A model generated the notes under the pieces. The model worked only from the letters and a program-made list of their open reading frames with translations. It was not told the origin of the DNA and did not search any database. 64,000 nt of DNA, taken from contig NZ_FOPZ01000009.1 of the NCBI RefSeq assembly GCF_900113615.1, positions 1 through 64,000 on the forward strand, in the 5' to 3' direction. The DNA is from Halorubrum aquaticum. Lineage in GTDB: Archaea; Halobacteriota; Halobacteria; Halobacteriales; Haloferacaceae. Shown piece after piece: positions 1 through 64,000 of the stretch. Every line of letters begins with the position of its first letter. The first letter of the stretch is position 1. Made by a program: the position numbers and the translations under genes.

Positions 1-2
1 AG

Positions 3-896
3 GAGGCGATCACGCGGGACAACTCGCCGGTGACCGCGGACGCGGTCGTCTACATCAAGGTGATGGACGCCAAGAAGGCGTTCCTCGAGGTCGACAACTA
101 CAAGAACGCCGTCTCGAACCTGGCACAGACCACGCTCCGCGCCGTCCTCGGCGACATGGAGCTCGACGACACGCTGAACAAACGCCAGGAGATCAACGCG
201 AAGATCCGCCGCGAGCTGGACGAGCCGACCGACGAGTGGGGGATCCGCGTCGAGAGCGTCGAGGTGCGCGAGGTCAACCCCTCGAAGGACGTCCAGCAGG
301 CGATGGAGCAACAGACCTCCGCGGAGCGGCGTCGCCGCGCGATGATCCTCGAGGCGCAGGGGGAACGGCGCTCGGCGGTCGAGCAGGCGGAGGGTGACAA
401 GCAGTCGAACATCATCCGCGCGCAGGGGGAGAAACAGAGCCAGATCCTCGAGGCGCAGGGTGACTCGATCTCGACCGTGTTGCGTGCGCGCTCGGCCGAG
501 TCGATGGGCGAACGCGCCATCATCGAGCGCGGCATGGAGACCCTCGAGGAGATCGGAAAAGGCGAGTCGACCACGTTCGTGCTCCCGCAGGAGCTCACGA
601 GCCTCGTCGGCCGCTACGGCAAGGCGCTCTCCGGCTCCGACGTCCAGCAGATGGACGGCCTCGAGGGCCTCGAGTTCGACGAGGAGACCCGCAAGATGCT
701 CGGGCTCGACGACATCGACGAGATCCTCGGACAGATCGACGAGGCGGCCCAGATGGACGTCGAGGAGCTCGAGAAGGAGGCCGAGGCGGTCAAGTCCGGC
801 GACGCGGGTTCGAACATCAAGTCGGCCGACGAGGTAATCCAGGAGATGGACGAGGACGTCCCCGAGGGCGAGGTCGAGCCGGCCGAGGAGAGCTGA
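3..896 (+). CDS. SPFH/band-7 (stomatin/prohibitin-like) membrane protein, 5' truncated
   Basis: The reading frame is open from the first bases of the window, so the N-terminus (expected membrane anchor and first part of the SPFH domain) lies upstream. The visible part begins inside the band-7 domain (ITRDNSPVTADAVVY, then KAFLEVDNYKNAV and LDDTLNKRQEIN, typical of stomatins). It continues into the heptad-like coiled coil made of repeated AQGE/AEGD units and ends in an acidic tail (DVPEGEVEPAEES). Stomatin-family proteins form membrane-bound oligomeric scaffolds, often paired with an NfeD protein and linked to membrane proteolysis. The partner gene would lie upstream and cannot be seen. Family assignment is secure; the cellular role is inference. 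Confidence 0.9.
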   Translation, partial: EAITRDNSPVTADAVVYIKVMDAKKAFLEVDNYKNAVSNLAQTTLRAVLGDMELDDTLNKRQEINAKIRRELDEPTDEWGIRVESVEVREVNPSKDVQQAMEQQTSAERRRRAMILEAQGERRSAVEQAEGDKQSNIIRAQGEKQSQILEAQGDSISTVLRARSAESMGERAIIERGMETLEEIGKGESTTFVLPQELTSLVGRYGKALSGSDVQQMDGLEGLEFDEETRKMLGLDDIDEILGQIDEAAQMDVEELEKEAEAVKSGDAGSNIKSADEVIQEMDEDVPEGEVEPAEES

Positions 897-962
897 ACCG
901 CCGATTCGACCGTTTCCGCCCCGAGCGAAGCGCTTTTGCCGGGCGATCGCGTACCACGGAGC

Positions 963-1565
963 GTGACCGAAGAGGTCGACGAACGGAAACGCCGAACCCT
1001 GCGGCGGTTCGCCGCCGTCGGAGCGGCCGCCCCGTTCGTCGGAACCGCGGGCGCCGCGGACGACACCAACGAGACCCGCGAGGCGATCCGCGGGTACGTC
1101 CCCTCGACGCCGGGCGCGCACTTCTCGAAGCTCCGGGACGACCTCCGGCTCGGCACGGGTGAGGCCCAACACCACCTCCGGACGCTCGAGGAGGCGGGCG
1201 AGGTGGAGTCGCGAAAGGACGCCGACTACCGCCGGTACTTCCCGGCCGGCCGGTTCGACGAACTCGACAAGCGGGCGCTCGGCTACCTCCGCCGGGAGAC
1301 GCCGCGGGGGATGGTCCTCGCGCTGCTCTCGGACCCCGACGCGACCGGCGCGGAGCTCGCCGACGCGCTCGGCGTCTCCCGACCGACAATAAGTGCCGCA
1401 GCGGGCGAGCTGGCCGCGGCCGACCTCCTCGACCGCACCGACGGCTACGAGCTGACCGAGCCCGAGCGGCTGTTGACGCTCGTCGTGCGGTACGCCGACT
1501 CCTTCGACGCCGACGCGGTCGCCTTCGCCGACGAGGCGGCCTCGCTCGTCAGTTACGACCCGTAG
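963..1565 (+). CDS. Winged-helix transcriptional regulator with a hydrophobic, twin-arginine-like N-terminus
   Basis: Two helix-turn-helix-like segments can be read. The first (SKLRDDLRLGTGEAQHHLRT, then EEAGEVESRKD) resembles haloarchaeal winged-helix repressors. The second (GAELADALGVSRPTISAAAG) is a classical HTH. Before them lies RRTLRRFAAVGAAAPFVG, a basic patch followed by a short hydrophobic stretch, which could be a membrane anchor or a relic of a Tat-like signal. I chose the GTG start at 963 because the upstream alternative at 936 is a non-ATG codon in promoter-like sequence (CGCTTTTGCC). Two-headed wHTH regulators of this layout are common in haloarchaea. The target is unknown. There is no operon partner; the next gene is convergent. 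Confidence 0.75.
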   Translation: MTEEVDERKRRTLRRFAAVGAAAPFVGTAGAADDTNETREAIRGYVPSTPGAHFSKLRDDLRLGTGEAQHHLRTLEEAGEVESRKDADYRRYFPAGRFDELDKRALGYLRRETPRGMVLALLSDPDATGAELADALGVSRPTISAAAGELAAADLLDRTDGYELTEPERLLTLVVRYADSFDADAVAFADEAASLVSYDP

Positions 1566-1592
1566 TCGCCGTCGGCCGCGGTGGCGACTCCC

Positions 1593-1847
1593 CTAGGCCG
1601 TCACCATCCACGTCGTGCCCGAGGAGTAGCCCCATTTCTCGATGTCGAGCTCGGCGGCCGCGTCGGCGACGGCACCCATGTTCGCGCCCACTTCCTTCGC
1701 GGAGAGACCGAGCTCGTCCGCGATCAGTCGCGATTTGAAGTAGGTCCGGTCGTCCGCGTTGGCCCGGAGGTACTCGAGGATCCGGGTCTGTTTCTCCGAG
1801 AGGCCGGTCGGTTCGACCGCGACGGGTTCCGCGCGTGCCGTGCTCAT
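1593..1847 (-). CDS. Small haloarchaeal DUF7123-like protein (84 aa)
   Basis: A short basic/acidic protein whose middle (EKQTRILEYLRANADDRTYF, LIADELGLSAKEVGANMGA) reads as one compact winged-helix or HTH domain. It ends in a tryptophan-containing strand (EKWGYSSGTTWMVTA). I recognise the overall pattern as the haloarchaeal family named DUF7123. No function is established that I know of; a small DNA-binding or adaptor protein is a reasonable guess. The start at 1847 gives MSTARAEP; a second in-frame ATG at 1859 would add four residues (MCGD). The gene is monocistronic, and the gap of about 170 bases upstream separates it from the DUF84 gene. Confidence 0.72.
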   Translation of the reverse strand: MSTARAEPVAVEPTGLSEKQTRILEYLRANADDRTYFKSRLIADELGLSAKEVGANMGAVADAAAELDIEKWGYSSGTTWMVTA

Positions 1848-2014
1848 GTCACCACACATGGAGTGTACCCTCAAAAGGCGGTTGGTAGACGGGATTAACA
1901 CCGTCACGTAGTGCGATTTCGACGCGAGAGCGGTCCGTGTGGCTCCCGCCGACGGGCCGTTCCGGTACGAACTCCGAACCGGCGAACGATCCCGCTTCCG
2001 GCGCGATCCGGCCG

Positions 2015-2530
2015 TCAGTACAGATCCGAGACGAAGGGTCCGAGGGCGCCGGAGACCGCGGCGGCGAGCGCGTCGGTGCGGTCGAGGCCGCCGTTCGTCA
2101 GCGCGCCGGCGGCCCCGCCGCGTCGCGCGACGCCCGTGGTGTCGAGCACGTCGTCCATGATCGGCCCCAGCTCCCCGCCCGCATCGACGCGGTCGGCGAC
2201 GCCGTCCGGAAGCCGGAGGCTCGGCCCCGAACCGCGGCCGACGCGGTCGCCGTCGTCGACGGCCGCCCACATCACGAGAAAGAGGCCGTCGACGCCCTCG
2301 AACCGGGCCACGCCGCCCTCGAGACCGACGCCGAGGTCGTACCCGCCCGCCTCGAGGACCGCCGCGGCGCGGTTCTCCGCGCCGGCGACGGTCTCGGCGT
2401 GGCCGGTCGGCTGCTCGCTCACGCCGGAGGGGACCGCGACGGACTCGACCGATTCGGTTTCGTTCGTCCCGAGCGCGCGTTCGACCGCACGTCGTTTCAC
2501 CGGATTGCCGCTGCCGACGCCGACTCGCAT
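2015..2530 (-). CDS. DUF84 family NTPase (inosine/xanthosine triphosphatase-like)
   Basis: This 171-residue protein starts with MRVGVGSGNPVKRRAVERAL, the nucleotide-binding signature of the YjjX/DUF84 branch of the ITPase-like fold. It continues with GVSEQPTGHAETVAGAENRA and GVGLEGGVA, both conserved in that family. These enzymes hydrolyse non-canonical purine triphosphates (ITP, XTP) to keep them out of RNA and DNA. Length is normal for the family and the protein is cytosolic. It is encoded 20 bases downstream of the TroA-fold binding protein gene and is probably co-transcribed with it. Substrate specificity cannot be read from sequence alone. Confidence 0.83.
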   Translation of the reverse strand: MRVGVGSGNPVKRRAVERALGTNETESVESVAVPSGVSEQPTGHAETVAGAENRAAAVLEAGGYDLGVGLEGGVARFEGVDGLFLVMWAAVDDGDRVGRGSGPSLRLPDGVADRVDAGGELGPIMDDVLDTTGVARRGGAAGALTNGGLDRTDALAAAVSGALGPFVSDLY

Positions 2531-2550
2531 ACGGCGACCCCGTCGGGGAC

Positions 2551-3321
2551 TCACGAATACCCTTGGACGCCGAACAGCCCCGCAAGCCGCTCGATCCCGT
2601 CGATCAGTGCGGGGCTCGGCTGGTTCAGGAGCGAGTCGTCGATCACGTGGACCGGCGCGTCGATCCACTCCCTGTCGGCGACGGTCGCGGGGTCGACCCG
2701 GTCGCCGCGCCCGCAGACGTGGACGACGACGTGGTCGGGGTCGGCGGCCGCGACGGTCCCGGGATCGACCTCCCGGGAGCGCTCGCCCGCCTCGAGGAAC
2801 GGGTACCGGCCGCCGGCGGCCCGGACCGCGTCGGGGACCCAGTTGCCCGCGGCCATCGGCGGGTCCGACCACTCCTCGCAGTAGACGACGGGACGGTCCG
2901 CGGTCGCGTCGCCGGTCGCGTCCCCGATCGCCTCGAGCCGCTCGCGCGCGTCGGCGGCCAGTTCCGCGCCCGCGTCCGGCCGACCGACCGCCGCGCCCGT
3001 CTCCCGGAAGTCCTCGAGCACGTCCTCGAGCGTGGCCGGGTCGCGGTGGTCGACGGCGAGTCCCCGCTCCCGGCAGTCGTCGGCGAGGTCGGTCTGGAGG
3101 TCGTCGCTCGTGAACACGACGTCGGGGTCCAGCGCCGCGACCCGATCGATCGAGGGGGTGAGCCAGCCCCCGACGGCGACGGGGTCGGTTCCGTGTGCAG
3201 ATCCCGCGTTCGACGGGGGATCACAGTGGTGGGTGACGCCCACCAGACACTCGGCCGCGCCGAGCGCGGAGAGGGTCGCGGTCGCGCTCGGCGCGAGCGA
3301 GACGACGCGGGGAGCGGTCAT
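2551..3321 (-). CDS. TroA/BtuF-type helical-backbone binding protein, cytosolic (cobalamin-binding-like)
   Basis: This 256-residue protein begins directly with the mature fold (MTAPRVVSLAPSATATLSAL) and carries GVTHHCDPP, LDPDVVFTSDDLQ and PDHVVVHVCGRG, typical of the helical-backbone metal-receptor superfamily (BtuF, TroA, FhuD). Unlike periplasmic-type relatives it has no Tat or Sec signal and no lipobox, so it is expected to stay in the cytoplasm. Many haloarchaeal genomes have such a signal-less copy annotated as a cobalamin-binding protein. Its HH and C-containing loops may coordinate metal or corrinoid. No ABC permease or ATPase is adjacent. The ligand is inference. Confidence 0.8.
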   Translation of the reverse strand: MTAPRVVSLAPSATATLSALGAAECLVGVTHHCDPPSNAGSAHGTDPVAVGGWLTPSIDRVAALDPDVVFTSDDLQTDLADDCRERGLAVDHRDPATLEDVLEDFRETGAAVGRPDAGAELAADARERLEAIGDATGDATADRPVVYCEEWSDPPMAAGNWVPDAVRAAGGRYPFLEAGERSREVDPGTVAAADPDHVVVHVCGRGDRVDPATVADREWIDAPVHVIDDSLLNQPSPALIDGIERLAGLFGVQGYS

Positions 3322-3443
3322 CGGTGACGGGTTCGCTCCCGTCGCTCGAAAACGTTCGGATCGCGCGGGGACGCCGGATCCCCTCGAGATCCGTCGTGAT
3401 CGATCGTGTTCATTCGTCGCCCGCGCGGCGACACGTTCCGGGT

Positions 3444-3453
3444 CTTTTAAGTT
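3444..3453 (+). promoter_or_regulatory. Candidate promoter element upstream of tfb
   Basis: A T/A-rich block (TCTTTTAAGTT) in otherwise GC-rich sequence lies about 70 bases before the TFB start codon. It resembles a haloarchaeal TATA element and would leave a leader of roughly 40 bases. It sits between the divergent TroA-fold gene and tfb, so it might serve either direction. Read by eye only. Confidence 0.4.
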
Positions 3454-3519
3454 ACGTTCGCCCGTCTATCGGACAAGACTGCTCCCGGGCGTTCTCGATT
3501 AACCGGGGGACAGAGAGCT

Positions 3520-4491
3520 ATGACCGAACGACTACATACCAGGGGGAGTCGCACCCGTGGGGAGACGGAGGAGGAATCGGAGAGCACCGACGAGACGCTG
3601 AGCTGTCCGGAGTGTGACGGCCAGGTCATCAACGACGAGGAGCACGGCGAGACGGTGTGTGCGGACTGCGGACTCGTCGTCGAGGCGGACTCGGTCGACC
3701 GCGGGCCGGAGTGGCGCGCGTTCGACTCCCGCGAGAAGGACGAGAAGTCCCGCGTGGGCGCGCCGACCACGAACACGATGCACGACAAGGGCCTCTCGAC
3801 CAACATCGACTGGCGCGACAAGGACGCGTACGGCCGCTCGCTCGGCGCGCGCCAGCGCCAGAAGATGCAGCGGCTCCGCAAGTGGAACGAGCGCTTCCGC
3901 ACGCGCGACTCGAAGGAGCGCAACCTCAAACAGGCGCTCGGCGAGATCGACCGGATGGCCTCGGCGCTCGGACTCCCGGACAACGTCCGCGAGACCGCCT
4001 CGGTCATCTACCGCCGCGCGCTCGACGAGGACCTCCTCCCCGGCCGCTCCATCGAGGGAGTCTCCACGTCGTGCGTCTACGCGGCCGCCCGGATGGCGGG
4101 CGTCCCGCGCAGCCTCGACGAGATCGCCGACGTCTCACGCGTCGAGAAGGCTGAGATCGCCCGGACGTACCGCTACGTCGTCCGCGAGCTCAAACTCGAG
4201 GTCAAGCCCGCGGACCCAGAACAGTACGTCCCGCGGTTCGCCTCCGACCTGGAGCTCTCCGAGGAGTCGGAGATGCGCGCGAAGGGCCTGCTGAAGAACG
4301 CCAAGGAGAAGGGCGTCCACAGCGGGAAGTCGCCGGTCGGGCTCGCGGCCGCCGCCGTCTACGCCGCCGCCCTCCTCACCAACGAGAAGACGACGCAGGC
4401 GGCCGTCTCGGAGGTCGCCGACATCTCCGAGGTCACCATCCGTAACCGCTACCACGAGCTGCTCGAGGCCGAGGACGGCCTCGTCGCGTAG
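3520..4491 (+). CDS. tfb: Transcription initiation factor IIB (TFB)
   Basis: The protein has the full archaeal TFB architecture in 323 residues. An acidic N-terminal extension is followed by a zinc ribbon (CPECDG ... CADCGLV, about residues 29-53) and the B-finger/linker region (GPEWRAFDSREKDEKSRVGAP). Two cyclin-like repeats follow (about 130-225 and 230-320); the second ends in ADISEVTIRNRYHELLE, the BRE-recognising helix-turn-helix. TFB recruits RNA polymerase to TBP-bound promoters. Haloarchaea encode several TFB paralogues that give promoter selectivity; which numbered paralogue this is cannot be told from sequence alone. The gene is monocistronic. Confidence 0.97.
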   Translation: MTERLHTRGSRTRGETEEESESTDETLSCPECDGQVINDEEHGETVCADCGLVVEADSVDRGPEWRAFDSREKDEKSRVGAPTTNTMHDKGLSTNIDWRDKDAYGRSLGARQRQKMQRLRKWNERFRTRDSKERNLKQALGEIDRMASALGLPDNVRETASVIYRRALDEDLLPGRSIEGVSTSCVYAAARMAGVPRSLDEIADVSRVEKAEIARTYRYVVRELKLEVKPADPEQYVPRFASDLELSEESEMRAKGLLKNAKEKGVHSGKSPVGLAAAAVYAAALLTNEKTTQAAVSEVADISEVTIRNRYHELLEAEDGLVA

Positions 4492-4542
4492 GCGTTCGGC
4501 TCGACGCACGAGACCCCGAACACGCGACCCGCCACGACATCC

Positions 4543-4944
4543 ATGACCCGTTCCCGTGACCTGCTCTCCGGCGTCTCGCTCGTCCTCGTCGCCGGGTGGT
4601 TCCTTCTCACCACGGGCGCGGGCGGCGGCCGCGTCACCCTCCTCGTCGCCAGCGTCGGCTGCGGACTCGCCGGCGTCGCATATCTGATCGCCGGGGCGGA
4701 GATCGCCCCGACCGTCGCCGGACGCGACCTCTCGGCCGAGCACTTCCGGTCGATCGCGGTGGTCGTCCTCGGCGTCTCGATCCTCGCGCTCGGCGCGGAC
4801 GGCATCGCGGCCGGCCTCGACGCGCTCTCGCTCGTCCTGCTCGTCGGCGGCCTCCTCGCGGTCGCCGCCGGTTGGCTCCGACTGGCTCGCGTCGGGCGCG
4901 TCGAGGCCGGCCGGGACGAGCCCCGGTCCGACGGGGAGAGCTAA
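4543..4944 (+). CDS. Small hypothetical membrane protein (133 aa)
   Basis: The sequence consists largely of four hydrophobic segments: LLSGVSLVLVAGWFLLT, VTLLVASVGCGLAGVAYLIAG, SIAVVVLGVSILALGADGI and LSLVLLVGGLLAVAAGWL. They are linked by short charged loops, and the protein ends in a short acidic tail. No enzyme motif is visible and I do not recognise the family. It lies between tfb and aroD on the same strand, with 51 bases before and 25 after, so it may be co-transcribed with aroD. An integral membrane protein is clear; a function is not. Confidence 0.65.
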   Translation: MTRSRDLLSGVSLVLVAGWFLLTTGAGGGRVTLLVASVGCGLAGVAYLIAGAEIAPTVAGRDLSAEHFRSIAVVVLGVSILALGADGIAAGLDALSLVLLVGGLLAVAAGWLRLARVGRVEAGRDEPRSDGES

Positions 4945-4969
4945 GTCCCCCACCGTCGAAGGGCCGGGC

Positions 4970-5683
4970 ATGTTCGAGGAGTTCGTTCTCGCGGCGAGCA
5001 CCGCCGACCTGTCCGCGGAGCCGCGCGCCCGCGAGGCGGCCGACGCCGTGGAGTTCCGCATGGACCTCGCCGACGAGCCGTTGGCGCAGCTCGAGGCGTA
5101 CGACGGGGCGCTCCCGCTCGTCGTCACGAACCGCGCGGAGTGGGAGGGCGGGGAGGCTGGCGACCTCGGCCGGTACGACGCGCTCGCGGAGGCGATCGCC
5201 CACGACGCGGTCGTCGCGGTCGATGTCGAGCTCGCGGCGCTCCGGGGGAACGCGCCGACCGGCGAGCGCTCCCACGCGACGGCGCTCCGCTCGAGCGCCC
5301 GCGAGGAGGGCGTCGAGGTGATCGCCTCCGTCCACGACTTCGAGTCGACGCCGGAGGTCGGAACGCTCTCGGACCTCCTCGCGGACGCGGCGAGCGAGGG
5401 CGACGTGGGGAAGCTGGCGACCACCGCGAACGCCCGCGAGGACGCGCTCGCGATGCTTCGCGCCACCAACGAGGCGACCGCGGCGGGCCACCGCGTCGCG
5501 ACGATGTGTATGGGCGAACCGGGGAGACATACCCGCGCGGTGGCTCCGGTGTACGGCTCGCGGATCGGGTACGCCCCGGTCGACGCGGCGGACGCAACCG
5601 CGCCCGGCCAGTACCCGCTCGCGACGCTCCGGACGCTCGTCGACGGGTTGCGGGAGGGGGAGAAGGAGTCGGAATCGGGGTAA
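4970..5683 (+). CDS. aroD: Type I 3-dehydroquinate dehydratase
   Basis: This 237-residue class I enzyme catalyses the third step of the shikimate pathway, dehydration of 3-dehydroquinate to 3-dehydroshikimate through a Schiff base. Visible signatures are EFRMDLADEP (substrate-binding EFRxD), IASVHDFESTP with the catalytic His, and VGKLATTAN, which carries the Schiff-base lysine. CMGEPGRHTRAVAPVYGS is the conserved C-terminal substrate loop. Length is normal. Haloarchaea start this pathway from a different precursor than bacteria, but this step is the standard one. The short Glu/Ser-rich C-terminal tail runs into a repetitive intergenic sequence. Confidence 0.95.
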   Translation: MFEEFVLAASTADLSAEPRAREAADAVEFRMDLADEPLAQLEAYDGALPLVVTNRAEWEGGEAGDLGRYDALAEAIAHDAVVAVDVELAALRGNAPTGERSHATALRSSAREEGVEVIASVHDFESTPEVGTLSDLLADAASEGDVGKLATTANAREDALAMLRATNEATAAGHRVATMCMGEPGRHTRAVAPVYGSRIGYAPVDAADATAPGQYPLATLRTLVDGLREGEKESESG

Positions 5684-5685
5684 CT

Positions 5686-5748
5686 CGAATCGGAACGGGA
5701 GCCGGAATCGGAACGGGAGTCGGGAGGGGGGCCGGAGCCGGAGCGTAC
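5686..5748. repeat. Short imperfect GGAATCGGAACGGGAG-type repeat
   Basis: The intergenic stretch after aroD contains tandem imperfect copies of a purine-rich unit (CGGAATCGGAACGGGAG, then degenerate GGGAGTCGGG and GCCGGAGCCGGAGC). It lies between two convergent genes (aroD and purNH). It may be simple slippage sequence or contribute to transcript termination. No further function can be supported. Confidence 0.5.
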
Positions 5749-5752
5749 CCGC

Positions 5753-7357
5753 TCAGTCGTGGCGGAAGCAGCGCGACCCGGTAAAGGCCATCGCCATGTC
5801 GTGTTCGTCGGCGGCGGCGATCACGTCCTCGTCGTTGACCGAGCCGCCGGGCTGGATCACGGCCTCGATGCCGGCGTCGGCCGCCTCCTCGATCGCGTCC
5901 GGGAACGGGAAGAACGCGTCGGAGGCCATCACCGCGCCCTCGGCTGACTTCCCGTCGGCGTCCTTCTCGGCTTTCATCGCCGCGAGCGTGACCGCGTCGA
6001 CGCGGGAGACCTGCCCCATGCCGACGCCGACCGTCTCGGTACCGGTCGCGAACAGGATCCCGTTCGACTTGACGTGTTTGAGCGTCTTCCAGGCGAACAG
6101 CATCGTCTCGACCTGTTCCTCGGAGGGTTCACGGTCGGTGACGAACTCGAGGTCGGCGGCGGTCGGCGACTGGAGGTCGCGCTCCTGAACGAGCCGCCCG
6201 CCGACGATCGGCTTCTCGACGAACCGCTCGGAGAAGCGTTCATCGCCCTCCCCCAGCGGGCCGACGTCGAGCACGCGGAGGTTCTTCTCCGCCGTGAGCA
6301 CGTCGAGCGCGCTGTCGGTGTAGCCGGGCGCGACGACGACCTCCTTGAACGAGTCCGCGATCGCCTCGGCGGTGTCGGCGTCACATCGGCGGTTCAAGGC
6401 CACGATCCCGCCGAAGGCCGACTTGGCGTCGGTGCGGAGCGCCCGGTCGTACGCGTCGGCGAGGGTGTCGCTCGTCGCGCAGCCGGCCGGGTTGGTGTGT
6501 TTGATCACGGCGGCGGCGGGCTCGTCGAACTCCTTGACGAGTCCGAGGGCGGCGTCGGCGTCGTTGTAGTTGTTGTACCCCATTCCCTTCGATCCGGTGT
6601 TCAACCCGTTCGCGCCGACGACGCTGGCCTCCTCGCAGGCGGGATCCGCGTACAGCGCCGCCTCCTGATGGGGATTCTCGCCGTAGCGCAGCGAGTCGGC
6701 CCGGTCCTCCGAGACGAACCGTCGGGCCGGGAAGGAGCCGCCGGTGTCGCCGTCGATCCGGACCGACTCGGGGGTCCCGTCCTCGTCGGTCTCGATCGCG
6801 ACGTTCCCCTCCGCGAACCACCGGACCGCCCGCGGGTACGCGGTGAACTCCGCCTCGTGGAGCACTCGTTCCTTCAGCGACGCGGCGTCGTCGTCGTCGT
6901 AGACCGGGACCGGCTCCTGGGTGAGGATCGGACCGTCGTCGACGGCCTCGGTGACGACGTGGACGGTACACCCGGTCGTCTTGACGCCCGCCTCGAGCAC
7001 CTGCTCGTGGGCGTCGGTGCCGGGAAACGCCGGCAGCAGCGAGGGGTGAACGTTCAGCGTCGTCGGGGCGGCATCGAGGAACTCGTCGGTGAGCACCCGC
7101 ATGTAGCCGTCCAGACAGACGAGGTCGAAGTCGTAATCCGAGAGTCGATCGAGGATCCGGCGCTCGTGGCTCGCACGCGTTTCGCCCTCCTCGCGGGTGA
7201 CGACCTCGGTCGGGATCCGGCGCTCGGCGGCCGCCTCGATGACCGGCGCTCCCTCGCGGTTCGTTAACACGACGGACAGCTCCGCGCCGCCGGGCGCGGC
7301 GTCGGCGATGTGTCGCAGGTTCCGTCCCCGGTTGCTGGCGAGTCCGGCGATCTTCAT
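5753..7357 (-). CDS. purNH: Bifunctional PurN (GAR formyltransferase) / PurH (AICAR formyltransferase) fusion
   Basis: Residues about 1-190 form a PurN domain (MKIAGLASNRGRN, then HPSLLPAFPGTDAHEQ, the formyl-folate hydrolase/transferase signature). Residues about 205-534 form the AICAR transformylase half of PurH (RYGENPHQ, KHTNPAGCA, SAFGGIVALNRR, QPGGSVNDEDVI). The IMP cyclohydrolase half of bacterial PurH is absent; archaea usually supply that activity with a separate PurO-type enzyme. The fusion therefore joins two folate-dependent formyl transfers of purine synthesis (steps 3 and 9). The start at 7357 is the ATG beginning the PurN beta strand. It diverges from purB across 168 bases that carry a mirrored pair of GTATACAC motifs. 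Confidence 0.95.
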   Translation of the reverse strand: MKIAGLASNRGRNLRHIADAAPGGAELSVVLTNREGAPVIEAAAERRIPTEVVTREEGETRASHERRILDRLSDYDFDLVCLDGYMRVLTDEFLDAAPTTLNVHPSLLPAFPGTDAHEQVLEAGVKTTGCTVHVVTEAVDDGPILTQEPVPVYDDDDAASLKERVLHEAEFTAYPRAVRWFAEGNVAIETDEDGTPESVRIDGDTGGSFPARRFVSEDRADSLRYGENPHQEAALYADPACEEASVVGANGLNTGSKGMGYNNYNDADAALGLVKEFDEPAAAVIKHTNPAGCATSDTLADAYDRALRTDAKSAFGGIVALNRRCDADTAEAIADSFKEVVVAPGYTDSALDVLTAEKNLRVLDVGPLGEGDERFSERFVEKPIVGGRLVQERDLQSPTAADLEFVTDREPSEEQVETMLFAWKTLKHVKSNGILFATGTETVGVGMGQVSRVDAVTLAAMKAEKDADGKSAEGAVMASDAFFPFPDAIEEAADAGIEAVIQPGGSVNDEDVIAAADEHDMAMAFTGSRCFRHD

Positions 7358-7409
7358 GTCCGATCCCTCCGACCGGTCGCGTTTATCCGTTACGGTCGTC
7401 GCCGGAGAA

Positions 7410-7417
7410 GTATACAC
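7410..7417. promoter_or_regulatory. GTATACAC motif, purNH-proximal copy
   Basis: One of two identical octamers containing the palindrome GTATAC. This copy lies 53 bases upstream of the purNH start codon. It may be a TATA element or an operator; the equal spacing of the two copies from their respective genes is the main argument that it is regulatory. Confidence 0.5.
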
Positions 7418-7462
7418 GATCGAGGACATGTATCCGGACTGATCGCCGTAAACGGCACGAGA

Positions 7463-7470
7463 GTATACAC
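7463..7470. promoter_or_regulatory. GTATACAC motif, purB-proximal copy
   Basis: Second identical octamer, 55 bases upstream of the purB start codon and 53 bases from the first copy. Together they bracket the centre of the divergent purNH/purB promoter region. It could be a TATA box, or a site for a shared purine regulator. Confidence 0.5.
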
Positions 7471-7525
7471 CTCCGTGGGTAGCGTCATCGACACGCTTTT
7501 GCGCGCTCCGGGGACACTCGCGGAC

Positions 7526-8974
7526 ATGACCGACGACCCACTCCCGGGACTCTCCCGTTCGGACCCGCTCGCGGCCGTCTCCCCACTCGACGGGCGGTAC
7601 GCCGGCCGAACCGCGCCGCTCTCGCCGTACGCGAGCGAGGCGGCGCTCATGCGGGCGCGGACCCGCGTGGAGGTCGAGTACCTGATCGAACTGGCCGGGC
7701 TCGAGGCGACGCCGATCGCGCTCACCGAGGCGGAGACCGCGGCCCTGCGTGACCTCTACGGGACCTTCTCCGCGGAGGACGCCCGGCTGATCAAGGACCT
7801 GGAGGTCGAGGGCGCGGCGGGGTACGCCGCGACCAACCACGACGTGAAGGCCGTCGAGTACTTCCTGCGGGTGCGCCTCGAGGAACTGGACGAGGCCGGA
7901 ACGCTCGAGAACTCGGAGCGGCTGTTCCCGTGGATCCACTTCGGGCTCACGAGCGAGGACGTCAACAACCTCGCCCACCGGGTCCTGATCGGGCCGGCCG
8001 TGACGGAGGTGCTCGTGCCCGCGGTCCGCGAGGTGCGCGACGCGCTCGTCGAGTTGGCCCACGAGCACCGGGACACGCCGATGCTCGCGCGGACGCACGG
8101 CCAGCCGGCGACGCCGACGACCTTCGGCAAGGAGATGGCCGTGTACGCCGCGCGACTCGGTCGGACGCTCGGCCGCGTCGAGACCGCGGTCGACGACCTC
8201 TCGGGCAAGCTCGCTGGCGCGTCGGGAACCTACGCCGCCCACGTCGCCGCCTACCCGGACGTCGACTGGCGGGGCGTCTCCCGCTCCGTCGTCGGTGGCC
8301 TCGGGCTCGACCACACCCCGCTCGCGACGCAGGTGAACCCGTGTGACGACCTCGCCGCGCTCTTCGACGCGCTGCGCGGCGTGAACGACGTCCTCCTCGA
8401 TTTAGACCTCGACGCCTGGCTGTACGTCTCGGACCGCTACCTCGGGCAGCGCGCCGTGGAGGGCGAGACCGGCTCGTCGACGATGCCGCACAAGGTGAAC
8501 CCGATCGACTTCGAGAACGCCGAAGGCAACCTCTCGAAGGCGAACTCGGACCTGGTCTTCCTCGCCGACTACGTCACGACCTCGCGGCTCCAGCGCGACC
8601 TCTCCGACTCGACGGTGAAACGCAACGTGGGAGCCGCGTTCGCCCACTGTTTGATCGGCTACTCGAAGACGGCGGACGGGCTCTCGAAGGTGGTACCGAA
8701 CGAGGTCGTCATGCGCGAGGAGCTGGAGGCGACCCCCGAGGTCATCGGCGAGGCGGTCCAGACGATCCTCCGTCGCGAGGGCGACACCGACGCCTACGAG
8801 CGCGTCAAGGAGCTCACCCGCGGCTCGCGGGTCACCCTGGAGGACTTCCGGGCACTCTTCGACGACCTCGACGTCGACCCGTCCGTCCGCGAGGAGCTAC
8901 GGGAGCTGACCCCCGCGGGCTACACCGGGATCGCGGCCGAGCTCGCGGACGGGGTCGCCGACGGCGACGAGTAG
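7526..8974 (+). CDS. purB: Adenylosuccinate lyase
   Basis: This 482-residue member of the fumarase/aspartase superfamily cleaves SAICAR and adenylosuccinate in purine synthesis. The superfamily signature GSSTMPHKVNPIDFEN, with the flexible catalytic loop, is intact. ARTHGQPATPTTFGKE (catalytic His region), LTSEDVNN and DGRYAGRT (N-terminal substrate loop) are also present. The start at ATG 7526 gives MTDDPLPGLSRSD; longer open frame upstream is non-coding promoter sequence. It diverges from purNH, so two folate/purine genes share one control region. Confidence 0.97.
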   Translation: MTDDPLPGLSRSDPLAAVSPLDGRYAGRTAPLSPYASEAALMRARTRVEVEYLIELAGLEATPIALTEAETAALRDLYGTFSAEDARLIKDLEVEGAAGYAATNHDVKAVEYFLRVRLEELDEAGTLENSERLFPWIHFGLTSEDVNNLAHRVLIGPAVTEVLVPAVREVRDALVELAHEHRDTPMLARTHGQPATPTTFGKEMAVYAARLGRTLGRVETAVDDLSGKLAGASGTYAAHVAAYPDVDWRGVSRSVVGGLGLDHTPLATQVNPCDDLAALFDALRGVNDVLLDLDLDAWLYVSDRYLGQRAVEGETGSSTMPHKVNPIDFENAEGNLSKANSDLVFLADYVTTSRLQRDLSDSTVKRNVGAAFAHCLIGYSKTADGLSKVVPNEVVMREELEATPEVIGEAVQTILRREGDTDAYERVKELTRGSRVTLEDFRALFDDLDVDPSVREELRELTPAGYTGIAAELADGVADGDE

Positions 8975-8995
8975 GTCGACGGCGTTTCGCGAGCG

Positions 8996-9379
8996 TTACA
9001 CCTCGACGAACTCCACGAGTACCCCGCCGGTCGACCGGGGGTGGAGAAAGGCGACCGCGTGGCCCCACGCGCCGGGTCGAGGCTCCTCGTCGACGAGGTC
9101 GACGCCGCGGTCGCGGGCCCGGTCGAGCGCGGCGGGGAGGTCGTCGGTCGCGAGCGCGACGTGGTGGATCCCCGGTCCCTCGCGCTCGAGGTAGTCGCGG
9201 ATCGGGCCCTCTTCGGCCGGTTCCAGCAGTTCGAAGTAGCCGCCGTCGAGTTCGAGGAAGACGACGCGCATTCCCTCGAACGTCTCCTCGTGGGCGACCG
9301 GCGCGTCGAGGAGTCCCGAAAACGAGTCGGCGAGTCCGGCGGCGTCACGTGTGGCGACGCCGACGTGATCGAAGCGCAT
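8996..9379 (-). CDS. mce: Methylmalonyl-CoA epimerase
   Basis: A compact 127-residue vicinal-oxygen-chelate protein, the normal length for this family. It starts MRFDHVGVATRD (metal His in beta-1) and carries LELDGGYFELLEP (metal Glu), GIHHVALATDDL (metal His) and GVLVEFVEV (final Glu). It interconverts (R)- and (S)-methylmalonyl-CoA in propionyl-CoA assimilation. The mutase large subunit is encoded on the same strand about 1.5 kb upstream, which supports this specificity over other VOC enzymes. A formate/nitrite-type channel gene on the opposite strand separates the two. Confidence 0.93.
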   Translation of the reverse strand: MRFDHVGVATRDAAGLADSFSGLLDAPVAHEETFEGMRVVFLELDGGYFELLEPAEEGPIRDYLEREGPGIHHVALATDDLPAALDRARDRGVDLVDEEPRPGAWGHAVAFLHPRSTGGVLVEFVEV

Positions 9380-9515
9380 GGGAGGTGGATGGGGCGTCTC
9401 CGACTTATAATCGAGCGGCGCGGGTCGAATCGACCCGGAGCGGCAGAGGGCGCATCGGCACGGTCCGCCCCGAGGGAAAGGTTTGGGTGCCGCCGAGCGA
9501 AAGGTCCGACGAGCC

Positions 9516-10319
9516 GTGTCCGACCAGAGCCCCGACGCACAGACGGAGCAGAAGACCTCCCGGACCGTCCTCGATACGATCCTCGACGGCGCGCTCCACG
9601 AGATGAATCGGGAGCGGTCCGGGCTGCTGCTCTCGGGGCTGTCCGCGGGCCTCGACATCGGGTTCGGCCCCCTGATGATGGCCGTGGTGTTGACGCTCTC
9701 ACCCGCCGGGTTCGGCGACCTCACCACCGAGCTGCTGTTGGCGAGCGTCTACTCCATCGGGTTCATGTTCGTCATCTTGGGCCGGTCGGAGCTGTTCACC
9801 GAACACACCACGCTGGCGGTGATCCCCGTCCTCGACGGGCAGGCGTCCCTCCGTGACCTGGGTCGGCTCTGGGGGCTCGTGTACGTCGGGAACGTCGTCG
9901 GCGGACTCCTCTTCACTCTGCTCGTGATCCTGTTGATGCCGGAGCTCGGCGTCGTGACGCCCTCGGCGTTCGAGACGATCGCGTTGAAACTCGTCAGCCA
10001 CGACCTGCCGTGGCTGTTCGTCGGCGGCGTCTTCGCCGGGTGGCTGATGGGGCTTCTGGCGTGGCTGATCACTGCCGCACAGGAGACGACGAGTCGGCTG
10101 ATACTCGTGTTGATCGTCACCGGGACCATCGGTCTCCTCCACCTACCGCACTCGATCGCGGGCAACGTGGAGGTGTTGTTCGGGCTGTTCATGTCGCCCG
10201 CGATCACCGCGATCGACTACGTCGGATTCCTCGTTTTAGCGACGGTCGGAAACGCCTTCGGCGGCGCGGTGTTCGTCGCGCTGTTGAAGTACGGGCACGT
10301 CGTCCGCGGCGCGAGCTAA
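9516..10319 (+). CDS. Formate/nitrite transporter (FNT) family channel
   Basis: About 267 residues with six hydrophobic segments and FNT landmarks: SGLSAGLDIGFGPLM in the first helix, SIGFMFVILGRSELFTEHTT with the conserved FxxxGRxxLFT-type motif, and VYVGNVVGGLLF. FNT proteins are pentameric channels for small monovalent anions such as formate, nitrite or acetate, and the ion cannot be fixed from sequence. I place the start at GTG 9516 (VSDQSPDAQ); the alternative TTG at 9483 lies in what looks like the promoter. The gene stands alone between two minus-strand genes. Confidence 0.85.
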   Translation: MSDQSPDAQTEQKTSRTVLDTILDGALHEMNRERSGLLLSGLSAGLDIGFGPLMMAVVLTLSPAGFGDLTTELLLASVYSIGFMFVILGRSELFTEHTTLAVIPVLDGQASLRDLGRLWGLVYVGNVVGGLLFTLLVILLMPELGVVTPSAFETIALKLVSHDLPWLFVGGVFAGWLMGLLAWLITAAQETTSRLILVLIVTGTIGLLHLPHSIAGNVEVLFGLFMSPAITAIDYVGFLVLATVGNAFGGAVFVALLKYGHVVRGAS

Positions 10320-10346
10320 CGGGATCCGACCCGGCGCGGTCGCGGC

Positions 10347-10787
10347 TCAACAGTCGTACCACGGCTCGATCCCGTCCGCTCCGAGCGTGAGCCCGACGTC
10401 CTTCGGCTCGCACTCGAACTCGATCGGCAGGTCGGGGTCGTACCGCCACGCGCGAGAGACGCCGTCCGCGGTGAACGCGTGTATCCTCGCGGGGACCACG
10501 TCGATCCCCTCGTGTGACGCGATCCGTTCGGGTCCGAGCGCGAACACGCGGGAGAAGAGCGTCCGGCCGTCCTCGTCCGCCACGCGGACCGCTATCTCGG
10601 CCTCCCCGGCCGTGGCGTTCTCGACTATCACCTCGTTGGGTTCGTTGGCGTCGCCGGAGCCGCTTCCCGGGAACACGCCGGTACAGCCGGCGGTCGACGC
10701 GGACGCGACCGCCCCGACCGTCGCGAGGAACCGCCGTCGGGACGGTCGGGCGGCTGGGCCGAGGTTCAGCGTTCGATCGGAGGGCAT
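10347..10787 (-). CDS. Haloarchaeal Tat lipoprotein of unknown function
   Basis: The N-terminus carries a complete twin-arginine lipoprotein signal: SRRRFLATVGAV followed by a hydrophobic stretch and lipobox-like STAGC, giving a lipid-anchored protein on the outer face of the membrane. The mature part (about 105 residues) has a GSGSGDANEP spacer. It then reads as a small beta-rich domain (EVIVENATAGEAEIAVRVAD, RTLFSRVFALGPE) resembling a carboxypeptidase-regulatory or Ig-like fold. I chose ATG 10787 over a preceding GTG. No substrate or partner is evident. Confidence 0.8.
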   Translation of the reverse strand: MPSDRTLNLGPAARPSRRRFLATVGAVASASTAGCTGVFPGSGSGDANEPNEVIVENATAGEAEIAVRVADEDGRTLFSRVFALGPERIASHEGIDVVPARIHAFTADGVSRAWRYDPDLPIEFECEPKDVGLTLGADGIEPWYDC

Positions 10788-10860
10788 CACGATCCGGGTG
10801 AGCGGCCGGAGGAAAAACGCTACCGGCCCGTCGTCGAGGCGATCGACCGGACGTCGACGC

Positions 10861-12537
10861 TCACCGGTTCGGGCTGTACTCGCCGAACTCCTCGCGGAAC
10901 ACGTCGGAGACCTCCTGGACGGTCGCGTACGCCTTCACCGCGTCGACGATCGGGGGCATCACGTTCGCCTCGCCGCGAGCCGCCTCCCTGACGGCCGCGA
11001 GCGCGGATTCGACTGCCTCGTCGTCGCGGTTAGCCTTGACCTCCTCCAGGCGCGCCCGCTGTTCGGCCTCCTGTTCGGGGTCGACCTCCTCTATGTCCAT
11101 CTCGGGCTCCTCGTCCACCTGGAACTCGTTGACGCCGACGATCACGCGCTCGCCCGCCTCGATCTCCCGCTGGCGCTCGAAGGCGACGTCCTGGATCTGC
11201 CGTTGGACCCACTGGCTCTCGACCGCCTCGAGCGCGCCGCCGCGGCGGTCGATCTCCTCGATGATCTCGAACGCCTCCTCCTCGATCCCGTCGGTGAGGT
11301 TCTCGACGTAGTAGCTCCCGGCGAGCGGGTCGATCGTGTCTGCCGCGCCCGACTCGTGTGCGAGGATCTGCTGGGTCCGGAGGGCGGTCCGGACCGACTT
11401 CTCCGTGGGGAGCGCGAGCGCCTCGTCCTTCCCGTTCGTGTGGAGGCTCTGGGTACCGCCCAACACCGCCGCGAGCGCCTGATAGGCGACCCGAACGACG
11501 TTGTTCTCGATCTGCTGGGCGGTCAGCGTGGAGCCGCCCGTCTGGGTGTGGAACTTCAGCTGTTTGGATTTCGGGTCCGCCGCGTCGAACCGTTCGTCCA
11601 TGATCCGTGCCCACATCCGGCGGGCCGCGCGGAACTTCGCCGCCTCCTCGAAGACGTCGTTGTGGGCGTTGAAGAAGAAGGAGAGCTGCGGGGCGAACTC
11701 GTCGACGTCGAGGCCGGCGTCGAGGGCGGCCTCCACGTACTCGATCCCGTTCGCGAGCGTGAACGCCACCTCCTGGGCGGCCGTCGACCCCGCCTCACGG
11801 ATGTGGTACCCCGAGATGGAGATGGTGTTGAACCCCGGGACCTCCTCGGCACAGAACGCGAAGATGTCGGTGATGAGCCGCATGGACGGCTCCGGCGGGT
11901 AGATGTAGAGGTTCCGCGCGACGTACTCCTTCATGATGTCGTTCTGGATCGTTCCCCGGAGCTCCTCCCGCGGGACGCCCTGTTCATCACCCATCGCGAC
12001 GTACATCGCCAGCAACACGGCGGCCGGCGCGTTGATCGTCATCGACGTGGAGACCTCGTCGAGCGGGATCCCCGAAAAGACCGTCTCGAAGTCGTCGAGG
12101 GTGTCGATCGCGACTCCCGAGCGGCCGACCTCCCCTTCAGCCATCGCGGCGTCGGAGTCGTACCCCATCTGCGTCGGGAGGTCGAAGGCCATCGAGAGCC
12201 CCGAGGAGCCCTCGTCTATCAGGTAGCGGAACCGCTCGTTGGTCTCCGTCGCGGTCCCCATCCCGGCGTACTGGCGCATCGTCCAGAGCCGCCCGCGGTG
12301 CATCGTCGAGTAGACGCCGCGGGTGTACGGCTCCTCGCCGGGGAAGCCGGCGTCTTCCCGGTAATCGTGATCCGCGAGGTCCGCCGGGGTGTACAGCGGG
12401 TCGACCGTCTGTCCGCCGGTGTCGGTCGTGAACTCCTCCTCGCGCTCCCCGAACCGGTCGACGGTGTCGCCGTAGGTCCCCTCCTCCCAGGACTCCTTCG
12501 CCTCCCGGATCTCGGCCAGCTCCTCGGGGTCGTACAT
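10861..12537 (-). CDS. mcmA1: Methylmalonyl-CoA mutase, large (catalytic) subunit
   Basis: This 558-residue protein covers the TIM-barrel, substrate-binding half of the adenosylcobalamin enzyme. It shows [57 protein letters not shown] and [13 protein letters not shown], all family signatures. The C-terminal cobalamin-binding domain (DxHxxG) is absent, as in archaeal enzymes where it is a separate small subunit; that gene is not in the window. It converts (R)-methylmalonyl-CoA to succinyl-CoA. The epimerase gene lies nearby on the same strand. Confidence 0.96.
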
Positions 12538-12623
12538 TACCTACACGGTCGACCGACCGCGACTTAACGGTTGACCCGAGACCGCGAACGCGCCCGGAGT
12601 TCACGCGGCGAACGCGCTCGGCG

Positions 12624-13568
<945 letters not shown>

Positions 13569-13574
13569 CGTGGG

Positions 13575-16500
13575 TCAGGGGGCCGTGGCAGTGTATTCGG
13601 GTGCGGATATCGAGGTACTGCTTTCGTTTGTCTCATCGTCGGCTGTGCCGTCGGATCCGCTCCCGCTGTCGCTTCCCGACAGGACCGATTCGAGTTCGAC
13701 GGTCGCCGCGGCGCCGTCCTCGCCGATCACCTGCGACTCGGTGACGTTCACTCGCCCCGCACGCGGAGTCACGTCACTGCCTCCCGACGCCAGCCCTGTC
13801 GTGACCTCGTAGGGGCCAGTTGCCCGCACGCTCGTGTTCGTGTACCCCTCCTCGGGTCCGAACTCGTCGTAGCCGGTCGTTGAGTACGGAACCGTGAACT
13901 CGAAGTTTCCATCGTCGTCGGCCTCCGTGTACTGTTGGTACACGAACGTCTCGCCGGAGGGTTTTTGCATCTCGACGGCCGCACGAACCTCCGCGCCCGG
14001 CTCCGCACCGGATCCCTCAATAGTCGCACCAGGGACGCGCTCGAACGTCTTCACCCAGTCGTCCTGGAACGCGGCGAGCACAGACTCGCCGAGGATCTCC
14101 TCGAAATTCACGCCGAGTTGCTGGAGGACGCTCACTTGTTGTGCCGATGCCGACTGTCCTTGCGATTCTGTAGCGTGAACGAGCCGGTGATGTTCGAGGG
14201 CACCGACGCGCTCCGAGGGAAGCCCGCCGACCCCGCCGACCTGTGCGCTTCCGTCCTCCTCGACGTACTCGCGCGCCGCGGAGACGTTCTCGAACTGGCG
14301 GACCATCGACCGAGGGTCCTCCGGAAGCACCGCGAGTTCGACCTGCTCCCCGCTCGCCGTTCGCGCCGCCTGCGTGTCCCAGTCGACGACGACCGGTTCG
14401 GGTTCCACCGCGCTTCCGTAGTGTTCGTACAGCCGGATCATCTGGCTCTCGTGGTATCGCTGGGTGTTCACCTGCATCACCGTTCCGAACCCGCCCTGTT
14501 CGTTCTGCTGGTAGACGGGGCGGTTGAAGTCCTCCCGGGTCACGTTGCTCTCGTCGTAGAACGTGACCGGCGCGCCGAACTTGGAGTTCGGCGAGGCCAT
14601 CTGGCGGTCGACCATCACGTACCGGGTGTTCGCACCCTCCTCGCTCTGTCCAGCGAGCACGTCGTTCGCGGCGGCCTCGTCCGGTGCGAGTAGGTAGTTC
14701 GCGGCCGCGTCGGCGTTCTGCTGGAACGGGTTCGCGTTCGGGATCCGTTCCGCGCGGGTGGTGATCCAGTGGCCGTAGTCCCACCACGACTGGACGCCGT
14801 ACGCGCCCTCCGGGTAGTCGAAGTCGCCGTCGTCGGGGCGTTCGTACGTGCCGTAGTACTCCATCGGGTTGTCGGCGCCCTCGAGCTCGCCCGGATGGGG
14901 CGTCTCGTCGTTCATCCACTGGAGGCTCTCGTCCCACTCGACGACGTTGCCCGGCCCGGTCGAGTTGCCCGCGGTCCACACCGGCGTGGCGACCCCAACG
15001 AGCGGCACGAGGAGGACGGCGATCACCGCGGCCGCGGTCAGGACCTGCCACCCCTCGATCTCACGAAGGTTCTCGAGCGAGGAGAGGTCGATCGCATCGA
15101 ATGTGACTTGGAGGAAGTACGCCGCGCCGACCGCGACGATCACCGCGAGGTAGTAGTTGAACCGAGCCTGGGTGAACGCGGCGCTCCCGATGAATGCGGC
15201 CCACACGACGAAGTACAGCTCCTCCGCGTCGTACTCGACGAGGAACGTCGCGCCGACGAGGAACGCCGCGGCGATGACGAGCCCGACCACCTGCCAGCTC
15301 ACGCCGACGACGCTACCGATCGTGTCGTACAGCTGGGGCACCGCGTAGACGGAGCCTACGACCGCCAGCGCGGCCGGGATGTAGAGCGTGTGGTTCGGGT
15401 CGTCCGAGAGGTACAGCGGGCGCGCGACGACGTAGAGGACCGCCGCGAGCGCAAGGAAGAAGGCGAGCCCGTACTGCGAGAGGATGAAGTTCGCGAAGGT
15501 GGCGTCCTGGAGGGGTGGTGCGCCCTCGCCGATCGTCTGGAAGGTCGCTCGCGCGCTGAAGCCGATGAAGTTCAGGAGGTTACTCGAGAGCGTCGACCAT
15601 AGCGAGGGGATCGCGAGCCACAGGAAGCCGGCCGATGCGAGGATCAGCCCGCCGACCGCCGCCGGATACATCTCGCTTTCGAGTTCGCGTGACTCCCACT
15701 GGCGGGCGAGCCACGCGAGGAGGACGGCACCGACTGCGACGCCGAGCGGGAGGATGATCTGGAGGAGCGAGTAGTCCGTGACTGCGAACGAGAACGTGTC
15801 GAGAGGGATCAGCTGCATCAAGCCGGTGATGCCCATCGCGACCCCACCCGCGAAGGCAATCGGTTCGGGGGTCCGTCCGTGGTACACGTCACTCGTGATC
15901 TTGATCGCGAGGAAGACGCCCGTGAACCCGACCATCAGGATCCCCGGCTGCCACGTCCAGATGTAGAGACCGAGAGCGACGCCGGCGGCCGCGGCGTAGC
16001 CTGCCGGTCGCTTGAGCGCCTCCCAGTCGCGGTCGACGAGGAGCTCCCAGACCGGTTTCTCGCGTTCAGCGACCGCAAAGGCGACGAGAAACGCGAGGAC
16101 CGCAAACGACTGGAAGAGGACCTCGGCCGCGCTGTGATCAGGGAAGCCAACCAGACTGTAATTGAAGAACGTGCCCGGCAGCAGCGCGAGCACGCCGACG
16201 CCGGCGAGCGCGGCCGGACGCTCGACGAACCGGCGCGCAATAAAGAACGTGGGGGCCGCGGCGAGCGCCCCGGCGATCGGGGCCATCACGAGCATGACCT
16301 CCTCGGCGCCGCCCATGATCGGGCTGGCGATCCAGATGCTGACCGCCATGACGTGGTCCCATAGCGTGCCGAATTGGCCGGCCTGAGTGCCAAACGGGAA
16401 TCCGGTCCACGGGTCGAACGGGAGCGTGTTCGGCCAGTTCTCGAGGAGGTAGCTCGTCTCGCGGAGGTGGTACCACGGGTCGTTCCCGCGGAAGTACACC

Positions 16501-16649
16501 TCACCGTCGACAATGAAGTTTCCGTACGACCGGAGGCGGGTCCACAGCATGAAGACCAGTATCCCGAGGAGGGCCGGGACGTGGTACCACCGCTCGAGAA
16601 GATCGAGGGGGGCGTCGTCTTCCTTGGCGGAGTCGGTTCGCTGGCTCAT
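13575..16649 (-). CDS. aglB: Dolichyl-phosphooligosaccharide--protein glycosyltransferase AglB (STT3)
   Basis: The oligosaccharyltransferase of archaeal N-glycosylation moves a lipid-linked glycan onto Asn-X-Ser/Thr sites of S-layer and other surface proteins. The 1024-residue protein has an N-terminal half of about 13 membrane helices. FRGNDPWYHLRET in the first external loop bears the metal-binding Asp, and the hallmark SWWDYGHWI (WWDYG, about residues 620-624) opens the external domain. Several Ig-like stretches follow (VRAAVEMQKPSGETFVYQQY, then a Ser/Asp/Thr-rich end). Its size matches euryarchaeal AglB. It is followed directly by the DUF368 gene and diverges from an aglG-like gene. Confidence 0.97.
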   Translation of the reverse strand: MSQRTDSAKEDDAPLDLLERWYHVPALLGILVFMLWTRLRSYGNFIVDGEVYFRGNDPWYHLRETSYLLENWPNTLPFDPWTGFPFGTQAGQFGTLWDHVMAVSIWIASPIMGGAEEVMLVMAPIAGALAAAPTFFIARRFVERPAALAGVGVLALLPGTFFNYSLVGFPDHSAAEVLFQSFAVLAFLVAFAVAEREKPVWELLVDRDWEALKRPAGYAAAAGVALGLYIWTWQPGILMVGFTGVFLAIKITSDVYHGRTPEPIAFAGGVAMGITGLMQLIPLDTFSFAVTDYSLLQIILPLGVAVGAVLLAWLARQWESRELESEMYPAAVGGLILASAGFLWLAIPSLWSTLSSNLLNFIGFSARATFQTIGEGAPPLQDATFANFILSQYGLAFFLALAAVLYVVARPLYLSDDPNHTLYIPAALAVVGSVYAVPQLYDTIGSVVGVSWQVVGLVIAAAFLVGATFLVEYDAEELYFVVWAAFIGSAAFTQARFNYYLAVIVAVGAAYFLQVTFDAIDLSSLENLREIEGWQVLTAAAVIAVLLVPLVGVATPVWTAGNSTGPGNVVEWDESLQWMNDETPHPGELEGADNPMEYYGTYERPDDGDFDYPEGAYGVQSWWDYGHWITTRAERIPNANPFQQNADAAANYLLAPDEAAANDVLAGQSEEGANTRYVMVDRQMASPNSKFGAPVTFYDESNVTREDFNRPVYQQNEQGGFGTVMQVNTQRYHESQMIRLYEHYGSAVEPEPVVVDWDTQAARTASGEQVELAVLPEDPRSMVRQFENVSAAREYVEEDGSAQVGGVGGLPSERVGALEHHRLVHATESQGQSASAQQVSVLQQLGVNFEEILGESVLAAFQDDWVKTFERVPGATIEGSGAEPGAEVRAAVEMQKPSGETFVYQQYTEADDDGNFEFTVPYSTTGYDEFGPEEGYTNTSVRATGPYEVTTGLASGGSDVTPRAGRVNVTESQVIGEDGAAATVELESVLSGSDSGSGSDGTADDETNESSTSISAPEYTATAP

Positions 16650-16685
16650 TACACGATGACACTTCGAAAACGTCCATAAGCCTTG

Positions 16686-16692
16686 TTATATA
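16686..16692 (-). promoter_or_regulatory. TATA element of the aglB promoter
   Basis: TATATAA on the minus strand, 37 bases before the aglB start codon, in locally AT-rich DNA. The spacing predicts a transcript with a leader of about ten bases, as is common in haloarchaea. Confidence 0.6.
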
Positions 16693-16746
16693 CCGATCAC
16701 GACTCGGTCCGAACGCTTATTCGCGACGCGGAGAAACCGCCATCTG

Positions 16747-17691
16747 ATGAAGGTCTCCGTCGTCGTCTGTACGTATACGATGGACCGCTACGACGTGTTC
16801 ACGGAGGCCGTCGAGAGCGCGCTCTCCCAGACGTACGACCCGATCGAGGTGGTGTTGGTGATCGACGGGAACTCCGAGGTGTACGAGCGAGCAGTCGCAG
16901 ACTTCGGCGACTGCGAGAACGTCGTGATCCATGACAACGAGGAGAACCGCGGGATCTCCTACAGCCGGACGAAGGGTGCGAAGTTGGCCTCCGGGGAGAT
17001 CGTCGCGTTCATCGACGACGATGGGGTGGCTGAAGAGGACTGGATCGAGAAACACGTCGAGATGTATGAGGAGACGGATGCGGTCGCCGTCGCGGGATAC
17101 GTCGCACCTGACTGGCAGACGGATAAACCGGACTTCTTTCCCGACGAGTTCTACTGGCTCGTCGGCTGTACAGAACGAGGGTTCGCCGAAGACGGCGAGG
17201 AGGTGCGCAACGGCTACGGGTCGAACGTCTCGTACGAACGGAATGCGTTCCTCTCCGTCGGCGGCTACGACGTGAACACCGGAAGGAAAGGTGACCGTCA
17301 CATCCAAGCCCACGAGGCACCCGTCGGAATCCGCCTTCGCGAGAAGTACGGAAAGGGCGTCGTGTACGTCAACGACGCCGTCGTCCACCACAAACTGTTC
17401 GACTACAGGGGCGAGTTCCAGTGGCTGGTGTTTCGTTCCTTCTGGCAAGGGTTCTCGAAGCGCGTGATGGAGCTGTTGTATCCCGGCGCACAGGGCAATG
17501 AAAGCGCGTATCTTCGGGATCTTTTTTTCACGCATCTGTCGAGTCGAGCGAGGAAGACGGTGTTCGGGCCGTCGCTCTCGCAGGGGAAACGGATCGTAGC
17601 GATCCTGACGTTTACCGGTGCCGTGGGTCTCGGGTATCTCTACGGTCTCGTACGACGGGACGTGCTTCGCGAGGATGTCGACGAACCGTAG
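16747..17691 (+). CDS. aglG: GT2 glycosyltransferase, AglG-like (glucosyl-dolichyl-phosphate glucuronosyltransferase type)
   Basis: A GT-A fold transferase: VSVVVCTYTMDRYDVFTEAV, LSQTYDPIEVVLVIDGN, then GEIVAFIDDDGVAEEDWIEK with the metal-binding Asp-rich motif (about residues 93-97). VGGYDVNTGRKGDR follows. After about residue 270 there is one C-terminal hydrophobic segment (IVAILTFTGAVGLGYLYGL), placing it at the cytosolic membrane face. The N-terminus and length closely resemble Haloferax AglG, which adds the second sugar (glucuronic acid) to the dolichol-linked glycan. It diverges from aglB. The sugar donor is inferred from similarity. Confidence 0.85.
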   Translation: MKVSVVVCTYTMDRYDVFTEAVESALSQTYDPIEVVLVIDGNSEVYERAVADFGDCENVVIHDNEENRGISYSRTKGAKLASGEIVAFIDDDGVAEEDWIEKHVEMYEETDAVAVAGYVAPDWQTDKPDFFPDEFYWLVGCTERGFAEDGEEVRNGYGSNVSYERNAFLSVGGYDVNTGRKGDRHIQAHEAPVGIRLREKYGKGVVYVNDAVVHHKLFDYRGEFQWLVFRSFWQGFSKRVMELLYPGAQGNESAYLRDLFFTHLSSRARKTVFGPSLSQGKRIVAILTFTGAVGLGYLYGLVRRDVLREDVDEP

Positions 17692-17747
17692 GCCGTTCTT
17701 CGGGCTCATGATCGCATTTCACGGACGATCACGAGCGATCGAGAGCA

Positions 17748-19214
17748 TCACCCTCGACCGATCCATTCGGGGATCAGGCGGTCCGGAATGTTGTCGACGA
17801 CAGTTTTCCGGAACCGTGCGGAGACTCCTAGAAGCGAGAGGAAGTATGCTCCCGCGCCGAGAAAGACGAGAAACAGGACAATGACGAGATTTGAATTAAT
17901 GTCCAAGTACGCGCTCTCCGCCTGGAGCAACCCGTAGACCACGACGCCCATCGCACCCGCGGACACCCACTGACGGGCTATCTCGTCCGTCGGAACAGAA
18001 AACTCTAGCACCCGCGAGAGCGTCGCATACGCGACGACAAGGCTGACGCCGACCGATGCCGCCGTCGCACCGGCCGCACCGATGACCCCGTAGAAAGGGA
18101 TTAGACCGACGTTCAACACGACGTTCGCGACGATGAAGACGGCGTTGATACGAAACGCCAAGTCTGGACGGTCAACAGCGTTGAGCGTAGCCGTGAACTG
18201 TCGTTGATAGCCCTGTATCAGTGTGGCGAGAATCAGTACCGAGAGGACGGTTGCTCCTCGAGTGAATTCCTCACCGTACACAAGGAGGAGGCGTTCGCCG
18301 AGCAGGATTCCACCAACCAATCCGGGGATCAGGATCAGTCCGGCGTACGCCAGCGCCGTTTCGAATAAGTCACTTACCGAGTCCAGTCCCTTCTCGGCAG
18401 AGAGTGCGCTCATTTCCGGGAACAGCGTCTCGCTCAGTGATCCTCCGAAGAGGATCAAGAAGACCGCGATGTTCCACGCCGCCGTGTAGATCCCAACGAG
18501 CGACGAGGACACGAAGAATCCAAGAACCGCCACGTCGACCCAGTTGAACGCCCGTGAACGGAGGGATCCCAGCCACGAGAACTTCGCGTATTCGGCTATC
18601 TGCCGGTAGTGGGTCCGGGTGGGCAAGGCGATTCGTTCGAAACCTCGAAGGACGATCATCCCTCCGATGACCGCGACGAACAGATAGCCGACGGCGTAGC
18701 CGACGAACAACGCGCCGATCCCGTATCCCACGAGGATCGCGCCGATCTGGATGAGGCTTCGAGTACCGGTCCGGATCGGATTGAAGATCCCCGACACGTG
18801 TACCAGGCGTTGTCCGTTCAGGGTCGAACTCACAGTAGATTGTGCGAGTTTGACGAACAGGAACGCCACGATGACCCCGGATGCGGGGTAGCCGATATAG
18901 TCGTTCACCCATCGCTCGAGCGAAAAGACGAGGATCGCCATCGCAAGGAGCAACGCGAAGCCGAGCGTGACGCCAGCGATGGCGTACGCGGACTGGTCGC
19001 CTCCATCGTTCTCGCTGACACGTTTGGTGATCGACTCCGGAATACCCATGGTGACGACGATGCCAAGCCACGAAACCGTCGAGAGAACGAGGTAATAGGT
19101 CCCGAGAGTACTCGATCCGAGAAAACGAGCGATGAACACGGTCGCTGCGAAACCGAGTGCGGATGCGAGAAACCGGGACCCGAAGTGAACGACAGATGTC
19201 TGTCCCAGTCGCAT
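17748..19214 (-). CDS. Oligosaccharide flippase, Wzx/AglR type
   Basis: A 488-residue polytopic protein with about 12-14 hydrophobic segments. It begins MRLGQTSVVHFGSRFLASALGFAATVFIARFLG and continues TYYLVLSTVSWLGIVVTMGI, the typical start of polysaccharide-export flippases in the MOP superfamily. Several conserved glycine- and proline-containing loops follow (SETLFPEMSALSAEKG). Such proteins move lipid-linked sugars across the membrane. Its place beside aglG and aglB suggests it flips the dolichol-linked N-glycan or a precursor, as proposed for AglR in Haloferax. Confidence 0.88.
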   Translation of the reverse strand: MRLGQTSVVHFGSRFLASALGFAATVFIARFLGSSTLGTYYLVLSTVSWLGIVVTMGIPESITKRVSENDGGDQSAYAIAGVTLGFALLLAMAILVFSLERWVNDYIGYPASGVIVAFLFVKLAQSTVSSTLNGQRLVHVSGIFNPIRTGTRSLIQIGAILVGYGIGALFVGYAVGYLFVAVIGGMIVLRGFERIALPTRTHYRQIAEYAKFSWLGSLRSRAFNWVDVAVLGFFVSSSLVGIYTAAWNIAVFLILFGGSLSETLFPEMSALSAEKGLDSVSDLFETALAYAGLILIPGLVGGILLGERLLLVYGEEFTRGATVLSVLILATLIQGYQRQFTATLNAVDRPDLAFRINAVFIVANVVLNVGLIPFYGVIGAAGATAASVGVSLVVAYATLSRVLEFSVPTDEIARQWVSAGAMGVVVYGLLQAESAYLDINSNLVIVLFLVFLGAGAYFLSLLGVSARFRKTVVDNIPDRLIPEWIGRG

Positions 19215-19283
19215 ACGTTCACGCGCGTGAGTCAGACCAATAAGGCCGCCGCTTGAGAGATCTGCCGACTGCGGGACCGCTTT

Positions 19284-20702
19284 CTACGTCATGTAGCCAA
19301 GTTCGTGGAGCCGCCGTTCGACCTCGTTCTCAAGGTCGCTTTCACCTTCATCGATGCGCACCGTCCCGAGACCGTCGACGACGTCCTCGACGTACGCGTT
19401 GTCTACACCCGAATCGAGAGGGACGCGATGCGACGATGGTTCATACCGGATCCCGTCGTCGCGCCGAATGGCATCGACGACGACCGTCTCGTCGTGTTCG
19501 TGACAGACCGCGTGCCACGGTCCGAAATACGGTTCCCGCTCATCGGCGGGAAGTGGTAGTTCGTCTCCGGGTTCCTGAACGCGGTAGGAGGTCGTTATCG
19601 CATCACCGTTCGGCGGAACGAAATTGGCATCCCTACCGGAACGGATCGAGTCGACGACGCTCGGAAATTGGGTAAGGGAAGCTGGAGATTTGACGGTTTC
19701 CCCTTGATCTTGGTCGGGTCGTTTGACGACAAGCGGAACATGAGCCAGCTCGTCGCCGATCCCCCAACTGTGGTCGATCAGCCGAACCGAATCGTTCAGC
19801 GCGCTGTACTCACCGAATCCCTCGCCGTGATCGCTGGTGATCACGACGAGCGTGTCGTCAAGGACGTCCGCATCCGTGAGTCCTTCGAGCAACGTTCCCA
19901 CATACGCGTCGACTTGTCGAATACAGTCGTCGTACAAGCTTTCGCTCGCGACCAGTTCCCAAAACGGGCGTTTCCCAAGGTATTGTGTCGTGAGCGGCCC
20001 GCCCATCGCCTCGCGGTGAAGTTCCTGAAGCGTGGGCCCTCCCCAGCGATCGAACTCGTCGAGCGGCAGGTACGGATAGTGTGCGTCCATGAGGTTGAGA
20101 CAGGCGGCCCACGGCCCGTTCCCTTCGCGTCGCCACTCCAAGAACGCGGAGACGTACTCGCCGCCGTATTCCTTCGTCGGATCGTACACCCCGCTCGTTG
20201 ATCCGAATTCCCGAGAGAATCCGTTGATGGCCGAGCGAAACGGCGCATCGCTCCGGAGGCACGCACGCAGGTATTCGAGATAACTCGGATCGCCGGGGAT
20301 TGCCTCCGGTCCGAGCGCGTCCGGAAAGACGAGTTCGTCGCGTCTCGGTCCCACTACGTGGTCGAAAAAGGACGCGAGGTTCGACGATTCGGCGACGATG
20401 GCGTTCGGTGTGAACAGTCCGGTTCGGTATCCCTCCTCGGACAGCGTCTCCCAGACCGTGTGTCCCGGCAATAGTTCGACTCCGTGAGAGGAGACTCGGT
20501 GTTCGGCGACGTGATACCCCGTAAAGAGACTCACGTGGCTCGAAATGCTGTGGATTCCGGGCGCCTTGGCGTTCGTATACGTCGTCGCTCCGTCCGCGAA
20601 GGCGTCCAGACGGGGCGTCGTCTCCCGAGGATACCCGAGGTGCCCGACGTTCCGTGCCCGGACGCTGTCGAGGATCACGAGGAGGACGTTTGGGTCGCCC
20701 AT
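19284..20702 (-). CDS. Sulfatase-like hydrolase/transferase (alkaline-phosphatase superfamily), paralogue 1
   Basis: The 472-residue protein starts with the superfamily opening MGDPNVLLVILDSVRARNVG (first metal Asp). It has the nucleophile region APGIHSISSHVSLFTG, a MDAHYPY loop and TLVVITSDHGEGFGE, which supplies the second metal-site Asp and His. The nucleophile position is Ser, not the Cys of classical formylglycine sulfatases. I chose the start at 20702 because it aligns with the start of the second paralogue downstream; the open frame extends further without support. No signal peptide or membrane segment is present, so it is probably cytosolic. It likely modifies surface glycans (sulfate or phospho-alcohol groups). 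Confidence 0.85.
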   Translation of the reverse strand: MGDPNVLLVILDSVRARNVGHLGYPRETTPRLDAFADGATTYTNAKAPGIHSISSHVSLFTGYHVAEHRVSSHGVELLPGHTVWETLSEEGYRTGLFTPNAIVAESSNLASFFDHVVGPRRDELVFPDALGPEAIPGDPSYLEYLRACLRSDAPFRSAINGFSREFGSTSGVYDPTKEYGGEYVSAFLEWRREGNGPWAACLNLMDAHYPYLPLDEFDRWGGPTLQELHREAMGGPLTTQYLGKRPFWELVASESLYDDCIRQVDAYVGTLLEGLTDADVLDDTLVVITSDHGEGFGEYSALNDSVRLIDHSWGIGDELAHVPLVVKRPDQDQGETVKSPASLTQFPSVVDSIRSGRDANFVPPNGDAITTSYRVQEPGDELPLPADEREPYFGPWHAVCHEHDETVVVDAIRRDDGIRYEPSSHRVPLDSGVDNAYVEDVVDGLGTVRIDEGESDLENEVERRLHELGYMT

Positions 20703-20947
20703 GGCGGGGAGTCTGGGTGTTCGCATATGTAAACTTCGGTCATCGGCTTCGGAATCGGCGGCTTCGAAATAGGTCGGATATCCGTTCCGATACAACACGA
20801 TGGGGCAAGTATCTGTTCATCTACCGAAAGATTCGTATCCGGGGTTCCCGGACTGGCTCCGGCGACCGATGACGGTGAGCTTCGGCGAGATTGCCTCTGC
20901 GGAGGACTGGATCGAGCAGTTCGGTCATCCGTAGCGTCCTCGACGAA

Positions 20948-22141
20948 TCACGAAGGTTCCTCGCCGAGGATCTCGGCGATCGTTCGATCGAGTTCATCCG
21001 TGTCGATCCGAACGTCGACGCCGATCTGTTTGCCATCGATGGGCACATACTCGTGATCGAGCGCCGCAGCGAGGCGGTCGAACGTTGCCATTCGTTTGTC
21101 ACCGAATAGTTCGACGAGGGTCAGATCATCTCCGAAGACGACGTTCGTCAGCCCCGCACCGTGGGGTCCGACGACGAGTTCGGCTCGCGAGAAGAGGTCG
21201 ACCTGTTCACGGACGCTCAGATGACTGGGAAGGCAGGTGTCGATGTCGTACCGATCGAGTACTCTCTGAAGCTCGTCCCGGTTCGCAACGCGTCTGACGG
21301 TCGCGTCGCCACGGCCGACGTAGATCCGTTCGGGTCCCGTATCCGTCGACATCGATCGTCGCATCCGATCCCTGAGCCACGCACACTCCGTCGGCGTGGG
21401 ATCGGGAAACGTCGGGACGACGAGCGTCTCGACGGCGGCGATGCCACCGTCCCATCGCCGGATGTCCCCGTCGTATCCGACGATCGAGAGCGATTCCTCG
21501 ACCCATCCGGGAGGATCGGCGGGGATTAGGAGCGTCGGATATTCTCCGGTTGCGTCGGCATAGGACTCGAGCAGGCGGACGCGAACCAGACACTCCATCG
21601 TCCAGTGGTAGTAGTTGGTCCACGGCGGGATCGCGAGCGTGGCGAGCTCGAAGCGCTGACCTGAGTTCACCCCGCCCGAGAGTGTCCCGATCGTCTGTCG
21701 GATCCCGTTTGTTCGCATCGACTGCGCGATGGTGACGCCCGTCCGTCTCGTCTCGAGCGGCGGAGTGGCGACGGTGTCGGCGACGACGGTCCCGTTGGCG
21801 GTGACCCCCGGCCCCGCGGGTCCCAGAAGAGTCGCGTTCGGGATCTCACAGACGAAACGATCGCCGGGATCGTATCGCTCGGGAGTCCGCTGTCTTCGGG
21901 ACCCTGCCGCCGCCTTGATCCGCATCGATCCGTCGTGAGGTTCGGTGACGATCGGATCGAATCGTGACGGGAGCGCCTCGCGCGATAGCACGTCGATTCG
22001 GTCGTGAAGGAGTCGACGATACGCAAGTCGATAGAACAACACGTCCTCGACTACGAGGTCCCCTCCCGAACGAACGAGTTCCCGCGGGCCATCCTGGCGA
22101 TACTTACGGACCGCACGCCCGGGGATGTCTCCGAGTTCCAT
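20948..22141 (-). CDS. Glycosyltransferase family 61 (DUF563) protein
   Basis: A 397-residue protein with the two hallmarks of the GT61/DUF563 family. NYYHWTMECLVRVRLLESY (about residues 175-193) is the conserved NxxHW/F block. AELVVGPHGAGLTNVVF (about 330-346) is the GPHGAGL motif. RIYVGRGDATVRRVANRDEL also matches the family (RxxxRRxxNE). Members transfer pentoses or hexoses in capsule and glycoprotein assembly. No membrane segment is evident. It lies between the two sulfatase-like genes on the same strand as the first. The sugar is unknown. Confidence 0.88.
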   Translation of the reverse strand: MELGDIPGRAVRKYRQDGPRELVRSGGDLVVEDVLFYRLAYRRLLHDRIDVLSREALPSRFDPIVTEPHDGSMRIKAAAGSRRQRTPERYDPGDRFVCEIPNATLLGPAGPGVTANGTVVADTVATPPLETRRTGVTIAQSMRTNGIRQTIGTLSGGVNSGQRFELATLAIPPWTNYYHWTMECLVRVRLLESYADATGEYPTLLIPADPPGWVEESLSIVGYDGDIRRWDGGIAAVETLVVPTFPDPTPTECAWLRDRMRRSMSTDTGPERIYVGRGDATVRRVANRDELQRVLDRYDIDTCLPSHLSVREQVDLFSRAELVVGPHGAGLTNVVFGDDLTLVELFGDKRMATFDRLAAALDHEYVPIDGKQIGVDVRIDTDELDRTIAEILGEEPS

Positions 22142-22291
22142 CCGTGGCTGACGGTTTCGGCTGGAAAATATAACAGTACCGGGTGAGCGGTCCCACGGTT
22201 GGGATCATATCAGAGTCTCGACCGGCGACGATCTTGGAATAGGCCTGTGAACCCGAACGGATATGCCGGGGGGAACCGTAGATGGAGGTAG

Positions 22292-23725
22292 ATGAGGCGT
22301 CCAAACGTCTTGCTCGTCGTGCTCGACAGCCTCCGTGCGAGAAACGTCGGACTCCACGGGCACCACCGAGAAACGATGCCTTTTCTATCCGAGTACGCCG
22401 ACGGCGCGACCACCTACCGGCAGGCCAGAGCGCCCGGGATACACAGCGTCGCGAGCCACGCCAGCCTGTGGACCGGGACGGCCGTCGCCGAACATGGCAT
22501 AACGCGCCACGCGGATCGGTTACGTGCGGGGACGACTATCTGGGAAGAACTGGCCGAGAACGGTTACCGGACTGGCGTCTTCACCGTCAATTCCGTCGTC
22601 GCTCACGCCTCGAACTTGGTTGAACCGTTCGACCATGTGGAGACGGACGAGTTCTCCGATAGTGTCGAGAAACCCTTCCCTGACGCCCATAGTCCGACAG
22701 ACATCGCCTCTCACGAGGGGATCGTGGGTAACCTAGTTCGGTCCCTCCGGGACGACACTCCGATCAAGTCCCTTCTCAACGCCGCAGATCATCTGTACCG
22801 GAAACAACGCGGACGCCTCGAGCCGACCCTCGACTCGGAGAAGTTGATCGAGCGATTCCTCGAATGGCAGGCCGAATCCGACGATCCGTGGGCGGCGTGT
22901 CTCAATCTCATGGACGCACACTTCCCCTACGAACCCGCTGAGGAGTACGACCAGTGGGGAGACGATGAACTCAGATCGCTTCATGATGGGTTCGATAAAC
23001 CGCCCGCCAACGAGTTCGTCCAGGGACGTCCGTGGTGGCAACTTGAGGCGTTCGAGAACCTGTATGACGGGACAATACTGGAACTAGACGCACACTTGGA
23101 ACGGATCGTGGCGGGACTCAAACGAGCAGATGCCCACGACGATACGCTCGTGGTGATCACGAGCGATCACGGCGAAGGATTCGGTGAAATCAGTCGGCTC
23201 ACGGGACGGACCCGGATGGTCGACCATAGTTGGGGGATCCACGAGGTGGTGACACACGTCCCGCTCGTGGTCAAATACCCTAGACAGACTGATCCGATCA
23301 CCGTTGACGAGCCGGCGACGCTTACTGCGTTTCCTGAGACTGTTCGGGCGGCGTTCGACGGAACGTGTTCACGGGATTCGTTTGCTCCCGAGGGACCGGT
23401 AGTTGCCTCCACGGAACGGCTCCTTGAAGATCACGCCGACGTGTTCGACGACAGCGACGAACCGGTATCGGCGTATCACGGTCCATGGCGGGCTGTGTAC
23501 GAAGGGTCGGACAACGGTGATGTCATCAAGTATGCAACCCACGGTGACGATGCGATCATGCTCCGTATCCGGAGCGCGCAGGACTATATCCCGATTAACC
23601 GAACCGATGTGGAGACGGTCGATCAGGTCTTCGATTCTCTTGAACCGATCAATATGGATGGGGGTTCGGGGACTGTGTCGGAAGCGACTGAAGATCGGCT
23701 CTCGGATCTAGGGTACCTACGGTGA
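22292..23725 (+). CDS. Sulfatase-like hydrolase/transferase, paralogue 2
   Basis: A clear paralogue of the product of 19284-20702: MRRPNVLLVVLDSLRARNVG, APGIHSVASHASLWTG, NLMDAHFPYEP, VVITSDHGEGFGE and MVDHSWGIHE align in the same order over 477 residues. It also lacks the Cys of formylglycine sulfatases; Ser occupies that site. The upstream DNA and the gene itself are less GC-rich than most of the window. The GTG start of the following glycosyltransferase overlaps its stop by four bases, so the two are translationally coupled. Function in surface-glycan modification is inferred from context. Confidence 0.87.
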   Translation: MRRPNVLLVVLDSLRARNVGLHGHHRETMPFLSEYADGATTYRQARAPGIHSVASHASLWTGTAVAEHGITRHADRLRAGTTIWEELAENGYRTGVFTVNSVVAHASNLVEPFDHVETDEFSDSVEKPFPDAHSPTDIASHEGIVGNLVRSLRDDTPIKSLLNAADHLYRKQRGRLEPTLDSEKLIERFLEWQAESDDPWAACLNLMDAHFPYEPAEEYDQWGDDELRSLHDGFDKPPANEFVQGRPWWQLEAFENLYDGTILELDAHLERIVAGLKRADAHDDTLVVITSDHGEGFGEISRLTGRTRMVDHSWGIHEVVTHVPLVVKYPRQTDPITVDEPATLTAFPETVRAAFDGTCSRDSFAPEGPVVASTERLLEDHADVFDDSDEPVSAYHGPWRAVYEGSDNGDVIKYATHGDDAIMLRIRSAQDYIPINRTDVETVDQVFDSLEPINMDGGSGTVSEATEDRLSDLGYLR

Positions 23726-24642
23726 CACAGACGAACAGATCGTCAGATTCGGAGACTCCTAAGGTTGCCGTTATCGTTCCCGTCTACGAGGATCCCGACG
23801 GGATCCGGACGACACTGGAGTCGCTTCTTGCTCAGTCATGTGAATGGCCACACCGGATCGTCGTCGTCGACAATGGATCGACTGACGATACTCCCAACAT
23901 CGTCCGCTCGTACGACGACAATCGGTTGACCCTGCTTTTTGAGACGGATATTCAATCTTCCTACGCTGCCCGAAACACCGGCGTTAATGCCACTGAAAGT
24001 GATATCCTGGCTTTCGTCGACGCCGACATGGCTGTCCCCGATGGCTGGCTCAGAGAAAGCCTGCGGGAGCTTGAAGCGGCGAACGCAGACTATATGGGAT
24101 GTAACGTCGATCTTACACTGCCGAATTCTCCAACGATTGCCGGGCGATATGACCACCATACGGGCTTCCCCGTGGAGGGATACCTTGAGCGTCAACAGTT
24201 TGTTCCCACCTGTTGTTTGTTCGTCCGTCGGGCGGTCTTCGCGGACGTTGGCCTCTTTGATCGGCGACTCATGTCGGGGGGTGACAAAGAGTTCGGAAAT
24301 CGAGTCCACGGGGCGGGCTATGACTCACATCTCGCGGACGACATCACGGTGTCTCATCCAACTCGGAGTTCGATCGGTGAACTCATCGCGAAGGATATTC
24401 GTGTCGGTCGCGGATTGTGTCAACTCCAGCGATACCACCCGGATCGGTATGGGACGCCGGGTATTCCACCACGCCCGACCGGGATCAAGCGACCGGATCA
24501 GGATCTCTCGAGGAGAGATCGTGTCGCATTCGGCGCACTCTCGAGGTTTCTCACTGGCGTCCGCGGCGCAGGCTACTACCGAGAGTTCGTCGCTGGCGAT
24601 TGCTCCGACGATCCCGGAACAATACCCGAACTCGACACCTGA
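23722..24642 (+). CDS. Glycosyltransferase family 2 protein
   Basis: A GT-A enzyme of 306 residues: VAVIVPVYEDPDGIRTTLES, IVVVDNGSTDDTPNIVRS and ESDILAFVDADMAVPDGWL with the DxD motif (VDAD). CCLFVRRAVFADVGLFD and SGGDKEFGNRVHGAGYD (the ED-like acceptor/catalytic region) follow. A cytosolic transferase with no clear membrane helix. The start is GTG overlapping the preceding sulfatase-like gene (GTGA). Its base composition is markedly lower in GC than neighbouring housekeeping genes, consistent with a recently exchanged glycosylation cassette. Donor and acceptor are unknown. Confidence 0.88.
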   Translation: MTQTNRSSDSETPKVAVIVPVYEDPDGIRTTLESLLAQSCEWPHRIVVVDNGSTDDTPNIVRSYDDNRLTLLFETDIQSSYAARNTGVNATESDILAFVDADMAVPDGWLRESLRELEAANADYMGCNVDLTLPNSPTIAGRYDHHTGFPVEGYLERQQFVPTCCLFVRRAVFADVGLFDRRLMSGGDKEFGNRVHGAGYDSHLADDITVSHPTRSSIGELIAKDIRVGRGLCQLQRYHPDRYGTPGIPPRPTGIKRPDQDLSRRDRVAFGALSRFLTGVRGAGYYREFVAGDCSDDPGTIPELDT

Positions 24643-24845
24643 AATCGGTTTGGCGACCGATGAGGTCATGTATTCGCCGCCCTTTCACCACGTCGACCCC
24701 TCGTACGTGACCCCTATTGCGTCAATCGATGATCCGTCAGCCGTCGATCACTATGGGATCCGCCACCACGTCGAACTTCTCATCTAACACCGCGAACTCG
24801 TCCCAGTGGACACGTTCCGTGACTCATCACCACGTCGATCCCCAC

Positions 24846-25691
24846 TCAACTGGCATCGACATCGTCGAGAAACGTCCGTGATCGATCGAGGAGTTCCGAA
24901 CGGATCGCCTCCAGCGTCCGGCCCCCTCCGTTCCGAGCGACCAACTGGTGGCGTTCCCGGAGGAACGTCTCGAACGCCCGTTCCGCGAGAGCGTCGACCG
25001 TAACGGGGTCGCCACGACCCTCGATCCGAGTTTTGATCCGTGCGAGCTGCTCCCGATCCATGTGAGCCGTGACCGCCTCCACGGGGTCGTCACTCCCTGT
25101 CTCTTGGTCCACTGATGCCGACCGCTCCGCTCCCCGGATCACGCCTCGTCCGCCCGTCTTGTTCCGGACGACGACGCCGGCCGCGGGGCCGTCGTACCAC
25201 GCGGACGACGGGACGGCGTACGACTCGGGATCGAAGTCACGGGCGTGACGCTCGCGCTCGAAGGCGTTCACGGGATCGAGTCCGAGCCGTTCGAATATCG
25301 CCTCCGCGGCGTCCGGCGGTCGGAACGACCCCGCGTTTTCGGACCACACGTCGTGGCCGAGAAACGACGGGAGCCGGTCCCAGTCGTACTCGATCGTTCG
25401 CTGATTGGTAGCCACGCCGAAGAAGACGACGTCGGTCACGTCGTCGACCGCGCTCCGGAACGCCGCCCGGTCGAACCGCTCCCTGACGTGTCGGACCGCG
25501 TGAGCGTACCCGATCGGGAGGCTCTCCGGGTCGTCGTAGACCGTCTCGCGGTCGCCGAACCGGAGAAGTCCGGACTCCTCCATCCGGAATCGGAGATGCC
25601 AGCCGTCGATCCGCTCGAGGAGCCAGAGGTGTCCCGAGAGGAGGTTCCGGGGCGCGTCGGAAACGGTCGGAAGCGACGGATAGCGTTTCAT
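24846..25691 (-). CDS. RNA-ligase-fold protein lacking the nucleotidyl lysine
   Basis: The 281-residue protein follows the course of the nucleotidyltransferase domain of RNA ligases: an entry segment (MKRYPSLPTVSDAP), motif-I region LLERIDGWHLRF (residues 24-35), and DVVFFGVATNQRTIEYDW then LPSFLGHDVW (motif III/IIIa-like). DAAEAIFERLGLDPVNAF and a motif-IV-like GPAAGVVVRNKTG follow. The catalytic lysine of K-x-D-G is arginine (R27). The Glu expected at the start of motif IV is Ala (A171), and motif V has no K-x-K. It may bind RNA or nucleotide without ligating. I chose ATG 25691; the open frame extends upstream without coding character. Fold assignment is by motif order only. Confidence 0.62.
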   Translation of the reverse strand: MKRYPSLPTVSDAPRNLLSGHLWLLERIDGWHLRFRMEESGLLRFGDRETVYDDPESLPIGYAHAVRHVRERFDRAAFRSAVDDVTDVVFFGVATNQRTIEYDWDRLPSFLGHDVWSENAGSFRPPDAAEAIFERLGLDPVNAFERERHARDFDPESYAVPSSAWYDGPAAGVVVRNKTGGRGVIRGAERSASVDQETGSDDPVEAVTAHMDREQLARIKTRIEGRGDPVTVDALAERAFETFLRERHQLVARNGGGRTLEAIRSELLDRSRTFLDDVDAS

Positions 25692-25843
25692 GAGATGTCG
25701 AGGGGAAGGAGGTAGGGAGCGACCGGTGACGATCCCGATCGCGTCGGTGACGACTCCGGGTCGGCGTCGGATGACTCTTGTGGCGGCCGGCGGATTCGAC
25801 CGCGGAGGAAACACTCATGGCATCCGTCTGACTACTAGTCGGC

Positions 25844-28486
25844 ATGGGGAGTCCCGACGGATCCGAACCGAACCGGGAGCGACACGTCATCGACGGGACG
25901 ACCGGCCGATCCGGTCGGGTCTCTCGGCGGGGCGTGCTCCGTGGTACGGTCAGCGCGCTGTCGGTCGCCGGACTCTCGCTCGCCGGAGTCGGCGAAACGG
26001 TACCGACCGCGTCGGCGACGAACCACGTGCCGAACCGGATCGTCTGTGTCGGCTCCGACGGTGGGTCGTTGTACGTCGTCGACGCCGGGACCGGCGAATC
26101 GGTCTGGCGCTTCGACGAGCCCGGAGGCTCGGTCTCCTCCTCGCCGACCGTCGTCGACGGCGTGGCCTACGTGGGCTCCGCGGACGGGTCGCTGTACGCG
26201 GTCGACGCGACCGACGGGTCGGCCGTGTGGTCGGTCGAGGCGGGTAGCGGCGGCGAGAACGAGGGGATCGTCTCCTCGCCGACCGTCATCAACGACCGGG
26301 TGTTCGTCGGGACCGGAACGGGCGCGGTCGTCGCGCTCGACCGAAGCGAGGGAACCGAGGAGTGGCGCGTCGAGGACTCCGTGAGTGCCGTCGTCTCCTC
26401 GCCGGCCATCGACGGAGGGACACTCTACGTCGGGACGGAGACCGGCGAGATCCTCGCGCTCGCGACGTCCGACGGAACGGAGCGGTGGCGGGTCACGGCC
26501 CCAGAGGACGGGATCTCCTCGTCACCGGCGGTCGTCGACGGGACGCTCTACGTCGGCTCCTTCGACGAACGCCTGTACGCGGTCGATATCGAGGTCGGCG
26601 AGACTGTCTGGAACGCGAACCTCGAGAACGTCGTCTTCTCCTCGCCGGCAGTCGTCGACGGGACCGTCTACGTCGGCAGCGTCGGCGTCGGCGTCGGGCT
26701 CCACGCGATCGATGCCGAGACGGGCGAAGGGCGTTGGGTGACCGACGGGATCGCGGGCGTCGTCTCCTCGCCGACGGTCGTCGACGGGACCGTCTACGTC
26801 GGCTCTGTCGACGGGTCCCTGTACGCGGTCGACGCTGAAGGCGGCGATCCGGTGTGGTCGACGGGAACCGGCGACCAGATCAACTCCTCGCCGACCCTTT
26901 GGGAGGGGACGGTCTTCATCGGGAACGCCGCCGGAGAGTTGTACGGGTTCGACGCCGAGACCGGCGACCAGCGGTGGTCGTTCGACGGCGCGACGGACGC
27001 GATCTTCTCCTCGCCGACCGTCGTTGACCTCGCGAGCGACGGGCACGGCGTCGGGTCGCGGACATCGCTCGGAACGCTCGGACACCACCACGTGGCCGCA
27101 GGCATCGAGTTCGAGGGGGGTAGCGACTCCTCGGACGGATCGGGCGGCTCGACCGGCTCGTCCGGGTCGTCCGGGTCGACGGGATCGGACGACTCCACGA
27201 GCACTGACGGATCAACGGACGGAAGCGGGGAAGACGATTCCGGACAGAGCCCCCCGGCGTCGGCGGATGGTTCGGGCTCGTCGGGGTTGACCAGCCAAGT
27301 TCCTGCGGTCGGACTCCTCGGCGCGGCAGGCGGGATCACGGTCGGTGTGCTGGCAGCGTATCGGTTCCTCGGGGGGAGTTCGGACGGTGCTGCTTCGGGA
27401 TCGGACCCCGGATCCTGGCCGGGACGGTCGTCGGCAACCGACTCGGTGAACTCGGCAGGTGCCACGGATACCGTCGAACCGGAGACTCGAACTACCGGGA
27501 CCGACACGACGGAGGGCGTCGACGCTGACGCCGGTTCGGCGTCGTCCGCGTCAGAGAGTTCCTCCTCGGCCGCGTCCGCAAACGCCTCGAGCGAGCCGAA
27601 AGCCGATACGGAGTCCGTCGAGGACGCCGGATCCGAGTCCGGAGACCGGGACGGAGCCGAAGACGTGAGCGGATCCGTGGGTGGTGCCGATACCGGCGGC
27701 GCGGACGGGGACGCGTTGCTCGCGGCGGTGGACGAGCTCTCGTCGATCGAGCCGGTCGCGTCCGTCGGACCCCTCGTCGCGTACGCCGTCACCGACGAAC
27801 GGATCAACGGCGGTGATGGGCGGATCCTGGCGCTCCCGGACGCCGAGGACGACCGCGTGGAACGGTTCGGCTCCGTCGCGACCGACTGGGGCAGCGTCAG
27901 CCACTACGATGGGATCGCCACGGTGTACGGGTCGGGGAGCGATCCGTATCCGTGGGTACTCACCGACCCGATTCAGGGGGTCGCCACGCTCGCCGAGCAC
28001 CTCGACGACCCGCCGGCGGACCTCGCGGCCCGGTTGTCGCCGGTCGTCGACGCCGCCGAGGCGATGTCACAGGCCAGCCGCTACACGGTCAGACACTACT
28101 ACCTCTCGCCGGAGACGGTCCGCGTCGTCGGATCGGGCGCGGAGCCGACCGGAATCGTCGACGATTGGGGGATCGGTTCGGTGGCGGACACGCCCGATCA
28201 CGGGACGCGTGCGGCCTCGCCGTACACCGCGCCCGAACAGCTCTCCGACTCCGAGGAGCCGCTCTGGCGGGGCAAGCCCGACACGTACGCGCTCGGTGTG
28301 CTCGCGTACCACGCGGCGACGGGAAGCCCGCCCGCCGACCACCGACCCGCGAAGCCGAGCGAGCACGCCGGCGTGCCCTCGGCCCTCGATCGGCCGATAA
28401 CCCGCGCCATCGACCCGGACCCCGACGAGCGGTACGACTCGATCGGCGAGTTCGCGCGGATCCTCAGGCTGGCGGTCTTCGACTGA
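25844..28486 (+). CDS. Tat-exported PQQ-type beta-propeller, transmembrane helix and C-terminal kinase-like domain
   Basis: This 880-residue protein has a twin-arginine signal (SRRGVLRG, residues 27-34, plus hydrophobic stretch). About eight PQQ-like propeller repeats follow (residues about 65-400, each with SSPTVVDGTVYVGS and LYAVDAETG). Next come a Ser/Gly/Asp-rich linker, one membrane helix (about 487-510) and a second acidic linker. A protein-kinase-like C-lobe occupies about 623-880 (GIVDDWGIG, SPYTAPEQL, DTYALGVLAYHAATGSPP, DPDPDERYDSIGEFARIL). HRD is replaced by HYYLSPETV and no VAIK lysine is visible, so it is probably a pseudokinase. Topology implies an external sensor and a cytosolic output domain. 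It lies next to the tubulin-like operon, which encodes a related pseudokinase. Confidence 0.88.
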   Translation: MGSPDGSEPNRERHVIDGTTGRSGRVSRRGVLRGTVSALSVAGLSLAGVGETVPTASATNHVPNRIVCVGSDGGSLYVVDAGTGESVWRFDEPGGSVSSSPTVVDGVAYVGSADGSLYAVDATDGSAVWSVEAGSGGENEGIVSSPTVINDRVFVGTGTGAVVALDRSEGTEEWRVEDSVSAVVSSPAIDGGTLYVGTETGEILALATSDGTERWRVTAPEDGISSSPAVVDGTLYVGSFDERLYAVDIEVGETVWNANLENVVFSSPAVVDGTVYVGSVGVGVGLHAIDAETGEGRWVTDGIAGVVSSPTVVDGTVYVGSVDGSLYAVDAEGGDPVWSTGTGDQINSSPTLWEGTVFIGNAAGELYGFDAETGDQRWSFDGATDAIFSSPTVVDLASDGHGVGSRTSLGTLGHHHVAAGIEFEGGSDSSDGSGGSTGSSGSSGSTGSDDSTSTDGSTDGSGEDDSGQSPPASADGSGSSGLTSQVPAVGLLGAAGGITVGVLAAYRFLGGSSDGAASGSDPGSWPGRSSATDSVNSAGATDTVEPETRTTGTDTTEGVDADAGSASSASESSSSAASANASSEPKADTESVEDAGSESGDRDGAEDVSGSVGGADTGGADGDALLAAVDELSSIEPVASVGPLVAYAVTDERINGGDGRILALPDAEDDRVERFGSVATDWGSVSHYDGIATVYGSGSDPYPWVLTDPIQGVATLAEHLDDPPADLAARLSPVVDAAEAMSQASRYTVRHYYLSPETVRVVGSGAEPTGIVDDWGIGSVADTPDHGTRAASPYTAPEQLSDSEEPLWRGKPDTYALGVLAYHAATGSPPADHRPAKPSEHAGVPSALDRPITRAIDPDPDERYDSIGEFARILRLAVFD

Positions 28487-28595
28487 GCGACCGTCGTACG
28501 TCGGGTGGTCGGGCCCCCGTGGCCGTTCGGTTCGATATCGATATCGAGAATAGATGGACAAGTGATATATCTGTCGGAGATGAATGTGTCACTGT

Positions 28596-29264
28596 ATGCC
28601 ATCACGTCGTCGATTCCTGGTTGCGGGAGCCACGGCGGGGACCATCGCTCTCAGCGGGTGTACCGACGCCGTCGAGATCGCGACACAGGAGGAGATCGAG
28701 CGGTCGGCGGAACCGGCGGAGCCGGCAGAGTCGAGCGTCGAGGAGACCGGCTTCGAGGAGGTCCGAAACGAGACGGTGGTCGTCGAGGAGGAGTTCGAGG
28801 AGTTCGGGCAGCGCCGGGAGTTCACCGCGCGAACCGAGGTCCGCGCGTACCTCCGGGAGATCCGGTCGGACTTGACCGGCCAGGAGCAGTCGGTGTTCGC
28901 GGTCGTGAGCACGCCCGGCGTCTCCGCCGCCGGCCAGCAGCTAAGTCCGCTCGCGAACATGGACGAGGAGGAACTGATCGAGGAGGCGCGCGGCGAGATA
29001 AGCGCCGAGTACGACGGCGAGATCCGGGACCCGGAACGCGTCGAGACGATCGAACAGGAGGTGTTCGGCGAGACCACGGAGGTGAGCGTCTACGAGGCGA
29101 CCGTGGTCCTCCCCGACGGCACTGAGGAGCGGGGATACATCCATCTCACCATCGTCGAACGCGGCGAGGACGTGGTCCTCGTCGCCGGCGCGTATCCTGC
29201 GGGCGTCGAGGGGGAACGCGAGCGGATCGAGCGCCTCTTCGAGTCGTTGGAGGGAGACGAGTAG
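28596..29264 (+). CDS. DUF6517-like haloarchaeal lipoprotein
   Basis: A 222-residue protein with a textbook Tat lipoprotein signal: MPSRRRFLVAGATAG, hydrophobic core and lipobox ALSGC. The mature part is acidic and alternates predicted strands and helices (TGFEEVRNETVVVEEEFEEF, FAVVSTPGVSAAGQQL, YEATVVLPDGTEERGYIHL), matching the haloarchaeal DUF6517 family as I know it. It is anchored on the outer membrane face. An in-frame ATG four codons upstream (28584) is an alternative start, but 28596 places the twin arginines in the usual position. It follows the propeller/kinase-like gene on the same strand and converges on the tubulin-like operon, 25 bases from its end. Confidence 0.82.
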   Translation: MPSRRRFLVAGATAGTIALSGCTDAVEIATQEEIERSAEPAEPAESSVEETGFEEVRNETVVVEEEFEEFGQRREFTARTEVRAYLREIRSDLTGQEQSVFAVVSTPGVSAAGQQLSPLANMDEEELIEEARGEISAEYDGEIRDPERVETIEQEVFGETTEVSVYEATVVLPDGTEERGYIHLTIVERGEDVVLVAGAYPAGVEGERERIERLFESLEGDE

Positions 29265-29289
29265 AATCGGTCGGCGATCAAACACCACC

Positions 29290-31314
29290 TTAAGAGGCAG
29301 TCTCTGAACTGGACTGCTCGAGTTCAATATCTAGCTCTTGTGAATTCGCCCCGGTAATGCGGATATCTCCCGAAATCGTCTCGTATCCATCTGCCTGAAT
29401 TTCGACGACGTACCAGCCGTCCGGTGGGATTCCGGTGATCTCGTACCTACCTGCCAAATCGCTCGTCGAACTATAGACCTCTCCCGGATCGACGATCACT
29501 TCGACGGTGGCATTCGCGATTGCGGTCCCATCGGTATCACTAATCTTTCCATCAAGTGTCGCACTCGGTAGTGGCTCAAGTTCGATCGGTTCCTGTTCAC
29601 CGAACGATTCAATGGGTCGTTCGACTGGATCGTATCGATCAGCAGTCGCACGTAGCGTATAATCCCCGCTCGGATCGATAGTGAACTCATAACTTCCACC
29701 TGTGGTCGAATCCACGGTCTCGCTGTTTTTAACTAGTTCAATCGACGCGTCGACTCCACCATCGCCATCCGTTGAGAGCGGTTCTCCCGTTTCCGCGTCA
29801 GCGACTCGGCCGGACACTGTCGCACTGAGCGGTTCAATTTCAGTTCCGTTCGTTCCGTTCTCGTCGACCTCGATCTCTTCGGTTCCATACCTGAAGACAC
29901 CGGTCGATCCGACGGTGACTTCGTAGGTCCCAGTCGGGACGTTCCCAAAGACGAATCTCCCGCCGTCCGTCACCGTCGTGTTCGTCTGACCGTCGGTCTC
30001 ATTCCCGTTTATGTCAGAAACCCGTTCGATGGTGACTTCTACGCTCGAATCGATCGGCTCTCCGTTCGCGTTGACCACGCTCCCGATGATAAATGGGGTG
30101 CTTGGACCGGTGTCGCCGCCCCCGCCGCCTCCGCCGCCGATCAGCCCGAGCGCGCTCGCGCCGAAGAACCCGCCGACCAACACGATCAATACGACCGCTC
30201 CGATGAGGAGGTATTTCCCGATTTTTACGGAAGATCTCGTTGATCTACTGCTGTCCCCGTCGGAATCATCAGTCGTTTCGTCGGCGGTAGACACTTCCCG
30301 ATCGTCAGCCGATCCTTCCTCTTCGGAACTCCTCTCGTTATCGGCCCTCTCCGACTTATCCTCGACGTTCTCTTCGTCGTCGATCCCATCCTCGCCGGAG
30401 GGTTCCTCCGTATCCGTATCCTCGGTACCATCGAGATCTCCGCCATGCTCGTCATCTTTTCCATCCAGCGGCGGGAGCCCGGAAACGACGCGCTCCTCCC
30501 GCGGAACCCTCGGCCGCGCGTCGACCAGATCGCGACGGAACTGGTACGCCCCGTCCTGTCGGTCGTCCGGATCGATCGACATCGCGTCACGCAGGACCCG
30601 ACGGAAGTCCTCCGGAATCTCCGCCGGGTCGTCTCCGATCCCGTCTCGGATCGCGTCCTCGAGGGGTCGATCCGCGTCGGCGAACGGTGGTGATCCGGAA
30701 AGGAGATGGTAGCCGAGCGCGCCGAGCCGGTACACGTCGGTCTGCCTGCCGGCGTGGTTCCCGTCGTCGAACTGTTCGGGAGCCGTGTACGGTGTAACCG
30801 GCGGGTCGGTAACGAGCCCGCTGATCCCCCAATCGTCCACGACCGCTGTCGGACCGCTCGGGTCCTCCCGGAAAACCACCGATTCCGGACCGATCCGGAG
30901 GTGGTACGGGGTCGATCCGTAGCGACCGTAGCTCCGGATCGCCTCACAGACGTCACCGAGGAGGTCGGTACGCGTCGCGAGGTCACACTCGAGCGCGGTC
31001 TCGACGCTCCCACCGTTCGCGAGCGTCTTGAGTTCGCCGGGGACGGACTCGACGGCGACCCATGGCTCGGGGTCGGTTCCCCAGTCGACGAGCGTTCTGA
31101 CGGTCTCGCGGCCGGAGACGTTCTGCCACTGCGTCGCGAGCGAGTCGAACCGGTCGTACTCGTCCTCCGGAACCTCCCCGCGAAGCGACCTGACGGCGGC
31201 CACGTCGCCGTCGGCGGTTCGTCCGTCGAACGTCTCCCAGTGTGTTCTTGTCCCGACCCGCTCACCGGTTGTGATCGTCTGGTTGGTTCCGGTGAGAGTT
31301 CGGTCGGAGCGCAT
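29290..31314 (-). CDS. Single-pass pseudokinase with external carboxypeptidase-regulatory-like repeats
   Basis: Residues about 25-265 form a protein-kinase-like domain: YHLRIGPESVVF in place of HRDxKxxN, VVDDWGISG in place of DFG, TPYTAPEQFDDG (APE), and DVYRLGALGYHLLSGSPPF. With VAAVRSL where VAIK would be and no HRD aspartate, catalysis is doubtful. An acidic linker (about 280-360) precedes one membrane helix (about 368-392) and a glycine run. Three or more CarboxypepD_reg/Ig-like repeats follow outside (GSVVNANGEPIDSSVEVTIE, SGRVADAETGEPL, GKISDTDGTAIANATVEV). It is the last gene of the four-gene operon and starts 2 bases after the preceding stop. The 3' half is visibly less GC-rich than the paralogous region in the upstream gene. 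Confidence 0.88.
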   Translation of the reverse strand: MRSDRTLTGTNQTITTGERVGTRTHWETFDGRTADGDVAAVRSLRGEVPEDEYDRFDSLATQWQNVSGRETVRTLVDWGTDPEPWVAVESVPGELKTLANGGSVETALECDLATRTDLLGDVCEAIRSYGRYGSTPYHLRIGPESVVFREDPSGPTAVVDDWGISGLVTDPPVTPYTAPEQFDDGNHAGRQTDVYRLGALGYHLLSGSPPFADADRPLEDAIRDGIGDDPAEIPEDFRRVLRDAMSIDPDDRQDGAYQFRRDLVDARPRVPREERVVSGLPPLDGKDDEHGGDLDGTEDTDTEEPSGEDGIDDEENVEDKSERADNERSSEEEGSADDREVSTADETTDDSDGDSSRSTRSSVKIGKYLLIGAVVLIVLVGGFFGASALGLIGGGGGGGGDTGPSTPFIIGSVVNANGEPIDSSVEVTIERVSDINGNETDGQTNTTVTDGGRFVFGNVPTGTYEVTVGSTGVFRYGTEEIEVDENGTNGTEIEPLSATVSGRVADAETGEPLSTDGDGGVDASIELVKNSETVDSTTGGSYEFTIDPSGDYTLRATADRYDPVERPIESFGEQEPIELEPLPSATLDGKISDTDGTAIANATVEVIVDPGEVYSSTSDLAGRYEITGIPPDGWYVVEIQADGYETISGDIRITGANSQELDIELEQSSSETAS

Positions 31315-31316
31315 GA

Positions 31317-33056
31317 CTACGACTGGGACGGATCGAGTTCGAAGTCCTCCTCGAAGACCTGGTTCTCCTCGCTGAAGTCGACGGTCCGCGATTCTGTCTC
31401 GTAACCATCAGCGCTTACTTCAACCCGATATTTCCCGTTCGAGGGGATCCCAGTGACTTCGTATTCTCCGATCAGGCTGGATGTCGCCGTTCGGACGTCA
31501 CCCGGAGCGATCGTCACCTCGACAGTCGCAACATCGATCGCATTCCCGCTCGTGGCGTTGGTGACCTTTCCTTCCAGGGCCACGCCCGTCGATTCCTCCT
31601 CTTCTGAGACCGTGTCCGTCGATTCGAGTTCGATCGGTTCCTGCTCGCCGAACGATTCCACGGGCCGTTCGGCCGACTCGTACCCGTCGGCGCTGGCGCG
31701 CAGCGTGTAGCTCCCGTCGAGACCGACGGTGAACTCGTAGCTCCCGCCGGTCGCGGAGGCAACGGTTTCGTTGTTTCCGCCGACGAGTTCGACCGACGCG
31801 TCGATCTCGCCGTCGCCGTTGGTCGAGATCGGGTCGTCCGTCTCCGTGTCCACGACTTGGCCGCTCACGATTCCGCTCGCCGGCGAAATCTCGAGATCGG
31901 TCGTGTTCCCCGGGACCTCGACCGACCGATTGTCGTACGCGAACCGCTCCGTCGACTCGACCGACAGGGTGTAGTTGCCGGCCGACACGTTCTGGAAGGC
32001 GAACTCTCCGCCATCAGCCGTGACTGTCACCGGTTCCGGCGCGGTCTCGTTCCCAGTGGGGACGGCGGCCGGTTCGAGAGTGACCTCGGCGCCCGTCGTC
32101 AGCGGCTCGTCGTTGGCGTCGTAGACGGTCCCGTTGACCGTGGCGGCGATATCGCCACCCCCACCACCGAGATATCCGAGCTCGCTGGCGCCGACGAACC
32201 CGCCGATCAACACGATCAACACGATCGCGCCGATGGCGACGTACTTGCCGATCTCCGCCATGTCGAACCGGCTTGAGGAGCCCGCACTCGAGAGCCGGTC
32301 GGTCGTCGAACCGCCCGAACTCGGGGCGCTCAACGCGGGGACGCGCTGGCTCACTCGCCGACGGATCTCCGAACTCGAGAGGCCGTGCTCCCGCGAGAGC
32401 GTCTGGACCGACTCGTTGATCGAGGCGATCTCCTCGTCGATGAGACGGCTCCGGATCGACTCCTTCGTCGACTCCCACCGTTCCTCGGTGTCGCCGACCG
32501 GGGCGATGGCACTCGACCCGTTCGGGGCGACGACCAGGTCGAAGTCCGACAGTGCGTTCGACTCCGGCGAGTCGGCGACGGCGGCGCGGTTGTACGTGCC
32601 CATGAACTCGTTGACGAGTCCGAGCGCGTTCTCGGCGTCGCGCACGCCGACGGTCCCGCCCTGTCGCGAGCCGATCAGCTCCTCGAGGATCGCGCGGTCC
32701 TGATCGCTTCCCGGAAGCGAGGTTCGGCCGGCATCGAGCGCCCGGAAGACGCTCATGTCGTCGGCGGAGTCGTCTATGGTGTACCCCCACTCGGTCTCGA
32801 TCCGGTCCCGCAACGCGTCGATGAACTCCCGCATCGAGCCGTCCCGCGTCGTGTACACGGCGTAGAACTGCTCAGTGCGCGCGTTCCGGGTCTCCCGCGC
32901 CCGGAAGAAGGTCGTGAACTTGCGCTCACGACCCGTCTCGATGGCGAGTCTGACCCCGTCGTAAAACAGGTCCTTCACCCGCTCGTTCGACCGGCCGGCC
33001 TCGCCTGTCGGCGAGTGTTCGTTCCCTTTCGTGTCGTATATGCGTAGTGATGGCAT
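31317..33056 (-). CDS. Single-pass protein with unknown cytosolic domain and external carboxypeptidase-regulatory-like repeats
   Basis: Residues 1-260 form a soluble domain I do not recognise (RVKDLFYDGVRLAIETGRER, REFIDALRDRIETEWGYTI, LVNEFMGTYNRA), ending in a helix-rich Ser linker. One membrane helix (about 270-295, AIGAIVLIVLIGGFVGAS) and a Gly run follow. Three CarboxypepD_reg-like repeats come after that (VNGTVYDANDEPLTTGAEVT, SGQVVDTETDDPISTNGDG, EGKVTNATSGNAIDVATVEV), expected outside the cell. From the membrane helix onward it is paralogous to the next gene product, sharing SFGEQEPIELE, while the cytosolic domains differ. It sits 6 bases after the GTPase gene and 2 bases before the pseudokinase gene. 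Confidence 0.85.
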   Translation of the reverse strand: MPSLRIYDTKGNEHSPTGEAGRSNERVKDLFYDGVRLAIETGRERKFTTFFRARETRNARTEQFYAVYTTRDGSMREFIDALRDRIETEWGYTIDDSADDMSVFRALDAGRTSLPGSDQDRAILEELIGSRQGGTVGVRDAENALGLVNEFMGTYNRAAVADSPESNALSDFDLVVAPNGSSAIAPVGDTEERWESTKESIRSRLIDEEIASINESVQTLSREHGLSSSEIRRRVSQRVPALSAPSSGGSTTDRLSSAGSSSRFDMAEIGKYVAIGAIVLIVLIGGFVGASELGYLGGGGGDIAATVNGTVYDANDEPLTTGAEVTLEPAAVPTGNETAPEPVTVTADGGEFAFQNVSAGNYTLSVESTERFAYDNRSVEVPGNTTDLEISPASGIVSGQVVDTETDDPISTNGDGEIDASVELVGGNNETVASATGGSYEFTVGLDGSYTLRASADGYESAERPVESFGEQEPIELESTDTVSEEEESTGVALEGKVTNATSGNAIDVATVEVTIAPGDVRTATSSLIGEYEVTGIPSNGKYRVEVSADGYETESRTVDFSEENQVFEEDFELDPSQS

Positions 33057-33062
33057 CCGTGT

Positions 33063-34505
33063 TCACCCCATCTTCTCAAGGAGTTCGTCGAATCCGACGG
33101 TCATCACGTTCCCGTTGCGGTCGCGCATCGGGACGCGTTCGCCGTTCTCGTCGGTCGTCGTCTGGTAGTACACCGGGTGGATCTTCGACCCGGAGGTGTC
33201 CTGTACGAGCGTCCGAACCGTCTGGTTGTTCTCGATCAGCGTCTCGCTGACGAACTCCTGGAACTCGTCGAAGTACTGGTGTGCCTCGAGCGCCTGCTTG
33301 TCGCGGAACTCCTCGGCGAGGATGTCACACTTCGTCGCGACCAACAGCACGTCCTTGTTCGAGGCGACGTCCAGAATGTCGAAGTACGGCTCTATCTCCA
33401 GCGGCTCGTTGTTGTGGTACCGCTCGACGTCGATGATCAGGATCAGCGTGTTGGCGTCCCGAACCCGCTGGGCGAGCAGCCGGAGCGTCGAGTTGTCGAT
33501 CTCGTCGTCCGGGCTCATCAGTGCGTTCGGCAGCCGTTCGAGGTACTCGCCCGCGTAGTCGAGGCTCGACAGCTCGATGTTCTTCGGGAACACCCGGCCG
33601 TCGACGAAGTTGAAGTTCAGGTCCTCGACGTCGGTCTGTCCGGTCGCGTCGAGCTTCCAGCCGGTGTCCTTCGACGCCGCGTCGAGCGAGCCGACCAGCT
33701 CCATGAGGTCGCTGCTCGGGTTCAACGGCGTGTCGGCCTCACGGCCGACCGCGTCGTCGAGCGCGGCAAGGTACTTCCCGACGAGGAAGAGCGACTTTCC
33801 GGAGCCCTGCGGGCCCAGAACGAAGAAGTTCTCCTCGGCGTCGTAGGTCACGAACCGGCGCAGCGTGACCACGAACACCGCCGCCATGAGCGTGTTCACG
33901 CCGATGCTGGCCCACTCGACGCTCACGTTCGGAGCCGGCGGAACGATCTGAACGGTCTCCGCCGAGACCTGGAGGAACTGCGGAAAGTTGACGTGGAACT
34001 CGATCAGCCCGCCGACGACGATGGCGCTGATCAGGTAGAACAGGATCGTCGCGGACCGCCGGAACTCGAGCGCGCTCGCCGTCCGGACTTCGAGGAGTTT
34101 CGGGCCGCCGCCGACGAGTCCGCCGCCGACGAAGCCGCCGAGGACCCACACGATGTTGGCCGCGAAATCGATGTTCGGGATGAACAGCCCGATGGACAAC
34201 AGCGCGACGAGCGCGGAAACGGTACCCAGACACAACAGGATCCCCTGGACCCGTTTCTTTGGGTCGAGAGTCACGAGGACCAACAGCCCGAGATAGAGTC
34301 CGAACATCAGCGCGGAGAACTGTTCGAGGGTGACGCCCACGAGCGGGTTCAACGCGAGGATCGCCGGTCTGACGATGTCCGACGCCTGCCACGCCTCCCC
34401 GAGCGAGAGGAAGAGCGGCCCGGCGACGATCACCATCACGGCGAAGTACACGACGAGAAAGACCTTCTCGCCGTTCTCCTCGAGGAACTCACCGATCGTC
34501 GTCAT
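33063..34505 (-). CDS. Polytopic membrane protein with C-terminal P-loop GTPase domain
   Basis: The N-terminal 220 residues hold about six membrane helices. A Ras-like P-loop domain follows: FVLGPQGSGKSLF (Walker A, residues 231-238), SLDYAGEY (G3-type DxxG, 316-319), ANTLILIIDVERYH, and LVATKCDIL (G4-type TKCD, 391-394). The G4 motif indicates GTP over ATP. A charged C-terminal extension (YYQTTTDENGERVPMRDRNG) ends the protein, 480 residues in all. Its gene lies 7 bases after the tubulin-like gene and 6 before the next, so the products are made together. I infer a membrane switch that could recruit or regulate the tubulin-like polymer. Confidence 0.87.
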   Translation of the reverse strand: MTTIGEFLEENGEKVFLVVYFAVMVIVAGPLFLSLGEAWQASDIVRPAILALNPLVGVTLEQFSALMFGLYLGLLVLVTLDPKKRVQGILLCLGTVSALVALLSIGLFIPNIDFAANIVWVLGGFVGGGLVGGGPKLLEVRTASALEFRRSATILFYLISAIVVGGLIEFHVNFPQFLQVSAETVQIVPPAPNVSVEWASIGVNTLMAAVFVVTLRRFVTYDAEENFFVLGPQGSGKSLFLVGKYLAALDDAVGREADTPLNPSSDLMELVGSLDAASKDTGWKLDATGQTDVEDLNFNFVDGRVFPKNIELSSLDYAGEYLERLPNALMSPDDEIDNSTLRLLAQRVRDANTLILIIDVERYHNNEPLEIEPYFDILDVASNKDVLLVATKCDILAEEFRDKQALEAHQYFDEFQEFVSETLIENNQTVRTLVQDTSGSKIHPVYYQTTTDENGERVPMRDRNGNVMTVGFDELLEKMG

Positions 34506-34512
34506 CTATCGA

Positions 34513-37500
34513 TCACTCCCCCCCGTCCAGCGTCTCGGAGGGCGCATCGGTCTTTTTCGCCCCGTCAGTGAACGGGACGTTCTCGATGTGCTCCTCCAGG
34601 AGATCGCGTTTGATCTCGCCTTCGTCGCGGAGGAAGAACTGGGTGTCGTTGGGGTTCTCGAGGTTCAACACGTTGTTCCGGCGGACGTAGTATCCCTCGT
34701 CGAGGCCGTAGGTGTGGTGGACCAGGATGTCGGTGTCGTCGGACGCTTCCTTGGCTTGATATCCGGTCTGGTAGCCGTCGGCTTCGACCTCCGCACGGAG
34801 GTTGTCCAGGAAGATCCCGTCGATGAATATCCCGAGTCCGATGTCCCAGCTGCCCCCGGCTTCAACCGGGAACGACGCGAAGTTCTCGCTTCCCGCACCC
34901 AGGTTGTATGCGCCTTGGAAGACGGGTTTGAGGTCGGCCACGTCGCCGATCTGGTTTATCGCCCGGCTCATCACCCCGACGACAATGTTCATGTCGTTGT
35001 AGCGGGAGCGGTCGCCGCTGATCCGGCGTTTCCGGATCCCGGTGTACTTGGGGTTGTGCGCGTTCTTCGCGAGCTCCTCGAGGGAGCCGCGGAGCCGCTG
35101 TTTCTCCGTCTCGTCGTCGAACAGCTTGCTCTCCGCGATGTCCGAGTCGTCCCGGAGCTGGAGGATGTCGTGCGGCTTGACCGTCTTGACGTAGTGGTAC
35201 TGTTCGTCCTCCGTCGAGACGGAAGTCTCTCGGCTCTCGTTGTAGTTCTCCCGCAGATTCCGGTACTTGCTCTGTGAGTTGATGAACGCGTCGCGCGGAC
35301 CGTTGAGCTCCTCGAAGAGGCTGACGGTCCCCTCGTACAGATCGGCCTTGTGTTCCGCGTCCTCGAGGTCCGACTGTAGCTCGTCGCGGCGACGCTCGAT
35401 GTCGTCGGTCTCGATGACCTCGTCTTTGACCAGCTCCTCGAACTCGTGTTCGAGTTCGGAGAAGCTCACGCCCGAGTCGAGTCCCCGCTCAATTTCGTCG
35501 AGCGCCCGCGGACTGTCCGTCTCGAGCTCGGCGCGCGTCTCCGCGAGGATGTCGCGGCGGCGGTCCTCGACCTCCTCGTCTATCGTCCGGTTGAGGGTGC
35601 CGGTGGAGAACTCCAACTCGATCGACAGCGAATCGCCCGCCCGAGAGATCTCGAACACCTCGTTGTCGTCAAGCTGGTTCCGCTTCATCCGGTAGTTCTT
35701 CTGTGCCTGCTTGCGCTCCTCCTCGCCAGAAGTGTCCCACGGGAGGATGGACTCGATGGTGCCCTCCTCCTGGTTCATCTTGAGGAACGCCTCCTTCGCG
35801 TCCGCCAGGTCGGCGAGCGAGCCGTTTATCCGGCGTTCGGTGTCGGAGATGCTGATCCCGACTTGGTCGAACTCCTCGGAGAGCTCGTTGAGGACGCTCC
35901 GGACGTCCCCATCGCTGACCGCCTCCAGCTGGTCTTCGGTCTCCGCGTTCTTCACCTCGCGGACGTACGTCTCGAGGGCCATCTCGAGTTCGTCGCCCAT
36001 CCCTTCGGCGTCGATCGACCGACACTCGTCGTACTCCTCGTACAGCGAGCGGACCGACCGCTCCCACTCGTCGACGCGACGGTCGACCTCGTCCTGTTGG
36101 GACCGTCGCCGCTCCTCGAGTTCGGCGTCGGCGTCGTCGAGATCGGACTGAAGCCGGTCCCGACGTTCGGTGGCCTCCTCCAGTTTGGCCTCGAGCTGGT
36201 TGAGCCGGACGCCCGCGTTGATCCCCTCGTCCTCCAACGCGAGGAGGTAGCTGATCGTGCTCTCGACGCGGTTGTCGTCGACCGCGCGGAGCCGCACGAG
36301 CAGGTCCTTCCGATGGGCGAGGCGGTTCAGCTCGTCGCGGATCACGTCGCCGAGCTGCTTGTCGATGCTGTCGACGAACTGCTCGCCGTCGCTGCTCACC
36401 TCGGCGGTACCGGCGCGGATCGAGCCGCCGATCACCTCGATGAGCTCGACGATGTCCTCGGCCTCCATCTCCGCCTCCGAGACGATCTCGCGGTAGATCG
36501 AGACCGACTCGTAGTCGAGCTCGGTGAAGAGGTCCAACTCGAGCAGCGACTTCACGTTGTTGAGCCGCGTCTCGAGGTCCGTCCGGTCGGAGTCGTGGAG
36601 CTCGCCCTTCATGCCGTCGGGGCTCCACTCGCGCGAGAGGAACCGGTCGACGCCGGCGTAGATGTCCGCCTCCGCCTCGAGGGCGTCCTGTTTGGCGTTC
36701 AGGATGTCCTTCGTGACGGTCTTGGCGTCCTGGATCGCGTCGACGTTGTACCGGAGGACTTGCGGGATCCCGATGATGAACGGGGCGTAGGAGGGCGTGT
36801 CCGCGAACGGGTCCTCCATGTCCATCATGTTGTAGTAGGTCGCGATCAGGTAGATCGCGGCACGGTCGAACTCTAGGAGGGCGTCGGAGCTCTGGAGGAT
36901 GTTGGCCTTCTTCCCGCCGAACCCGGTTGGGTCGATCGGGATGAGGATCCGGTCCTTGAACAGGTCCTCGTCCTGGAGGCTGAGGTACTCCAGTTCGGAG
37001 AGCGCGGCGTGGGCGTTCGCGTTCTCCGCGTCCCCCTCGTCGTCGTTCGGCAACACGCCGAACAGCGTGATCTCCGCGGTCCGCTGCGTGCGCTTGAGGT
37101 GTTTGACGAGGTCGATGAAGATCCCCGAGCCGGAACCGCCGCCGAGCCCCGCGATGACTGCGACCTTCCCGCGGCCCGGGAGGTCGATGGCCGTCCGCAC
37201 GTCGTCGTCCTCGGCGTACGCCTTGTAGTAGAGTCCCTTCCCCAGTCCGCGCTTCCGGACGACGCCGGTGGCGAAGTCGAGGTTCTCGTTGATGAACTCC
37301 GGTTGGAGCCACCAGTTCTCCTCCTCCATGCCGACCCCCGAAGCAATCCGCGGCACCGCCTCCTCGCCGATGAGGTCGTTCTGGTCGTGGAGCTGGATGT
37401 TCCGGGTGAGCGGAAGGTACTCGATCGTGATCTCTCCCGGCCGACCGGTGTGTTCCGACCGGAGCCGGTCTTTGGTCTCCTGGATCTGCTGTTCGATCTC

Positions 37501-37683
37501 CTTGATCCGTTCGAGGTCGCGGTTCTCTTCCTCTTCCGCCGTGTCTATCACGGTCACCGTCAACGACTCGGGGTTCGGGCGGGGCCGCAGGACCGCCTCC
37601 TGGACCCAATCGGCTTTCAACAACTCGTACGTAATGGCCTTCCCAGCACCCCCGATCGCAAATATCCTGCTTGGGAGATTCAT
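34513..37683 (-). CDS. Large tubulin/FtsZ-like GTPase with long coiled-coil middle region
   Basis: The N-terminus reads as a tubulin-superfamily nucleotide-binding domain: IFAIGGAGKAITYELL (T1 loop, GGAGK at 11-15 from ATG 37683) and VAVIAGLGGGSGSGIFIDLV (T4 signature GGGSGSG, 181-187). ITLFGVLPN, YLIATYYNMMD and FIIGIPQVLRYN follow. This resembles the Pfam family called Tubulin_2 ('tubulin-like doman-containing') rather than FtsZ or CetZ. Residues about 360-890 are mostly charged helix with clear coiled coils (about 490-545, 700-725, 760-800). A C-terminal domain (about 895-1040: MNIVVGVMSRAINQIGDVAD, GAYNLGAGSENFASFPVE) may complete the tubulin fold. At 1056 residues it is more than twice FtsZ. 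ATG 37683 is preferred over TTG 37695 because a TATA element lies 30 bases upstream. First gene of the operon. Confidence 0.9.
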   Translation of the reverse strand: MNLPSRIFAIGGAGKAITYELLKADWVQEAVLRPRPNPESLTVTVIDTAEEEENRDLERIKEIEQQIQETKDRLRSEHTGRPGEITIEYLPLTRNIQLHDQNDLIGEEAVPRIASGVGMEEENWWLQPEFINENLDFATGVVRKRGLGKGLYYKAYAEDDDVRTAIDLPGRGKVAVIAGLGGGSGSGIFIDLVKHLKRTQRTAEITLFGVLPNDDEGDAENANAHAALSELEYLSLQDEDLFKDRILIPIDPTGFGGKKANILQSSDALLEFDRAAIYLIATYYNMMDMEDPFADTPSYAPFIIGIPQVLRYNVDAIQDAKTVTKDILNAKQDALEAEADIYAGVDRFLSREWSPDGMKGELHDSDRTDLETRLNNVKSLLELDLFTELDYESVSIYREIVSEAEMEAEDIVELIEVIGGSIRAGTAEVSSDGEQFVDSIDKQLGDVIRDELNRLAHRKDLLVRLRAVDDNRVESTISYLLALEDEGINAGVRLNQLEAKLEEATERRDRLQSDLDDADAELEERRRSQQDEVDRRVDEWERSVRSLYEEYDECRSIDAEGMGDELEMALETYVREVKNAETEDQLEAVSDGDVRSVLNELSEEFDQVGISISDTERRINGSLADLADAKEAFLKMNQEEGTIESILPWDTSGEEERKQAQKNYRMKRNQLDDNEVFEISRAGDSLSIELEFSTGTLNRTIDEEVEDRRRDILAETRAELETDSPRALDEIERGLDSGVSFSELEHEFEELVKDEVIETDDIERRRDELQSDLEDAEHKADLYEGTVSLFEELNGPRDAFINSQSKYRNLRENYNESRETSVSTEDEQYHYVKTVKPHDILQLRDDSDIAESKLFDDETEKQRLRGSLEELAKNAHNPKYTGIRKRRISGDRSRYNDMNIVVGVMSRAINQIGDVADLKPVFQGAYNLGAGSENFASFPVEAGGSWDIGLGIFIDGIFLDNLRAEVEADGYQTGYQAKEASDDTDILVHHTYGLDEGYYVRRNNVLNLENPNDTQFFLRDEGEIKRDLLEEHIENVPFTDGAKKTDAPSETLDGGE

Positions 37684-37710
37684 GCTGACACCCAACGATC
37701 CTTACAACTA

Positions 37711-37720
37711 TCTATAAATT
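37711..37720 (-). promoter_or_regulatory. TATA element of the tubulin-like operon
   Basis: AATTTATAGA on the minus strand, about 30 bases before the ATG at 37683. That spacing predicts a leaderless or near-leaderless transcript for the four-gene operon and supports the chosen start. It is the only strong TATA-like element upstream of the four genes. Confidence 0.65.
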
Positions 37721-37883
37721 ATTCGATGGCTGGATGTCTTTCTGACAGGTTTCGTAAACGAACCGTTCGTGATCCGTCCGTTGACACACGTTCTCATCGA
37801 TACCGCTCCGTCCGCGCGCGCCCGTCGACGGGTGCGACGGGCCGGCCCACAGGTACAAACGGACCGCCGTGGTATGGACGGGC

Positions 37884-39083
37884 ATGTTACCGATCGCGGA
37901 CCGGTTCGAATCGGAGTACGACGGCTGTGACGTGCTGTACGGGCGCGGACGGGCCGCCGACCTCGGAGGATACCTCGCGGATCGGGGGCTCGCCGACGCG
38001 CTCGTCGTCTGCGGGTCGAACGTCGGCGCGAACGACGACCTCATGGACCCGATCCGGGCGGGACTCGGCGACCGACACGCGGGAACGTTCGACGGGACGA
38101 CGCCGGCGAAACGGGCCGAGACCGCCTTCGACCTGCTCGAGGCGGCCTCGACGGCGGACGCCGACGTGCTCGTCGCCGTCGGCGGCGGGAGCAGCCTCGA
38201 CGTCGCGCGACAGGCGTCCGTCCTCGCCCCCGACGGGCGGGACCTCGAGGACCTCGAAGCGGAGGCACGCGAGGGGTCGATCGACCCGCTGACGGCGGAT
38301 CCGGCGCTCCCCGTGGTCGCCGTCCCGACCACGTTCGCGGGGGCGGACCTCTCGGCCGGCGGGTCACTCGAGGTGCTCTCGGCCGCGGAGTCGCCGACGG
38401 ATCAACCCGTCTCGGTGAGCGGCTCCGCGATGCCGATCGCCGACCTGCTCGACCCGGACCTGTTCGAGACGACGCCGCGGTCCGTCCTCGCCGGCTCGGC
38501 GATGAACGGCTTCGACAAGGGGATCGAGACGGTGTACGCCCGCGACGCCTCGCCGGTCAGCGACGCCACCGCGGTCCACGGGGTCCGGCTCCTCTCCGGG
38601 GCGCTCCCGGTCGTGGCGGGCGACCGCGCCGGCGACGGGGCCGCCGCCATGGAGCGGGCGGTCGCGGGCGCGCTGCTCGTCCAGATCGACCGGAAGATCA
38701 ACGTGATCCACGCCTTCGGTCACGGCTTCGCCCGCCGGTACGACGTCCAGCAGGGCGCGATCCACGCGGTCGTCGTCCCGCACGCCCTCGCGTACCTCTT
38801 CGAGGAGGCGGACGCGGGCCGTCGGGCGCTCGCCGCCGGGTTCGGGATCGACGCCGAGGGCCGCGACGACGACGCGGTCGCCGAGGCGGTCGTCGACGCG
38901 GTCGCGGACGTCCGCGACGCGCTTCCCGTCCCGAACCGCCTCCGCGACGTCGACGCCGTCCGCGAGGAGGACCTCCCCGCGATCGCGGCGTTCATCGCCG
39001 AGGACTCGCCGATGGAACGAGCGCCCGCGGGGATCGACGCCTCGCCGGAGCGGATCGAGGGCGTGCTCCGCGGGGCGTGGTGA
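37884..39083 (+). CDS. Iron-containing alcohol dehydrogenase family protein
   Basis: This 399-residue member of the Fe-ADH/dehydroquinate-synthase-like fold has the Rossmann part with VLVAVGGGSSLDVARQAS (GGGS nucleotide motif), PVVAVPTTFAGADLS, and metal-ligand helices. The latter include SAMNGFDKGIET, KINVIHAFGHGFARRYDVQQGAIHAVVVPH (His ligands) and the preceding Asp. Length is standard. Such enzymes reduce aldehydes or oxidise alcohols with NAD(P). The start ATG 37884 (MLPIADRF) is preferred over a GTG at 37869. A single gene divergent from the tubulin-like operon, with no visible functional link. The substrate is unknown. Confidence 0.88.
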   Translation: MLPIADRFESEYDGCDVLYGRGRAADLGGYLADRGLADALVVCGSNVGANDDLMDPIRAGLGDRHAGTFDGTTPAKRAETAFDLLEAASTADADVLVAVGGGSSLDVARQASVLAPDGRDLEDLEAEAREGSIDPLTADPALPVVAVPTTFAGADLSAGGSLEVLSAAESPTDQPVSVSGSAMPIADLLDPDLFETTPRSVLAGSAMNGFDKGIETVYARDASPVSDATAVHGVRLLSGALPVVAGDRAGDGAAAMERAVAGALLVQIDRKINVIHAFGHGFARRYDVQQGAIHAVVVPHALAYLFEEADAGRRALAAGFGIDAEGRDDDAVAEAVVDAVADVRDALPVPNRLRDVDAVREEDLPAIAAFIAEDSPMERAPAGIDASPERIEGVLRGAW

Positions 39084-39107
39084 ACCGGCGCGACTGCCGG
39101 GGCCCGA

Positions 39108-40553
39108 TCAGTCGTCGGCGACCGCCGCATCGGGGCGGTAGGCCTGGCTTATCGCCTTCCACTTGCCGGAGCGGAACCGCCAGTAGTTGATCGCGGCGGG
39201 GATCGTCGTCTCGGCGAGGAACGCGAGGTAGAGCCCCCACAGCCCGAGCGACGTGGTCGCCCCGACGTACGCGAGCGGGATCGACACGAGGAACATCCCG
39301 ACGAACTGGCTGGCGAAGGGGACCTTCGTGTCGCCGGCGGCGTCGAGCGGCCCCGCGGCCCCGCCGGAGATCCCCTGGAAGACGACCGCGACACAGGCGG
39401 CGTACACCAGATTCACGGCGATGGGGACCTCGGGGCTGGCCGCGCTGTCGGCGAAGAGCACCACGATGTCGGTCGCGAAGGTCGCGATGAGCGCCGCGCT
39501 CACGAGGTACGTCCCGACGGAAAAGCGGATGATGTCGCGAGCGTACGCCTCCGCCTCCCCGGGGTCGTCGACGCCGAGTTCCTGGCCGACCAGGCTCGAG
39601 GAGGCGAGCCCGAAGCCCCACCCCGGCGTGTTCATGATCCCCCAGATCCGGCGGGCGATGACGAACGCCGCCACGGTGTTCTCGCCGAAGATGTCGAGGA
39701 CGAACAACATCGGGAACTCCGCGGCGGTCCACACGAGGTTTCGGGCCCCGACCGGGAGCCCGATCTCGACGAGGTCGTGGAGCATCGCGGGGTTGAGATA
39801 CGAGCCGAACGGGTCGATCGCGACCGGGAACGCGCCTAAGATCGGGAGCCGACCCCACGCGATCCCGGCCGCGAACGCCGCGGTGACGACGACGTTCGAG
39901 AGGACGGTCCCGAGCGCGGCCCCCTCGACGCCCCAGCCGAGCCCGAAGATGAACCACACGTTCAACACGACGTTGACGATCGCGCCGCCGGCGCGGAGCT
40001 GCATCGCGGTGTAGGCGTCGTCACATCCCACGAGCACCCGGCTCCCGACGAGGTTCAAGCCGGCGAACGGGACGCCGATCCCGACGATCCGCAGGTAGTC
40101 GGCACCGTACGCGATCGCCGTCTCGTTGCTGCTGATGAGCGAGATGAGTTCGGAGGGATACGTCCAGAAGACGACCGTGACGGGAGCGCTTATGAGGACC
40201 ACCAGCAGGGTGCTGGCGCGGACCGCGTCGCCGAGTTCCCGGAACGCCTCGGCCCCGTAGCGCTGTGAGACCAGCGCGATGGTCCCGCCGGCGACGCCGC
40301 CGCCGATGGCGAAGGCGACGCCCCAGAACGGCCCGGCGAAGCCGACGCCCGCGACCGCGCTCGTCCCGATGGCGACGCCAACCATCGCCACGTCGACGGC
40401 GTTCTTCGACATCCGGGCGACGCCCGTGACGATCCGCGGCCACGCCAGGTCCGTCGTCCGGACCACGCGGTGGCGGTCGATCAGCCCCAGACGTGCGAGC
40501 GCGAAGCCGATGTAGAGGACGACGAGTCGAAACGGGTTCGGAACGGAGGACAC
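39108..40553 (-). CDS. MATE family efflux protein
   Basis: A polytopic protein of 481 residues with about twelve hydrophobic helices and the MATE two-fold pattern: WPRIVTGVARMSKNAVDVAMVGVAIG, GGGVAGGTIALVSQRYGA, NTPGWGFGLASSSLVGQELG and VSIPLAYVGATTSLGLWGLY. These match the NorM/DinF-like branch of the MOP superfamily. It exports cationic or lipophilic compounds in exchange for sodium or protons. The start is GTG (VSSVPNPFR) at 40553. Substrate unknown; no partner genes. Confidence 0.9.
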   Translation of the reverse strand: MSSVPNPFRLVVLYIGFALARLGLIDRHRVVRTTDLAWPRIVTGVARMSKNAVDVAMVGVAIGTSAVAGVGFAGPFWGVAFAIGGGVAGGTIALVSQRYGAEAFRELGDAVRASTLLVVLISAPVTVVFWTYPSELISLISSNETAIAYGADYLRIVGIGVPFAGLNLVGSRVLVGCDDAYTAMQLRAGGAIVNVVLNVWFIFGLGWGVEGAALGTVLSNVVVTAAFAAGIAWGRLPILGAFPVAIDPFGSYLNPAMLHDLVEIGLPVGARNLVWTAAEFPMLFVLDIFGENTVAAFVIARRIWGIMNTPGWGFGLASSSLVGQELGVDDPGEAEAYARDIIRFSVGTYLVSAALIATFATDIVVLFADSAASPEVPIAVNLVYAACVAVVFQGISGGAAGPLDAAGDTKVPFASQFVGMFLVSIPLAYVGATTSLGLWGLYLAFLAETTIPAAINYWRFRSGKWKAISQAYRPDAAVADD

Positions 40554-40642
40554 AGGGAGTACGCAGTCTTCTCCGCCCTTGATAAAGGGGTTTCGTCACG
40601 CGGCGGACGTTTCCGGATCGTCGACCGCCCCTCGCGCCGGTC

Positions 40643-41074
40643 TCAGGCACCCGAGACGAGGTACACGGAGGCGACGGCGAAGGCGATCCCGAGCGCCTTC
40701 CGCGCCGAGAACGACTCGCCGAGGAACACGACCCCGATGAGCGAGGAGAAGACGAGGAAGGTCGCGAATATCGGGGTGACGACGCTGACGGGACCCAGAG
40801 AGAGCGATCGGTACAGCGCGAGGATGCCGATCCCGAGGAAGACGCCGGCACCGAGCACGTGGAGCAGCTTGGGGGACGCGAGATGCGAGGTGAATCCCTG
40901 CCCGGTGTACCAGACCACGCCGACCGCCATCGAGACGAGGAACGTGTTCGAGACGATGACGGCGACGTCGCTCGGGACCGCGTCGGGTCCGGTGGTCGCG
41001 ATCCGCATGAGCGGCGAGACGAACGTGTACGCGCCCATCGCGAGCAGCGCGTACGGGAGATACGTCGTGTCCAT
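40643..41074 (-). CDS. Half-size EamA/DMT-family transporter
   Basis: A 143-residue protein with about five hydrophobic segments, one EamA unit: MDTTYLPYALLAMGAYTFVSPL, then GAGVFLGIGILALYRSLSLG, VSVVTPIFATFLVFSSLIGV and FLGESFSARKALGIAFAVASVYLVS. The last two blocks are the signature of a single EamA repeat. Full-length drug/metabolite transporters carry two repeats, so this protein must work as a dimer, as small EamA and SMR-type proteins do. Substrate unknown. Confidence 0.86.
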   Translation of the reverse strand: MDTTYLPYALLAMGAYTFVSPLMRIATTGPDAVPSDVAVIVSNTFLVSMAVGVVWYTGQGFTSHLASPKLLHVLGAGVFLGIGILALYRSLSLGPVSVVTPIFATFLVFSSLIGVVFLGESFSARKALGIAFAVASVYLVSGA

Positions 41075-41167
41075 GTCCGGGGATGTGACGGCGGCGATAA
41101 GTGTCTGCCGACCCGCGACGGGGACCGATTCCGTCGTCCCGTGAGTACTCTAGGGAGTCCCGGTGAG

Positions 41168-41569
41168 TCACTCGGACTCGAGTTGATGACGCTCGATGTC
41201 GGAGAGCGCGTCGTACGAGAGATCGGACCCGACGAGCACGCCCTCGTGTCGTATCGACGCATGTGCGGCGTGAAGCGCGTCGAACGGGGTGAGGTCGTGG
41301 TCGTCGAGGTACGTCGCCGCCGCCAGCAGGACCTCCTCGTCTTTCGCCGACGGTAACGGAACCATATCGAGCATGTTGGCGACGAGCGGTGCGACCTCGA
41401 AATCGAAGCCCTCATCCTCCGTGTAGGCGGCCACGAGAAACTCCGCGTACGCGAGGAGTGAGGTTTCGACCGTCCTCTCCCCGAGAACCGCCTCGACTTC
41501 CTCGCTTAGCCAATCGTCGGGTTTCGCGACGGCGAAGAGGAAGTCCGTCTCGACGTACGTCGCCGTCAT
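41168..41569 (-). CDS. PIN-domain protein (VapC-like toxin)
   Basis: This 133-residue PIN nuclease has the acidic site intact: D9 (VETDFLF), E43 (AYAEFLV), D97 (LTPFDALHAAHA) and D116 (LVGSDLSYD). PIN proteins cleave RNA with Mg2+ or Mn2+, and when paired with a small DNA-binding antitoxin they act as type II toxins. The ATG start overlaps the stop of the upstream AbrB-type gene by four bases, so the two are translationally coupled, the usual antitoxin-first order. The RNA target is unknown. Confidence 0.88.
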   Translation of the reverse strand: MTATYVETDFLFAVAKPDDWLSEEVEAVLGERTVETSLLAYAEFLVAAYTEDEGFDFEVAPLVANMLDMVPLPSAKDEEVLLAAATYLDDHDLTPFDALHAAHASIRHEGVLVGSDLSYDALSDIERHQLESE

Positions 41570-41823
41570 GTGTCGGTCTTCCCTTCGGTCTCCCGACGGG
41601 ATTCCTCGGCGATCGCCGTACGGGCGTCATCGCGAAGTTCGTCGATGGACTTTCCCTCAAAGGCGGGCCCCGCGCTCTCGCGGACCGCTTGAATCGGATC
41701 GTCGTCGACAGGAACGAGCACGATCCGACTCGGGAGGTCGACCACCCGGAACCGCTCACCGTGACGATCCCGCAACTCCTTCGGGAGATAGATCCTCCCT
41801 CGATCGTCGGTTTCGGTCGCCAT
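41566..41823 (-). CDS. AbrB/MazE-type antitoxin partner of the PIN protein
   Basis: The 85-residue protein opens with a swapped-hairpin AbrB domain: TETDDRGRIYLPKELRDRHG and FRVVDLPSRIVLVPVDDDP. A helical, acidic tail (SIDELRDDARTAIAEESRRE) would wrap the toxin. It lies directly upstream of and overlaps the PIN gene. By analogy with known pairs it should bind its own promoter, the AT-rich stretch at about 41842-41858, and neutralise the nuclease. The start at 41823 is the ATG opening the AbrB strand; upstream frame lacks coding character. Confidence 0.87.
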   Translation of the reverse strand: MATETDDRGRIYLPKELRDRHGERFRVVDLPSRIVLVPVDDDPIQAVRESAGPAFEGKSIDELRDDARTAIAEESRRETEGKTDT

Positions 41824-41941
41824 GTCTCGACTGAGGAGTGGGAACATACATATCTTTTCCCGGTCCCGTGAACTACCCGTTCCGAAACGGACGACCGAGG
41901 GGTTCAGTACGCTTTTGGGTCGAGCCGCCGAACGAACGCGT

Positions 41942-42709
41942 ATGGAGTCCACGTTCGACCACGTGATGATCCGCGTCGAGGACTTAGAGGAGAGCCTCGA
42001 CTGGTATCAAACGCACCTGAACTACGAGGAGAAGGGCCGCTGGGAGGCCGACACGTTCACGAACGTGTTCCTCGGTCCCGAGGACGTCCACGACGCCGGC
42101 GCACTCTTAGAACTCACCTACAACCACGACGGCCGCTCCTACGAGCTGGGCGACGCGTGGGGCCACATCGCGGTCCGCGTGCCCGAGGACGAGCTTCAGA
42201 AGTCGTACGACCAACTCATGGAGGAGGGCGTCGAGGACTACCGCGACCCCGAGTCCTGCGGGAACCGCTACGCGTTCGTGAAGGACCCCGACGGCCACGA
42301 GGTCGAGATCGTCAAGCGAGACTACGGCGCGAAGTGGAGCCTCGACCACACGATGATCCGCGTCGAGGACGCCGACGAGGCGCTGGGCTACTGGACGCGC
42401 AAGTTCGAGTACGGGGAGGCCCGAGACCGCTGGGAGGCCGACACGTTCGCGAACTACTTCGTCGCGCCCGAGGACGCCCCGGAGGAGGCGATGAAGCTCG
42501 AGCTCACCTACAACTACGACGGCCGCTCCTACGAGCTGGGCGACGCGTGGGGACACCTCGCGGTCGAGGTCGACGATCTCGACGACGCGTGGGACCAGCT
42601 GATGGTCCGTGAAGCCGCCGACTACCGCGACCCCGAGTCGTGTGACGACCGCTACGCGTTCACGAAGGACCAGGACGGCCACGAGGTCGAACTGGTCACC
42701 GAGGACTGA
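41942..42709 (+). CDS. Duplicated VOC (glyoxalase/extradiol dioxygenase-like) protein
   Basis: The 255-residue protein is two copies of one VOC module. FDHVMIRVEDLEESLDWYQT pairs with LDHTMIRVEDADEALGYWTR, LELTYNHDGRSYELGDAWGH with LELTYNYDGRSYELGDAWGH, and DPDGHEVEIVKRD with DQDGHEVELVTED. Each half keeps the His and two Glu expected for metal binding. The RSYELGDAWGH segment is characteristic of glyoxalase I, which isomerises the methylglyoxal-glutathione hemithioacetal; haloarchaea would use gamma-glutamylcysteine or another thiol. Glyoxalase I-like is thus the best guess. Monocistronic, divergent from the PIN/AbrB pair. Confidence 0.87.
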   Translation: MESTFDHVMIRVEDLEESLDWYQTHLNYEEKGRWEADTFTNVFLGPEDVHDAGALLELTYNHDGRSYELGDAWGHIAVRVPEDELQKSYDQLMEEGVEDYRDPESCGNRYAFVKDPDGHEVEIVKRDYGAKWSLDHTMIRVEDADEALGYWTRKFEYGEARDRWEADTFANYFVAPEDAPEEAMKLELTYNYDGRSYELGDAWGHLAVEVDDLDDAWDQLMVREAADYRDPESCDDRYAFTKDQDGHEVELVTED

Positions 42710-42759
42710 GCCGGATCGGTTCGAGTCCCGAAACGCCCGCCGTTCTCGACGCGCCTCTC

Positions 42760-43170
42760 TTAGGTCTCGACCGGCCGAAGGACGACGATCCGTCCGTCGT
42801 CGGTCTCCCGTTCTCCGACGCCGGCCTCGACCGCGGTGCCGACCTCGACCGGGTCGCCGTCGCCCACGCCCTCGAGGTCGCCATCGACCCCGCGAACGAT
42901 CCCCGTCAGCCGGATCGGTCCGAAGCGGGCGACCGCGGTGACGTACGGCGCGTCGTCGGCGAACCGCGGCGAGGGAACGTGGACGACGGTGTACGTCTCG
43001 ACCGTTCCCGTCTCCGGAAGGGGTTCCTCCGAGAGCGGGGACGCCCCGCACTCCGGACACACCCGCCGCGGCGGCAGCGAGCCGTGGCCCTCGGGACAGA
43101 CGAGCGCGTAGCCCGCGCCCTCCGAGAGCGCGTCGATCCACTCGTCGTACCCCTCGTTTCGGTCGGTCAT
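42760..43170 (-). CDS. DUF35 / OB-fold acyl-CoA-associated zinc-ribbon protein
   Basis: This 136-residue protein has an N-terminal zinc ribbon (VCPEGHGSLPPRRVCPECGA) and a C-terminal OB-fold (VETYTVVHVPSPRFADDAPY, GIVRGVDGDLEGVGDGD), the DUF35 layout. DUF35 proteins bind acyl-CoA and bridge partner thiolases; in archaeal HMG-CoA synthesis one channels acetoacetyl-CoA between thiolase and HMG-CoA synthase. Its start overlaps the thiolase stop by four bases, confirming a functional pair. Confidence 0.9.
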   Translation of the reverse strand: MTDRNEGYDEWIDALSEGAGYALVCPEGHGSLPPRRVCPECGASPLSEEPLPETGTVETYTVVHVPSPRFADDAPYVTAVARFGPIRLTGIVRGVDGDLEGVGDGDPVEVGTAVEAGVGERETDDGRIVVLRPVET

Positions 43171-44333
43171 TCCGCCACCTCCAGCACGTGGACGACGGCG
43201 CTGGCGACCGTCCCGCCGGCGTTGTGTGCGACGCCGACGTCGGCGTCGGGGACGTGCTCGCTGTTGGGGTGGTCGCCGCGCAGCAGGCGAGTCAGTTCCG
43301 CGATCTGTGACCCGCCGGTCGCCCCGACCGGGTGCCCCTTCGCCTTGAGTCCACCCGAGAGGTTGACCGGGAGGTCGCCGTCGGCGGTCGTGAGCCCGTC
43401 GCGGGCGGCGGCGATCCCCTCGCCCGGCTCGGCGAACCCGAGCGACTCGACCGCGAGCACCTCCGCGATCGTGAAACAGTCGTGAACCTCGGCCACGTCG
43501 ACGTCGGCTGGACCGACGCCGGCGTCGTCGTAGGCGGCGGTCGCGGCGTCGGCGGCCGCGGGCGTCGACGCGAGGTCGGCCCGGTCCGCGAGCGCCATCC
43601 GGTCCGTCCCCTGGCCGGTGCCGGTCACGGCGACGGGCGCGTCCACGTCGTTTTCGGCCGCGTACTCCTCGGAGACCAACACGAGCGCGCTCGCGCCGTC
43701 GGTGATCGGACAGGCGTCGTAGAGGTGGAGCGGCTCCGCGACCGGCGGGGAGTCGAGAGCCTCCTCGACCGAGACCGCGGTTCGGAACTGCGCGTACTCG
43801 TTCGGGAGCGCGTTCTCGTGGTTCTTCGAGGCGACGTGCGCGAGGTCCTCGCGATCCCCGCCGTGCGCCTCGAAGTAGGCGCGGGCCATCAGCGCGTACG
43901 CGCCGGGGAAGGTGACCCCCGCCCGCACCTCGAAGAGGTCGTCCGCCGCGATCGCCAGCCCCTCCGTGGCTCCCTCCGTGTCGAGGTTCGTCATCCGCTC
44001 CATCCCGCCGGCGAGGACGACGTCCGCCTCGCCGGAGCGGACCGTTCGGACCGCCTCGCGGACCGCGACGCCCGCGGACGCACACGCCGACTCGTAGCGC
44101 GTGGCCGGACAGCGGACGGCCGCCGCCTCCGCCATCAGCGGGGCCTGGTGGCCCTGATGCTCGGCGAGCGCGCCCATGAAGTTGCCGTAGTTCAGTTCCC
44201 CGACGTCATCCCGCTCGACGCCGGCGTCCGCGAACGCGCGGTCGGCCGCCTCGGCGAACAGGTCCCGACCCGTTCGCTCGGGGTGGCTCCCGAACCGCGT
44301 GAGTCCGACGCCGGCGACGCGTACCTCGGTCAT
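43167..44333 (-). CDS. Thiolase-family acyl-CoA acyltransferase (SCP-x type)
   Basis: A 388-residue thiolase-fold protein: VRCPATRYESACASAGVAVREAV (nucleophilic Cys in ESACASAG), VLAGGMERM, KNHENALPNEYAQFR, VAEVHDCFTIAEVLAVESLGF and the C-terminal GGLKAKGHPVGATGGSQIAEL with the active-site His. VGVAHNAGGTVASAVVHVLE closes the fold; the second Cys of classical thiolases is not seen there. This is the archaeal/SCP-x branch, commonly paired with DUF35. It probably condenses or cleaves acyl-CoA. The DUF35 gene follows with a four-base overlap. Confidence 0.92.
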   Translation of the reverse strand: MTEVRVAGVGLTRFGSHPERTGRDLFAEAADRAFADAGVERDDVGELNYGNFMGALAEHQGHQAPLMAEAAAVRCPATRYESACASAGVAVREAVRTVRSGEADVVLAGGMERMTNLDTEGATEGLAIAADDLFEVRAGVTFPGAYALMARAYFEAHGGDREDLAHVASKNHENALPNEYAQFRTAVSVEEALDSPPVAEPLHLYDACPITDGASALVLVSEEYAAENDVDAPVAVTGTGQGTDRMALADRADLASTPAAADAATAAYDDAGVGPADVDVAEVHDCFTIAEVLAVESLGFAEPGEGIAAARDGLTTADGDLPVNLSGGLKAKGHPVGATGGSQIAELTRLLRGDHPNSEHVPDADVGVAHNAGGTVASAVVHVLEVAE

Positions 44334-44418
44334 ACACGATCGATGACCGTGGATCCCGTTTAGCTCTGCCGGAAGCGGGGACCGGGGAACGAACGGAGAC
44401 GGAGGCGAGAGGTGGTGA

Positions 44419-44480
44419 GAGCGAACGGAGGTAAGAGCGAACGGAGGTAAGAGCGAACGGAGGTAAGAGCGAACGGAGAC
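44419..44480. repeat. Tandem 16-bp repeat (GAGCGAACGGAGGTAA)
   Basis: Three complete identical copies starting at 44419, 44435 and 44451, plus a fourth copy from 44467 that diverges in its last bases (GAGCGAACGGAGAC). It lies in the 170-base gap between the divergently placed thiolase start and the PAC2 stop; related GAACGGAG fragments precede it. A variable-number tandem repeat; no coding role. Confidence 0.9.
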
Positions 44481-44503
44481 GCAAGCGAGGAGGAAGCGAC
44501 GGC

Positions 44504-45259
44504 CTACCCGATGTATCGCAGGTCGTCGTCGGGGACCGCCGGGCCGTCCTGCATCTCGCGGATCTTGCCGACGACCTCCTCCATCTCCTCGGCGCGGTCC
44601 TCGAGGGAGTCATAGCCGAGTTCGAACTCGAGGAGGTCCTCGAGGACCTCGAGCACCGCCCGCGCGCTCTTCGGGTCGACGAGGTAGCCGCTCGTCTCGC
44701 CCATCAGACAGGCCGCCTCGAGCCCGCGACGGCCGCCGAGTCCGAGCACGAGCCCGGAGACGCCGACGATCCCGCCCGCCGGCTCGTCGGGGCGGAACTC
44801 CACACCGGCCTCGCGGAGGTCGTCCGCGAGCCCCTCCTCGGAGACCGCGCCGAGCACCGTGTACTCCTCGACGAGCTCGCCCGTCGGGACGCCGCCGAGC
44901 GCGAACGCGCGCTCCGCGCCGAACGACTCGGCGACGTCGAGGAACGTCGAGGTGAGCCGGTAGTGGCCCGCGTTCGACCCCGCCTGGTGGTCGCCGGTCA
45001 ACACGAGCAGGTCCGCGCCGTCGGTCTCGACGGCGTGGAACTCCGCACAGGTGAGTTCCGCGACCCCGTCCTCGCCGTCGACGCTCACCTGCGGGGGGAA
45101 CTCCGTGGCGTACACCCGTCGGACGAGCTCGCCGTCGAACTCCTCGAGGAGGTGTTCGGCCGCGAGCTTCCCCACGTGGCCGACGCCCGGGAGCCCCTCG
45201 ATCAGCACCGGGTCGTCGAGCTCCGGCGTCGCCACCTCGTCGATCTCGATGTCGTCCAT
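44504..45259 (-). CDS. PAC2 family (proteasome assembly chaperone-like) protein
   Basis: This 251-residue protein has the PAC2 fold pattern: DDPVLIEGLPGVGHVGKLAAEHL, ADLLVLTGDHQAGSNAGHY, FALGGVPTGELVE and GIVGVSGLVLGLGGRRGLEAACLMGETSGYLVDP. The last matches the conserved GLLLG...ALL-ET block of archaeal homologues. The eukaryotic relatives chaperone proteasome alpha-ring assembly; the archaeal role is not established. It lies immediately downstream of the nop10 end of the conserved ribosomal/aIF2alpha cluster, as in many euryarchaea, which supports co-expression. Confidence 0.92.
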   Translation of the reverse strand: MDDIEIDEVATPELDDPVLIEGLPGVGHVGKLAAEHLLEEFDGELVRRVYATEFPPQVSVDGEDGVAELTCAEFHAVETDGADLLVLTGDHQAGSNAGHYRLTSTFLDVAESFGAERAFALGGVPTGELVEEYTVLGAVSEEGLADDLREAGVEFRPDEPAGGIVGVSGLVLGLGGRRGLEAACLMGETSGYLVDPKSARAVLEVLEDLLEFELGYDSLEDRAEEMEEVVGKIREMQDGPAVPDDDLRYIG

Positions 45260-45335
45260 ACGGTTCCCGTCCGGGCGGCGGTCACAAGAGGGTGGCTATT
45301 CGACGGGAGCGCGGACCGGGTGCGTGCGCCCCGTC

Positions 45336-45518
45336 TCACTCGGGCCCGTCCGAGCGCGCCCGGCGGCGGTACTCGCCGTACCGATCGGTCGGGTCGAACG
45401 GGGCGGGTGCGCTGTTCTCGGCGGGAGCGTCACACACCGGACACCGGTCGCCGAGGGTGTACACCGGCCGCTCGTGGGTCGTTTGCCAGTCGGAACAGAC
45501 GCGGATGTCGGAGCGCAT
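45336..45518 (-). CDS. nop10: H/ACA RNP protein Nop10
   Basis: A 60-residue protein with the archaeal Nop10 pattern: a zinc-binding N-terminal ribbon (VCSDWQ, then GDRCPVCDAP) and the C-terminal linear/helical segment APAPFDPTDRYGEYRRRA. Nop10 binds Cbf5 and helps position guide RNAs for pseudouridylation of rRNA. Length is normal. It is encoded after aIF2-alpha in the standard archaeal order. Confidence 0.96.
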   Translation of the reverse strand: MRSDIRVCSDWQTTHERPVYTLGDRCPVCDAPAENSAPAPFDPTDRYGEYRRRARSDGPE

Positions 45519-45571
45519 GGACGTGAGGGGGAGTCGTGAAGTGGAGGTCCGCGGTGATGCGGTGACGACGA

Positions 45572-46372
45572 CTACTCGTCGTCCTCGCGCCGTTCGCGAT
45601 GGAACGACCCGGCGCCGCCGGCGGACTCGATCGCCTCGCGGGCGCGCTCCGCGGCGGCCTCGAGCTCGTCCTCCGCCGTCTTGTAGTCGGGCGCGCGCAC
45701 CTTGATCCGGTACTCCGGCGAGCCGACGTAGCCCACGTCGAGCTCGACGCCGTCCGGGATCTCGCCGTTCCCCTCGGCCGCCTCCAGGGCGGTCTTGACG
45801 TCGTCGACGCCGTCGGCGGCGGTCGATTCGAGGTCGACGTAGCCCGTGACGTCCACGTACGGGACCGAGACGTTCTCCCGGGCCGCGTCGACGATCGCCT
45901 CCGCCGCGTCGTCGTCCACGTCCACGTCCTCGAGCGCCTCGAGTCCGCTGATCGCCGCGGCCTCGAAGGCGTCGTACAGCGAGTCGTACTCGCGGAGGAG
46001 CGCGTTCGCGACCGCGGTGTATCGGTCGTCGTCGACGTCCTCGCCGAGCGCGATGAGCATCCAGTTGTCGGCCTTGCGCTCGTTCTTCCAGTCCTGTATC
46101 GTCTCCTTGCGCTGGTGTTCGTTGACGTCCTTGATCGACAGGTCGATCTGGTTCGAGGACTGATCGACCTCGAGGACCTTCGCGACGACCGTCTGTCCCT
46201 CGCGGACGTGGTCGCGGACGTTCTTGATCCAGCCGGAGGCGACCTCGCTGATGTGACACAGGCCGCGTTTCTCCTCGTACTGGTCGAGGTCGACGAAGAC
46301 GCCGAAGTCGGCGATCTCGTCGATCTCGCCGACGACGAGCTCACCGGGTTCGGGCCAGCCGCTGTACTTCAT
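45572..46372 (-). CDS. eif2a: Translation initiation factor aIF2 subunit alpha
   Basis: This 266-residue protein has an N-terminal S1/OB domain ([60 protein letters not shown]). A helical middle domain and a C-terminal alpha/beta domain ([40 protein letters not shown]) follow. aIF2 delivers initiator Met-tRNA to the small subunit, and alpha contributes to tRNA binding. It is embedded between S27e and Nop10, the conserved archaeal arrangement. Confidence 0.97.
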
Positions 46373-46389
46373 GATGGGGGGCGAGGCGG

Positions 46390-46563
46390 TTACCGCGCCT
46401 CAACGGTTTCGACGACGTCGCCGTGCAGCTCGGCCTCCCCGCCGGTCGGGGTCGCGAGCGTCGTGCCGCAGACGGCACACGACACGACCGAGGAGGCCTT
46501 GCCGAAGACGACCTGTTCGTTCTCACAGTCCGCACAGAGCACGCGGTGGAAGCTTCCCGCCAT
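46390..46563 (-). CDS. rps27e: Ribosomal protein S27e
   Basis: This 57-residue zinc-ribbon protein begins [20 protein letters not shown] and has the second Cys pair [15 protein letters not shown], the exact S27e layout. The start at 46563 (MAGSF) fits the archaeal family; the longer open frame runs back into L44e. It is a small-subunit protein, encoded 2 bases after the L44e stop. Confidence 0.96.
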
Positions 46564-46565
46564 GG

Positions 46566-46847
46566 TTACTCCTGGAACGTGAGTCGGCCCGCGCGCCATC
46601 CCTCGCGCATGTGGGCCTTCCCGCAGTCGCTGCAGCGGTACTTCAGGTGCGTCTTCTTAGTGGGCTTGTCGCCACCGGGCACCTTCGAGTATCCGCCGGC
46701 GTTCCCGATCGTCGCGAGCGCGCGGCGTCGCTGTCGCGCGTCGCGTTTCATGCCGGTCGCACGACCCGATCGGACCTTCTCGACCTCGTGCTCCTGATGG
46801 GAGTCACAGTGGGGGCAGTACGTATTGAAGCGGCGTGGCATTTCCAT
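46566..46847 (-). CDS. rpl44e: Ribosomal protein L44e
   Basis: A 93-residue large-subunit protein: [20 protein letters not shown] (first Cys pair), [20 protein letters not shown], and [20 protein letters not shown] (second Cys pair). The haloarchaeal consensus opens with two or three residues before PRRFNTYC, so either ATG 46847 (MEMPRR) or 46841 (MPRR) is possible; I use the first. First gene of the L44e-S27e-aIF2alpha-Nop10-PAC2 block. Confidence 0.97.
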
Positions 46848-46979
46848 GGATATCTACCTTGGAAGGCGGTTCGGCGCCGACGCTTAAAACGGGTTTGGTA
46901 TGGCGTGGACGGTCGACGACGCGAAGTCCGTTCGGCCGCCGCCGCCCCGGCCCGCCGCCGTCGACGCCCCGACTCGGCC

Positions 46980-48068
46980 TCAAAGCGTGTAGTCGTGCTC
47001 GCCCGTCTCCGACACCAGGAACGCCGTCAGCAGGTCGACCGTCGCCGCGACGTCTCGGACGTTCGCCGTCTCCGTCACCGTGTGGAGGTATCGAGTGGGG
47101 ATCGAGATCGCGCCGACCGGCTTCGCGCCGCCGGGCGTCTGGAACCCGGCCGTGTCGGTGCCGCCCGCCGGCAACACCTCGTGTTGGTGGTCGATGTCCC
47201 TCGCCTCCGCGGTCTCCGTCAGCCGCCGGTGGACCTTCGGGCTCGTGATCACCGAGGAGTCCTTGAGCTTGATCGCCGCCCCGTCTCCGAGGCTCGTCAC
47301 CGCGTCGGCCGCCTCGCCGATCTGCGGCACGTCGTTGGCGACGGTGACGTCGAGGGCGATCGCCAGGTCCGGATCGATGTCGACGCCGAGCGCGTGCGCG
47401 CCCCGGAGCCCGACCTCCTCTTGAACCGTCGCGGCGAAGTGGATCGTGACGTCGGGGTCGTCGATCCGGCGCGCGGCCGTGAGGGCAGCGAACAGGCACA
47501 CCCGGTCGTCGAGCGCCTTTCCGGTCACGCAGTCGCCCATCCGCGTCGTCGTCTGGTCGAGCGTGACGAGGTCGCCGACGCTCACCAGGTCGGCGACCGT
47601 CTCCGGGTCGCGGCCGAGGTCGATGAACACGTCCGAGACCTCGTCGTCCGCCTCCCGCTGCTCGTCGGTGAGGGTGTGCGGCGGGACCGAGCCGATGACG
47701 CCCGTGAGGTCCGCCTCGCCGTGGACGGTCACGCGCTGGGCCCGGAGCACGCGCGGGTCGAACCCGCCGAGCGCGTCGACCCGGACGAACCCGTCGTCGT
47801 CGACGTGCCGGACCATGAAGCCGATCTCGTCCATGTGGGCCGCCACCGCGACCGAGTAGTCAGGGTCCGCGTCGCCCTCGATCGTCCCGACGACGTTGCC
47901 CATCGCGTCCGTGCGGACGTGATCGACGGAGTCGGCGAGTTCGCGGCGCACGATCTCCCGGACGCGGTCCTCGTACCCCGGAACCCCGCGGGCCTCGGTC
48001 AGTTCGAACAGCAGGTCCTCGTCGAGCGCGTCGTCCCCGTCGAACGGGTCGTCGGACGTGGTGGACAT
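46980..48068 (-). CDS. M42 family metallopeptidase (tetrahedral aminopeptidase-like)
   Basis: A 362-residue co-catalytic zinc peptidase: VAVAAHMDEIGFMVRHVDDD (metal His, Asp), GDCVTGKALDDRVCLFAALT (bridging Asp), ATVQEEVGLRGAHAL (catalytic Glu pair), AIALDVTVANDVP (Asp) and QHEVLPAGGTDTAGFQ with IPTRYLHTVTETANVRDV (last His). M42 enzymes of archaea form 12-subunit tetrahedra that trim peptides downstream of the proteasome. All metal and catalytic residues appear intact. The start at 48068 is the ATG giving MSTTSDDP; upstream frame is non-coding. Confidence 0.95.
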   Translation of the reverse strand: MSTTSDDPFDGDDALDEDLLFELTEARGVPGYEDRVREIVRRELADSVDHVRTDAMGNVVGTIEGDADPDYSVAVAAHMDEIGFMVRHVDDDGFVRVDALGGFDPRVLRAQRVTVHGEADLTGVIGSVPPHTLTDEQREADDEVSDVFIDLGRDPETVADLVSVGDLVTLDQTTTRMGDCVTGKALDDRVCLFAALTAARRIDDPDVTIHFAATVQEEVGLRGAHALGVDIDPDLAIALDVTVANDVPQIGEAADAVTSLGDGAAIKLKDSSVITSPKVHRRLTETAEARDIDHQHEVLPAGGTDTAGFQTPGGAKPVGAISIPTRYLHTVTETANVRDVAATVDLLTAFLVSETGEHDYTL

Positions 48069-48210
48069 ACCCGGGACGAACGCCGCCACGGACAAAGTTC
48101 CGTAGGATCCGGGTGTCGTGGGGTCGGGTCGCCGGGTCGGGACGGAAAACGATAAATCGATTTCTAGTGGTTCCACAACGCTTTTGCGGCCCCTCCGGAG
48201 AGGTGGGGGC

Positions 48211-48468
48211 ATGACGGACGTCAAAGCGGAACTCCGCGAACAGTTCCTGGACGCCTTCGGCGACGCCGACTTCCCCGTACAGAACCAGATGGACCTCGTC
48301 CCCGCGCTGCCGAACGGGCCGGCGACGAAGTTCGAGGCGGGCGACGTGAGCTTCACCGCGATGGAGCTGGCCGCCAAGCTCGGCAGCGACCAGGACTTCC
48401 CGTACGACACCGCCGAGGAGCTCGTCGACGACGTCCTCGAGGCGCTCGAGTCGAAGGACCTGCTGTAA
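48211..48468 (+). CDS. MTH865-like small protein
   Basis: This 85-residue protein (MTDVKAELREQFLDAFGDAD, FPVQNQMDLVPALPNGPAT, SFTAMELAAKLGSDQDFPY) matches the archaeal MTH865 family, a small helical EF-hand-like fold of unknown function. The start at ATG 48211 is preceded by CAACGCTTTTGCGG, a typical haloarchaeal promoter-proximal string. Monocistronic. Confidence 0.85.
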   Translation: MTDVKAELREQFLDAFGDADFPVQNQMDLVPALPNGPATKFEAGDVSFTAMELAAKLGSDQDFPYDTAEELVDDVLEALESKDLL

Positions 48469-48615
48469 GTCGGTCGGCATCCGTCGTCGTTGACGCAGTG
48501 ACCTTCTCAAAGCCCGGCCCCTCGGCTCGCCGCTCCGAGTCGCCGTCGTTCCGGTCTCGGATCCTGCGTTCCGACCCCCGAGAGGTTGATACGGGCGCGG
48601 CCGTTAGGAGGGGTC

Positions 48616-49308
48616 GTGACCGTTGACGGCATCGGAACCGTTCCGTCGTGGGTGCTCGCGGGAGTCGCGCTCGGCGTCGTCGCGAGCGTCGTCGTCGCCG
48701 CCGTGTTCTACGTCGGACACCGCCTGTTCCCGCACGAGATACGGTCGGCCGGCGGGACGCCGAGCGGCGACGTCCGGCGTCGGGGCGAGATCCGCGCGTA
48801 CCTCACCGCGATCAACGAGCGCTTCCTCGAGGAGCACGCGGTCGGCGGCGTCGTCGTCCCCTTCTACCTCCCGGCGCGCGGAGTCGCCGTGACCTTCGAC
48901 GCGCACGACTACTTCCGGCTCGAGGGCGAGAACGTCCACGCCGTGTTGTGCGAACACGAGATGCCCGGCCGCGGGCTGGGCCGGCGGCTCCCGTTCGACG
49001 TGACCGAACCCGACTGGGACCCCGATCCCGAACGCTCCCGGCGGAGCGACCGCGTCGCCGACGCGTACGCGGAACTCGGCCTCTCGACCGACGCCGACGC
49101 GGACGAGGTGAAACGGGCCTACCGCGAACGGGTGAAGGAGACGCACCCGGACCGGGGCGGCGACGAGGAGGCGTTCCGCCGGGTCCAGGAGGCGTACGCG
49201 ACCGCGAGCGACCACGCCGACGGGGAGGTGAGCGGACCCGCCCGCCCCGGTCGGTCCGACCCGTCGGGTCGGGAGGACCGCCGGAGAGGATACGGGTTCG
49301 GGCGATAG
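48616..49308 (+). CDS. Membrane-anchored J-domain (DnaJ-like) protein
   Basis: A 230-residue protein with an N-terminal membrane helix (VLAGVALGVVASVVVAAVFYVG) and a middle domain (GEIRAYLTAINERFLEEHA, VPFYLPARGVAVTFDAHDYF). A C-terminal J domain carries the diagnostic HPD tripeptide: YAELGLSTDADADEVKRAYR, ERVKETHPDRGGDEEAFRRV. J domains stimulate Hsp70 (DnaK) ATPase, so this protein probably recruits DnaK to the membrane. The start is GTG 48616; the upstream TTG is unlikely. Function of the middle domain is unknown. Confidence 0.9.
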   Translation: MTVDGIGTVPSWVLAGVALGVVASVVVAAVFYVGHRLFPHEIRSAGGTPSGDVRRRGEIRAYLTAINERFLEEHAVGGVVVPFYLPARGVAVTFDAHDYFRLEGENVHAVLCEHEMPGRGLGRRLPFDVTEPDWDPDPERSRRSDRVADAYAELGLSTDADADEVKRAYRERVKETHPDRGGDEEAFRRVQEAYATASDHADGEVSGPARPGRSDPSGREDRRRGYGFGR

Positions 49309-49319
49309 CGTCCCTGCCG

Positions 49320-49446
49320 TCTCCGCGGCACCCGACGTTCACGCCGTCCTTCGACCGTCCCCGCCGCCCCCGCCTTCTCCGCCGTCCCCGATCGTCCCCG
49401 ACCGTCCCCGCCTTCTCCGCCGTCTCCGACCGTTTCCGCCGACCCG
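49320..49446. repeat. Imperfect CCGTCCCCGCC/TTCTCCGCC repeat tract
   Basis: The intergenic space between the J-domain and alcohol dehydrogenase genes consists of degenerate pyrimidine-rich repeats (CCGTCCCCGCC, CCTTCTCCGCCGT, CCGATCGTCCCCGACCG), with almost no purine runs on the plus strand. Low-complexity, probably slippage-generated; it may also end the upstream transcript. Confidence 0.6.
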
Positions 49447-49466
49447 ACCACCACACCCGAACGAAC

Positions 49467-49474
49467 GTTTATGG
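49467..49474 (+). promoter_or_regulatory. TATA-like element of the alcohol dehydrogenase gene
   Basis: GTTTATGG centred about 28 bases before the ATG at 49500. The spacing predicts a leaderless or nearly leaderless transcript and supports the chosen start. Confidence 0.55.
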
Positions 49475-49499
49475 ACATAGACACGCCATCTCATGCCAC

Positions 49500-50540
49500 A
49501 TGCAAGCAGCCAGACTCCACGAGTATACCGACGACATGACGGAGGGGCTCTCGATCGACGAGGTCGACCGTCCGGAGGTGACGGGCGCGAGCGACGTGAT
49601 CGTCGAGGTCGAGGGCGCGGGGTGGTGTCAGACAGACAACCACATCATCGAGGGGATGTGGGAGGAGTACGTCCCCCAGGACCTGCCGATGACGCTGGGC
49701 CACGAGAACGCCGGGACGGTCGTCGAGACGGGCGAGGACGTCGATATCGTCTCCGAGGGCGACCCGGTGATCTGTCACCCGGTACAGACCTGCGGGACCT
49801 GTCGACCCTGCCGGCTCGGCGAGACGATGTACTGCGAGAACGACGCGTTCAACGGGCTGACGACCGACGGCGGCTTCGCCGACTACCTCCACACGAGCGA
49901 GCGCTCCGTGATCCCGCTGCCGGCGGGCGTCGAACCGGTGGACATCGCGCCGCACGCCGACGCCGGGATCACGGCGTATCACGCCGCGAAGAAGGCGGTG
50001 GCCGAGTTGAACCCCGGCGACCACGCGGTCGTCATCGGCGTCGGCGGCCTCGGTCACATCGGCCTCCAGTGTCTCGACGCGATGAGCGCCGCACGGATCA
50101 CCGCGGTCGACGTGAAGGAGTCCGCGCTCGGTCTGGCGGACCGGTACGGCGCGGACCACCTCGTCAACCCGACCGAGGACGACGTCCCGTCCGAGATCGA
50201 GGGGATCACGGACGGGAAGGGGGCGGCACAGGTGCTCGACTTCGTCGGCGAGGACGTCACCACGGCGTACGCCCCCGACGTCACCGCGGCGGGCGGCGAC
50301 CACCACGTCATCGGCTACGGCGGACACGTCCACGAGCCGGCACAGGCGCTCGTCAACGGCGAGTTCTCCTTCGTCGGCAACATCGTCGGCCGATACGCGG
50401 AGCTACAGGAACTGGTCGCGCTCGTCGAACAGGGGGACGTCGACCTCCACACGAGTCGCTATGCCCTCGGCGAGGTCAACGAGGTCGCCGAGAAGCTCGA
50501 ACACGGGGAGATCGACGGCCGCGCCGTGATCACGCCCTGA
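49500..50540 (+). CDS. adh: Zinc-dependent alcohol dehydrogenase (MDR family)
   Basis: A 346-residue medium-chain dehydrogenase: catalytic zinc ligands in EGAGWCQTDNHIIEG (Cys) and MTLGHENAGTVVETG (HE pair), and a structural zinc lobe CGTCRPCRLGETMYC. The Rossmann motif VVIGVGGLGHIGLQCLDAM has the spacing for NAD(P). The QTDNHIIEGMW variant of the CxTD motif and SAARITAVDVKESAL resemble haloarchaeal Adh enzymes active at high salt. It interconverts alcohols and aldehydes. Monocistronic and preceded by a TATA-like element. Confidence 0.94.
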   Translation: MQAARLHEYTDDMTEGLSIDEVDRPEVTGASDVIVEVEGAGWCQTDNHIIEGMWEEYVPQDLPMTLGHENAGTVVETGEDVDIVSEGDPVICHPVQTCGTCRPCRLGETMYCENDAFNGLTTDGGFADYLHTSERSVIPLPAGVEPVDIAPHADAGITAYHAAKKAVAELNPGDHAVVIGVGGLGHIGLQCLDAMSAARITAVDVKESALGLADRYGADHLVNPTEDDVPSEIEGITDGKGAAQVLDFVGEDVTTAYAPDVTAAGGDHHVIGYGGHVHEPAQALVNGEFSFVGNIVGRYAELQELVALVEQGDVDLHTSRYALGEVNEVAEKLEHGEIDGRAVITP

Positions 50541-50629
50541 GCGTGAGGCGTGGGGCCGTCCCCGGTACCCCACAGTACTCCCGATCCTCGGCTGCTCTCC
50601 ACGTTCACCGCCGCTCTCCACCGTCTTCG

Positions 50630-50731
50630 GGCCTTCCGCGGGTTTCGGCTTCTCCCTGCCCCTTTTCGTTTCTCCCTTCCCCTTCTCACTTCTCCCTGCT
50701 CCTTTTTCCCCTCCTCTCTTTCTCCCTGTCC
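50630..50731. other. Long pyrimidine-rich tract, possible termination region
   Basis: About 100 bases after adh are almost entirely C and T on the plus strand (repeats of CTTCTCCCTG, CCCCTTTTCG, CTCCTTTTTCCCC and CTCTCTTTCTCCC). T-runs of four to five are the usual signal for archaeal intrinsic termination, so this could end the adh transcript. It is also a candidate polypurine/polypyrimidine mirror region. Confidence 0.55.
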
Positions 50732-50766
50732 ATAGTATTAGTATCGTTGACAGATAATCCGGTGGC

Positions 50767-51189
50767 ATGAACGTTCGTCGCTGGACGCCGTTCACCTTCA
50801 TCGCGCCCGACCGCTACGTGGACCGTGCCGACCGCTGGGACTCCTTCGATCTCGAGGAGTGGTCGGAGTCGGAGTACGACTGGAGACAGGACGCGTGGAA
50901 CGGGGTCAGGGACTTCGCTCGAGAGCCGCGCGAGTGCGTCGACGTGGGCCGGGGGGACTGCGAGGACTACGCTTTGGTTGCGCTCTCGTGGGCCGTCGCC
51001 AACGACCGCGACGGGATCGGGATCGGATTCTGTTGGGACCTTCCCTACCCCTGGCCGCGACACGTGATCGCCTTCGACGACGAGCGCGTGTACTCGTCGG
51101 GCGAGATCTACGAGGGGAGCGTCGGCGAGTGGAAGGCCGACTCGAGATACTCGCTGGTACTCAAGCGACCCGTGACAGACCCGGCGTGA
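50767..51189 (+). CDS. Small transglutaminase-like cysteine peptidase domain protein
   Basis: This 140-residue cytosolic protein has the core of a transglutaminase-like Cys peptidase: VGRGDCEDYALVALSWAVAN supplies the nucleophilic Cys in the GDCEDYA motif typical of the BTLCP-type family. PYPWPRHVIAFDDERVYSSG supplies the His followed by an acidic residue. The N-terminus (RRWTPFTFIAPDRYVDRADR) is basic/aromatic. No signal or partner gene; Pro-rich flanks end the domain. The substrate is unknown. A catalytically competent peptidase or amidase is plausible. Confidence 0.72.
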   Translation: MNVRRWTPFTFIAPDRYVDRADRWDSFDLEEWSESEYDWRQDAWNGVRDFAREPRECVDVGRGDCEDYALVALSWAVANDRDGIGIGFCWDLPYPWPRHVIAFDDERVYSSGEIYEGSVGEWKADSRYSLVLKRPVTDPA

Positions 51190-51272
51190 GCGCCTCGTGT
51201 GACCGACCCGACGCGGCCGGGACGTGTGAGGACGCGCGTGGGAACCGCGGTGATCGGAAGCGACTGCGGTGA

Positions 51273-52982
51273 TCAGAAGTGTCGTTCGACGATCCGCTCG
51301 CCCGTCCGGGCCGCGAGCGCTTGTCCCGTGTTCGTCGGGTTCGCGCCGCCGACGCCGTTCGCGAGAACGGAGTGATCGGCGACGAAGAGCCGGTCGACGT
51401 CGTACGCCTCACACGCCTCGTCGACGACCTTCCCCATCCGCATCGTGCTGTGGACGTGAAGCGCGGTCGGCGGGGAGTCCGAACGGTGGACGTGGGACGC
51501 CCCGGCCTCCCGCAGGACGTCGGCGGCGATCCGCGCGAGTTCGTCGCGGCGCCGTCGGTCGCCCTCGCTGGGCTCGTAGTTGACGACGGGGATCGGCCCG
51601 TGCTCGTCGGCGACCCCCGGAGCGACCGTGACCCCGTTCCGTTGATGCGGGCGGTCGTCGCTCACGACGAGTATCTGTAACATCCGGCGGTGATCGGAGA
51701 GCAGTCGTTTGAGGTCTCCCCCGGCCAGCCGTCCCATCGTGTCCCACGGCGCGTCCGCGGGATCGTTTTGGAAGGCGAACCCCGACGCGCTCGCGCCGAA
51801 CCCGAGGATCGCGCCGATGCCGGGCGCGGTGCCGACCGTCTGGAGCATCCCCACGCCCGGGTAGTCGAACCGGGCGGCGATGTCCTGGCCCTCGTGTTGG
51901 TCGACCGTCGGCTTCCCGATCGTCTCCTCGAGGTCGTCGGGGTCCCACAGCCCCATCACGTTGTCGCCGAAGTGGATCGTCAACCCGCGCCCGACCCAGT
52001 CGTTCGCGGGGAGGTCGGCGTTGAGCCAGAGCCGCGGCGTCTCGATGGCTCCCGCCGCCAACACCACCACCTCCGCCTCCACTCGCTCCACCGATCCCGA
52101 CCACGTGTCACGGAACTCCACTCCCGTCGCCGTCGGCGTGTCGCCTCGGGGAGTCTCGGTCAGCACGTCGGTGACGAAGGCGTTGGGCCGGACCGTCACG
52201 TTGTCGGTCCGCAACGCCGCCGGCACGAAGCTCACGTTGCTCGCTCGTTTGGCCTTCTCCTCGAAGGGCGCGCCTCGCGGGTGCGGGTTTCCGGCGATGT
52301 TGCCGAGCGCGAGGGAATCACCCTCAACGTCGGGGTACGTGAAGTCTCCGTCGTAGTCGGCGTCCACGTGGAGCTTCCCGTCGGGCTGTTTGATCGCGTT
52401 CGGCTGCGGGCGGTATCCCGGCTCGGTGACGTTCAGGTCCTCGATCAGGTCCCATCCCGCCGCCTCCGCCCCGCGGAAGAAGAGCTCCTCCTTGGCGGTG
52501 ACGGGTGCCGGCGTCACCTCGCACATCTCCTCGACCTCCCGGTAGTAGGGGAGCAGATCGGCGTACTCGATCGGCCAGTGGCCCTGCTCGTCGATCGACG
52601 CCGGATAGGCACGCGGGTGGCATCCGGTGTAGTGGAGGGTGGTGCCGCCGACGCCGGCACACTGGAGGATGGCGCCGTCGCCCGGGAACTTCCGGAACCA
52701 GAACCCTCGCTCGTGGTCGGCCGGGCCGAACACGAGGTTGGTGATCATCTCGAACTCGCGGGTGGTGAACTGCTCGTCGAGGAGGTCGCCGCTCAGGTCC
52801 TCGACGCTCGAGGAGGCCTCCCCGCCCGGCTCCTCGTGCGGGTTCGGCCACTGTTCGTTGCCGTGGAACGGCCCCGCCTCCAGAACCAGCACGGACAGGC
52901 CTGCCTCCGCGAGCTTCCACGCCGTCACCGGTCCGTCTCCGCCCGCCCCGACGACGATGGCGTCGTAGCTGTCCTCGACCAT
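51273..52982 (-). CDS. GMC family oxidoreductase
   Basis: A 569-residue flavoprotein: FAD-binding YDAIVVGAGGDGPVTAWKLA, then GVGGTTLHYTGCHPRAYPAS (GMC signature region), EVVVLAAGAIETPRLWLNAD, and the C-terminal LHVHSTMRMG...VADHSVLANGVGGANPTNTGQALA with the catalytic His/Asn block. It lacks a signal peptide. This is the gluconate/2-keto-gluconate dehydrogenase-type branch that works with a small gluconate 2-dehydrogenase subunit 3. That gene lies immediately upstream with a 6-base gap. It oxidises sugars or alcohols; substrate unknown. Confidence 0.93.
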   Translation of the reverse strand: MVEDSYDAIVVGAGGDGPVTAWKLAEAGLSVLVLEAGPFHGNEQWPNPHEEPGGEASSSVEDLSGDLLDEQFTTREFEMITNLVFGPADHERGFWFRKFPGDGAILQCAGVGGTTLHYTGCHPRAYPASIDEQGHWPIEYADLLPYYREVEEMCEVTPAPVTAKEELFFRGAEAAGWDLIEDLNVTEPGYRPQPNAIKQPDGKLHVDADYDGDFTYPDVEGDSLALGNIAGNPHPRGAPFEEKAKRASNVSFVPAALRTDNVTVRPNAFVTDVLTETPRGDTPTATGVEFRDTWSGSVERVEAEVVVLAAGAIETPRLWLNADLPANDWVGRGLTIHFGDNVMGLWDPDDLEETIGKPTVDQHEGQDIAARFDYPGVGMLQTVGTAPGIGAILGFGASASGFAFQNDPADAPWDTMGRLAGGDLKRLLSDHRRMLQILVVSDDRPHQRNGVTVAPGVADEHGPIPVVNYEPSEGDRRRRDELARIAADVLREAGASHVHRSDSPPTALHVHSTMRMGKVVDEACEAYDVDRLFVADHSVLANGVGGANPTNTGQALAARTGERIVERHF

Positions 52983-52988
52983 CCGTTC

Positions 52989-53885
52989 TCACCCCGACTC
53001 CACGGGGAACGGCTCCTCGTAGCCGCCCGTGTCGTAGTCGTTCTCGCGGAACGACCCCGACTCACGGCGGATCCGGACCCCGGTCGTTTCGTCGATCGTC
53101 GTCCACGCGTCGCCGTCACCCAACGGGCCGTCGTCCGTGCCGACGTAGCCGCGCAGCGCGGCGTAGCCGTTCGCGAACCCCGGGAAGCCGGTCTGTCGCC
53201 AGCTCTGGACCGCGTCCGGGTCGTTCGGGTGGTTCCGCCGGCTCGGCGGCTCGGTGAAGTCGTCGTATCCCTGCCACTCGCTGTAGTAGATCATCTCCAT
53301 GAAACCGACCACCAGCTGCCCGACGAGACCGGCGTCCAGTTCGAGGAGGTCGTGGTCGGTCGGCGAGAACTCGACCTCGAACTCGTCGAGGATGGCGATG
53401 GCGCGCAGCCGGTCGCGCCGGGAGAGCTTCGCGAACGGGCCGACCGCGCTTTCGGTCTTCGCCGCCGACGGATCGTCCGGACCGAGCAGCGACAGCGCGC
53501 GGTCGAGGCTCGGCTCCTCCTCGTTGTCCCCGCGCTCCAGCAGCGTCAGCGCCGCCGTGTCGAGGACGTGGGCGATCGGGTCAGCGATCGGCATGTTGCC
53601 CTGGGGGCCGAGGTGGGGAAGCCCGAACTGGAAGCCGTCGTCCACGTAGGTGATGGCGAACTCGTCGAGGTCGACCGCCAGCCCGCCGGCGACGTGTTCC
53701 GGGCCGAGTTCCTCCGCGAGCGCCGGCGTCTCCGGGACGACCGCGTCGGCGATGGCCCGGAACGTCACCCGCGTGTGCGGGTCGACGTCGGGACCGATCC
53801 CCGCGAACTCGAGGAGCAGCCCCCAGGTCGACGCCACGCTCCGCCACGTGGTGGTCACCCACTCATCAATGCGACTAGTTACCAT
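52989..53885 (-). CDS. Gluconate 2-dehydrogenase subunit 3 family protein
   Basis: This 298-residue protein opens with a short helix (RIDEWVTTTWRSVASTWGLL), then RVTFRAIADAVVPETPALAE, the conserved start of gluconate dehydrogenase subunit 3. FMEMIYYSEWQGYDDF and QTGFPGFANGYAALRGYVG follow. Unlike most bacterial relatives it shows no twin-arginine signal, so the complex with the GMC subunit may stay cytosolic. It lies 6 bases upstream of the GMC gene, ensuring stoichiometric expression. Role: small, probably assembly or electron-transfer subunit. Confidence 0.88.
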   Translation of the reverse strand: MVTSRIDEWVTTTWRSVASTWGLLLEFAGIGPDVDPHTRVTFRAIADAVVPETPALAEELGPEHVAGGLAVDLDEFAITYVDDGFQFGLPHLGPQGNMPIADPIAHVLDTAALTLLERGDNEEEPSLDRALSLLGPDDPSAAKTESAVGPFAKLSRRDRLRAIAILDEFEVEFSPTDHDLLELDAGLVGQLVVGFMEMIYYSEWQGYDDFTEPPSRRNHPNDPDAVQSWRQTGFPGFANGYAALRGYVGTDDGPLGDGDAWTTIDETTGVRIRRESGSFRENDYDTGGYEEPFPVESG

Positions 53886-54012
53886 GGTGCCGGATCGGAC
53901 GACCGAGTGAAAAAGTTTTATCCCGATGACATCCCCGGGCGACGGCTGCCACGGGCAGCGGCGAGCGTTCCGAAACCGGCCGTCAACGGCGATCGCCGCG
54001 ATCCACCAAAAT

Positions 54013-54020
54013 CTATATTA
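54013..54020 (+). promoter_or_regulatory. TATA-like element before the small membrane protein at 54063
   Basis: CTATATTA lies about 45 bases before ATG 54063 but only a few bases before the other in-frame ATG (54024). A transcript starting about 25 bases downstream of it would exclude 54024, supporting 54063. Confidence 0.5.
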
Positions 54021-54062
54021 TTGATGGACCAACAGTTGTGTGTGGAGAGGTATCACGGAACG

Positions 54063-54371
54063 ATGAGCTTTCTGCTGGACCCCCCATCCCTCGTGGGCAT
54101 CGGCGTCCTGCTCGACCGCTACGTCGGATCGCCGGTCCGCCGCGCCCGGTTGGCGGCGGGCGTCGTGCTCGTGTTCCTCACCACGAGCACGCTGTTGTAC
54201 CTCGACGTCCTCCCCTGGTGGTTCACCGACGAGGACGGCCCCGAGTGGATGCTGAATTCGGGGCTGGACACGGATCTGACCAGGGGACCGGGGACGGACG
54301 TGCTCGCCGTCATCATGTTCGCCGCCTATCCGCTCTGGATGAAGCTGGGGCTCGACCTCTGCGACGACTGA
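54063..54371 (+). CDS. Small hypothetical protein with two hydrophobic segments
   Basis: A 102-residue protein, MSFLLDPPSLVGIGVLLDRY, with one clear membrane helix (AAGVVLVFLTTSTLLYLDVL) and a second hydrophobic part (GTDVLAVIMFAAYPLWMKLG). The polar middle (WFTDEDGPEWMLNSGLDTDL) would face one side of the membrane. I do not recognise a characterised family; similar short proteins occur in haloarchaea. ATG 54024 would add 13 residues, but the TATA-like element argues for 54063. Function unknown. Confidence 0.6.
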   Translation: MSFLLDPPSLVGIGVLLDRYVGSPVRRARLAAGVVLVFLTTSTLLYLDVLPWWFTDEDGPEWMLNSGLDTDLTRGPGTDVLAVIMFAAYPLWMKLGLDLCDD

Positions 54372-54770
54372 CGCCGTCGCTCCCGGATCGCCGCTCGGAT
54401 CCGACCGTGTGGTTCGCACGGCCCCGAAGCGTCGTCCCTGCGCACGAACCGTCCGTCCACCGAGCAACGATCACGCCATCATATTACACGGACAAAATCA
54501 AACGTGACGGGAGAGCGGGACCTCCGCGGACGGCCGGTCCCGATCGGCGGAGGGGATCCGTCCCGCTGACGGATGACGGATCGATCGAAGAACGTCCTCA
54601 CAGCGGTTGAAGCGGCGGTTTCCGCTCGAAACGTGTTTGACATCCGGAATTAAATAGTTCGATGACTATTGCCAACTATGCGCATTCGACGACCGACCGG
54701 CGGGTCCACGAACCGCACGCCGTCCGTCCGTCCGGCTCCGACCGTACTCGCGTCGTTCGCCGTCGGGTAG
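54372..54770. other. Intergenic stretch without a recognised gene
   Basis: About 400 bases between two small hypothetical genes. No open frame here has haloarchaeal coding character. It holds AT-rich islands (ATTACACGGACAAAATC near 54484 and GGAATTAAATAGTTC near 54646-54660). The latter resembles a promoter and may drive the gene at 54771 with a leader of about 100 bases. An in-frame TAG immediately precedes that gene's ATG. Confidence 0.5.
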
Positions 54771-55256
54771 ATGACGGGGATCAACCTCTGGGACGTCGTC
54801 AACGTCCCGTTCGACGCGGTTCGGAACGCGTACCGTCAGCTGCGGAAGGCGCTTTTCACGGCGTCGCGGCCGTCCGGGGAGTATCTCGTCGTCGACCGGT
54901 CCGTCGCGGAGCTCGAACGAGAGCTCGGCGCGTTCAGCTTTGCGCCCAACTGGGAGTTCTCCTACTACGAGCGCGGCGAGGTCCTGAACCTCGCCCGCGT
55001 GGTGTACGAGGAACGGACGGTCGACGGGACGAGCTATCGCTGGTGGCAGACGCACCTCCGCGGCTGGCGCGGCGAGGACGGACGGATCGAACTCCACGGT
55101 CACTGGGAGCTCGAACCGACCGAGAACGGGAACGACCACATCGACGGCGTCGGCTTCGATTTCGACCGCGGGATGGCAACGCTACGGTCGTTCCTCGACG
55201 AGGCCGGGATCGAGTACGAGGCGGCGACGATCGACACGGAGGGTTCCGAGGGTTGA
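54771..55256 (+). CDS. Hypothetical protein (161 aa), cytosolic
   Basis: An acidic soluble protein, MTGINLWDVVNVPFDAVRNA, with predicted strands and aromatic residues in the middle (SFAPNWEFSYYERGEVLNLA, YRWWQTHLRGWRGEDGRIEL, HGHWELEPTENGNDHIDGVG). A terminal helix (GMATLRSFLDEAGIEYEAA) closes it. The WW and HGHWE stretches suggest a lipocalin- or DUF-like beta-barrel, but I cannot name a family. The start is fixed by an in-frame TAG just before the ATG. No operon partner. Confidence 0.65.
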   Translation: MTGINLWDVVNVPFDAVRNAYRQLRKALFTASRPSGEYLVVDRSVAELERELGAFSFAPNWEFSYYERGEVLNLARVVYEERTVDGTSYRWWQTHLRGWRGEDGRIELHGHWELEPTENGNDHIDGVGFDFDRGMATLRSFLDEAGIEYEAATIDTEGSEG

Positions 55257-55501
55257 CGGCCGACCGATCGGGTGATCGATCGAGTGACCGTTCGACCGCG
55301 AACGGGCTCCCGGACGGCGTCACGCCGTGGACGACCGCAGGAGTCGTTTCCGGAACGCACACCCCGCGACGAGTGTAAGCCCCACGCCGAGCGCGCCCGT
55401 CAACGCAGCGACTCGACCGAGTCGTGTGCGGCCACGTCGAACTCGACCGTCGCCGCGACCGACCGCTAACGCCTTGTGACAGCAGCACACAGTCACGGGG
55501 C

Positions 55502-56686
55502 ATGGACGAGAACGGCACCGACGTCGCCGGCTCCGCGACCGACCCGCTCGCCGACGAGGACGTCTACCGCGTGCTCGGGCCGGACGGGCGGCCGCTCCCG
55601 GACGCGACCGTTCCGGACCTCTCGGACGACCGGTTCCGCGGGATCTACCGCGACATGGTCACCACCCGGCGGTTCGACGAGCGCGCCGTCAGCCTCCAAC
55701 GACAGGGGCGAATGGGAACGTACGCCCCCTGTGCCGGACAGGAGGGATCGGCGGTCGGGTCGACCCACGCGCTCGCAGAACGCGATCTGATCAGCTACCA
55801 GTACCGCGAGCACGGGGCGGTCGTCGCTCGCGACCTCCTCGCGGAGTACCTCCCGTACTGGATGGGTCACGAGTCCGGGACGGCGGCGATCGCCGAGGGC
55901 AACGTGTTCCCGCTCAACATCGGGATCGCGGCGCACCTGCCGCACGCGGTGGGGGCCTCGTGGGCGTTCGACCTCCGCGGGGAGGACCGCGTGGTGGCGT
56001 GTCACTTCGGCGACGGCGCGACGAGCGAGGGCGACTTCCACGAGGCGATGAACTTCGCCGGCGTCTTCGACACGCCCACCCTGTTCTGTTGTCACAACAA
56101 CGGCTGGGCGATCTCGGTCCCGCGCGAGCGCCAGACCGCGAGCGCGACGCTCGCCGCGAAGGCGACGGCCTACGGCTTCGAGGGAGTCCGCGTCGACGGG
56201 ATGGACCCGCTCGCGAGCTACGCGGTCACGCGGGAGGCGGCCGAGCGCGCTCGCGGTGACGGATCCGGGCGAGACGCGGGCGCGAGCAAGGGAGAGGAGG
56301 GGAATTCCGACGATCCGCCGACCCGTCCGGTCCTCGTCGAGTTCGTCGAGTACCGGTACGGCGCGCACACGACCGCCGACGACCCCACCGCCTACCGCGA
56401 CGACGACGCGGTCGACCCCTGGCGGGCGATCGACCCGATCGACCGGATGGAGACGTTCCTCCGGGAGACGGCCCGGATCGACGACGAGGGCGTCGCGGCG
56501 GCCCACGACCGCGCCGACGACCTGGTCGCCGAGGCGATAGACGCCGCCGAGGCGGTCGAGCCCGACCCTGCCGCGATGTTCGACCACACGTACGCCGACA
56601 TGCCGCCCGAGCTCCGCCGGCAGCGCGACGAACTGCTCGCGGCGGTCGAGGAACACGGCGAGGAGGCGTTCGACCTCGGCGAGTGA
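55502..56686 (+). CDS. Thiamine-pyrophosphate 2-oxoacid dehydrogenase E1 component, alpha subunit
   Basis: A 394-residue E1-alpha of the pyruvate/branched-chain family: FDERAVSLQRQGRMGTYAPC, AEGNVFPLNIGIAAHLPHAV, and the TPP motif HFGDGATSEGDFHEAMNFAGVFDTPTLFCCHNNGWAIS (GDG...NN). PRERQTASATLAAKATAYGF follows. A Gly/Asp/Glu-rich insert (about residues 255-275) sits before VLVEFVEYRYGAHTTADDPT, which may be a halophilic loop. No E1-beta, E2 or E3 gene is adjacent, so the partner is encoded elsewhere. It decarboxylates a 2-oxoacid. Confidence 0.92.
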   Translation: MDENGTDVAGSATDPLADEDVYRVLGPDGRPLPDATVPDLSDDRFRGIYRDMVTTRRFDERAVSLQRQGRMGTYAPCAGQEGSAVGSTHALAERDLISYQYREHGAVVARDLLAEYLPYWMGHESGTAAIAEGNVFPLNIGIAAHLPHAVGASWAFDLRGEDRVVACHFGDGATSEGDFHEAMNFAGVFDTPTLFCCHNNGWAISVPRERQTASATLAAKATAYGFEGVRVDGMDPLASYAVTREAAERARGDGSGRDAGASKGEEGNSDDPPTRPVLVEFVEYRYGAHTTADDPTAYRDDDAVDPWRAIDPIDRMETFLRETARIDDEGVAAAHDRADDLVAEAIDAAEAVEPDPAAMFDHTYADMPPELRRQRDELLAAVEEHGEEAFDLGE

Positions 56687-56941
56687 TCGCGGATACTTCC
56701 GTTAGACTGGATAGGTGATGAAACACCCGGAAGAACTCGCTTGCGTGTCGAGCGAAGCGGATCTACTCGGATACTACCGAGTTTGTGGAATCCGACTGAC
56801 TGGTGACGTTCGTAATTCTACAGGGGTAGGTTCTCACGTACTACCCGTTCGGCCGCGGATTCACCGAAGGTCTGGAGAGGACACGCAGGAGCGTCGTCGG
56901 CTCGGAGTTCTGCGTCGCCGCCGCGCGGCGCGTCGGCGACG
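56687..56941. other. Intergenic stretch with a perfect short hairpin; possible gene relic
   Basis: About 255 bases between E1-alpha and the flippase. ACTCGG-ATACTA-CCGAGT at 56765-56782 is a perfect 6-base stem. The 3' portion, read on the minus strand (about 56820-56940), looks like the tail of a broken gene, but no family can be named. The surrounding solitary flippase makes an insertion or deletion scar plausible. Confidence 0.4.
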
Positions 56942-58450
56942 CTAGCTCTGTACTTCAGCAGCGATGTGCCGGATGTCCCGTTTGATGCCCCAACTGAACA
57001 ACTCGTCGAGCAACAGCACCGAGACCGTGTACACGACGGCTCCAATCGGCACCGTCAGGACCAGTTCGACCAGTGGGGAGACGTCAACGAGGCCGTGCGC
57101 GTACCAGAGACTCCCGAACATAACCGCCGACCCGATCGCCGGGTAGACGTACTCGTGGAAGATCTCGAGGGGGTGGGCCTCGATGAGCGTCGAGACGGCA
57201 TAGACGTCGAGCGGGAACATCGGGAAGAGGTAGACGCCGATGACGGCAGTCGCCGTCCCCGCGAGACCCCACTGTGCCGTCGCCGGCCAGATGACGACCG
57301 CGAGACAGACGATACGGACCACGTCGAGTTTCATGTTGTAGTCGGGACGATTGAGTGCGTTGAATACGCCGCCGAAGTGCCGCGTTATCGCGTGGAGGAG
57401 CCCGAACACCGACAGCAACTGGAGCGGGAGGATCATCGGCGTCCACTTTTCACCGAGCGCGACCGGCACGAACGACGGCGCGATGAGCGCCATCCCTGCC
57501 GAGACGGGAAAGGCGACCACTGCGACCAGTCGGGTCGTTCCCAGCAACGCGTCTCTGAGCGCCGTGGCGTCGTCCTGTAGCTTCGAGAACGCCGGGAAGG
57601 TGACCGTCGTAATCACCTGCGTAAACTGGGTCGCGGGCATATCGGCGATCCGGTGGGCGTACTGGTAGAAGCCGACCGCCGTCGCGGACAGGAACCAGCC
57701 CACGAACACGTCATCGCCCTCGCTGTGGATGAACTGCGTGATGGACGCCCCCGTGATCCACTTCCCGTAGTCGACGAGCTCCGACAGGGCCGCTCGGTCT
57801 ACCGACGGCCACGGGCGGTAGTCGTGAAGGGCGTACGACAGCACTACCTTCGACGCGTTCACGCTGATGAACGCGACGACGAGCGCCCACACCGTCGGAC
57901 TGACGATCGCGTACCCGATGCCGACGCCACATCGGACGAAGCTACTGGTCGTCTGGTAGACGAACTCCTTGTGGAAGTCGAGGTCCTTTCGGAAGTAGAC
58001 GACGGCGGGGTTCTGTAGCCCGTATATCAGCGGCGAGACGCCGATGACGCGAATAACGGCCGTCAACTCCGAGTTCGCCTCGCCGAAGAACCGCGCGATG
58101 AACGGCGCTGTGAGGAACAGCGCGACGACGATCAGTACTCCCCGGCCGATCTCCAGCATCCACGCGGTGTTCAGATACTCGTCGACGTCCTCCGCTTTCT
58201 GTTGGACGAGCGCGGTGCTTATGCCGATGTTACTGAACTTCTTGATCGCGCTCAGCGTCAACAGCGCGATACCGAGGATGCCGAAGTCGCGCGGGGAGAG
58301 CAACCGCGCGAGAACGAGAAGCATCACGAGATACGAGCCCTGACTGAGGACGCGGATCACGGTCATCCAGACGCCGCCTTTCGCGGCCTGTTGGACGACG
58401 GACCCCTTCGGAACCAGTGTCTCGACGAGTTCTCGAAGCCGGTCCTTCAT
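56942..58450 (-). CDS. Lipopolysaccharide-type oligosaccharide flippase (Wzx/RfbX family)
   Basis: A 502-residue polytopic protein: GGVWMTVIRVLSQGSYLVML, LARLLSPRDFGILGIALLTL, GISTALVQQKAEDVDEYLNT (family signature of the WzxC/lipopolysaccharide exporter branch), EGDDVFVGWFLSATAVGFYQ and NALNRPDYNMKLDVVRIVCL. About 14 helices. I chose ATG 58450 (MKDRLRELVE); the frame extends to 58555 without coding character. It moves lipid-linked saccharides to the outer face. No glycosyltransferases are adjacent, which is unusual for this branch. Confidence 0.88.
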   Translation of the reverse strand: MKDRLRELVETLVPKGSVVQQAAKGGVWMTVIRVLSQGSYLVMLLVLARLLSPRDFGILGIALLTLSAIKKFSNIGISTALVQQKAEDVDEYLNTAWMLEIGRGVLIVVALFLTAPFIARFFGEANSELTAVIRVIGVSPLIYGLQNPAVVYFRKDLDFHKEFVYQTTSSFVRCGVGIGYAIVSPTVWALVVAFISVNASKVVLSYALHDYRPWPSVDRAALSELVDYGKWITGASITQFIHSEGDDVFVGWFLSATAVGFYQYAHRIADMPATQFTQVITTVTFPAFSKLQDDATALRDALLGTTRLVAVVAFPVSAGMALIAPSFVPVALGEKWTPMILPLQLLSVFGLLHAITRHFGGVFNALNRPDYNMKLDVVRIVCLAVVIWPATAQWGLAGTATAVIGVYLFPMFPLDVYAVSTLIEAHPLEIFHEYVYPAIGSAVMFGSLWYAHGLVDVSPLVELVLTVPIGAVVYTVSVLLLDELFSWGIKRDIRHIAAEVQS

Positions 58451-58987
58451 CGCCGTCGGAAACCCTCTCCACTTCGAGTGGCGTTCGTACACTCCCGTTC
58501 CATATGGGAAGTACGTCGAAGCGAGAGTATTGGTATGTATGTTATAACAGACCATAAACAGGTCCTACTCGGTGCTGTGCGGGAGCGACGGGGCGCTGTC
58601 GTTGCTCGCGGCCGAGTAGAGGTGCTCCCGCGACGTGACTCCGGCTCGCCGACGATGAAAACACACCACGCGGTGACTCCGTCGCGGTATGAACCGTATA
58701 CTCGAGGCCGTAGGCGACGCCGTCGTTACATGGGTCGTTTAGGAGAGCGGAGTGGACACGCCCCCGAGGAGGAGATCGACGCCGGCAGACCGTTCTTCGA
58801 TCAACTGCTCGGGGAGCGGACCGCGATGACGGAACCGGTCCATCACACGGGAGCGCCTCGAGCGGGTACGTCGATCGCTTCGTGAACATCCCGTATCGAG
58901 CGACTGCGGTGCGGAAAGCGGTCGACCGCCGAGGGTCTCGACGGAGCCAGCGCGGGGTTTTTGCCCGCCGGCCTCCCGGTAGCGGAC
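58451..58987. other. Intergenic stretch without a recognised gene
   Basis: About 540 bases between the divergent flippase and RNase-H-fold genes. Open frames on either strand lack plausible composition. An AT-rich island (GTATGTATGTTATAACAG, about 58532-58550) probably holds the flippase promoter on the minus strand. The remaining sequence shows nothing I can support, though its length suggests a decayed gene. Confidence 0.45.
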
Positions 58988-59749
58988 ATGCGCATCGAGA
59001 ACAGCTTCATTCCGGTCGAGGGGGTCGGCGAGACCACGGAGCGCCGGCTCTGGCAGCGAGGCGTCCGGACATGGGACGAGTTCGACCCCGCCGTCGACGT
59101 CGCGGGCGTCGGCTCGACCACGGCGGAACGGATCGAGTCGTTCATCGCCGAGGCCCGGGCCCGCCTCGACGACGGCGACGCCGCGTACTTCGACCGACGG
59201 TTTCCGAGCGGCGAGCGCTGGCGGCTCTACGAGGACTTCCGGGAGGAGACCTGCTTCTTCGACATCGAGACCACCGGCCTCGACGAGCACCGCGACCGGG
59301 TCACGACGGTCAGCTTCCACCAGGGCGGGGAGACGACGACGCTGGTGGCGGGCCGGGACCTCACCGCCGACCGCCTCCGCGAGCGGTTCCGCGAGGCCGA
59401 CCTGCTGGCGACGTTCAACGGCGCGCGCTTCGACGTGCCGTTCCTCGAGACCTCCTTCGGGATCGAGGTCGACACGCCCCACCTCGATCTCATGTACCCG
59501 TGTAAGCGGATCGGGCTCTCGGGCGGGCTGAAACCCATCGAGAAGGAGATCGGAATCGACCGCGACCGCCCGGACCTGTCGGGTCGGGACGCGGTCAGGC
59601 TCTGGCGCGAGTACGAGCGCGGCGACGACGACGCCCTCGAGACGCTGGTGTCGTACAACCGCGAGGACACGGAGAACCTGCGGACGCTCGCGGAGGCGGT
59701 CTGTGAGTCGCTCCATCGGGACGTGTTCGCGCCGGCGGTCGAGAAGTAG
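58988..59749 (+). CDS. RNase-H-fold (YprB/DEDD-type) nuclease with helix-hairpin-helix N-terminus
   Basis: The 253-residue protein has an N-terminal helix-hairpin-helix-like part (MRIENSFIPVEGVGETTERR, VDVAGVGSTTAERIESFIAE). A DEDD exonuclease-like domain follows: CFFDIETTGLD (DxE), LLATFNGARFDVPFL (middle Asp), LDLMYPCKRIGLSGGLKPIE, and VSYNREDTENLRTLAEAV (YNxxDxxN). All four acidic positions are visible. This is the YprB-type predicted exonuclease of archaea and Firmicutes; substrate unknown. ATG 58988 is used; the frame runs further upstream without support. Confidence 0.9.
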   Translation: MRIENSFIPVEGVGETTERRLWQRGVRTWDEFDPAVDVAGVGSTTAERIESFIAEARARLDDGDAAYFDRRFPSGERWRLYEDFREETCFFDIETTGLDEHRDRVTTVSFHQGGETTTLVAGRDLTADRLRERFREADLLATFNGARFDVPFLETSFGIEVDTPHLDLMYPCKRIGLSGGLKPIEKEIGIDRDRPDLSGRDAVRLWREYERGDDDALETLVSYNREDTENLRTLAEAVCESLHRDVFAPAVEK

Positions 59750-61135
59750 TCAGGCCGTCTCGTTCGGAACGTCCTCGGCGTCGTCATCGACTTCGGGATC
59801 TACGCCTTCGGCCTCGGATTCCGTGTCGTCGGCCTCGGATTCCGTGTCGTCGGTCTCGTCGGCGGACCCCGCCGTCTCCGCGTTCGCACCGTCGACTTCG
59901 GCGTTCGCGATCGCCGCCTGGAGTCCCTCGGTGCTCCCTTCCGAGTCGGACGAAGGACCTCCGGCATCGTTCTCCGAGGGTCCGTCACCGTTCGCCGCGG
60001 GTTCGCCCACACCGGAGGCGTCCTCGATCGCTTCGGGTTCGGCGTCCTCATCGAGCTCGCTCTCGTCGTCGCCGTCGCTGTCGTCCTCACCGCCCTCATC
60101 GGCTTCGCCGTCGGCGTCCTCATCGGCTTCGTCGCTCCCGTCATCCGCTTCATCCACTTCGTCCGCTTCATCCACTTCGTCCGCTTCGTCCGCGCCGTCT
60201 CCCGTCTCCCGGTCCGCGTCCGACCCTTCACCTGCGTCCGTCTCGTCGCCCGCATTCGACTCCTCGTCCGCGACCGACTGGACGAGTTTCATCTCGCCGC
60301 GGGCGCGCAGCGAGCCGTCGATCTCCGCGCCGTCGTGGACCACGAGGTCGCCGGCGGAGACGTCGCCGCGGACGTGTGCGTCCGCCTCGATCGTGACCGT
60401 CCCGCCGCGGGTGGTCACGTCGCCGTGGATCGTGGTCTCGGCGCCGACGGCCACGTCCTCGCGGGCGCGCAGCGAGCCGAACACCTCGTTTCGCTCGCCG
60501 ACGACGACCGACTCCGCCCGGAGGTTACCGTGGAGCCGGCAGTCGTCGCCGACGGTCGCGGGCGTCGAGACGCGCCAGGCGTCGTCGGAGATCTCCGCGC
60601 CGCGGGGGACGAGGAGCGGGTCGCGCACGTCGTCGCCGTCGGCGAGCGCCTCGGCCAGCTCGTCGGCCGCGTTCGTCTCGCCGACCCGCAACAGCTGGGA
60701 GAGCACGATGAAGTAGAAGACGAGCGTGGGGACGGGGTTCCGGATGACGATCCAGCCGTTGGCCTCGAACCCCTCCTCGATCTCCACGTCGTCGCCGATG
60801 TCGAGGTCGCCGGAGACCATCAGCCGGCCGGTGACGCTCACCCGCTCGCCGAGGTAGGCGTCCTCGCCCACGAGGACGTTCCCGTCGACGGAACACCAGG
60901 TGTCGAGCCGGCAGTCGCCGTCGGCCTCGATGTCGTCGCCGACGTCGACGCGCTCGCCGATGGCGACGTTGCGGCCGCGGATCCCGAACTCGACGGTCGA
61001 CTGCCCGCCCACGAGCACGTCGCCGTCGACGACCACGTCGTGCTCCTCAACGGTGGTCCCCGACGGGACCGAGAGCTCGTCTATCGGACCGCTCCCCCTC
61101 AGTGACACACCCGTGGGAAGTCCCCGCGGCGACAT
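59750..61135 (-). CDS. Polymer-forming cytoskeletal (bactofilin-like) protein with acidic C-terminal tail
   Basis: Residues about 15-125 and 180-280 are right-handed beta-helix repeats of the bactofilin type (short hydrophobic-Gly strands: VVVDGDVLVGG, NVAIGERVDVGDDIEADGDC, HVRGDVSAGDLVVHDGAEID). Between them is a hydrophobic segment (IRNPVPTLVFYFIVLSQLLR, about residues 131-150) that could bind the membrane. Residues about 290-461 form an acidic, repetitive tail (EADEVDEADEVDEADDG, TESEADDTESEAEG). It starts at ATG 61135 (MSPRGLPTG). Bactofilins polymerise without nucleotide; a scaffold or surface-shaping role is likely. Confidence 0.87.
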   Translation of the reverse strand: MSPRGLPTGVSLRGSGPIDELSVPSGTTVEEHDVVVDGDVLVGGQSTVEFGIRGRNVAIGERVDVGDDIEADGDCRLDTWCSVDGNVLVGEDAYLGERVSVTGRLMVSGDLDIGDDVEIEEGFEANGWIVIRNPVPTLVFYFIVLSQLLRVGETNAADELAEALADGDDVRDPLLVPRGAEISDDAWRVSTPATVGDDCRLHGNLRAESVVVGERNEVFGSLRAREDVAVGAETTIHGDVTTRGGTVTIEADAHVRGDVSAGDLVVHDGAEIDGSLRARGEMKLVQSVADEESNAGDETDAGEGSDADRETGDGADEADEVDEADEVDEADDGSDEADEDADGEADEGGEDDSDGDDESELDEDAEPEAIEDASGVGEPAANGDGPSENDAGGPSSDSEGSTEGLQAAIANAEVDGANAETAGSADETDDTESEADDTESEAEGVDPEVDDDAEDVPNETA

Positions 61136-61260
61136 AAACGATAGGGGGCGTCGGACGGGCGTCGGACGGCGGCGATGGGGCGACCGCCCCGTGCGTGTGG
61201 ATCGCTCTCGATGCGACCCGCGGCCAGCGGGTTTTTCACTGCGGGCCCGAAGTCCGGGAC

Positions 61261-61437
61261 ATGGGATTCGGATCGTACGACGAGAGCGAGCAGGGGGGAC
61301 AGGAGGTCGACACCGACGAGGACGGCGCGGTGAACGTCCACGAACACGACCACGACGGCGACGTCTCCGTCGAGGGTGGCGCGGACACCGACGCGCTGGT
61401 CGACCGGCTCGGCGCGATGAAAGAGGACGAGGAGTAG
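61261..61437 (+). CDS. Small haloarchaeal DUF5786 protein
   Basis: This 58-residue acidic protein begins MGFGSYDESEQGGQEVDTDE and contains VNVHEHDHDGDVSVEGG, the pattern of haloarchaeal DUF5786. The HEHDHDGD motif suggests metal binding. It ends with a short helix (DTDALVDRLGAMKEDEE). Function unknown. It starts 125 bases from the divergent bactofilin-like gene. Confidence 0.85.
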   Translation: MGFGSYDESEQGGQEVDTDEDGAVNVHEHDHDGDVSVEGGADTDALVDRLGAMKEDEE

Positions 61438-61945
61438 GGCGCGGATCCGGGGAGGCCGTACCGGTCTCCGAACCGCGTCGTTTTCGGATCGGAACGGATG
61501 GCGCGTCCGTACTATAGACGTGCTCGTAGAACGGCTGTTTCGATGGAGATTGGGATGATGAGAACGGGGTCGTTACCGGCACAGTGATCACGACTTCAGA
61601 GAACACGTCCAAAGCCCCAGTCGCGAGGACTCGGGGGCCTCGCTGTGGTCCTCGTCGCTCACTATGTTCGCTCCTGCGGTCCTTGCTTCGGCCGCCGTCG
61701 TCCTCGCGACTGCCCCTTTGAGTCCCACCCATACCGCACAGCCCCGCACCTCACACCTCCCCAGCCTCGCGGCTCGCGCTCTTCGAGCGCTCTCCGCGTC
61801 CCTCGCGGGCTCCTCGCGAGCCGATGGCTCGCTCGGAGGCGCGCCACCGCACCGCGAATCGGTCGTTCCTCATATTTATTAAGCGAAACCGCCGCACGAT
61901 CCCGTCGGTCGCGCCCCTTTTATCGGTTGACGGGATAGGACGACC
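61438..61945. repeat. Gene-free stretch with dispersed-repeat-like, palindrome-rich sequence
   Basis: About 500 bases without a convincing gene. From about 61640 to 61860 it carries strings I recognise as frequent in Halorubrum-type intergenic DNA (GCACCTCACACCTCCCCAGCC). These are followed by short inverted repeats such as GAGCGCTC around a TTC-type loop (GCGCTCTTCGAGCGCTC) and CTCGCGAGCCGATGGCTCGC. It is probably a dispersed, possibly mobile or structural repeat; copy number cannot be seen in one window. Confidence 0.55.
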
Positions 61946-62143
61946 ATGAGCACGGACCTGACGTTCAACGAGGACGGCGTCGACGTCGTCTACGAGGGGA
62001 TCGAGTTCGAACTCGAGAAGGACCTGATCGAGGAGGCCACGGGCAAGGGATACCGCGACGTGACCGACCACGAGATCATCCAGATAGTGGCCGAGGAACC
62101 GGATCTCGACGGCGAGCCGGTTCGGGTCGGCGACGTGCTGTAG
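61946..62143 (+). CDS. Small haloarchaeal DUF5800 protein
   Basis: This 65-residue protein, MSTDLTFNEDGVDVVYEGIE, continues EKDLIEEATGKGYRDVTDHE and EIIQIVAEEPDLDGEPVRVG, the DUF5800 pattern. Acidic and cytosolic; function unknown. CCCCTTTTATCGG lies about 30 bases upstream of the ATG and may contain the promoter. Confidence 0.85.
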   Translation: MSTDLTFNEDGVDVVYEGIEFELEKDLIEEATGKGYRDVTDHEIIQIVAEEPDLDGEPVRVGDVL

Positions 62144-62245
62144 TCCGGCCGTCGGGAGTCGAAACCCGGGCGTCGACGCGGGCGAAACGTGAGCGTCGAC
62201 GCGAAGCCGACGGGATTTAACACTCATCCGGATCCACGACGTGTG

Positions 62246-63133
62246 ATGACCGCCCTCCGACCCTCCACCTCGAGCGACGGCGGCGGTCTCGCGGTCGTGC
62301 TCGCCGCGAACCTCCTCCCGGTCGCCGGAGTCCTTGTCCTCGGCTGGCGCGCGGCCGAGGTCCTCGTCGTCTACTGGATCGAACTCGTCGTGATGGTCGC
62401 CGCCTACAGCGTCGCCGCGCTGTTCGCCGAGCGGCCCATCGACCTCGAGGACCGCGAGTTCTACATCGTCGGCTTCTCCGAGAACTCCGAGATCGATCCG
62501 GACCGGTGGAGCGGCGACCCCGAGCCGGTCGGCGTCGTCGACCGAGTCCTTCCCTCCGCGGTCGCCGAGCGAGTGCCGCCGATCTACCGACGGAACGTCC
62601 CCGTGGTCGCCCGGTCGCTCGGGATCGCCGGGTTCCTCGCGTTCGGGGCGCTCGTCCTCGCCGACACGGTCGTCACCGATCCGGTCGCCGCGGCGTCGTC
62701 GCCGGCGGTCCTCGCCGCGTCGCTCGCGGTCTGCGTCTCGCAGGCGGCCGAGATCCGTCGGGAGTTCTTCGTCACCCCGCGCTACGAGCAGTGGTCGCCG
62801 TACATGGTCCTCGAGGCCGCCCAGCGGGTCGTCACCTACTACCTCTGTATCGGCATGGTGGCGGTGCCGGTCTCGTTTCTCGGGCTCGTCCTCGTCGCGG
62901 GGGCGGTCGACGCGCTCCCCGTCGACCCGGCCGCTCTCGGACCGCTCGCGCCAGCGACCGACGTCGACCCGTTCGCGCTGGCGTACGTGGTCCCGTTCGC
63001 GCTCGCGAAGGCCGCCGCGGACCGGTCGCGGCGGATCGCGTTCGACGAGGTCGACCCCGGCGGACTCGCCGGGTGGTTCGCGCCCGAGGACCCGCGGCCA
63101 GCGTGGCTTCGGGAGCAGGAGCGGGAGTGGTGA
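62246..63133 (+). CDS. DUF6498-type multi-pass membrane protein
   Basis: A 295-residue protein with about six hydrophobic segments (LAVVLAANLLPVAGVLVLGW, EVLVVYWIELVVMVAAYSVA, SLGIAGFLAFGALVLADTVV, YLCIGMVAVPVSFLGLVLVA). The conserved YWIELV stretch and C-terminal RSRRIAFDEVDPGGLAGWFA match the haloarchaeal family annotated as DUF6498. Function unknown. ATG 62246 (MTALRPSTS) is used because the earlier start lies in promoter-like GGGATTTAACAC sequence. It precedes rnp3. Confidence 0.82.
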   Translation: MTALRPSTSSDGGGLAVVLAANLLPVAGVLVLGWRAAEVLVVYWIELVVMVAAYSVAALFAERPIDLEDREFYIVGFSENSEIDPDRWSGDPEPVGVVDRVLPSAVAERVPPIYRRNVPVVARSLGIAGFLAFGALVLADTVVTDPVAAASSPAVLAASLAVCVSQAAEIRREFFVTPRYEQWSPYMVLEAAQRVVTYYLCIGMVAVPVSFLGLVLVAGAVDALPVDPAALGPLAPATDVDPFALAYVVPFALAKAAADRSRRIAFDEVDPGGLAGWFAPEDPRPAWLREQEREW

Positions 63134-63210
63134 GGCGGGAGGATCGACCCGCACCGACGCGGCCGCCCGGAAGCGCAACGCCGATACCGCGGGCCCCCGA
63201 AGCGCGGGGC

Positions 63211-63954
63211 ATGTACGAGGCGGTCCACGCGTATCCCGACGGCGACGCCACCGTCGCGCGACAGGCCATGACGGCGGCACGGTACGGCTACGACGGGATC
63301 GTCGTCCGGACGCGGGCCGCGCTGGAGCCGGCGGACGGCGCGGGGAGCGAGGCGATCCCCACGCCCCCGGAGAGCGATCCGGACGGGATCGCCGACGAGT
63401 GCGGGATCGACGTCGTCGACGCGGTGGAGGTCGACGCCGACGGCCCGAGGGAGGCCTCCGGCGCGGTCGGGAACCACCGCTCCGAACACACGGTCGTCTG
63501 CGTCGTCGGCGGCGACGACCGCCTGAACCGGTACGCGGTCGAGGAGCCGCGCGTCGACGTGCTCGTTCGGCCCAACGCGGGACCGGGCGGGTTCAACCAC
63601 GTCCTCGCGAAGGCCGCCCGCGACAACGGCGTCCACGTGGAGTTCGACCTCGGGCCGGTCCTCGGGGAGACGGGCGGGAACCGCGTCCGGGCACTCGCCG
63701 ACCTCCGGAAGCTCCGCGAGATCGTGACCTACTACGACGCCCCGCACGTCGTCAGCGCCAACGCCGCCTCCCACCTCGAACTCCGTGCGCCCCGTGAGAT
63801 GGTCGCCGTCGCCGAGGAGGCGGGGTTCGATCCGGAGTGGGTCCGCGAGGGGCTGCGTGCGTGGGGCTCGATCGCGGAGCGGAACCGCGAGCGACTCTCC
63901 GGGAGGTTCATTGAGCCGGGGGTCCGACGTGGACGGTATGAAACGGAGCGTTGA
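63211..63954 (+). CDS. rnp3: Ribonuclease P protein component 3 (p30)
   Basis: This 247-residue TIM-barrel protein has the Rpp30 features: MYEAVHAYPDGDATVARQAM, RYGYDGIVVRTRA, DVLVRPNAGPGGFNHVLAKA, NGVHVEFDLGPVLGETGGNR and YYDAPHVVSANAASHLELRAPREM. With p29, Pop5 and Rpp21 it supports the RNase P RNA that matures tRNA 5' ends. The methyltransferase start ATG overlaps its end by 17 bases, so the two are tightly coupled. Confidence 0.95.
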   Translation: MYEAVHAYPDGDATVARQAMTAARYGYDGIVVRTRAALEPADGAGSEAIPTPPESDPDGIADECGIDVVDAVEVDADGPREASGAVGNHRSEHTVVCVVGGDDRLNRYAVEEPRVDVLVRPNAGPGGFNHVLAKAARDNGVHVEFDLGPVLGETGGNRVRALADLRKLREIVTYYDAPHVVSANAASHLELRAPREMVAVAEEAGFDPEWVREGLRAWGSIAERNRERLSGRFIEPGVRRGRYETER

Positions 63955-64000
63955 GGATCACGCGGCCCGCTTCTCGGAGAAGGCCGCCGAGTACGACGAC
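63938..64000 (+). CDS. Class I SAM-dependent methyltransferase, start only (3' truncated by window)
   Basis: Only 21 codons are visible (MKRSVEDHAARFSEKAAEYD). This opening is characteristic of the haloarchaeal methyltransferase regularly encoded after rnp3. The frame overlaps the end of rnp3 by 17 bases. The fold and catalytic motifs lie beyond the window, so the assignment rests on the N-terminus and the context. Confidence 0.7.
   Translation, partial: MKRSVEDHAARFSEKAAEYDD

Follow-up and report, generated by a model that had tools for sequence, protein, structure and literature searches.

A protein of the FtsZl1 (Tubulin_2) family encoded in the window (the whole stretch of 64,000 nucleotides of Halorubrum aquaticum DNA that was analysed) carries a long helical stalk, and we are confident, on the basis of predicted structures, that this stalk splits a tubulin fold whose C-terminal domain would resume after the insert. 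The original prediction had set two readings side by side, a C-terminal domain parted from the N-terminal one by a stalk-like insert or an independent C-terminal domain. The former is favoured by a full-chain model, a control model of residues 1-355 alone, and a paralogue that lacks the stalk. The protein is laid out as follows.

34513..37683, minus strand: FtsZl1/Tubulin_2 family protein, 1,056 aa (Pfam PF13809 and homologues).
36748..37683, minus strand: residues 1-312, nucleotide-binding domain with strands S1-S6, candidate core helix H7 (262-286), and strand S7 (302-312) (AlphaFold2 model; alignment to CetZ/FtsZ).
37639..37653, minus strand: T1 loop GGAGK, residues 11-15 (sequence; G11 and G14 invariant in 34 homologues).
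37123..37149, minus strand: T4 tubulin signature loop GLGGGSGSG, residues 179-187 (sequence; invariant glycines; hhalign to FtsZ/CetZ).
36793..36828, minus strand: candidate T7 zone, residues 286-297 (MMDMEDPFADTP), with acids D288, E290, D291, and D295 (just before S7 in the model; acids vary among homologues).
36748..36780, minus strand: strand S7, residues 302-312 (FIIGIPQVLRY), formed in the full model and all but lost without the post-stalk part (DSSP, full model compared with the 1-355 model).
35191..36747, minus strand: residues 313-831, helical stalk predicted to be inserted in the C-terminal domain, with long helices at 490-556 and 760-816 (model, heptad test, length conservation).
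34513..35190, minus strand: residues 832-1056 and stop, predicted rest of the C-terminal domain of tubulin type, with strands at 899-905, 935-940, and 947-957, and a C-terminal extension (model; also found in the paralogues L032 and L060, which lack the stalk).

The gene is an open reading frame of 1,056 codons on the minus strand, with its ATG at 37683 and its stop at 34513. Its product scores 38.6 bits against Pfam Tubulin_2 (PF13809, cut-off 27) and 25.8 bits against Pfam Tubulin (PF00091), under the cut-off of 33; all 34 homologues match Tubulin_2 and 33 of the 34 match Tubulin. Given the sub-threshold PF00091 score and a C-terminal domain apparently split by 519 residues, the protein is not an FtsZ or CetZ proper, and separate Tubulin/FtsZ-family genes are also found in the Halorubrum aquaticum genome (3.18 Mb, assembled in 40 contigs). 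Tubulin_2 exceeded its cut-off in 66 of the 295 genomes in a sample of the phylum. Homologues with 93-95% identity occur in Halorubrum species and in one Halobellus, and the stalked close homologue is patchily distributed within the genus Halorubrum. Synonymous changes prevail in comparisons with three homologues (dN/dS about 0.13 to 0.2), a pattern by which the stalked protein is judged to be under purifying selection. We also noted that the gene is broken into two frames at three loci (L040, L055, and L013), in the MAG scaffolds A07HR67 and A07HB70 and in genome G031, which reflects either sequencing error or real disruption.

A wholly new kind of protein, the novelty that the original prediction implied, was rejected, since both the family and exactly this layout were published in 2010 (PMC2875224); comparison with FtsZ, CetZ, and tubulin alone had missed the family that fits, FtsZl1/Tubulin_2. 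The window protein is a haloarchaeal member of this family, known since 2010. FtsZl1 was described by Makarova and Koonin, with Huta_2051 of Halorhabdus utahensis as the founding haloarchaeal member (PMC2875224), and Tubulin_2 proteins rooted the superfamily tree in a later evolutionary study, which remarked on their irregular architecture (PMC9871819). Compared by its published description, Huta_2051 resembles the window protein in length (1,051 and 1,056 aa), in its N-terminal FtsZ-like domain with a GGGTG(S/T)G loop, in its coiled coil (445-781 in Huta_2051) and C-terminal globular domain, and in having GTPase and kinase genes as neighbours.

The two glycine-rich loops that the original prediction placed in the first 190 residues are indeed there, GGAGK at residues 11-15 and GGGSGSG at 181-187. 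Since G11, G14, G181, G182, G183, G185, and G187 are invariant in the 34 homologues, the loops are not a chance occurrence. The T4 region aligned by hhalign with FtsZ/CetZ over 73 columns at 34% identity, and sequence profiles cover only about residues 160-255 of the stalked protein. We predict that the protein binds nucleotide, and consider this highly probable.

The profile alignment with FtsZ and CetZ stops at S6, so T7 is not placeable by profiles; because residues 302-312 form S7 in the model, we put the T7 zone at 286-297. This same assignment ruled out NVDAIQD (313-319) as the T7 loop. In the search for the T7 acid that the original prediction proposed, 33 of the 34 homologues had acids in this zone (one has none), and the close group mostly retains EDPFAD or a similar motif, but the position is not fixed outside the close group. 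A T7 catalytic acid is plausible in the close group. In the filament formers among FtsZ, TubZ/RepX, and tubulin, the T7 acid is fixed.

The full-chain AlphaFold2 model, built with the 34 homologues (mean pLDDT 84.5, pTM 0.64), has strands at 6-10, 40-47, 84-91, 173-179, 204-211, and 244-249, the order expected for S1-S6. The further globular part, which had been placed at about 895-1040, is present and spans about 832-1037; it is mixed alpha/beta in the model, with strands at 899-905, 935-940, 947-957, and 998-1002. For this model, the PDB matches listed by Foldseek are tubulin-superfamily structures. VIA-align superposed it on 323 of the 334 residues of CetZ2 (4b45; Z 22.9, rmsd 3.9, model 3..983, chain 1..341), gave Z 22.8 with CetZ1 (4b46), and covered 291 of the 304 residues of Bacillus subtilis FtsZ (2vam; Z 21.6, rmsd 3.8). 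The FtsZ alignment runs over model 3..957 and chain 12..315, and its end in the model lies beyond the stalk. Thus, the predicted model has a two-domain tubulin fold.

We weighed against this a reading with two separate units, a truncated GTPase domain of tubulin type in the N-terminal part and an independent C-terminal globular domain that the stalk carries at its end. Such a reading would agree with the 2010 analysis, in which no similarity to FtsZ C-terminal domains was seen, T6-H7 could not be identified, and the region from S6 to T7 was judged not fully compatible with known structures (PMC2875224), as well as with the confinement of profile matches to the T4 neighbourhood. The control model speaks the other way. 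Residues 1-355 alone matched 197 of the 334 residues of 4b45 (chain 1..228) and 202 of the 304 residues of 2vam (chain 13..227), compared to 291-323 FtsZ/CetZ residues filled by the full model out to 957-983, so that about 90-125 residues of the reference folds come only with the rest of the chain. Moreover, S7 is no longer a strand once the rest of the chain is removed: only two residues of 302-312 remain as strand, and pLDDT over blocks of 291-320 falls from 88, 96, and 83 to 61, 75, and 69. These residues would come from the post-stalk part, since no other strands of any length could supply them. With the additional evidence of a paralogue that retains precisely the two flanking parts (below), we regard an independent domain as improbable. 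Nor do residues 1-350 form a complete non-tubulin Rossmann fold, the outcome named in the original prediction as its refutation; the 1-355 model matches tubulin and FtsZ, incompletely. Because VIA-align prints ranges and not residue pairs, topology after S7 at residue level is inferred from strand order, by which the insert would follow S7 at the place of the M-loop and H9 of tubulin. A sequence search of the post-stalk part against the PDB matched no solved structure, and the only matches in a viral structure library were to phage tubulins and to generic coiled-coil proteins.

If the domain is split, the two flanks should be able to stay joined without the stalk, and this is what we observed in a second family member of Halorubrum aquaticum, L032 (559 aa, contig C31 3928-5613; also labelled L089 and L100), and in its Halorubrum rubrum counterpart, L060 (562 aa, 8001-9686; 72% identical to L032). 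In local BLAST, both align with the window protein from residue 1 to about 325 at 37-44% identity and then from about 800 to 1044 at 30% (E about 1e-25), and the stalk is missing from both. Local BLAST was used instead of MAFFT, which aligned the C-terminal domain of the paralogue with the stalk or the N-domain. The stalkless paralogue occurs in 2 of 52 Halorubrum genomes, those of Halorubrum aquaticum and Halorubrum rubrum. Its frame is intact, but a degenerate T4 loop (GGATSG) and a dN/dS of about 0.5 indicate that its function may be relaxed. As a stalkless relative in the same genus, it offers a natural comparison for what the stalk does.

The original prediction described long coiled coils from about 490 to 800. 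The long helices at its two ends, 490-556 and 760-816, are heptad-periodic, but residues 557-759 appear in the model as broken helices and two very short strands, and the stalk is therefore not a single unbroken coiled coil. The region between the globular parts also contains a helix at 314-352 and shorter ones, and heptad periodicity exceeded that of shuffled sequences in 314-352 (P = 0.004), 490-556 (P = 0.023), and 760-816 (0 of 2,000 shuffles). Measured from the end of S7 to residue 831, the insert is 519 residues in the window protein, 516-521 in 21 close haloarchaeal homologues (identity down to 36%), and 406-633 over all 34. Within the close group, the two long helices align over 66-67 and 57 residues. 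The stalk middle (557-759) is the most variable section; in a bacterial WOR-3 homologue (L070, from a MAG, 876-3731) this middle is 109 residues compared to 203, with long helices of similar length. As its two ends return to one domain, the stalk is expected to be a hairpin; the model's pTM of 0.64 fits more than one stalk direction. The hairpin would project from the side that bears the M-loop and H9 in tubulin, and the nucleotide face would stay unobstructed.

Among known proteins, CetZ is the best fold match of the model (4b45, 4b46, and 3zid; 318-323 residues, Z 22.8-22.9) and provides the closest sequences among solved structures, but CetZ proteins are contiguous, about 350-395 aa, and stalkless, whereas the window protein is interrupted and falls below the Pfam Tubulin cut-off. 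FtsZ, TubZ/RepX, and tubulin share with it the superfamily fold and the T4 signature loop with its surroundings; unlike it, they have a contiguous two-domain fold with no 500-residue insert. Within FtsZl1 itself, the 2010 paper described the last domain as mostly helical and did not identify T6-H7-T7, whereas in the model S7 precedes the stalk and more strands follow. Whether FtsZl1 proteins have T6-H7-T7 and a tubulin-type C-terminal domain, and hence a capacity for filaments, was the question raised in 2010, and the either/or of the original prediction is the same question. In reply to a reviewer, the 2010 authors named three possibilities: elements that exist in diverged form, filaments made by a new mechanism, or no filaments at all (PMC2875224). 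The models favour extreme divergence of the T6-H7-T7 elements, with candidate residues named above, and suggest where the second half of the tubulin fold sits, which is new relative to the 2010 description.

Three genes lie downstream of the tubulin-like gene on the same strand.

33063..34505, minus strand: GTPase-like membrane protein of 480 aa in which five predicted TM segments precede a P-loop domain (GPQGSGKS) (weak AAA_16/Era matches; hydropathy; adjacent in close-group loci).
31317..33056, minus strand: 579-aa protein with an N-terminal domain of ~270 aa, one TM segment, and three carboxypeptidase-regulatory-like (Ig-like) domains (Pfam PF13620; hydropathy; third gene of the conserved operon).
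29290..31314, minus strand: 674-aa protein with a kinase-like domain, one TM segment, and carboxypeptidase-regulatory-like domains (Pfam/NCBIfam/PADLOC kinase matches; hydropathy).

The order of tubulin-like protein, TM-GTPase, and Ig-like TM protein holds in nearly all close-group loci, and a PDB sequence search with the 480-aa GTPase found nothing. GTPases are frequent in FtsZl1 operons and a vWA-domain protein occurs in the majority (PMC2875224). The window operon agrees with the family in having a diverged GTPase and a protein kinase; it differs in that no vWA match was found among the neighbours scanned with Pfam, a component that the 2010 description does not make universal.

The conservation of the operon points to a possible scaffold that depends on GTP and is associated with the membrane. 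The stalked protein may bind GTP and join the TM-GTPase and the neighbouring single-TM surface proteins in a membrane assembly, and the stalk would space or bundle subunits or reach partners. The TM-bearing neighbours fit a membrane complex, in agreement with the membrane remodelling role predicted for FtsZl1 in 2010 (PMC2875224). We found no functional data for any family member in the open-access literature searched. The explanation as a whole, a near-complete FtsZ/CetZ fold with a split C-terminal domain and a scaffold role, is in our estimate probably right; filament formation by the stalked protein could go either way, leaning slightly to the negative, and a role in membrane scaffolding or remodelling is predicted tentatively. 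As a conjecture that we hold with some doubt, FtsZl1 proteins generally may be complete tubulins, with a long hairpin stalk breaking their C-terminal domain between S7 and the strand that follows, that form GTP-dependent filaments carrying regularly spaced lateral arms, an arrangement described for no tubulin-superfamily protein in the open-access literature searched.

We considered that the protein might bind nucleotide and form no filaments, the stalk oligomerising it into a fixed membrane complex such as a ring or dimer. Helix H8 was not seen between 286 and 302 in the model and the T7 acid is not fixed, features that serve longitudinal contacts in FtsZ and tubulin, and the partner proteins are membrane proteins; yet the remaining fold elements are present and the close group keeps its acidic EDPFAD-like motif in the T7 zone, leaving this a possibility that we take seriously without preferring it. 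A place in a conflict (defence) system, as a nucleotide-binding component for assembly or sensing and not as part of a cytoskeleton or of membrane remodelling, seems unlikely. Bacterial GAP1-N2 systems have a similar gene set, comprising a tubulin with a coiled coil, a DO-GTPase sometimes with N-terminal TM segments, and FNIII/TM partners (PMC7159879); the window locus likewise joins a tubulin with a coiled coil to a GTPase and adjoining TM partner genes, and the patchiness of the stalked homologue within the genus would suit such a system. The coiled-coil or helical domain of GAP1-N2 tubulins is described as a C-terminal fusion, whereas the window protein has an inserted stalk. Against a conflict system, the profile of GAP1-N2, the component by which the closest of these systems is defined, has no match in the Halorubrum aquaticum genome (3 of 295 genomes of the phylum match), PADLOC models match neither the tubulin, the GTPase, nor the third gene, the kinase-like genes hit only the kinase components of such models, and a variable effector gene was not seen.

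Several minor features were noted in and around the operon. ARAGORN reported a tRNA-Arg at 33550-33636 on the plus strand, opposite and within the GTPase coding frame, which is probably a false positive. The usual HRD motif is not obvious in the kinase-like domain at 29290-31314 on the minus strand (YHLRIGPESV ... VVDDWG), which may be a pseudokinase. Related to that protein is an 880-aa protein at 25844-28486 on the plus strand, often found close to the tubulin operon, which combines a PQQ-type beta-propeller, a single hydrophobic segment, and a C-terminal region that is kinase-like. Between the two kinase-like genes lies a lipoprotein-like DUF6517 protein (28584-29264, plus strand), conserved beside the operon in several Halorubrum loci, and a 322-aa protein at 24846-25814 on the minus strand, with a sub-threshold RNA_ligase match (20.8 bits compared to 27), is conserved beyond the operon in Halorubrum loci.
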